IMG/VR virus record: IMGVR_UViG_3300042520_001665
Coordinates: 1-30,238 of that record
Direction: 5' to 3' (one strand)
Origin: a virus
DNA: 30,238 nt
The position numbers were made by a program, and so were the translations under genes. Below are positions 1 to 30,238 of the stretch, piece by piece (position 1 is the first letter of the stretch; each line of letters starts with the position of its first letter). The notes beneath the pieces were generated by a model. That model saw only the letters and a program-made list of their open reading frames with translations, was not told the DNA's origin and did no database searches.

Positions 1-2255
1 CCAAGAGGATCACTATCCCCATCACAATTAGAATTAATTTGTAATGTGTTATTAAGTAAATTAACATTGTAAGAACCTATTTCAGTTATTGATGATAATA
101 TACCTTCAATAGTACTTTGCCATAAAGCATCACTAGGGACATCGCTAAATTCATTCGTTGTGTAAAAAGATTGGGTATAAGCGGTTCCATTAATGTCTAT
201 ATTACAATTAAATGTTGCGGAACTTAAAATACAATTTGTGTATTCATTTGTTAAATCTAAAAACCCTTCATTTAACATTTCAGAAAAACCTCTTTTATTT
301 CCTGATTGGGTATTAAACTCATTAACACAAAGATTGACAATTTGATAAGAAACAATATTACTATTTCCACACAATATATCAAATATTTGTTTATTACTAC
401 ACCCACTACTATCCGTAACTATTACCGAATATGTACCCCCCGATAAACCTGTAACCGTAGACCCTGTTGGGTTTCCTGGCACATTGTCGGACCATTCATA
501 TGCAAATGTAGGTTCCCCTTTATTTATTAAAACACTTGCCGACCCATCATTTACCCCAGTACAATCAACAGCATTAACCATAAAGGCTAATTCCCCTGTT
601 GTTGTTATTTCAAAATCTTTAGATACCGTACAGTTTTCATTATCGGTAACACTTAACGTATATTGACCCTCAACTAAATTACTAAATGTGTAAGCGGTAG
701 ATGGCGTATCTATAATTGATTGTCCGTCACTTAAAACATAATCTAATACTCCCGTATAACCAGTCCCTACCTCAACACTAATAACCCCGTTATTTAACCC
801 ACAACTTGCGGTTGTTGCAGTATAATTTACTTGAAACTTATCAACTGAAGCGATTGTAACAAATTCACTATAACTACAATTTGTACCCGATCCTGATATA
901 ACTAATAAATAAGTGTCGTTTGATAAATTAGTAAAGTTATGTGTTTGACTTTGAGTGGTTATTCCATTGGTGTAATTTGTGGTTAATCCTGAAATTGCGT
1001 ACGTATAAAAATTGTTCGCACCTTCTATAGTTACTCCAATCTTTCCACTAGTCTGATTACAAGATGATTGTGTAGTTGCAATTTCAACAACATTAAAACC
1101 ATTAACGGTATTTATGGTACCATTTAAAATAACTTCACAAAAATTAGCATCTCTTACCAATACTTGGTACGCCCCACCAGCCAAATTAGATATTGTAAAC
1201 GTATCAGATAATGTATACCCCACTTCATAGGTAGAAGCAGAATAATAAAAAGGAACCGTACCTCCTGTTATTGTAAAAGTTAAAGACCCATCATTTGAGA
1301 AACAAGACGGATTAACTGCAGTCAAAAACCCAAGACCTATAGGGTCTGCAGTTCCAATAAGTTCAGACTTTGTGGTTGAACATCCTAACGCATCCGTCAC
1401 AGTAACACTATATGTACCTTGTGTAAGCCCCGTAACTAATTGGGTTGTTTCATTATTACTCCATAAAAAAGTATACGGACCAGTACCCGTTAATCCCGTT
1501 ACCGCAAGTTTACCTTTATCAATAACACAAGTCGATGTGTTAACTTTCCAAAAACCAAAATCAACCCCAACACTTTCATCTATTACAAAATTTTCAGTAT
1601 TTGCCGTCACTGACCCATAATCAAAAACCGTCGCATAATAAATTCCTGAAGGTAAATTAGAATATGTTACAGGTAATGTCGCCTCTGTTGATACATTAAA
1701 TACACCTCCGTCTTTATAAACAATAATAGTATATGGAGACGCGCTTGTCGTTGCGGTTATGTTAATATATCCATTACTTAAACCACAAGTTGATCCTGAA
1801 ACCCCATATACGTTAGCTTCAAAACAATTTGATATTATTGTATTAATATATAATTCATTGTTTTGTAACCCTTGTGAATCATTTAGACGGAAAACATAAG
1901 TCCCACCTGTTAAACCAGTAAAGGTGATATCCCCACTACTTGTTTGTGCAGTTAATGTAGTTCCGGTAGGTGTTACAGGATCTATCGTATATGGAGGTAT
2001 ACCACCAGAAGGTGTAAATATTATCTGCCCGTAAGATGTATCACAAACACCCGTAACTTGAAAACTATAACTTAACGTACCCTGGTTACAGTTTTGAGTA
2101 CAAGATTGCCCTGAAGCGATATAAACACCAAATGAAGTACCAGTAAATGCTTCGTCTAAACATATGCTTTGACCTAAAGATACTCCGGTCTGTAATATCC
2201 CACAGCAATCAACGTAACTAAATACCCCATTTGTTAAACCTGAAACACAAGCCAT
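1..2255 (-). CDS. Partial SprB-repeat tail-tip or adhesin-like protein (3' end beyond window)
   Basis: I translated this frame by hand: it is open from the ATG at 2255 to the window edge (751 full codons, no stop). The ATG overlaps the stop of the preceding 990-aa gene as TAATG. Residues 1-69 are Cys-rich. Residues about 70-625 hold seven tandem repeats of 60-80 aa with the pattern Cys, NG, PYT, then GLTxGTYSVTVTDxxGC; repeat 3 has GLTQGTYSVTVTDALGC and repeat 7 GLSGGTYSVIVTDSSGC. This is the SprB-repeat pattern, known from Bacteroidota surface adhesins such as gliding protein SprB. Residues about 655-744 resemble the C-terminus of the 990-aa protein. Position after baseplate genes suggests a virion tail-tip or receptor-binding protein. 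That role is inferred. No signal peptide is seen, as expected of a virion protein. Confidence 0.85.
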   Translation of the reverse strand, partial: MACVSGLTNGVFSYVDCCGILQTGVSLGQSICLDEAFTGTSFGVYIASGQSCTQNCNQGTLSYSFQVTGVCDTSYGQIIFTPSGGIPPYTIDPVTPTGTTLTAQTSSGDITFTGLTGGTYVFRLNDSQGLQNNELYINTIISNCFEANVYGVSGSTCGLSNGYINITATTSASPYTIIVYKDGGVFNVSTEATLPVTYSNLPSGIYYATVFDYGSVTANTENFVIDESVGVDFGFWKVNTSTCVIDKGKLAVTGLTGTGPYTFLWSNNETTQLVTGLTQGTYSVTVTDALGCSTTKSELIGTADPIGLGFLTAVNPSCFSNDGSLTFTITGGTVPFYYSASTYEVGYTLSDTFTISNLAGGAYQVLVRDANFCEVILNGTINTVNGFNVVEIATTQSSCNQTSGKIGVTIEGANNFYTYAISGLTTNYTNGITTQSQTHNFTNLSNDTYLLVISGSGTNCSYSEFVTIASVDKFQVNYTATTASCGLNNGVISVEVGTGYTGVLDYVLSDGQSIIDTPSTAYTFSNLVEGQYTLSVTDNENCTVSKDFEITTTGELAFMVNAVDCTGVNDGSASVLINKGEPTFAYEWSDNVPGNPTGSTVTGLSGGTYSVIVTDSSGCSNKQIFDILCGNSNIVSYQIVNLCVNEFNTQSGNKRGFSEMLNEGFLDLTNEYTNCILSSATFNCNIDINGTAYTQSFYTTNEFSDVPSDALWQSTIEGILSSITEIGSYNVNLLNNTLQINSNCDGDSDPL

Positions 2256-5227
2256 TATTCTCCGTCATTATTACAGTTTATATCAATCATAATCCCAATA
2301 TTTAAATACAGTTTTTTATTTGTAAATTCATCGTAACAACTACTATTACTAATAACTAATGAGCTACCCGCAAAATAATAGTTTAACCCATAAACATATA
2401 AACCTTCAAGTTTTTCGTTTATTGAATTAAAAATAGTTGATTGTGTCGGATAGTCCACACTCCCATAACCAGTATAAAATTGTTCTTGAATTAGAGTCAC
2501 ATCATCAAGTCTTACATCAATATACCAATAACTTTTCATTCCGTTTAAGTCACACTGATTTTGAATATATCCTTGTTCACTAATCAAATTATTTAACGCT
2601 TCACTTAACGTAGTGGCACCATAATTCTGTCCAATATCTAAACTACAGATTAACGTTTGATCAATACAATCATAACCAAATGGTTGACCATTAAACGTAC
2701 AAGGAATACAATTAACGGGTATAAATTCACATCCACGTTGTCTTCTCCAAACAAACTTTTGTCTATGGAAAATACTATTATCCATTTTTTGACCCGTATT
2801 CCAAATAGTAGTGGCAGGAACAAATTGTTCTACAAGTCTCACCCAATAATCACCAAGTGCTAATGTAAAATCAATCATTTTTTGATAAGTAAATTTATTG
2901 GTCGGAATATTGATCGCTTCGTCGCTTTGTAAGTACTTCCAAAAAATTGATTGTAATGCAGGATACCCTCCTGTTTTACCGTCACTTATATATTGTCTGT
3001 TTCTAACGTTAATTAAATTATTATAAAATGTTTGAGCAAATTCAAAAAACGTTTTTTGATCGGGTTTAGGGTTTATGACAGTCCAATCAGTATCACCAGG
3101 TGTTGGGTAAGGAGCCGTTAATCCGGAATTTGGTATTGGATAGTTATACAATACGGATTGTTCCCAAACGTCATAAGTAATCCCCTGACCCATATTTAAA
3201 TACAGATCAATGTTTTTAACATTTATAACTAACCTGTCGTCATCCACTCTATAGTATGTTGGCGAATTTGGTGATTGATTTCTTCTAATTCCGACTTCGG
3301 TTTTTGGCCATGATTTAGTATTATCCACCGTTCTAACTAAATTGTAACCAACGTTTGTCATAAATGGAAACTTTCTAAATCTATCAAGCCAATCTTGACC
3401 ATACGTAAATGGCTTAAATTTTGTAACCAAAGAAACGGTATTCCCACTAAATATTGAGTTTTCTTCATCAACAACCTCTAATGATGTATGTTCAGGTGTT
3501 TGTTCAAACCACCCAGCCCCTTTTTGGAAAAAATAATCAGGTGAGTCCTCAACTGCCTTTGGGTATCCGTCTTCATAAATTGGGAAATCTTCAAATGTTG
3601 CAGTAACCGTCTGTAATGTGTTAACTGTTGTAAATCCAGTATATAATATCCCTTGTATTGTAAATGTGTTCGTAGTATCAAATGCCGGCGTATCTAATAA
3701 TAGAGTACTACCCGATAAACAAACATATTGATCTCTAAAATCATTAAAGTTTATTGGGCCATCCGCTAAATAAACATTTTCATTAAATTCAATAAGAGCA
3801 TCAGGCGCACCAACCATTCTCATTACAAACTCTATGGATTTTCTTGTACCTTTAGATTTAAATAGATATGCCGAGTTAAGAATTAAATTTCTATAAAATT
3901 GGTAATTAAGCTCGGTTGGTGTCATTGGTTTTGACATTCCTCCGTAGTCGGACTCATTAGATGTTGTAAAAATACTATTTAAAAAATCCTCATTAGTTAT
4001 TGGTGAAACATTAGGGTCAAATCCGACGGTTTGTGCCAAATTTACCAATAACTGTGACGGAATATCATTTCCAACTATATAATTAACTGAATTAATGTTC
4101 GCTAACGCATCAATAAATTTTTTAGTTTCATCAAAACTTCTACCATATATTTGTAATACTTTTTCTAATTTTTGGTCTGGTGTGTCAAAATCTTTTAGGG
4201 ATCCAGTAATTAAAAATCTTGATATTAAATTAGTTTTATAACTATCGAGTAACTCCGCAATTGTTTTAACTTCGTTAATGTAATTTTCAAAACCTAACGA
4301 TCTAATATCTATATTCCATTCATCCGATAAAGGCCAAGTTACACTTTTAGAATTTAAAATATATGTACCATCATCATCATATTCAGGATATGTAAATGTT
4401 GCAGTATATTTAGGACTGACATTTCTATTTAGTAAAAAATCTTCAACCTCATCGAAACTATCACTAAATATTTTTTCAGTTGTAATATTGTTTGGTTTGA
4501 TTATAATTGTTTCAGTAAATGATGTTAACCCTGAAAAAGGTTTACCTTGTACAGTTATTGTTATAGTACCTCCAGTTAAACTTGGGGATGCTGTAAAATC
4601 TGTAAGATTGTATTCTTCATTATCCGTACTACCAATATAAATTGCATATTTTTTAAACTCTTTTGTTAAATTTCTAAATTCACTAATAGACATTGGGCTT
4701 TGAACCAAATTACTAGTCGCGTTTACACTATAATCAATATCAAATGGATTTGTTAAATATTTTACATCAATTTCAAACGTGGTTTCATCTCCAATTTGAT
4801 CGTATATAATATTATTCGCTGTTATTGCACTATAGCCAGTACCTATATTTTTTTTAGCTATAATAGCCGCCGGAAAATAATTAATGGATTTTGTTATTGA
4901 AACCTCTAACCTTTTTTGTAAAGACCCATAAAGTGAAAAACTTGTAATTTGTGAAATGTCAAAATTAGGATAAACCTGAAAGTTCTTTTGAACTAATAAC
5001 TTACTCTCTTCAACACTACTTATGTCAAGATTTGTTAAATTATACGGTTGTGAAAATATTCCCGTATCGAAATTACGATTACTTTTTTCAAATATCGCAC
5101 TTGTAAACTCAAAAGTACCGAGAGTTAACCCCCCACCTTGCACTAACTGAAGACCGACTAAATTATCAGAAAACGTTTGTGATCCTACAGGAGGTACAGG
5201 TGGATAAAAAAACTTCTTTCTAGCCAT
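2255..5227 (-). CDS. Baseplate protein with P2 gpI / T4 gp7-like segment
   Basis: This 990-aa protein starts at an ATG overlapping the stop of the 302-aa gene (TAATG) and ends in TAATG with the SprB-repeat gene. Residues about 330-475 look like phage tail protein I: helical segments, then RNLILNSAYLFKSKGTRKS and a short MVGAPDA element, where the KGT motif is typical. In contractile tails gpI is the counterpart of T4 gp7 and works next to gp6 (gpJ) in the wedge, and gp6 is encoded here too. Residues about 872-965 form a Cys-containing domain that resembles a segment of the downstream SprB-repeat protein and could anchor a shared partner. The N-terminal 300 residues are beta-rich and unrecognised. 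The gpI assignment rests on pattern and context and is moderate; virion location is more secure. Confidence 0.75.
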   Translation of the reverse strand: MARKKFFYPPVPPVGSQTFSDNLVGLQLVQGGGLTLGTFEFTSAIFEKSNRNFDTGIFSQPYNLTNLDISSVEESKLLVQKNFQVYPNFDISQITSFSLYGSLQKRLEVSITKSINYFPAAIIAKKNIGTGYSAITANNIIYDQIGDETTFEIDVKYLTNPFDIDYSVNATSNLVQSPMSISEFRNLTKEFKKYAIYIGSTDNEEYNLTDFTASPSLTGGTITITVQGKPFSGLTSFTETIIIKPNNITTEKIFSDSFDEVEDFLLNRNVSPKYTATFTYPEYDDDGTYILNSKSVTWPLSDEWNIDIRSLGFENYINEVKTIAELLDSYKTNLISRFLITGSLKDFDTPDQKLEKVLQIYGRSFDETKKFIDALANINSVNYIVGNDIPSQLLVNLAQTVGFDPNVSPITNEDFLNSIFTTSNESDYGGMSKPMTPTELNYQFYRNLILNSAYLFKSKGTRKSIEFVMRMVGAPDALIEFNENVYLADGPINFNDFRDQYVCLSGSTLLLDTPAFDTTNTFTIQGILYTGFTTVNTLQTVTATFEDFPIYEDGYPKAVEDSPDYFFQKGAGWFEQTPEHTSLEVVDEENSIFSGNTVSLVTKFKPFTYGQDWLDRFRKFPFMTNVGYNLVRTVDNTKSWPKTEVGIRRNQSPNSPTYYRVDDDRLVINVKNIDLYLNMGQGITYDVWEQSVLYNYPIPNSGLTAPYPTPGDTDWTVINPKPDQKTFFEFAQTFYNNLINVRNRQYISDGKTGGYPALQSIFWKYLQSDEAINIPTNKFTYQKMIDFTLALGDYWVRLVEQFVPATTIWNTGQKMDNSIFHRQKFVWRRQRGCEFIPVNCIPCTFNGQPFGYDCIDQTLICSLDIGQNYGATTLSEALNNLISEQGYIQNQCDLNGMKSYWYIDVRLDDVTLIQEQFYTGYGSVDYPTQSTIFNSINEKLEGLYVYGLNYYFAGSSLVISNSSCYDEFTNKKLYLNIGIMIDINCNNDGE

Positions 5228-6135
5228 TAACTAATAATATTTGTAAAGTTCTTACTGAAGTCGATAGAAGAACCTCTATCTTGTCTAACCTCATAAAGTA
5301 ACTCATTAAAGTTATCTCTAATTTCAAACAAGTTGTATTGTTTATAGATATTACCCGAACTATCGTAAAGTGTATAAATACCATCGTCGATACTTTTAGT
5401 TTGATTACCATAAAGGGCAATCGCTAATGTATCAATGTCGTGTTCTGCCATTTGAATGTCTATCGTAATTGGATTGAAAAAGGTATTTGTAATAATAATA
5501 CTTTGATCAGGTTGCCCAATAAATGGTAATGCGTTTGGTTTGTTTGTTGGGGATGCGGATGGTGAAAGTGTGCAAAATATTAAATCCGACCCTGAATTAA
5601 CATAACGATATCTAATCGCCTTTTGTGATGTATTTGTTTGATTTGTAAGTACCGGCTCGCAATAAAAAGACGAGGTAATTATTCTATAAAAATTAGGTAT
5701 TTTTGTTCCATCAGCATTTAAATATTCAACTCTGAATCCTACAAGGCCTTGATTTATAAATTTATTACGATATTGTGATGGTACTTGATTTATATCTATT
5801 ACAATACCTTTAACATTTGGAAGTGCAGACAAAACCCCACAATCAAGAATAGTTGTTCTTATTTCCGCAGGTCTAATGTAAAGAGTGTATATTCCCAAAT
5901 TATTAAATTCTGATGATGGGAGTTTTAAGTTGTAAAGACCACCTAATATTTCAACGTTTGCATTACCTCCAGTATTGTCATTATGAAAATACGGAGTTAA
6001 AATGGTTGAAGCGTCTAATTTTTTTAAAATAAAATTATTAGTCACGTCCCTTGATGGGGTGTAATGTAAAAGTATCTCAACATCTTGTGGTGATACGTCT
6101 GCAGGTCTATTTATTCCGTAAGTTCCTAAAGCCAT
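5227..6135 (-). CDS. Hypothetical structural protein, 302 aa
   Basis: The family is not recognised. The 302-aa product starts MALGTYGINR and is rich in Ile, Asn and Thr with alternating hydrophobic residues, so a beta-rich fold is likely. No signal peptide or membrane helix is seen. The gene follows a 32-base gap after the 376-aa gene. That gap holds TATTTATAAAAT in the sense direction and an A-rich leader before the ATG. The stop overlaps the start of the 990-aa gpI-like gene as TAATG, which suggests coupled translation. Its place inside the baseplate block points to a baseplate or tail-tip component, but this is inference from position only. Confidence 0.8.
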   Translation of the reverse strand: MALGTYGINRPADVSPQDVEILLHYTPSRDVTNNFILKKLDASTILTPYFHNDNTGGNANVEILGGLYNLKLPSSEFNNLGIYTLYIRPAEIRTTILDCGVLSALPNVKGIVIDINQVPSQYRNKFINQGLVGFRVEYLNADGTKIPNFYRIITSSFYCEPVLTNQTNTSQKAIRYRYVNSGSDLIFCTLSPSASPTNKPNALPFIGQPDQSIIITNTFFNPITIDIQMAEHDIDTLAIALYGNQTKSIDDGIYTLYDSSGNIYKQYNLFEIRDNFNELLYEVRQDRGSSIDFSKNFTNIIS

Positions 6136-6145
6136 ATTTTTATTT

Positions 6146-6153
6146 TATAAATA
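6146..6153 (-). promoter_or_regulatory. TATTTATA element upstream of the 302-aa gene
   Basis: The sense strand reads AACTATTTATAAAATAAAAAT directly before the ATG. The octamer is the exact reverse complement of the T4 late promoter TATAAATA. It shares AACTATTTAT with the leader of the 1653-aa gene. Confidence 0.28.
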
Positions 6154-6167
6154 GTTTATCCTATTTT

Positions 6168-7298
6168 TTATATTACATTTATTTTATAATAACCATATCC
6201 GTACCTCACCAAATCTCCAATGTTATCAACTTCACCTAATCTTTGTAATGGTTCATAGGCCGAAAACTTTCCTCTTTCTATATAAACATTTGAGTTTATT
6301 TCAGGTGCCATAACAAAATCTAACAAATATTCGTTTTTAGTAAGCGCTGAAACGACAAATTCATTACTTGTAATCCCTGATGATTCTGCCATAAAGAAAG
6401 TTGTACCATCGCTGAAGTCGTAATATTGTACGCTATTTATTGTATATGCGGTATATAATTGAGTAATTTCATTTATTTGTCCAACAGGGATCCCTTTAGA
6501 ATATTTTATATATCCGATCGTATATGGTGTTGGTCCATATTTTTTTAAGTCAATTAGTTTAGATTTAGTGTAACCTGAAACAACAAAAGGAACGTCAGTA
6601 TAGTTTTCACTTAAATATTGGGATATATCATATCCTGAATCACCTGTAAAAATATAATCATAACTTAACGGTATCCCCGACCAACTCCCACCTTGTGGTG
6701 TGAAAAATATTTCACCTTGTTGGTTATCTACCGTGACACCTGTAAAAGGGATCTTAACTTTTTTATTAATGGTTGTTATTCCCCAAGGATTTATCTGTTT
6801 TAACGTTATTGTGTATCCTGATGGTAAGGAAGGATAAGTATGATTTAAAATCGCATCTCCTTGATTGAAGGTTGATGCGGGTGTACCATCCCCCCAATTA
6901 ACTTCGTAGTTTGAAAGTTGTAAAAAACTTTGAAATAAACTTCCTGATTTATTATATAATGTTATGTTGTAACTATTTGAAGTGTTTCCCGTATATACAA
7001 AATTACAAGCAACGTCTTTTTGTAAAATAAATCCGTCAAATTCTGAATAATACCCAATATCATTTATTGATTGAGTAAATAATATTGGTATTGTGAGACC
7101 TGTTAATGATGAACTCCCGTTGGGTCCTGAACTAATGACTTCTGTGAATGCAGAATAAAGACCAAAGTTAAAAACTTTGTCCTCATCTGTCGGTATACCA
7201 CACTGCTCTGAATAGTACGTACCACTATATGGTAAAAATACTAAATCTCCTTTTACATTTTCTGGAGATATGACAATTGAATATTTGATAGCATCCAT
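6168..7298 (-). CDS. Structural protein with PKD-like domain, 376 aa
   Basis: Residues about 125-185 resemble a PKD (polycystic kidney disease) fold: a YEVNWGDGTP motif at 131-140, HTYPS at 153-157, and a strand-rich end with ITLKQINPWG. PKD domains are Ig-like modules common in surface and phage tail proteins, where they act as spacers or bind glycans or proteins. The C-terminus, with ERGKFSAYEPLQRLGEV then RYGYGYY, looks like a distinct conserved segment but I cannot name it. The start ATG overlaps the stop of the 281-aa gene as TAATG. The neighbours are all structural, so this is probably a baseplate periphery component. The function is unproven. Confidence 0.8.
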   Translation of the reverse strand: MDAIKYSIVISPENVKGDLVFLPYSGTYYSEQCGIPTDEDKVFNFGLYSAFTEVISSGPNGSSSLTGLTIPILFTQSINDIGYYSEFDGFILQKDVACNFVYTGNTSNSYNITLYNKSGSLFQSFLQLSNYEVNWGDGTPASTFNQGDAILNHTYPSLPSGYTITLKQINPWGITTINKKVKIPFTGVTVDNQQGEIFFTPQGGSWSGIPLSYDYIFTGDSGYDISQYLSENYTDVPFVVSGYTKSKLIDLKKYGPTPYTIGYIKYSKGIPVGQINEITQLYTAYTINSVQYYDFSDGTTFFMAESSGITSNEFVVSALTKNEYLLDFVMAPEINSNVYIERGKFSAYEPLQRLGEVDNIGDLVRYGYGYYKINVI

Positions 7299-8143
7299 TA
7301 TGGGTTGACGTATTCATACCATTTTATCGGACTTGACGTTGTTCCAACCCTTGTTAGTCCTCCTGTTGTATTTTCTAAATATATCTTATATTCATAATTA
7401 TTATAATCCAAAACACATTTATAATAAAAAAGATATTTTTTATCAAAATTAAATTTGTTAAACAATAACCCTTGCGGTTTGTTAATCATTCTAACAAACT
7501 GACCAATTTTTGCATCAAAAAATTTTGCGCTCATATAAAATTCTTTTTGATCCAAATACGAAATATTTTTTAACCAATAAATAAAAAAACCTTCTTTATC
7601 TGCTCCCGTATAATCTAATACGAATTTAGGTCTTTTAACTTTCACTGGAGTTTGGTTTACACTTGGTCCGATAAAACCGTCTTCTAAAAGTCCTTGTTGT
7701 GTCGGCAATATTAAACTAAATAATATTTTTTGTTCTGTTGGTGAACTACTATCATAAAAATCAAGCTTGAAAAAACTCCCTTTAAATGAATTTGCAAAAT
7801 AATATATTTCTTTATCTAAAAATCCGGCAGCCTCGTAATCTATAACCCAATTGTTTGCGTTGGTGGTCGCAGTTACCGTTTGTGAAGAACCCCCATTATA
7901 AAAATAAAAATTATAATTTATATTAGTTTCAGAATCAGTCCCCCAAGTGGCATGTGCAAATCTTGTGGTTTCAAAATCAGATATTGGATTTATTATATCT
8001 TCAATAACCTCTTCTTCAAATTCTTTAATACCATCTTCTCTACCTAAATTATCAAAAGTAATTTGAATTGGGATATTGATGTATGCCGTTTTTGGCGGTC
8101 CGTCTATTTTATATCTATAATAATTACTACTCACAATTATCAA
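7298..8143 (-). CDS. Hypothetical structural protein, 281 aa
   Basis: The family is not recognised. The 281-aa product begins MIIVSSNYYRYKIDGPPKTA and is rich in Tyr, Phe and Asn, with many predicted strands in the C-terminal half, including a KYLFYYKCVLDYNNYEYKIYL run. The start overlaps the end of the 570-aa gene by 17 bases, and the stop overlaps the ATG of the 376-aa gene as TAATG. The gene is therefore translated within the chain of baseplate-region genes. A tail or baseplate role is inferred from context alone. Confidence 0.8.
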   Translation of the reverse strand: MIIVSSNYYRYKIDGPPKTAYINIPIQITFDNLGREDGIKEFEEEVIEDIINPISDFETTRFAHATWGTDSETNINYNFYFYNGGSSQTVTATTNANNWVIDYEAAGFLDKEIYYFANSFKGSFFKLDFYDSSSPTEQKILFSLILPTQQGLLEDGFIGPSVNQTPVKVKRPKFVLDYTGADKEGFFIYWLKNISYLDQKEFYMSAKFFDAKIGQFVRMINKPQGLLFNKFNFDKKYLFYYKCVLDYNNYEYKIYLENTTGGLTRVGTTSSPIKWYEYVNP

Positions 8144-9839
8144 ATATTGGTGAATTGACTAAAGTTGTTTCAACATAAGTAATTCGTTTTATTGGCGTCT
8201 GTAAAAAATTTATTGTCGTAAATGGGTAATGTGCGTCATTTGTAAAAGGAAAGTCAATACCTCTATTTTCGGCATCAATAAACCCATAATCATATATATC
8301 CCTCCAATACCAATTTTTTTCATAATCTGAATACCAAGAATAATTAGGTATATCTACTACAGGTAAATTTGTTGTACCTTCTTGAGTATAACTTTCAATA
8401 TAATCACTATATTGTCTTATTGGTATTGAATGATGTGGAATATAACAATACCCTGCAGGTAAATTAAATGGTGAATTGTCAAGAAATAAAATGGGATTAA
8501 AAGAGTATTTATGATAAAGTTTTGATATCACATATTCTTTTTGTTCCATATCATTAAACTCACAAAAATCACCTTTTATAACACTACCTGTTTTAAGATC
8601 TCTATTATAGAAAAAAGTATTTCCATTAAAATTATAACTACCTGTTGGTATATTATCTTTATTATTTATGGAGGTATGGTTCCACCAATTATCAACGCTA
8701 TCTTTTAAAAAATTAAACTCCCACCCAATGTCAATCGCTTTTTGATCATATCCCGGTTTATTAAACCAACCCATATAACCTTTGTTTAAAATTGTCACAA
8801 AAAGCTCTGTTACCGGTTTTCCATTATTATCAACCAAAGGGTTAACCTGTATATCTTTATTAAACGTAAAAGAAAAAGATTGTGAATCTTCCTTTATTGA
8901 AACTCTCTGTGTTTGGTTTGGTGTTAATCCAGAATATTCTAATTTTTTCTTAATACCAAATGGGTTATTTTCAAATGCAATTTTTGTCAGATTTACTTCA
9001 TCAACATCTGTTAAAATTTTATGTAATCTAACATAGTATCTAGATTTTGTTTCCCCACTATTTTGTAAATTTGTTATTCTTTTAAATGTTCCTGATTTTC
9101 CATTATATACGTTTAAATTAGAAAACTTTAAATTGAAAATATAAAATACTTTATTTTCAGATCCATATGTTCCATCCCCTAAACCAAAAACACTAAAAAC
9201 CGTTTTATTATTTATCGGAGATGACAACTCTACCCACTGACCAACCGATAAATTATGGTTAGTTCCACAATAAAAATAAATAACTTTTTTTCCATTATAA
9301 CTTCCTTTTTTTATAACAAAAGGTATTCCATCAGAACAAAGAAAACTATTAATTGTGACACCATTTCTTTCATCAGTATATGACATTGTTTGCGCGGTAG
9401 TACTAGAATACGCATATGAAGCATAAACGGTCCAATTATACGTATTTGCACTTTTAGGAACAAATGGAATATGACCTTCTATTCCTTGTGATCTACCAAA
9501 AGTAAATTCACTATATTGTGGAAAACCTTGCCACACATTAGTTACTATAGATTCTTCAGGATTTAAGTAATAAAGATTGTTTTTAAAAGGAGTGTAATTA
9601 GTTTTACCACTTAAAGTGTTATCAAATAAATTTACAAGTTTACCTGACAATCTAATTTTATCGCTTTTTTGTCTTTCAAGATTAAATCTTTCTTGTAAAT
9701 TTATAAGTACCGTTCTGTCATTTTCTGTATAAGAATTTTGGTCACCAAAAAGTGGTACTTGTAATTCTACATCCCTATTTGGTGTTGTTGCATTTCTTTT
9801 TGATCCTAAAACTATTCTAACTTCACTTTCCTGACTCAT
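8127..9839 (-). CDS. Hypothetical baseplate-region protein, 570 aa
   Basis: The family is not recognised. The 570-aa product starts MSQESEVRIVLGSKRNATTP and is dominated by aromatic and Asn residues, typical of beta-rich virion proteins. It has no membrane segment, signal peptide or recognisable catalytic motif. It lies two bases after the stop of the 1653-aa gene and overlaps the next gene by 17 bases, so it belongs to the same operon. By gene order it falls where T4-like phages carry wedge proteins such as gp8, but I see no sequence basis for that name. Confidence 0.8.
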   Translation of the reverse strand: MSQESEVRIVLGSKRNATTPNRDVELQVPLFGDQNSYTENDRTVLINLQERFNLERQKSDKIRLSGKLVNLFDNTLSGKTNYTPFKNNLYYLNPEESIVTNVWQGFPQYSEFTFGRSQGIEGHIPFVPKSANTYNWTVYASYAYSSTTAQTMSYTDERNGVTINSFLCSDGIPFVIKKGSYNGKKVIYFYCGTNHNLSVGQWVELSSPINNKTVFSVFGLGDGTYGSENKVFYIFNLKFSNLNVYNGKSGTFKRITNLQNSGETKSRYYVRLHKILTDVDEVNLTKIAFENNPFGIKKKLEYSGLTPNQTQRVSIKEDSQSFSFTFNKDIQVNPLVDNNGKPVTELFVTILNKGYMGWFNKPGYDQKAIDIGWEFNFLKDSVDNWWNHTSINNKDNIPTGSYNFNGNTFFYNRDLKTGSVIKGDFCEFNDMEQKEYVISKLYHKYSFNPILFLDNSPFNLPAGYCYIPHHSIPIRQYSDYIESYTQEGTTNLPVVDIPNYSWYSDYEKNWYWRDIYDYGFIDAENRGIDFPFTNDAHYPFTTINFLQTPIKRITYVETTLVNSPIFDNCE

Positions 9840-9841
9840 TC

Positions 9842-12800
9842 TTATTGATTAAAAATATATTTAGTTATGTATCTATTCATGGCACTTGCCCCTTTTGTTA
9901 ACCCAAAATAGAAGTGATAAGGAGCACCAACAACATATGATGTTGGTTGTCCGTTTGGCCAAGTAACCGTAGGAACTAATCCTGATGTTCTATTATAGAT
10001 GTATCCCAATTTTTCTCCATTTCCTGGTTTAAAATATTCTGTTTGTGTAAAATCCATTGATTGGTATGGTTGAGAATAAAAGTTTGACCCTCCCGTTACC
10101 CATTCATTTGTGTCTTTTCCAAAAATTGTTGTCTGACTTTGACTTTTCCATTTATATAATGGTACAACTTGCGTCTTAGGGTATCCAAAATTTGTATAAC
10201 TTGTTTTACCAGGGGATAGTAATTGTCTACTTGCAGTATCAGAAGAAAATAAAATACCAAATAATGGATCACCTCCACTATTTTCTACATATATATCATT
10301 TTGATCATAATCATCACTACTAAACCCTTCAACACCATATTCTGAATTAATACTCATTGTTTGTGCAAAATCACCATCAACTCTATCTTCACTTCTACTA
10401 AATATTCTATTAATTGATGCGTCACCCAACGCCAATGCTTGTCCCCAAAAGTTTGAATTTATAAGTCTAGATAAGATAAATAACTGAAGTATGTCCGATC
10501 CATCATTAAACGACGTTGTTCTTATTGTATCGACTAAATAACCTTCAAATTGGGGATTAAAACAAATTTCTTTTGTAAATTCATCTCTTGGTCCTAAATC
10601 CATAACGGTTGTAGGGAAGAAAATATTCTTTGTGTTCATTCCTCCGTAGTTATCAGCACTTTCCCAAGGATCATTTAAAATAGGATTGACATCAATCTTT
10701 TTGGGTAATTGACCAATAAATTTATCTGTTTGGTAATAGTACGGAGTTGCCCTATAAAAAAACGAATTAGTGGTTCCAAATGTAAAAATTAATGGTCCCT
10801 GACTCGGTCTAACACTTAATGGGTCTCCACAATATTTATATCTTTTTAAATCCCCAAGTATTGTAAATCTTTTTGCGTTTTTAAATGAAAACATATATAA
10901 CGATCCATTAACCCAATTGTTTTGAAAAACGTGACTTATTACTCCTCTACACGCGGCAAACTGAAATCTAAATCTACTTTTCCATTCTTCAAATGCTTTA
11001 ATATCTTTAGGTAAAGAAAAAATTAATGGATTGTCAACAAAATAATAACAACCACCAACAACTCTTCGGTTCGTATCATCTTTACCCATTTTGTTTTCAT
11101 CACAATCTTCATTAATTCCAAAATTGGTTCCAGACCCTTCGTAACAACCAAGTGGTACCATATTTTCACAAGAAAGAGAATCCACAACATCGGTAAATGC
11201 TCCCCCATCTTCTGCAAAGTTTGCGGCAGAACCTGTGTTGTCAGTAGCATTATTTGACATTGCAGGAGTTGTAAATCCACCAGTATCATCTATTAAATAA
11301 AATCCAAAGTTATCATTTAAATGTAATGAAAAAGATGTGTTTCCATAAACCTCAGTAATATCAGAAGTAGGTAAACGATCAGATCTAAACACCAATCTAT
11401 TATTTGCAGTTATTGTTATATTTGGATTATTGAGCGTTTCTAAATGATATGCTGGCGAATAAGTTCTTAAAATGTTGTTTGGTGGTAATTCTACTGAATT
11501 TATTGCTTGATCAATATTTAAATCAGGAACAAACGTACTAGCCTGTAAAGAACCTCCTTCTATTAAACCTTGTTGTTTATTTATATCATATCCGGCCCCT
11601 CCTGTTGGTGGAACATAATAAACTTGAAACCATAGTTTATTATTACTTGTTGATATTCCTCCATTCGACGGATTTGCTGGGGATGTTATTTGTCCCAACG
11701 TTATTATATCTCCATTATACGCAACGTGATTTGATCTTGATTTATCCGTTGAGTTGTAATAATGTGGTGAATTATTTGTAAATGCCGTAAATGCTGAGGT
11801 GTCCACATTAAAACCAAATGGTTCGTGATATAACTTTGTATTGGTGTTATTACTAACATCGTGAGATTCAGGAGTTAACAAATTATTATACCAGTTACCG
11901 GATCCTGTGTTAGGTTGTATTGGTATATTTAAATAATAATCACCCTCAATTATTGGACCTGATCCATAATTATACCCAAATATTTTTGATAAATCGTATT
12001 TTATTTTTTGTTTTTCGGTATATGGATCAACACCTCTCGTTAAAAATATTATTTCATAGTCATCCCTACCCTCTAAATATTCCGTTGAGTAATCATTTAT
12101 TCTAAACCCTGCACCTGCAGACGGATATCCCACCGTTGAATATCTAACGGATTGTATTTTTTTAAACAAATATTCATTTAAAATTGAGTTCCATCTTGCC
12201 GCACCACCCGAACCCGTAACGGCTTGACTTACTAAGTTTTGGTAATTTACATATGTGTCTCCTGTTAATACTTGGAAATATTCTATACCTGATTTAAACT
12301 TGTATTGTTTTCCGTTTTCACTTATTTTAAGTTTTAGTGTTGAAGTCGTGATAATCGAATTAGGACCTATACTACTTATTGTTTTAGTAACTAATTGGGT
12401 TGCATTATATGGCGTGGTACCTGTAATTGAATTAGTATTAAACTGATTTGCAACAGTTAAACCTGTAATATTTGGGTCATTTATACTTGCCGGATTGTTG
12501 AAACTAAGTATTTGTCCTGGCGTTAAATTACTTAAAGTTCCCGGATCACAAAGAATAATTAAAATACTATCCTCAAATGGTTGTGATGGTTCAGGAACAT
12601 TAGTTACTGGGTTATTATTATAAACTATCGTTTTTATTCTGTTTGGTCCGGTACCACTAAAATAACGAGATCTTAAATTCATTAAATTTAATGATTGCGA
12701 TAATGTCACATCAGCACCTAAATATAAATCACCACCTCCCTGCTCCGGCACCTCAACTAAAGGTAATTTAACTAATTTATCTCTACTCGCAGAAGTCCCT

Positions 12801-14803
12801 TGTCTTTGGTATCCAGAAAAAAGTTGGTTGGCCCCTGTATTATAATTAACACTATTACCTATTCCTCCTTCAACGGCATAAAAATCTCTATTAAAAGATG
12901 CCACCGAATTAATATCAGACAAAAGTGAAACATTAACAGATGAAACAGTTGTAGATGCTTGCTGTGCAAAATCACCACCATCGGTTGTTAAATCTGATGC
13001 CTCACAAGCACACGCCTCACAATCAGGATATGATATCATTGGAAATGATAACCTTTTAAAAGGGTTATCCTCAGACAATGGCTTTATTGTTGATTTTTTA
13101 CAATCTTCCTTTTTAAGTTTTGAGCTAAGAGCTGCGACAACAACACATATCGCATAAACAATAACGTTTATAATCCATATTATTATATTAACAATAACTC
13201 TTAAAATCGGATATAAAGACGCCAAAACATGCATCAAAACCAAAAGAGGATATATAATCAATGCAGAAATAGATATAAACAAGTTAAATAGGAAAAAAAT
13301 AAAATCAAAATTTCTTACACCATCATTAACAGGAAATCTATTTGTTGATGTTAAACAAGATCTATCTGTGATTTCTTTTATCCCCAAGTGTCTTGCTCTA
13401 CCATAACCCCACTTCCATCTATCAATAAAAGACGCAACGGTATAAACTTTATTATAATTAAATTCATAAAATCTATCTTTACACTCAATTGCTTCTTGTA
13501 TCATTGCAAGGCCAAGAGTAGTTCCGGTATTACCATAATCTGCCCAATCTAAACTAAACGCATAGTTTTTTAATTGTGTAACGGTATCAAGTGGTGGTGC
13601 TGAAGTTGTGTTTTCTGAAGATCCAGTCCATCCCCATTCTTTTACATTAGGTACCAAATAATCGGCTCTTTGAATTGGTGATGCCAACCCTGACTCGTTT
13701 TGATATTTAATTCTGAATCTGTACTTACCTTTTGTTGGTACTCCGACTTTTGGGTCTGCAGATAACACTTGTTCTCCAAATTCATTTGTTGTGACATAAT
13801 CTAAGTTCATCGGTACTTCTACAAGCCAAGCACCATTTTCATCGATTACATTACCCCCTTCTTCTAAATTATATTGTTCTAAGACGGGTCTTCCATCAAC
13901 ATCGTAATCTTTTGTTTGTCTTATTGCTAAAATACGACCTGGCCCCGTTACTAGATCACAAAGATTTCCTACATCATTTTTTGGTTTACAATTTGTTCTT
14001 AAATAATCTTCTTCTGATGAAGAAAAAATAGACCCCATAAATGTTGCCTGTGGTTTGATATCTATATTATAATCTCTAAGATCAAAATCAGTTCTAGTTA
14101 TTCCAATATTACAAATTTCATCTTGTCCCCAAAAAGGTGCAACGTCAATATCTTTTGCCGCATTTAATATTTGTGGTAGTGATGCTAAATCTTCAGATGA
14201 CTTAAATCTTTGTCCGTTAAATTGTTCGGGTGTTCCCCTACCCATTCTAATTAGATCTGCAGGACGTAGAGAAAAACATCCCATATTTGAAAGGTCTAAA
14301 TCCAAAACTATTTTTTGACTTCCCAATGGTACCCCTACAATCATAAAATCACCGCTTTCGTTAGTTTTTACGGTGTATTTATAATATTTTTCGTAAATCT
14401 CTAATACTTCTTTTCTTGTTAAAACATCTTCTCTTGATGGGAATGTTCCGGTAGGTGTATGTCCATTATATTCTTGAACGTATGGTAACAGATTATATCT
14501 ATAACCGTCTTCGTTTTTTTGCTCTAAAAACTTATATGGGTAAAGTGTCGATATAACAGGATCGTTTTCATCAATATTACTTAATGGTACAAAAATTGAG
14601 ACATTTGCGTTTGGTATTCCAAACCCTCCGTTAGCAATAACCCTACCAACAACAACTCCGTAGTCAGCACAAAATCTTGTATATACGTCCTCTTGTTTTA
14701 ATTTTAATGATAAAATTTCAAGAAAGTCAAAATCTTGATTTATGTTAATTCTTATGTTTTGATCGACACCTGGTTTTGTGCGAAGCCTATAACTTTTGGA
14801 CAT
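9842..14803 (-). CDS. Giant baseplate-region protein with carboxypeptidase-regulatory-like domain and internal hydrophobic segment
   Basis: The 1653-aa product starts MSKSYRLRTKPGVDQNIRIN and directly follows gp6. Residues about 51-175 resemble a carboxypeptidase-regulatory / Cna-B-like Ig fold, with GRVIANGGFGIPNANVSIF at 53-71 and TNESGDFMIVGVPLGSQKIV at 147-166, interrupted by an insertion of about 70 residues. Residues about 290-385 may form a second similar domain. Residues 499-560 are almost uninterrupted hydrophobic sequence, long enough for two or three transmembrane helices, with only a His and an Arg inside. A Lys-rich stretch and a Cys cluster (CEACACEAS) at 595-603 follow. The remaining 1000 residues are beta-rich and unrecognised. 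Position suggests a wedge or tail-tip component. A role in touching or entering the host membrane is speculation. Confidence 0.85.
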   Translation of the reverse strand: MSKSYRLRTKPGVDQNIRININQDFDFLEILSLKLKQEDVYTRFCADYGVVVGRVIANGGFGIPNANVSIFVPLSNIDENDPVISTLYPYKFLEQKNEDGYRYNLLPYVQEYNGHTPTGTFPSREDVLTRKEVLEIYEKYYKYTVKTNESGDFMIVGVPLGSQKIVLDLDLSNMGCFSLRPADLIRMGRGTPEQFNGQRFKSSEDLASLPQILNAAKDIDVAPFWGQDEICNIGITRTDFDLRDYNIDIKPQATFMGSIFSSSEEDYLRTNCKPKNDVGNLCDLVTGPGRILAIRQTKDYDVDGRPVLEQYNLEEGGNVIDENGAWLVEVPMNLDYVTTNEFGEQVLSADPKVGVPTKGKYRFRIKYQNESGLASPIQRADYLVPNVKEWGWTGSSENTTSAPPLDTVTQLKNYAFSLDWADYGNTGTTLGLAMIQEAIECKDRFYEFNYNKVYTVASFIDRWKWGYGRARHLGIKEITDRSCLTSTNRFPVNDGVRNFDFIFFLFNLFISISALIIYPLLVLMHVLASLYPILRVIVNIIIWIINVIVYAICVVVAALSSKLKKEDCKKSTIKPLSEDNPFKRLSFPMISYPDCEACACEASDLTTDGGDFAQQASTTVSSVNVSLLSDINSVASFNRDFYAVEGGIGNSVNYNTGANQLFSGYQRQGTSASRDKLVKLPLVEVPEQGGGDLYLGADVTLSQSLNLMNLRSRYFSGTGPNRIKTIVYNNNPVTNVPEPSQPFEDSILIILCDPGTLSNLTPGQILSFNNPASINDPNITGLTVANQFNTNSITGTTPYNATQLVTKTISSIGPNSIITTSTLKLKISENGKQYKFKSGIEYFQVLTGDTYVNYQNLVSQAVTGSGGAARWNSILNEYLFKKIQSVRYSTVGYPSAGAGFRINDYSTEYLEGRDDYEIIFLTRGVDPYTEKQKIKYDLSKIFGYNYGSGPIIEGDYYLNIPIQPNTGSGNWYNNLLTPESHDVSNNTNTKLYHEPFGFNVDTSAFTAFTNNSPHYYNSTDKSRSNHVAYNGDIITLGQITSPANPSNGGISTSNNKLWFQVYYVPPTGGAGYDINKQQGLIEGGSLQASTFVPDLNIDQAINSVELPPNNILRTYSPAYHLETLNNPNITITANNRLVFRSDRLPTSDITEVYGNTSFSLHLNDNFGFYLIDDTGGFTTPAMSNNATDNTGSAANFAEDGGAFTDVVDSLSCENMVPLGCYEGSGTNFGINEDCDENKMGKDDTNRRVVGGCYYFVDNPLIFSLPKDIKAFEEWKSRFRFQFAACRGVISHVFQNNWVNGSLYMFSFKNAKRFTILGDLKRYKYCGDPLSVRPSQGPLIFTFGTTNSFFYRATPYYYQTDKFIGQLPKKIDVNPILNDPWESADNYGGMNTKNIFFPTTVMDLGPRDEFTKEICFNPQFEGYLVDTIRTTSFNDGSDILQLFILSRLINSNFWGQALALGDASINRIFSRSEDRVDGDFAQTMSINSEYGVEGFSSDDYDQNDIYVENSGGDPLFGILFSSDTASRQLLSPGKTSYTNFGYPKTQVVPLYKWKSQSQTTIFGKDTNEWVTGGSNFYSQPYQSMDFTQTEYFKPGNGEKLGYIYNRTSGLVPTVTWPNGQPTSYVVGAPYHFYFGLTKGASAMNRYITKYIFNQ

Positions 14804-14816
14804 GAATTCTTTTAAA

Positions 14817-14873
14817 ATAAATAGTTATGATCTTATTTTTAATAAGATAAAGAATAAACCCCCAAAATAAATA
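14817..14873 (-). promoter_or_regulatory. Two TATTTAT elements in the leader of the 1653-aa gene
   Basis: The sense strand has CATTATTTATTTTGG (heptamer at 14867-14873) and AACTATTTATTTTAA (14817-14823), flanking the AT-rich inverted repeat. The second lies 13 bases before the ATG. It may be part of a late promoter, or just an A/T-rich leader. Confidence 0.28.
14830..14848 (-). repeat. AT-rich inverted repeat upstream of the 1653-aa gene
   Basis: ATCTTATT and AATAAGAT form a perfect 8-base inverted repeat around a 3-base loop in the 73-base gap after gp6. The stem is mostly A-T and has no T-tract after it, so a terminator is unlikely. Two TATTTAT elements flank it. Confidence 0.4.
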
Positions 14874-14876
14874 ATG

Positions 14877-16718
14877 CTATGAAAAATTGACTGAGTTTAA
14901 ATTTTTTACTCTAACTTTAATATCAACGTTATCAAATCTTATTTGATAAATTTGATCGGGTTCAGCAAAAATAGTATCGTCTATAATTTCAATTTGTTTG
15001 GCCTCAGGATCAATATATCTCTGTGATGTTTCAGATGATGAGTATTGACCCCCAACTTTATTATATATGTTTAAATTAGCCAATGTAGACACACCTGCCA
15101 CATTTTGTATTAATCTTCTAATATCTGAAACATTTAAGTTTTGACCCATTTCCCTATTACTTGGCTGCATATAGTCCGACACTGAATTAATGACTTGTGT
15201 TATAACTTGTCCTTGATTAACCCCCCCTTCTAAAACTACAAATATTTCAAATTCTAAATCAATAACTTTTGCAACCTCAACTGAAACGTAGTCATTTATC
15301 ATTCTATAATTTGACAAATATGTTGCAATATTTTTAATCAAATTAGATGAAACCGTTTGTGTTAATTTTTTTCCACTATCTAATGACAAAACTTTTACTA
15401 ATATTTTATTGTCTTTTTCTGAAACAGCAGCTTTAGATGGTGCGCCAAATTTACCAGGCATTGTATCTATTATTGATTTATAATCATTTATAGTTACTGC
15501 CCTTTTTTGTGCAGCAAAGTTAAATGTAACCATATTTCTTATTTCTTCTATTGTAGGTGGATTAGCCCCTCCAATCGCTGCAGTTACATTATTTACGGTT
15601 AAAGATTGTATTACTTTTTGGTTTTCAGTATTTGATTGTCCGTTTACTACAAAATCTATAGTACCAACTTGATTGATTGCTCCGACACCGACGTTAGACG
15701 CCAATCCTCCACCAACCCTATACTGAATAAATAATGTTGTATTTGGTTGTACAGTTAAACCTAAACCTATATTATTTTGAAAGTTTTGAATGTTAAGGGG
15801 TATTCCTATTCTTGTAAATTCTTTTAATTGTTCATTAGGGGTTGTTGTACCTCCTCCAAATTGAACTCTCATAAACCCTTCTGGTGTGTATTCTGTTATA
15901 AATCTATTATCGGTTCTAAAATATTTACCAACCTTAATTCCTGTATTGTCGACGGGTTTTGTTGGGTCTTCTAAAAATACAGTATCCTGCGCCAATGCAT
16001 CAACTTCGTACCATTTACTTGTTGAATTAATGAAATCCGAGTATCCGGGTACTGTTTGGTAGTTGGTCCCCTCTTTTTGTATAATAGCAGAAACATTTAA
16101 TATATTTCTTTCAGGAAGGAATAAATTATAGAAAGGGACAACATCGATACTATTAATAGGTTTTTTAAATACTTTAGTCGTACCATTAACTACTACTTCT
16201 TGTTTTGTTATTCTATATGCAACAGTTGTGTTTTGGGAATTTTTAATGGGTATTTTAATTCTATTTTGAAACCCTAAGGCACTATATTCTGATGAAAAAT
16301 CAACATCATATAAATTTTCAAAAACCGTACCAGCACCTAAAAATTGTGATCCTGCCCTTAACACTCCCAAATATTGAGTATCTTCTTTATCTCCATTAAC
16401 CGCATTTACCGTAATCGATAAATTCAATACAGTAACTGAGGGTCGATAACCCGGTATTTTTAATCCATATGTTCTTGCAATGTTAAATACTGAAATTCTT
16501 TGTTGAGCGTATTGTAAAACAGTTTCTTGTATACTTCGATCAATATGGTAATTTAAATTGTCTCCAATTGCTGCATTTAAATCCATCAAAACTGAAAATA
16601 TTGAAGCGTCGTTGAAGTTGTTGATTAAATCGGGATAATACTGTTGCGTATAATTTATTAGGTCTTGTCTTAGTCCTGCAAATTCCCTTTCAGTATATGA
16701 TATTTTTTTATTTGCCAT
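14877..16718 (-). CDS. Baseplate wedge protein gp6-like (baseplate J family)
   Basis: The 613-aa product resembles T4 gp6 / P2 gpJ, the wedge protein that dimerises to form the ring holding the baseplate together. Seen: the N-terminal segment YTEREFAGLRQDLINYTQQY (9-28), then DASIFSVLMDLNAAIGDNLN and YHIDRSIQETVLQYAQQRIS, which is the usual start of gp6 in T4-like phages. Around 405-450 KRAVTINDYKSIIDTMPGKF matches the baseplate-J pattern of an RAVT-DY element followed by a strand-rich domain. T4 gp6 is 660 aa, so the length fits. The gene begins four bases after the gp25 stop, the classic gp25-gp6 order. The stop is TAG. Confidence 0.93.
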   Translation of the reverse strand: MANKKISYTEREFAGLRQDLINYTQQYYPDLINNFNDASIFSVLMDLNAAIGDNLNYHIDRSIQETVLQYAQQRISVFNIARTYGLKIPGYRPSVTVLNLSITVNAVNGDKEDTQYLGVLRAGSQFLGAGTVFENLYDVDFSSEYSALGFQNRIKIPIKNSQNTTVAYRITKQEVVVNGTTKVFKKPINSIDVVPFYNLFLPERNILNVSAIIQKEGTNYQTVPGYSDFINSTSKWYEVDALAQDTVFLEDPTKPVDNTGIKVGKYFRTDNRFITEYTPEGFMRVQFGGGTTTPNEQLKEFTRIGIPLNIQNFQNNIGLGLTVQPNTTLFIQYRVGGGLASNVGVGAINQVGTIDFVVNGQSNTENQKVIQSLTVNNVTAAIGGANPPTIEEIRNMVTFNFAAQKRAVTINDYKSIIDTMPGKFGAPSKAAVSEKDNKILVKVLSLDSGKKLTQTVSSNLIKNIATYLSNYRMINDYVSVEVAKVIDLEFEIFVVLEGGVNQGQVITQVINSVSDYMQPSNREMGQNLNVSDIRRLIQNVAGVSTLANLNIYNKVGGQYSSSETSQRYIDPEAKQIEIIDDTIFAEPDQIYQIRFDNVDIKVRVKNLNSVNFS

Positions 16719-16722
16719 TTTT

Positions 16723-17187
16723 TTAAATGTTAATTATTATAAATTGACTTGATCCAAAACCATTTGTATTATCAGTATAATCAATTTTTAGTTTAGCAGT
16801 ATATTCTTGAGTGGCTAAACCAGGGATTTTATAGATATCTGCAGTACCTAAAAGATCAGTATTAATTTTACCTTCCGCTTCTTCACTATCAATATATGGC
16901 TCTACCGTTATGTTATTTATAGTAACATTTGGAATAAACTTATTTACTTGTTCTTCAATTTCGGATTTTATTGACTCAAAAGTCAATCCATCCAATGGTT
17001 CAAATATATATTCATATATTCTTGTTCCAAAGTCAGGTAAATAATACCTACTACCCCTTCTTGTTAAAATTAAATGAAGTAAATTACTTCTTATTTCATC
17101 AGAAGGAAATTCAGATAACTTAAAATACGTACCCTTAGTAGTTTCCCTAAAAGGGTAAATAATTCCAAAAGTCACACCATTTGCCAT
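16723..17187 (-). CDS. Baseplate wedge protein gp25-like
   Basis: The 154-aa product matches the gp25/lysozyme-like wedge family, a small protein joining the wedge to the sheath and required for sheath assembly. The hallmark segment is RRGSRYYLPDFGTRIYEYIF at 43-62, with FEPLD after it, matching the conserved R-G-x-R-x-xPxFGxxxxxxxFxP pattern. T4 gp25 is 132 aa, so the size fits. It opens the left structural block, immediately after an intrinsic terminator that closes the replication module, and is followed by gp6 after four bases. The leader contains two TATTTAT elements that could belong to a late promoter. Confidence 0.93.
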   Translation of the reverse strand: MANGVTFGIIYPFRETTKGTYFKLSEFPSDEIRSNLLHLILTRRGSRYYLPDFGTRIYEYIFEPLDGLTFESIKSEIEEQVNKFIPNVTINNITVEPYIDSEEAEGKINTDLLGTADIYKIPGLATQEYTAKLKIDYTDNTNGFGSSQFIIINI

Positions 17188-17192
17188 ATAAC

Positions 17193-17225
17193 ATAAATAT
17201 ATTCTTATGATATTTTATATAAATA
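17193..17225 (-). promoter_or_regulatory. Paired TATTTAT elements upstream of gp25 (candidate late promoter)
   Basis: The sense strand has TATTTAT twice in the short gap before gp25, at 17219-17225 and 17193-17199. The same heptamer recurs in four other intergenic gaps of this window. It is the reverse complement of ATAAATA, the core of the T4 late promoter TATAAATA, so it is not in the T4 orientation. A promoter, leader or AT-rich translation signal are all possible. Confidence 0.3.
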
Positions 17226-17253
17226 AAAAAAATCACTGATTTCTCAGTGATTT
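17222..17253 (-). terminator. Intrinsic terminator after the DUF5522-like gene
   Basis: On the minus strand a 10-bp perfect stem, AAATCACTGA with TCAGTGATTT (17244-17253 and 17230-17239), encloses a GAAA loop and runs into TTTTTT. The stop codon of the 73-aa gene (17244-17246) lies inside the stem. It separates the replication module from the baseplate genes. Confidence 0.88.
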
Positions 17254-17465
17254 TCTAATTTAGTTGTTCCTCTTTCATGTTTTGGTTCATACGGACAATG
17301 TAAACATCCATTTCCACAACATCTTCCTCGTCTTTTATGATATGATTCAGTCATAACCATACGACCATCCCTATCATAATAAAAGTCAGTTGGAAGGAGT
17401 TTTGGTGACATAAACTCCCTCACAAATAACTCTTGTACCCAATCTTTTGATGCATTTACATTCAT
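17244..17465 (-). CDS. DUF5522-like Cys-rich small protein
   Basis: The 73-aa product carries a compact Cys motif, RRGRCCGNGCLHCPY, at 45-59 (C49, C50, C54, C57), preceded by MVMTESYHK. This is the pattern of DUF5522, a family of short, probably metal-binding proteins frequent in Bacteroidota; the molecular role is unknown. The N-terminal 30 residues (KDWVQELFVREFMSPKLLP) extend beyond the core. It follows the class II ribonucleotide reductase and ends the module, with its stop inside a terminator. The link to RNR could be redox or cofactor related, but that is only a guess from position. Confidence 0.82.
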   Translation of the reverse strand: MNVNASKDWVQELFVREFMSPKLLPTDFYYDRDGRMVMTESYHKRRGRCCGNGCLHCPYEPKHERGTTKLENH

Positions 17466-17466
17466 T

Positions 17467-17547
17467 TTAGTTTGTTTTTCTTTGGTTATAGAACGCTAAC
17501 AAAACTTGGTATGTTAGCGTTATATTATTTCCCCATTGTACTTTCAT
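17467..17547 (-). CDS. Possible 26-codon ORF between RNR and DUF5522-like genes
   Basis: An ATG three bases after the RNR stop opens a frame that reads MKVQWGNNITLTYQVLLAFY then NQRKTN and stops with TAA one base before the ATG of the next gene, so it fills the gap exactly. Residues 9-20 are mildly hydrophobic. It also contains a 9-bp inverted repeat. The frame is short enough to be chance; a leader peptide or microprotein is possible. No family is recognised. Confidence 0.3.
   Translation of the reverse strand: MKVQWGNNITLTYQVLLAFYNQRKTN
17492..17521 (-). repeat. Inverted repeat / hairpin downstream of RNR
   Basis: AACGCTAAC (17492-17500) and GTTAGCGTT (17513-17521) are perfect 9-base inverted copies around a 12-base loop. 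In the sense direction the stem is followed by CTATAACC, not a T-tract, so it is not a standard intrinsic terminator. An RNA-processing or stability hairpin or an operator is possible. Confidence 0.6.
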
Positions 17548-17550
17548 AAC

Positions 17551-19410
17551 CTATACTATTTCACAAGCACCTCCCGCACACGCAGCTTCACCTCTTAAAT
17601 CGGTATTATCTTGTAACTCAATAACTTTTGTAAGATCAACATCTGTTAATGTTTTAACCAATTTTTCAAAGTCTTCTTTTGTACAATCTTCAAAAGGTGC
17701 TTGTGTATATGTCCCTCCATTATATGGTAATACTGAAAGTCCGTTATAAAAATCTCTGTTATTCCACATCCAATCACCAACTAGATCCCATTCGTCTTCT
17801 TTAATTGAAACAGTTGCAGATACGTTGTGGGTATTTTGACCATTTCTATGACCAGACTTAATCCATTCTTGAGATACTTTTTTAACTCGTTCCAACATTT
17901 GGAATACTGACTCGTGTCTAACAATAGACCCTTCAGGTGCCTTTTGTGGGATTGTAATTACCGCAGTATCATGAGGACGGAAAAACTCATCTTCAATAAG
18001 TTCAGGATGGTAAATTGCAAGATAAGAGTAGATTGATTCATTTTTACCAACACGTATTCTTCTTAAGTAGTAATCATTATGCCATGCGTGGATTCCTGAT
18101 GACGTACCCAATACCAATGATGAAGTACCTGATGGTTTAACTGTTGTTGTTCTTGCAGATTTGTTAATTCCAATAAGACCAGCAACTCTTTCATTTTCTT
18201 CTTTAACTGCTTTAGCCGCCTTTTTCATATCATAACCAAGTACAACACCTGAACCAATTCCTGTCATACCTACACCGATAAGTGCGTCTTTTTCAGTTGT
18301 TCTTTTCCAAATATCTCTTAAATAATGGAAGTCAGTATATCCCGCCTGTAGTGTACCGATGAATGATGCTGCCTTAACTCTTGCGTCAAAATCTTCTTGT
18401 GATTCAATATCAGAAGCATTAACCTCACACAAGTTACAGAATTGGAAAGGTCTAAGTGCAATCTCACAACAAGGGTTTGTTCCCCAATCTTTATCGTTAG
18501 ATAAGTAGATTCCTGGCTCTCCTGCTCCTGAAAGTTCAATACGTTTCCAAAGACCCATAAAGAATTCTTTTGTGATTTTGTGACGAAGAAGTACTGCTGA
18601 GTTATTTGCTCTACCTCTTTGTGGGTTTTGTTCCCACCAAGATCCAGATTTACAAGAAATCATTTCTTCATCGTCGGCAGAGAATAATGAAATAAGTGCA
18701 GCTCTTCTAATACCACCCGCTAGTACCGCATCAGCAACATGGCATACGATATCGTGAGTTTCAATTGGTGTTAATTTTTCACCATCTTTTTTGTTATCCA
18801 ACACTTTTGTAATGTTATGAATACAATCTTTTAATGGTTGGGGACCCGGCGCCTTTCCTCCTGATGTTACAAGATTTGCCCCCTTGTGTCTAATATCTGA
18901 AAAATCAAAAATAGGTGTTGATGATTTGTACCCTAAATAAGACTCCATAAGTACTTTGATCGCATCTGCCCATCCTTCAATAGAATCTCCAATTAGATAA
19001 CGTCTTGTTCTTTCAGCATTTGGTTTTTTAATGTCTGGCAATTTTTCAACGTGATGTTTTTGAACTGAATAACCAACACCCGTACCACCTAATAAAAGAA
19101 ACATTGTTTCAGAAAATGCATCTACGTGATCAATTGGCATATACGCACAATTGTAAATTCTGTTTGGTGAAATCTCAATTGGTTTTCCACCAAATTGTAA
19201 CGATCTCATTGACGGTAAAACTTTTTTGTCATACACCATTTTATATACTTCCTCAATCTCATTTTTAATTTGAGGGTATTTCTTTTGGTGCATTTCTTTA
19301 TTACGAGTAACCAACTCCTCCCAAGTCTCTCTTCTGTTCAATTCAGGTTGAAACTTAGCGTATTTCATAAAGACAGTGATGTCACTTAATATTTTTTGCG
19401 AAATATCCAT
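17551..19410 (-). CDS. nrdJ: Class II (adenosylcobalamin-dependent) ribonucleoside triphosphate reductase
   Basis: The 619-aa product reduces ribonucleotides to deoxyribonucleotides for phage DNA synthesis. Motifs: C88 in RIYNCAY (redox Cys), TNPCCEIAL at 311-319 with N312, C314 (thiyl radical site) and E316, and C325 in FCNLCEVN (second redox Cys). The C314-C325 spacing equals that of C408-C419 in the Lactobacillus leichmannii enzyme. The C-terminal pair C611 and C616 in ACAGGACEIV has the spacing of its C731/C736 reductant pair. PSGTSSLVLGTSSGIHAWHN at 426-445 is a typical RNR loop. There is no NrdB-type subunit nearby and no glycyl-radical tail, which supports the monomeric class II type. 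It is about 120 residues shorter than the 739-aa Lactobacillus enzyme, mostly before the active-site Cys. The stop is TAG. Confidence 0.93.
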   Translation of the reverse strand: MDISQKILSDITVFMKYAKFQPELNRRETWEELVTRNKEMHQKKYPQIKNEIEEVYKMVYDKKVLPSMRSLQFGGKPIEISPNRIYNCAYMPIDHVDAFSETMFLLLGGTGVGYSVQKHHVEKLPDIKKPNAERTRRYLIGDSIEGWADAIKVLMESYLGYKSSTPIFDFSDIRHKGANLVTSGGKAPGPQPLKDCIHNITKVLDNKKDGEKLTPIETHDIVCHVADAVLAGGIRRAALISLFSADDEEMISCKSGSWWEQNPQRGRANNSAVLLRHKITKEFFMGLWKRIELSGAGEPGIYLSNDKDWGTNPCCEIALRPFQFCNLCEVNASDIESQEDFDARVKAASFIGTLQAGYTDFHYLRDIWKRTTEKDALIGVGMTGIGSGVVLGYDMKKAAKAVKEENERVAGLIGINKSARTTTVKPSGTSSLVLGTSSGIHAWHNDYYLRRIRVGKNESIYSYLAIYHPELIEDEFFRPHDTAVITIPQKAPEGSIVRHESVFQMLERVKKVSQEWIKSGHRNGQNTHNVSATVSIKEDEWDLVGDWMWNNRDFYNGLSVLPYNGGTYTQAPFEDCTKEDFEKLVKTLTDVDLTKVIELQDNTDLRGEAACAGGACEIV

Positions 19411-19437
19411 TTTGTATTAATTTATTAAATTTATTTG

Positions 19438-20817
19438 TTAAACTTGATTTTCTCTTTGTCTTCTTTGTTCAAGAAGTTCTTTGATTCTATTACGATTTTT
19501 TTCTTCTTTTTGCTCTTCATGCCCTAAAAATGTAACACTTTGTTCCGTGTCAATTTCTAACATTCCGTTGTCAAATTTACAATTTTCAAAGATGATACCA
19601 TCTTTTCCAATTCTTGATTTTGTAATCGCAATAGTTGCTAAATTCATTTCTTTTTGTTGTAATGATTTCGCGACAGTAATGATAACGTGACCTACTTGTG
19701 CTTTTTTAATGGATCCACCCATTTGATCGGTTGTTACAACTTCAGAAGATATAGAGTTTCTGTTACCTTGTGTTGCTGTCCATCCGGCAATATTTAATTC
19801 GTGACATAGAGCTTCAAATGATCTCATAACAGATCCCTCACTCTTCCATTCATCTCCAAGCATTTTGTCAGGAACGACACAATCAATATAATCCAAAATA
19901 ATCATATCAATTCTTGTCCCATCCGCAATCATTTTTCTTACCTGATTTTTTATTTGATTCATTGTTACGGTATCAGACGGTAATTTTTTCAAAATTAATT
20001 TGTTTTTTCTTTGTTTTTGAATTTGTTTAACCGTTTCCATTACCTCATCTTTATGGTCTGATAAATCGTCAGGTGCAATTCCTGTCCATAAAGTAAAATG
20101 TTTTCTTTGAATAATTTTTGGGTTGTCTTCAAAGAAAATCTGTAAAACATTGTAACCTAAATTAAAAGCGTGGTTTGCGATCTTTGTTGTAAACGTACTT
20201 TTTCCAACCCCTGTTGGTGCTAATATTACTCCTATCTCTCCTTTCGCCAAACCACCTTTAAGTAGATTGTCAATTCCTGCAACCCCAATTGGAATTGGGT
20301 GTCTATAATCTTCATTTAATACTTCGTCTAAATCGTAAAACACATCGTTAGTCCCTTTATCCACTTCCCCAACTTGAAGTGCGCCTCTAACCATTTCTTC
20401 CAATCTGTCATAACTTTCAAAATCACCTTTGTCAATGATTTTTTGAGCCTTACCCATTACTTTTTGAAGTTCTTGTTGTTTACAAAATTTTAATGATTTT
20501 TCTTGAACAAACTCATACCCATCATCAGGAGTTGATTTAATTTGTTCTACCATATCCAAGACACTTTTTTGTGCCATAGGTGATGTAATCTCAGATTTTG
20601 CGAGTTGTTCTAAAGTATCAAAAGTAGGTGTGTGTTCGTACTTTGTATAATACTCTTTAATCATTTGACAAATCAGACGAAAGTATTGGTTATCAAAATA
20701 GTGAGGGTCAATTACATCAATAATTGTGTTTGAGAAATCTTTGTAAAGTATAATATTGTTAAGTAATTGGATCTGAAATGTGTTCCCTAAATAACCGAAA
20801 TTTTTCTTGTCTGACAT
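19438..20817 (-). CDS. DnaB/gp41-like replicative helicase
   Basis: The 459-aa product is a RecA-fold hexameric helicase that unwinds DNA at the replication fork. The N-terminal helical domain (about 1-150) precedes a C-terminal ATPase. Walker A is APTGVGKST at 200-208, Walker B MIILDYID at 305-312, and ATQGNR at 348-353 is the DnaB motif H3 with its sensing Gln. SRIGKDG at 401-407 supplies the arginine expected near the subunit interface. Length matches T4 gp41 (475 aa). Neighbours are the 5' nuclease, UvsX and SSB upstream and RNR downstream. No primase is in the window. Confidence 0.93.
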   Translation of the reverse strand: MSDKKNFGYLGNTFQIQLLNNIILYKDFSNTIIDVIDPHYFDNQYFRLICQMIKEYYTKYEHTPTFDTLEQLAKSEITSPMAQKSVLDMVEQIKSTPDDGYEFVQEKSLKFCKQQELQKVMGKAQKIIDKGDFESYDRLEEMVRGALQVGEVDKGTNDVFYDLDEVLNEDYRHPIPIGVAGIDNLLKGGLAKGEIGVILAPTGVGKSTFTTKIANHAFNLGYNVLQIFFEDNPKIIQRKHFTLWTGIAPDDLSDHKDEVMETVKQIQKQRKNKLILKKLPSDTVTMNQIKNQVRKMIADGTRIDMIILDYIDCVVPDKMLGDEWKSEGSVMRSFEALCHELNIAGWTATQGNRNSISSEVVTTDQMGGSIKKAQVGHVIITVAKSLQQKEMNLATIAITKSRIGKDGIIFENCKFDNGMLEIDTEQSVTFLGHEEQKEEKNRNRIKELLEQRRQRENQV

Positions 20818-20845
20818 ATAGTTTTAAGTTTGTTTCCTGTTTTTA

Positions 20846-20852
20846 ATAAATA
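20846..20852 (-). promoter_or_regulatory. TATTTAT element upstream of the helicase gene
   Basis: The sense strand reads GATATTTATTAAAAACAGG in the 38-base gap between the 150-aa and helicase genes. The heptamer is shared with other leaders in the window. An internal promoter is possible but unproven. Confidence 0.25.
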
Positions 20853-20855
20853 TCT

Positions 20856-21308
20856 TTAAGCTAGTGTATATTCAAGATATTTTGTAGTAATTTTTTTCTC
20901 TGACAAAATGTCAGTTAGGTTCTTCAATACCGATTTTAGGATTGGGCGGGTATCCAGAGTGTATCTTATCTTTGGCGGGTATAACTTGGCATCAATCACT
21001 CTATGATAAATTGTCTCATTTTCGGCCTTTAAATAAATGTTAAATAGCTCTGGACCATCAGTATTTGAGGTTTCAAGAGCCGTAGGGTCTGACTCAATTA
21101 CATATTGATTATCCAGCATGTAATCTACCGTTTTGTTTCTTAATATCCTTTTTACGTCATTTGATATCTCACACATCAAATCATAAAGATCAACACTATT
21201 TTTAACGTTTGGGTTATACCCTTTAACATTGAAAAATCTTTGTACCACAAAATTATCATTTAATGTGATCAAAAATTCAACCTTTGTTACGTCATTTTGT
21301 TCTTTCAT
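20856..21308 (-). CDS. Hypothetical protein, 150 aa, coupled to the 5' nuclease gene
   Basis: The family is not recognised. The 150-aa product starts MKEQNDVTKVEFLITLNDNF and mixes short strands and charged helices; it has two Cys-free halves joined by an acidic stretch (ESDPTALETSNTDGPE). No motif for nucleotide binding or membrane insertion is seen. The ATG overlaps the stop of the 5' nuclease gene as ATGA, which implies translational coupling. It sits between nuclease and helicase in the replication module. By place it might be a replication accessory such as a helicase loader (T4 gp59 position), but T4 gp59 is 217 aa and I see no sequence support. Confidence 0.82.
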   Translation of the reverse strand: MKEQNDVTKVEFLITLNDNFVVQRFFNVKGYNPNVKNSVDLYDLMCEISNDVKRILRNKTVDYMLDNQYVIESDPTALETSNTDGPELFNIYLKAENETIYHRVIDAKLYPPKIRYTLDTRPILKSVLKNLTDILSEKKITTKYLEYTLA

Positions 21309-22315
21309 ACTTTTTTGTTTTTAAATTTTGATTTTTCTTTTCTTGTTAACTTTAAAAATGGTCTTAAAAAATAAACCCACTGATCATCACTTTTAGGTAG
21401 ATATTTAAAAAGTCCATCCTCCATCATCATTTTAATCAGATTCTTATACCCTCTTCCGTCAGGATCCAATGACTCAGAGTAATATAGTTCAACCAATTCT
21501 TTTCCCTCGTCACTAATTAGTGGTTCGGACAAATCTACGATTTTTTTGTTAATGACAAAGAATTCTTCTCCAAATATCCCTTCTTTAGTTTTACCAGTAA
21601 GAAGATTTTTCAAGGCTACATTATCTTTTTGTTCTTTTAATAGTTCTTCACCCTTTTTTAAAATATCGTCAAAAGATATTTCTTTTTCAAGTATCTCAGG
21701 AAATAATTTAACTATTGTTTTCTCACCCAAATAATATATACCATCAATATTATCCGACATATCACCGGCTATTATTTTATAGGTCTTTACATTATAATGG
21801 GGAATTTCAATTTCTTTTAATTTGATCTTATCTCCGTTCTTATAGTACTTTTTTGTGTTTGGCGAATAGATGGTCACATCTTCAGAAATAAGTTGTGTAA
21901 GGTCTCTATCACCACTAAAAATTGTTTTGTGTTCGTTTTTTGAAATTTTGCAATAATATGCGATTAGGTCGTCAGCTTCTGAATTTTCAAACTCAACTTG
22001 TCTAACAAACATTTCTTCCAAATATTGTTTAACCCGTTGTTTTTGTTTACCAAATGATTCTTCTTTAAAATCTTCAGTTACCCCTTTTCTGTTAAGTTTG
22101 TATTTTGGGTACAGGACTCTTCTTTGTGCGGTTGATAATTCTCCATCCCAAAAGACCACAACCTTATTATAATTGGTTTCTTCTAAAAACTTGCGGATGG
22201 TATTTAAAAAGTGCCAAATACCACCCACATGCTCCGTTCCATTAAAATAATCTTTAACTCCGTGAAATCCAATTTTTAATAAATTGTTCCCATCGACTAA
22301 TAAAGTTTTAGTCAT
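21305..22315 (-). CDS. rnh: 5'-3' exonuclease / RNase H (T4 Rnh-like, FEN family)
   Basis: The 336-aa product is a 5' nuclease that would remove RNA primers and flaps during lagging-strand synthesis. The metal-binding acidic residues of the family are visible in order: D8 in LLVDGNN, D57 in VVFWDGE, E113/D115/D116 in NSEADDLIAY, D136/D138 in SGDRDLTQL, and D185/D188 in IAGDMSDNIDG, the last being the start of the helix-hairpin-helix region. T4 RNase H is 305 aa, so the size is normal. The C-terminal 90 residues are Lys-rich. It overlaps the 150-aa gene by four bases and follows UvsX by 21 bases. Confidence 0.92.
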   Translation of the reverse strand: MTKTLLVDGNNLLKIGFHGVKDYFNGTEHVGGIWHFLNTIRKFLEETNYNKVVVFWDGELSTAQRRVLYPKYKLNRKGVTEDFKEESFGKQKQRVKQYLEEMFVRQVEFENSEADDLIAYYCKISKNEHKTIFSGDRDLTQLISEDVTIYSPNTKKYYKNGDKIKLKEIEIPHYNVKTYKIIAGDMSDNIDGIYYLGEKTIVKLFPEILEKEISFDDILKKGEELLKEQKDNVALKNLLTGKTKEGIFGEEFFVINKKIVDLSEPLISDEGKELVELYYSESLDPDGRGYKNLIKMMMEDGLFKYLPKSDDQWVYFLRPFLKLTRKEKSKFKNKKV

Positions 22316-22336
22316 TAATTTTTTCTTATAAGGTTT

Positions 22337-23344
22337 CTACTCAACTTCTTCTTTTTCCGCTTTCAAATCAAAGTCACCGTCAACTCCAATAATTTCTTTC
22401 CAATATTCGGCATAATCTTTTTTGTATTGTTCAATTGATACCTTTTCTTCAGCAGCTTCTTTACCCGGCAAAAACCCGTGTGGTGTTACAATGATCTTAC
22501 CATCTTCAAACCCAAGTCCGTTAATGTGATTTTTCATTACAGACACTTTTGTTCTTGATGCAAACTTAACTGTTCGTTTGTCTTTTGTTGCGGTAATCTT
22601 AGTTGTGCCAGCACCTTTTTGATTTCCAAATAAAAATACCAATGATGAGTTTAACCAAATTGCTTCACCACCTTTTGCCTTAATCTTTGGTTGTCCAAAA
22701 GGATTGTCAGGTAATTCCACCCAAGGCTGATTAACAATGATCAGGGTGTTTTCAAATTTAGAATCAGATTTACGTGATCCCGATATTCTTTGGTTGATTC
22801 CCATACCAATTTTGTCCGCTAAAACACTAGCATTGTGTTGTTTTCCACCTTTACCTTCATAAGTCATTTTACAAGGTACGGATCCAACAGAATCCCACAT
22901 AATACATAATGAATAATCTAAATCACCTTTTTCTTGAGCATCTAATAATTCATTAATGTAATCTGTAATTTGTTCAATGTAATCAAAGTTATTATTAAAG
23001 ATGTAAAAGCCATCCCACTCTAATTCACCAGTTTCTGTATCAACAACTTCTTCACATTCAAAACCCATAAGTTTGGCATGTTCAAAACTCCATTTTTGTT
23101 CTGTAATAATAAACACAGGTAGAATACCTTTCTTTTGCGCGTCAACTGCCGTTTTTACAAGTGCCGTTGTCTTACCCGTATCTGAATGTCCAAGAAACAT
23201 ATTTATATGTCCCATCGCAGGTCCCGGAAGACCAACCGCATCCAAAAATGGTTCACCAAGATCAAAAAATCTTTGTGGTTTATATTTTGCCGATGTGGAG
23301 AATTTCTTTTTTAATGAACCGAAGTCACTCTTCTTAATTGCCAT
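22337..23344 (-). CDS. uvsX: UvsX/RecA-like recombinase
   Basis: The 335-aa product resembles T4 UvsX, the strand-exchange ATPase of phage recombination-dependent replication. Walker A is GHSDTGKTT at 52-60; Walker B-like LCIMWDS at 146-152; NQPWVELPDNPFGQPKIKAK at 205-224 leads into GGEAIW, consistent with the DNA-binding L2 region; KVSVMKN at 266-272 is typical of the UvsX core end. Its tail is acidic (KAEKEEVE). T4 UvsX is 391 aa, so this is somewhat short. The start overlaps the 98-aa gene by 11 bases. The stop is TAG. Confidence 0.93.
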   Translation of the reverse strand: MAIKKSDFGSLKKKFSTSAKYKPQRFFDLGEPFLDAVGLPGPAMGHINMFLGHSDTGKTTALVKTAVDAQKKGILPVFIITEQKWSFEHAKLMGFECEEVVDTETGELEWDGFYIFNNNFDYIEQITDYINELLDAQEKGDLDYSLCIMWDSVGSVPCKMTYEGKGGKQHNASVLADKIGMGINQRISGSRKSDSKFENTLIIVNQPWVELPDNPFGQPKIKAKGGEAIWLNSSLVFLFGNQKGAGTTKITATKDKRTVKFASRTKVSVMKNHINGLGFEDGKIIVTPHGFLPGKEAAEEKVSIEQYKKDYAEYWKEIIGVDGDFDLKAEKEEVE

Positions 23345-23630
23345 TTTCTTCTCTGTTTTGTTCGTTAATTATTTTCAACATATCTTCGGTAACCAAAAAC
23401 TCACTATCCTTTTTAAGGTTATACCTATATACTGTTTCAAGCATATCAAGTTTATCTTTAGCTGTTGTCATTTTTTCAACCATTTTATCCATTTCTTCCA
23501 AATGTTGTGGGTGTTCTCCAATACCCACAGGGTTGTTAAAATAAACAAGAAGTGTTGCTTCGGCTTCCGCCATTTCTGATCTATATTTTAAGATCAATGC
23601 TTCATACATTTTTTCTGATATTTTATTCAT
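23334..23630 (-). CDS. Small coiled-coil protein, 98 aa, between ssb and uvsX
   Basis: The family is not named by me. The 98-aa product is almost wholly helical and charged, with a central PVGIGEHPQHLEEMDKMVEK segment (34-53) that breaks two helices and is likely to form a coiled-coil hairpin. It lies after the SSB terminator and overlaps uvsX by 11 bases, so it is co-translated with the recombinase. A role with UvsX or SSB, such as a mediator, would fit the position, but there is no motif proof; T4 UvsY is 137 aa and not evidently similar. Confidence 0.82.
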   Translation of the reverse strand: MNKISEKMYEALILKYRSEMAEAEATLLVYFNNPVGIGEHPQHLEEMDKMVEKMTTAKDKLDMLETVYRYNLKKDSEFLVTEDMLKIINEQNREENGN

Positions 23631-23649
23631 ATTGTTTTTTTAAAAAATT

Positions 23650-23684
23650 AAATAAAAAATGGGCATTAATCAACTCAATGCCCA
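23650..23684 (-). terminator. Intrinsic terminator after the SSB gene
   Basis: On the minus strand TGGGCATT (23677-23684) pairs with AATGCCCA (23660-23667) around a 9-base loop and is followed by TTTTTTATTTAATTTTTT. It lies 10 bases after the SSB stop and should reduce read-through into the 98-aa gene and uvsX. Confidence 0.85.
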
Positions 23685-23694
23685 AATGTTTTTT

Positions 23695-24549
23695 TTAGAA
23701 AGGAAGTTCCTCGTCTGCCTCGTCGTTAGCCTGTGGGTCAACAATTACCAATTCTTCAGTTTTAGATCCACCTAAAGAAATTTCAGCGTTTTCACCATAA
23801 ACATACTTTTTAAGTTCAGAGTTCCAAATTGGTGTTTGTCCACTTGCAATTGCCTCTAAATATTCTACAGGTTTTTTAGCGTAAACATCATTCCAAGTTG
23901 TTTCATCGCCCACCCACTCTTTCATTTGACCATTGTCAGTGTGTAGTGGTGCGGGATCGTCATACATAATAGTTTGAACAACTGTGTACTCTTTACCTTG
24001 TGGTGTTTTTGCCTTTGATAATTCAATGATAAGGTCTCTACCATTTTCAGCGTCTGTTACATTTCCTTTAGCTTTCCAAATAGGTAGGATCTTATCCAAG
24101 ATACCTTCTTGCTTATAGTTGTGTTTAAAACGCCAAAACTTAGGTCCGTCTTGTTCGTTGTCACGGTCAACTAATTTTACAATATAAAACAATCTTGATC
24201 TGTATTCAGACGCCAACTTTTTATCACTGTCTTTACCTGTTGACATAAGTTCTTCATAAACTTCATTAAGTGGTGATCTTTCTCCGTCGTTTTTTCCCGG
24301 ATCATAAAGTTTTTGCCATTTACCATCAACCAAAACTTCGTGATACCATACTTCAACAAATGGTGATGATCCGTCTTTAGTTGGTAGGATTCTAACTCTT
24401 TTTTGTCCTGATTTTTCGTTTTTACCTAAAAGGGTTGTGAAATACCTTTTTAATCTGTCTTGTTCAGACATTCTTGGTGTTGAGTTTCCCGTAGGATTTG
24501 AATTCTTTTCGTACTGCGCAAGTACTGAATCTAATACTGAATTTGCCAT
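23695..24549 (-). CDS. gp32-like single-stranded DNA-binding protein
   Basis: The 284-aa product resembles T4 gp32, which coats single-stranded DNA and recruits replication and recombination proteins. Support: a basic N-terminal arm with RMSEQDRLKRYFTTLLGKN at 26-44, an OB-fold-like core with RVRILPTKDGSSPFVEVWYH, aromatic residues in FWRFKHNY, and an acidic tail ending NDEADEELPF, as in T4 gp32 whose acidic tail binds partners. T4 gp32 is 301 aa. The protein has no Cys at all, so the zinc site of T4 gp32 (three Cys and one His) is absent. It has its own promoter and a terminator on each side. Confidence 0.88.
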   Translation of the reverse strand: MANSVLDSVLAQYEKNSNPTGNSTPRMSEQDRLKRYFTTLLGKNEKSGQKRVRILPTKDGSSPFVEVWYHEVLVDGKWQKLYDPGKNDGERSPLNEVYEELMSTGKDSDKKLASEYRSRLFYIVKLVDRDNEQDGPKFWRFKHNYKQEGILDKILPIWKAKGNVTDAENGRDLIIELSKAKTPQGKEYTVVQTIMYDDPAPLHTDNGQMKEWVGDETTWNDVYAKKPVEYLEAIASGQTPIWNSELKKYVYGENAEISLGGSKTEELVIVDPQANDEADEELPF

Positions 24550-24585
24550 AAATTAATTTTTAATTATTACTCTTTTATCTTTATA

Positions 24586-24616
24586 CAATTATAAGTGATT
24601 TTCTTAAATTGTCAAA
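24586..24616 (-). promoter_or_regulatory. Promoter of the SSB gene (Bacteroidota-type, also sigma70-like)
   Basis: The sense strand reads TTTG, 19 bases, then TATAATTG (24613-24616 and 24586-24593). This fits the Bacteroidota primary sigma consensus TTTG-N19-21-TAnnTTTG with one mismatch. The same bases also give TTGACA, 16 bases, TATAAT. It lies between the upstream terminator and the ssb start, with a leader of about 30 bases. Confidence 0.72.
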
Positions 24617-24621
24617 TTGAT

Positions 24622-24651
24622 AAAACAAAAAAAGGGGTTAAAAAACCCCTT
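24622..24651 (-). terminator. Intrinsic terminator after the Pro-rich protein gene
   Basis: On the minus strand AAGGGGTT pairs with AACCCCTT around a TTTT loop (24632-24651) and is followed by TTTTTTTGTTTTA. It lies 21 bases after the 229-aa gene stop and just upstream of the ssb promoter, so it insulates the replication module from the right-hand structural genes. Confidence 0.9.
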
Positions 24652-24672
24652 AATTTATTATTTAAAAAATAA

Positions 24673-25362
24673 TTATAACTCTTCTTCTATATCATACTTA
24701 TTAAATGTTTTTTTGATTTCGGATGGTGAAAAACTTTCAACTTCGTCAGAAGTTAAAACATATTCATTTTTTCCTGTTTCTTCCATTTCACTTTTTTTCT
24801 CATCAAAAAAATCACTTAATTTTTGTTTGAATGGACCAGAATCTAAACTTCTAAGTTCCAATTTTTCTTCAGGAGTTTTTGGTCTCATTTTTTCAATCTT
24901 AGATTCTAAACCGTCTATTTTTTGAAGTATACCGTCCATTGCTTCCAATTTACCTTGTAAATCGTCTAATTTAGAAAAGATATTATCCATAAACTCGTCT
25001 TGTTTATCTCTAATTTCTTGTTGTGTGGTTACCAAATCAGTAATATCTAATTCCTCAGTATCACCTTCACCCTCATCTTCTTTTTTATCGTCAACAACGT
25101 CAACATCAGGATCGTTTTCAACATCAACAGGTTCAGGAACCTCAGTTGCCGCAGCATCTGCTGGTGGTGCCCCTGCAGCCGCATCTGCCGGTGGTGGAGG
25201 AATATCACCTGCAGCATCTGCCGGTGGTGGAGGCAAATCAGTAGGTAACCCTCCCGCCGCGTCAGGTGGAGGTGGTACATCTTCTGCCTGTTCTTTAAGA
25301 ACATAAGTGTTAATTTGATTAAACCTTTTTAATTCTTCTAATATTTTTTTATCTATAGACAT
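24673..25362 (-). CDS. Pro/Ala-rich acidic coiled-coil protein, 229 aa
   Basis: The family is not recognised. Residues 1-28 form a charged helix (KKILEELKRFNQINTYVLKE). Residues 29-76 are tandem Pro/Ala repeats with unit PPPPADAAGD or close variants. Residues 78-108 are strongly acidic (ENDPDVDVVDDKKEDEGEGD), and 109-165 are a predicted coiled coil with leucine spacing (FSKLDDLQGKLEAMDGILQK). No membrane segment is seen. The gene follows the 74-aa gene and is followed by a terminator. Low complexity plus coiled coil would fit a virion linker, chaperone or scaffold role, but this is a guess. Confidence 0.85.
   Translation of the reverse strand: MSIDKKILEELKRFNQINTYVLKEQAEDVPPPPDAAGGLPTDLPPPPADAAGDIPPPPADAAAGAPPADAAATEVPEPVDVENDPDVDVVDDKKEDEGEGDTEELDITDLVTTQQEIRDKQDEFMDNIFSKLDDLQGKLEAMDGILQKIDGLESKIEKMRPKTPEEKLELRSLDSGPFKQKLSDFFDEKKSEMEETGKNEYVLTSDEVESFSPSEIKKTFNKYDIEEEL
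25151..25278. repeat. GC-rich tandem repeats inside the Pro/Ala-rich gene
   Basis: Near-identical units such as gcatctgccggtggtggagg occur at about 25181-25200 and 25214-25233, with diverged copies on either side. They encode the PPPPADAA repeats and are a local GC-rich island in an AT-rich genome. Slippage could change the copy number. Confidence 0.7.
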
Positions 25363-25372
25363 ATCTTTATTT

Positions 25373-25597
25373 TTATCCGTTTAATAATGTTTTAACTCCC
25401 GTAGGTGTTTCAACTCTTAATGTTCTATTAACATTTTTGGTGTTATCAACTCTTTCAATAAGACCATCCTTCATTCTTACTGTGTAGCAATCACCTGTAT
25501 CAAGATCGCACACTTCTTTATACCCATTTTCAATTTGTTTTTCTGAAATACGTGTATCTTTTTTCAAATAATTATCTAATAAATTTTTCATATCCAT
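25373..25597 (-). CDS. Hypothetical protein, 74 aa
   Basis: The family is not recognised. The 74-aa product begins MDMKNLLDNYLKKDTRISEK and has a central VCDLDTGDCYTVRMKDGLIE that looks like a small beta-hairpin with two Cys, then a TPTGVKTLLNG end. It is in frame-independent context between the giant virion protein and the Pro-rich protein. A TATTTAT element lies 12 bases before its ATG. Length and good spacing make it a likely real gene, without a function. Confidence 0.72.
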   Translation of the reverse strand: MDMKNLLDNYLKKDTRISEKQIENGYKEVCDLDTGDCYTVRMKDGLIERVDNTKNVNRTLRVETPTGVKTLLNG

Positions 25598-25609
25598 AAT
25601 CTTTTAATA

Positions 25610-25616
25610 ATAAATA
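25610..25616 (-). promoter_or_regulatory. TATTTAT element upstream of the 74-aa gene
   Basis: The sense strand reads GATATTTATTATTAAAAG in the 37-base gap before the ATG. It is one of seven copies of the heptamer in intergenic gaps. Function is unproven. Confidence 0.25.
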
Positions 25617-25634
25617 TCATAATAGTTGAATAAA

Positions 25635-28600
25635 TTAAGAAACTTTTTTCAACGCATACTCAAAAACGTCAATATACGCATCTAATGCCCCATTTGGCTG
25701 GTCAGGTCCGTAAGCCTGAGTTGTCTGTATAACATCACTATTATTATATATATCATTTTTAGTTGGTGCAGTATTTTTTGTCCATTTATTTTCAATTAAT
25801 GTTATATAAAATCTCGCAAGGGCATCTGCCGTTTTTCTTTCAGGTGTGGTTTCAGTACTTAATGCCGCAACGTCAGGTATTATTGCAATCCATGTACCAT
25901 ATAATGCATTTGCCATTTCAATACACTGTTTGTAACTTTTGAAGTTAACGATCGGTGTTGTTATATTTTCAATGGCAACACAAGCATAAGATGCATTTAG
26001 GTATGCGGTTGCAATACTTCCTCCGTATTTATTTTTAAGATCAAAACCAAATATGTTGTAATTAAATGTGCTGATTTGTTCTTGGTTGTCTCCGTTTCTT
26101 CTATTTGAGGGGTTTCTCATCGCAGTACCATATAGTAAAGCTTTTAAGTTTACTGTGTACGCACTAAGTTTATTTTTCAAATCATCCCCACTTATAATTC
26201 TTGTTTCAGCAGGTATACCTGAATAAGTACTATAAGCAGCATTTAAATTATCTTTACATTCCTGTTCTGTACTTTTTAATGGTGTATTGTTTAATGTCGC
26301 GTCAGGGTCTCTTTTAAAACCAGCACCCATAGGCCAATTTGTAGTTCCAGTAGCAATTGCGTCAGGTTTTATTCTTTCAACTAAACTTTTATTAATCGAC
26401 GCAGTATAACTATCAGGATCAGGAAAACTAAATATTGGCATTCTAATTCCTTTAAAGTCCGTTTTAAATTCTTTGTCGTTAATGTCATGAGACACTTCCT
26501 GTATCCAATAAGCACCTCTAAAAAGAGGAACGTGTCTAAGGTTAAAATACATAGTGGGTTGTATCATTACATTACCCATAGAATTAACACCACAAGTATA
26601 TGATCTTGTTCTATATATACTATATAATGATGTTGATTGTTGAGCAACTTTATCTCCCGATGCCGAATTTGCAATTTGTGATTGTATTTTAAATGTCTCA
26701 GCGGTATTTTTATTTTCAGACATATCTAATGATAAATCTTTAAAAATGTTTTGGTGTTGGATTCCAAAATCAACATTAAACCCGACCAATACATTTGACT
26801 TTTCTTTATCTAAATTAACATTACTTGAAGAAACTGTTTGTTGTGCAGGTTTTGTTAAATCCATTGAGTCACTATCAAACTTATTAAATTCTGCATCACT
26901 TGGTAAGTTCTCAGATCCTTTACCAGTGTACATACATAAAAACTTTGGTTTCGAATTTATATAGTCCACATTAAGATAAGTACCAAAAAGTGAATTAGGT
27001 ATGTCATATGGTATTTCTTCATTGTCTCTTACCGACTTTTGTAAGTTATAAAAGTTTATGTACGCCGGCATTGCAAAAAATATAAAGTTGTTGTCTCCTA
27101 ATATTTTACTTACAATATCCATCATGGTCGCCTTATCGTTATTTTCTATAAGACTCTTAACCGCAAATAAATCTATTGTGAATTTATCCCCAATGTCGTT
27201 ATTTGCCCTATCCATAAATAAGAAATCCTCAAACAATGTTTTAGTTTGAAAGTCACTTCCGGCAATCCATTTATCGTTTAATGTCTTAAGTGTTGAATAT
27301 GTTTCTAATTTTATAACGTTACCACTAACTGTTGAAATTGGGTTAACTGCGCTTACAGGTGTTACAGAAGGTAGATTTTTTTTCAAATACCTTATTGTTT
27401 CTGTAATCATATCATCTTGATATTTTTGTGTTGAATTTAAAAAATCAAGAATTATTGTTTTGAATTTAATATTATTAAATGTTGGGTCGTCTAATTTATA
27501 CGTTGCGTATAATTTTATAAGTGGCGCATATTTTATAATGTTATTTTCATTAAATCCAATATTATTATCACTAAAGAAATCCGTAATATATGATTGAGCA
27601 CTATAGGACATATTATTAATAGTTGAAAACCCAACATATAGTTGAAGGGTTTTCCATTCATCGGGGTATGACGATTTAGATGTTTGTATTGTTATACTTG
27701 GCGGTAAGTTATTTAAATACGGATCAGGTGTTGTTTTTAAAAATTCAGCCTGTGTTGCATAATTTGTTGATTCTGAAAAGTCATTAAACAATTTTCTGTT
27801 AAAGTTTCCTGGATTTCCATTTCTAAATAATACGTTTTGAAATAAAAACAGTATATTTGAAGTGAATGTCTCCATTTGTCTATTTGTGTAATCAGAACCT
27901 ATTTGTTCCACACAGAACAATGATTTCATATAATAAAATAATCTTCTTGACTGAACGGGGATATTTACAGGTGGACTCTCTAATGTAGCTCCAAACAATT
28001 CGTTTTCTAATACAATACCTTCGTTAGATGCGACAGGTGAAACAAATAATAAAAAATACTTTTCAAACAAATCCAATGTTTCTTTATTAAAAATTCCAAA
28101 TATTTCTTCAATTGTAGAATAATCTTCGTCGTAATTTAATAAATCATAAGAACTTTGTATTTCAACCAACGATTTGACTTTTTTCATGTACTCATATGGT
28201 TGTGGTTTTTTAATATTACTATTATCAAAATAACCAAAATTTGGTCCTTTCCATAGCGACCTTACGGTTCCATTATAAAATGCCGGATTATCTGTTAAAG
28301 AAATTTTATTTTTCTTTTGATCGTCAAAACATTCAAACAGTGATTGATTGAATGATGTGTTACCTGTAAAATTAATTCCAAATGACCCCATAGACGGGAA
28401 TAGTAAAGTTAAATCTTCAGTGTAAAATGGTAAATCTGTATTACCATTTACTCTCATCGTGGAGTAAAATGTATTAACCAAATATTGTTGATTTCCATTA
28501 ACATCTAAAGGCGCAATTAAATATGATGACTTACTATTTTTATTTATTTCTAAATTTTTGTCATTCTGAGCAGAAAGTATTGTTGCATCTGTAACGTCAA

Positions 28601-30238
28601 ATTTTTTTGTTGTAGGGTCAACAAAAAGATCTTTTTTAGAAAAGTAATAATAAACATCGTTAATAATTTTTGGATAAAACCCCACATTATAATTGTTCGT
28701 ATTAGACAACGGAATTGGTGGTGTTATAATGTTTTGTAACATTACACTACTTGTGCCTGTTAAACTGGTTAACTTTAATTGATATGTTTTTGTTTTATCA
28801 TTTGTTATTGGGTCATAATTTTTTGCATAATCCAAATCTTTCCATACGTCGTCTAAAATATCAACTTGATCTTCAACGTATCTTTTATATCTATGCCAAA
28901 TTGATCCATATTTTAAAACCCAAGCATATGGTAATTTATGGTAAGCTGATATTTTATTAAATGATGTAGATAAATAATCTAAATCTTCTTGGTCACCTAA
29001 TACTCTATTTTTTAATCTTTCTCTTGTTGTTATAAGTGGTAAAGAATTAAGAAATAAATAACCTAAAGTTGCATATGGAGTATCACCGCTAATTTTTTCT
29101 AACTCAACCCCTTTACTTATCGCATTAACAAAATATGGCGTATTTAATATTGTATTTGTTTGTTTTTTTGTTTGAACCTGACCACTATATGATGCACCAT
29201 AATTTATTACTGACTCAGTTAAAAAGAAATCTCTTTGCTCAACATCAGTAACTCTATTATCAAAAAATTGTTTTAATGACTGAGCATCCTTAACTGCAAC
29301 TTCCCCACCATTTGTTGGGTTTGATATATTATTTAGTGCGTTTACAAATACCCTACTATTAGTAATAAGGTTTATTTCGTTTCCGTTTTTATCTTTACTG
29401 TCTCTGATTATTTTTTCTATATTATCCTCTATTGTGTAAATTTTTGTTGTCTCTTTAAACCCACCAACAACACTATTACCCATGTTTTTTATCATCCAAC
29501 TATTTTCGGTAAATGGATATAGGTCCAATAATGATTTTTCATTTGAAATAGTGTCTTCTAAATATTCAGAAACTTTATCTCTTAAATCGGCAGTAGTATC
29601 TACCGTTATAGAACTAATATAATCGGTACTTAATATTGTTTGAGTACCTCCAGTACTTAATTGATTAACTAAATAATTTGTTGAGAAAATATTATTTTTA
29701 TACCTGAACCACGTACTATTTGGAAAAGTTCTTTCCATAAACGTATAAAAATCGGAAGCATTTTTTACTTGGTTTTGAAAAAAATCAATTATTTCAAAAT
29801 CTCCATTAACACTTTCTTTTATGTTTTCACCCTCCAAATCAGCCATTTGAATTTTAATAATATTTTGTAACTTGTCTGAGTTGAATTTCCCGTAATGTGC
29901 ATTTATATATGATCTTTCTAAAAATTCAGTTAAAAAGTTTGCGGTAGTGTTTGTAGGATACGCAAAATCTTTATTGTAAATTGAATTTACTTGATTTTTT
30001 TTAACTACTGTTGTTGGGTTACCAGCATTTGATGGTTTACTTACAAGTTTACTAGCCATACCGGTTAAAAACTCTTCGGTAAATTCTACCTCAGGCCATA
30101 CCGTGTAGTTAGTACCGTTAGTTAAACTTGTGTATTTTGGGTCTCCAATATATTGTACTACATATGATTTTTTATTATTTTTCGAATCAAACTCTTCGGC
30201 ATAATATAATGGCCAAGGATAAATAATTCTATCGTTAC
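25635..30238 (-). CDS. Giant baseplate hub-like virion protein (5' end beyond window)
   Basis: The frame is open through the right edge: 59 further codons lie upstream of the first in-window ATG at 30059, so at least 1534 residues belong to one protein and that ATG is probably internal. The bulk is Asn-rich and unrecognised. About residues 1150-1215 from that ATG carry SYTCGVNSMGNVMIQPTMYF then LFRGAYWIQEVSHDI and EFKTDFKGIR. This resembles the end of the tail-hub fold of gp27/gpD proteins, with a G-x-xxI-P, F-G-Y-I-x-V-x-H and T-F-G series. The last 200 residues contain FNYNIFGFDLKNKYGG and FKSYKQCIEMANALYGTWIA, vaguely like a glucosaminidase-type NNLFGI and sY...Y pattern. A hub with a murein-degrading end would fit T4 gp27-gp5 logic, but both parts are weak inferences. 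Confidence 0.85.
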   Translation of the reverse strand, partial: NDRIIYPWPLYYAEEFDSKNNKKSYVVQYIGDPKYTSLTNGTNYTVWPEVEFTEEFLTGMASKLVSKPSNAGNPTTVVKKNQVNSIYNKDFAYPTNTTANFLTEFLERSYINAHYGKFNSDKLQNIIKIQMADLEGENIKESVNGDFEIIDFFQNQVKNASDFYTFMERTFPNSTWFRYKNNIFSTNYLVNQLSTGGTQTILSTDYISSITVDTTADLRDKVSEYLEDTISNEKSLLDLYPFTENSWMIKNMGNSVVGGFKETTKIYTIEDNIEKIIRDSKDKNGNEINLITNSRVFVNALNNISNPTNGGEVAVKDAQSLKQFFDNRVTDVEQRDFFLTESVINYGASYSGQVQTKKQTNTILNTPYFVNAISKGVELEKISGDTPYATLGYLFLNSLPLITTRERLKNRVLGDQEDLDYLSTSFNKISAYHKLPYAWVLKYGSIWHRYKRYVEDQVDILDDVWKDLDYAKNYDPITNDKTKTYQLKLTSLTGTSSVMLQNIITPPIPLSNTNNYNVGFYPKIINDVYYYFSKKDLFVDPTTKKFDVTDATILSAQNDKNLEINKNSKSSYLIAPLDVNGNQQYLVNTFYSTMRVNGNTDLPFYTEDLTLLFPSMGSFGINFTGNTSFNQSLFECFDDQKKNKISLTDNPAFYNGTVRSLWKGPNFGYFDNSNIKKPQPYEYMKKVKSLVEIQSSYDLLNYDEDYSTIEEIFGIFNKETLDLFEKYFLLFVSPVASNEGIVLENELFGATLESPPVNIPVQSRRLFYYMKSLFCVEQIGSDYTNRQMETFTSNILFLFQNVLFRNGNPGNFNRKLFNDFSESTNYATQAEFLKTTPDPYLNNLPPSITIQTSKSSYPDEWKTLQLYVGFSTINNMSYSAQSYITDFFSDNNIGFNENNIIKYAPLIKLYATYKLDDPTFNNIKFKTIILDFLNSTQKYQDDMITETIRYLKKNLPSVTPVSAVNPISTVSGNVIKLETYSTLKTLNDKWIAGSDFQTKTLFEDFLFMDRANNDIGDKFTIDLFAVKSLIENNDKATMMDIVSKILGDNNFIFFAMPAYINFYNLQKSVRDNEEIPYDIPNSLFGTYLNVDYINSKPKFLCMYTGKGSENLPSDAEFNKFDSDSMDLTKPAQQTVSSSNVNLDKEKSNVLVGFNVDFGIQHQNIFKDLSLDMSENKNTAETFKIQSQIANSASGDKVAQQSTSLYSIYRTRSYTCGVNSMGNVMIQPTMYFNLRHVPLFRGAYWIQEVSHDINDKEFKTDFKGIRMPIFSFPDPDSYTASINKSLVERIKPDAIATGTTNWPMGAGFKRDPDATLNNTPLKSTEQECKDNLNAAYSTYSGIPAETRIISGDDLKNKLSAYTVNLKALLYGTAMRNPSNRRNGDNQEQISTFNYNIFGFDLKNKYGGSIATAYLNASYACVAIENITTPIVNFKSYKQCIEMANALYGTWIAIIPDVAALSTETTPERKTADALARFYITLIENKWTKNTAPTKNDIYNNSDVIQTTQAYGPDQPNGALDAYIDVFEYALKKVS

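Follow-up and report, generated by a model that had tools for sequence, protein, structure and literature searches.

A conserved and probably membrane-type segment in a giant protein encoded next to the baseplate genes of uncultivated phages

The window, a virus record of 30,238 bases from IMG/VR, carries a group of tail genes on its minus strand. Among them is an uninterrupted reading frame that runs from an ATG at 14803 down to 9842 and encodes a baseplate-module protein of 1653 residues, here called the giant. Directly upstream lies the gene for a gp6-like baseplate wedge protein of the Baseplate_J type (14877-16718, minus strand; PF04865, E 2.7e-9; phrog_219, E 2.6e-20), preceded by that for a gp25-like wedge protein (16723-17187, minus strand; PF04965, E 2.2e-9; phrog_261, E 1.2e-19). 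The sequence-only reading had placed the giant right after gp6, and these Pfam and PHROGs identifications bear it out. A protein of 570 residues (8127-9839, minus strand) is encoded directly downstream, and further on there is a large wedge-like protein of 990 residues (2255-5227, minus strand) with profile matches to proteins of isolated phages. The arrangement recurs among relatives as the conserved gene order gp25, gp6, giant, 570-residue protein. Across 231 loci, gp6 is found directly upstream of the giant in 223 (in 7 more a small gene or a gap lies in between), and in 170 of the 172 loci that extend far enough past the giant it is followed by the 570-residue neighbour.

Two large relatives, G003 (214 kb) and G001 (291 kb), show a wider part of the tail region. 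In both, genes for sheath, hub, a tape-measure candidate and two very large proteins are followed by replication genes, and these by gp25, gp6, the giant, the 570 gene, genes 281, 376 and 302, the 990 gene and fibres. Within this sheath-to-fibre module the giant is the only sense-strand reading frame that exceeds the threshold for membrane spans. The tape-measure candidates of the two genomes (612 and 664 residues, related to each other) are not hydrophobic, with values of 0.81 and 0.73; the assignment of the 612-residue protein rests on a single weak PHROG tape-measure match (E 1e-4). An ORF other than the giant, L241:14848-16683 on the minus strand, has a weak tape-measure match. In the window, as in G003 and G001, a replication block (17551-24549 in the window) interrupts the tail operon, with hub-type genes on one side of it and gp25 on the other. 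It encodes a B12-dependent ribonucleotide reductase, a DnaB-like helicase, a 5'-3' exonuclease, UvsX and a single-stranded DNA-binding protein. At 25635-30059 there is an ORF of 1474 residues that is related to a 2135-residue protein of G001, which in turn matches a 2320-residue protein of G003. The window version is much shorter than either and had no match in the family search.

By gp6, the closest annotated phages (about 27% identity) are Flavobacterium phage immuto, Microcystis phage Mel-JY01 and the huge phage LR756508; the closest UvsX (42% identity) is again that of immuto. All three share with the giant lineage the order gp25-gp6, and each has a homologue of the 990-residue wedge protein, the profile of which matches a 1336-residue protein of Mel-JY01 (E 5e-7), the 1265-residue gp109 of immuto (E 1e-3) and a 1400-residue protein of LR756508 (E 3e-3). 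The giant itself is another matter. Two giant profiles (A1 and A2) gave no significant match among all ORFs of these three phages, and the proteins that they encode after gp6 are, unlike the giant, without a membrane-like stretch. The earlier assignment of the giant to the baseplate wedge thus survives in part: the setting, a gp25-gp6 operon, is confirmed, but the conserved big wedge-like protein in common with isolated phages is the 990-residue ORF. A giant akin to gp7 of T4 or gpI of P2 is not supported, since its profiles gave no significant match to the large wedge proteins of the isolates; for the 990-residue neighbour, the profile matches support such a relationship in part.

The virus that carries the giant is most likely a T4-like phage with a contractile tail. 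SprB repeats (PF13573), known from the gliding adhesins of Bacteroidota, were detected in a fibre-like ORF of the window (3-2255, minus strand, open at the contig end). Fibre ORFs with such repeats also follow the 990 gene at L239:13507-15981, L251:17858-19999 and L252:638-2617, and G003 and G001 have the repeats at the corresponding position. Since the fibre ORF has SprB repeats and the closest UvsX is that of a Flavobacterium phage, the host is likely to belong to the Bacteroidota, to judge from these sequences.

Relatives of the giant are abundant in environmental data. Scans of IMG/VR gave 298 relatives (80 kept) with the window protein as query, 280 with the distant member L067 and at least 596 with a profile. 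The proteins have 1653-1900 residues and, in the aligned set, are 31-78% identical to the window protein; much longer giants of about 2100 residues occur at L189, L190, L199 and L200. Neither a tblastn search of the INPHARED phages with two members of the family nor a scan of the contigs of GTDB genomes returned a match at the sensitivity used, and searches of Pfam, PHROGs, NCBIfam and PDB sequences were empty. One PDB profile match, to a chain of the CatSper channel (E 0.08), was taken as noise from hydrophobic composition. A single homologue is known, by way of a structure library only: A0A8S5LA66, a metagenomic protein of Myoviridae sp. ctPuP5 in BFVD, which is 43% identical over a structural alignment of 388 columns (Foldseek E 4e-41). 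It is genuinely homologous to the N-terminal part of the giant and is itself uncharacterised. The lineage is large, environmental, uncultivated and widely distributed, and no isolate close to it turned up in the collections searched. A spurious ORF or frame artefact was ruled out, as the frame is intact in hundreds of IMG/VR contigs and dN/dS is 0.06-0.15 throughout.

The feature that sets the giant apart is a hydrophobic stretch at residues 499-560 (13124-13309, minus strand), marked by hydropathy, conservation, a predicted helix and low dN/dS. The sequence-only reading had described these residues as nearly all hydrophobic, and the mapping is exact. On the Kyte-Doolittle scale the best 60-residue window (501-560) has a mean of 2.28. 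No shuffled version of the protein comes near this value: in 5000 shuffles the best 60-residue window averaged 0.69 (s.d. 0.17) and never exceeded 1.71. Elsewhere in the giant all 19-residue windows are at or below 1.26. Of residues 501-560, 82% are AVILMFWYC, and the only ionisable or charged ones are H525 and R535. The Wimley-White octanol scale gives two strong spans that start at 501 (16.2) and 530 (12.0), compared with 6.7 for the next best in the protein. The spans cover about 501-530 and 533-559. Between them, an aromatic residue and proline at 531-532 (W/Y/F-P) with K/R at 535 (46 of 52 representatives) are likely to mark the turn; in the window protein the intervening 531-535 has the W/Y-P pair and a basic residue. 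Spans were called from these two hydropathy scales alone, and on them the giant shows what is expected of an integral membrane protein, namely uncharged spans of about 20 residues with conserved hydrophobicity. Residues 499-560 are most likely a membrane-type module, the minimal form of which would be a two-helix hairpin. The room for two or three transmembrane helices seen earlier corresponds to two in the window protein and further spans in other clades.

The hydrophobic stretch is kept throughout the family. It is found in all 52 representatives, a non-redundant set with less than 75% identity, and in all 229 fetched loci that cover the site; some of these loci share contigs, so that 52 is the non-redundant count. 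An N-terminal profile matched 235 ORFs, 199 of which fit a strict pattern of the flanks, each with at least one span. Of the 36 that do not, 6 stop upstream of the site or inside it; the stretch, the upstream cysteine and the CxxCxC motif are present in each of the remaining 30. The conservation across relatives on which the sequence-only reading had staked its proposal is therefore overwhelming, with zero relatives that lack the segment. A mobile insert as the origin of the segment was rejected because every relative keeps it; nor does it look like an intein, on what we take to be the general features of inteins.

The manner of conservation differs along the site. Among the 52 representatives the mean pairwise identity is 70% for residues 420-498 and 66% for the motif at 585-601, and it is 37% for the core (501-548). 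The mean hydropathy of that core is nevertheless 2.09, with a range of 1.65-2.39, which points to selection on hydrophobicity and not on sequence. The segment is under purifying selection: in 31 close pairs, dN/dS is 0.08 for the core and 0.06 upstream of it; past the core it is 0.15 for the linker and 0.13 further downstream. Its length varies too. Between PVND and the cysteine motif lie 81 to 159 residues, and the number of Wimley-White spans per locus, counted at a loose threshold of zero, is mostly two, three or four, with up to five in some and a single span in three loci. The long forms carry P-G and charged turns. Span-sized steps in length between fixed flanks fit membrane spans rather than a fixed globular core.

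Four invariant cysteines bracket the segment. Cys483 (13355-13357, minus strand) is just before it, invariant in the alignments of 52 and 70 sequences and in all loci that span the site. The other three form the cluster C595-x-x-C598-x-C600 (13004-13021, minus strand) just after it, invariant in 52/52 and 70/70 sequences and part of the motif LPMxSYP(D/E)CxxCxC. C483, C595, C598 and C600 probably close the base of the module, most simply as a putative metal site (Zn or Fe-S). Further near-invariant cysteines of the giant include C45, C231, C272, C282, C441, C1212, C1252, C1285 and C1325; so many in a virion protein presumed to be assembled in the cytoplasm suggest more metal sites.

Within the first span there is a near-invariant histidine, His525 (13229-13231, minus strand), present in 52/52 and 70/70 aligned sequences. 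A pattern search found it in 194 of the 199 pattern-fitting ORFs, and the remaining 5 carry it on inspection. Among the 229 loci it is missing only in the clade L211/L212/L215, where serine takes its place, and in the partial L221. A Lys-rich patch and a CEACACEAS cluster had also been noticed after the segment, and both were found again. The patch, KLKKEDCKK at residues 562-570 (13094-13120, minus strand), precedes CEACAC at 595-600. Since the family as a whole does not conserve the patch, it was dropped as a component of the mechanism.

An AlphaFold model of residues 1-700 (70 sequences; pLDDT 68, pTM 0.51) draws one continuous helix of 59 residues, 501-559, with pLDDT of about 74-84 by block, and no hairpin. 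The regions of low confidence are the conserved flanks, 457-498 and 587-650. With these flanks and a single helix, the model displays neither the hairpin nor the four-cysteine site, and it supports a hydrophobic helix that stands apart from the domains of the giant. The structural check suggested by the sequence-only reading thus gave a stand-alone helix; a place in a beta or globular core, which would have spoken against a membrane segment, was not seen. A segment that forms the core of a soluble fold is disfavoured by this helix and by the hydrophobic moments of the stretch. A single helix of moderate confidence, with flanks that are conserved yet poorly predicted, as is typical of contacts between subunits, would also suit a bundle in which three or six copies pack together as a pin or plug, inside the baseplate or surrounding the spike, and never meet lipid. 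Such a bundle seems improbable. Hydrophobic moments of 0.16-0.53, at mean hydrophobicities of 0.54-0.88, leave most of the stretch without a clear polar face, and variation by whole spans, together with the P-G and charged turns of long forms, is hard to reconcile with a fixed bundle.

The rest of the giant is predicted to be rich in beta structure. Up to about residue 390 the model has beta-sandwich-like regions, the first at residues 44-170 (14294-14674, minus strand; pLDDT mostly 78-92) and the second at 285-367 (13703-13951, minus strand), both also seen with Foldseek. For the first region, the best Foldseek matches are beta-sandwich proteins of the pilin/CnaB type and carboxypeptidase-regulatory-like ones, at low TM-scores; the match to pilin has an E of 9e-5 with TM-scores of only 0.1-0.3, and there is no Pfam CnaB match. 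The C-terminal 1053 residues (601-1653) were modelled at a mean pLDDT of 74, and a fold search of the PDB with this model gave no credible match. No homologue of the giant was found in the solved structures or annotated phage records searched, and its place in the operon proves co-expression only. On these grounds it could be a large protein fixed in the membrane that scaffolds or chaperones tail assembly and is not part of the mature particle. We consider this very unlikely, since about 1000 beta-rich, fast-evolving residues encoded beside tail-fibre genes look structural, and the giant is kept one-to-one with gp6 in essentially all relatives.

Membrane-active tail proteins are a kind already known, and the giant would be a variant of it. 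In T5, a 46-residue stretch of the tape measure, pb2*, fits two helices and is proposed to enter the outer membrane, and the hub protein pb3 anchors by a hydrophobic hairpin with Lys/Arg on its flanks (PMC10038345). The giant likewise has, in what would be a tail-tip protein, a stretch sufficient for two transmembrane helices; the T5 proposal is of insertion on receptor binding. The T5 stretch, however, belongs to a tape measure inside the tube of a siphophage, whereas the giant is a separate protein of the gp25-gp6 operon in a contractile phage. No sequence relation to pb2* or pb3 was found, and its segment, unlike theirs, is bracketed by four invariant cysteines. In roseophage R4C, hydrophobic helices of the megatron and the tape measure are proposed to insert in the outer membrane (PMC10276861). 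The R4C and RcGTA megatron, with its iris/penetration domain, resembles the giant in that hydrophobic helices are part of a baseplate protein and not just of the tape measure. Those of R4C are N-terminal in a hub protein of a non-contractile tail; the stretch of the giant lies inside the chain, about 500 residues from its start, and the phage is a myophage.

Lambda gpL and RcGTA gp13 contain iron-sulfur clusters of unknown role, that of gpL bound by four cysteines (PMC10721106). Like these tail-tip proteins the giant has four conserved cysteines, with two differences: its cysteines flank a membrane segment, and its metal is putative. An entry segment of the T5/R4C type and a four-cysteine feature of the gpL/gp13 type thus co-occur around one segment of the giant. 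Homology to gpL or gp13 did not show up in the PHROG and PDB sequence searches. Nor, by the tests applied, does the giant belong to a tape-measure family. There is no PHROG, Pfam or NCBIfam match and the AlphaFold models are largely beta; potentially membrane-spanning hydrophobic segments, a trait of tape measures, are present in the giant as a functional resemblance only. TP901-1 offers a caution for the entry reading: there, the hydrophobic regions of the tape measure may serve chaperone binding and assembly, not membrane insertion (PMC5099701).

Membrane attachment by way of a protein on or beside a contractile baseplate has been described for injection systems. In Anabaena, transmembrane helices of the baseplate-linked Cis13 anchor the system from inside, and deletion frees the machines (PMC8894136). 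In Streptomyces, the membrane protein CisA is encoded beside baseplate genes (PMC12237407). Cis12/Cis13 and CisA share this kind of attachment with the giant. They differ in that Cis13, a small fibre of three subunits, has one helix at its C-terminus and CisA is a separate bitopic protein, and both act in the producing cell. With these precedents, and the same sequence evidence, the segment could be an assembly-stage tether, with no role in entry, that keeps the growing baseplate on the inside of the host cytoplasmic membrane, much as the baseplates of type VI secretion systems, or injection systems on thylakoids, are anchored. This is rather unlikely, in our estimate. Phages exit as soluble particles; a tether would have to leave the membrane again or be cleaved, and a split form of the gene is not found as a rule among the relatives.

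The preferred reading is that the giant belongs to the structural proteins of a contractile phage, in its baseplate or tail tip, and that an integral-membrane module sits within an otherwise soluble, beta-rich chain. We place it in the virion by gene order only. While in the virion the module would be shielded. Rearrangement of the baseplate on the host would release it to enter the host envelope, where it may anchor the tail, or line or seal the entry site, as is thought for the hydrophobic segments of T5 and R4C. The four invariant cysteines would staple the base of the module, most simply through a metal (Zn or Fe-S). Insertion, its timing and the target membrane are proposed by analogy with those tails. 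Taken whole, a shielded membrane module with a cysteine-stapled base that is inserted on firing has, in our judgement, an even chance of being correct. A bolder form is that the dedicated giant, and not the tape measure, penetrates the membrane, its stapled hairpin of two to four or five spans, with the histidine, forming a multicopy channel in the envelope or a collar round the tube; this is possible, though we think it doubtful.

Once the tube of a contractile phage is through the envelope, the route of its DNA across the host membranes remains an open question. To our knowledge, T4-like phages have no agreed universal membrane-channel protein, and we know of no contractile phage or injection system with a baseplate membrane-penetration module of the giant type. 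Since every relative keeps the putative hairpin, these viruses probably build part of an entry pore, or a membrane anchor, into the baseplate. The giant is a family-wide candidate for membrane passage that can be addressed at precise residues: H525, C483, C595, C598 and C600. The motif FPVND-[hydrophobic]-LPMxSYPxCxxCxC can serve as a recognition tag for the phage lineage that carries it. The clade in which serine replaces the histidine (L211:2220, L212:1906 and L215:3194) is a natural test of the role of a histidine within the membrane.
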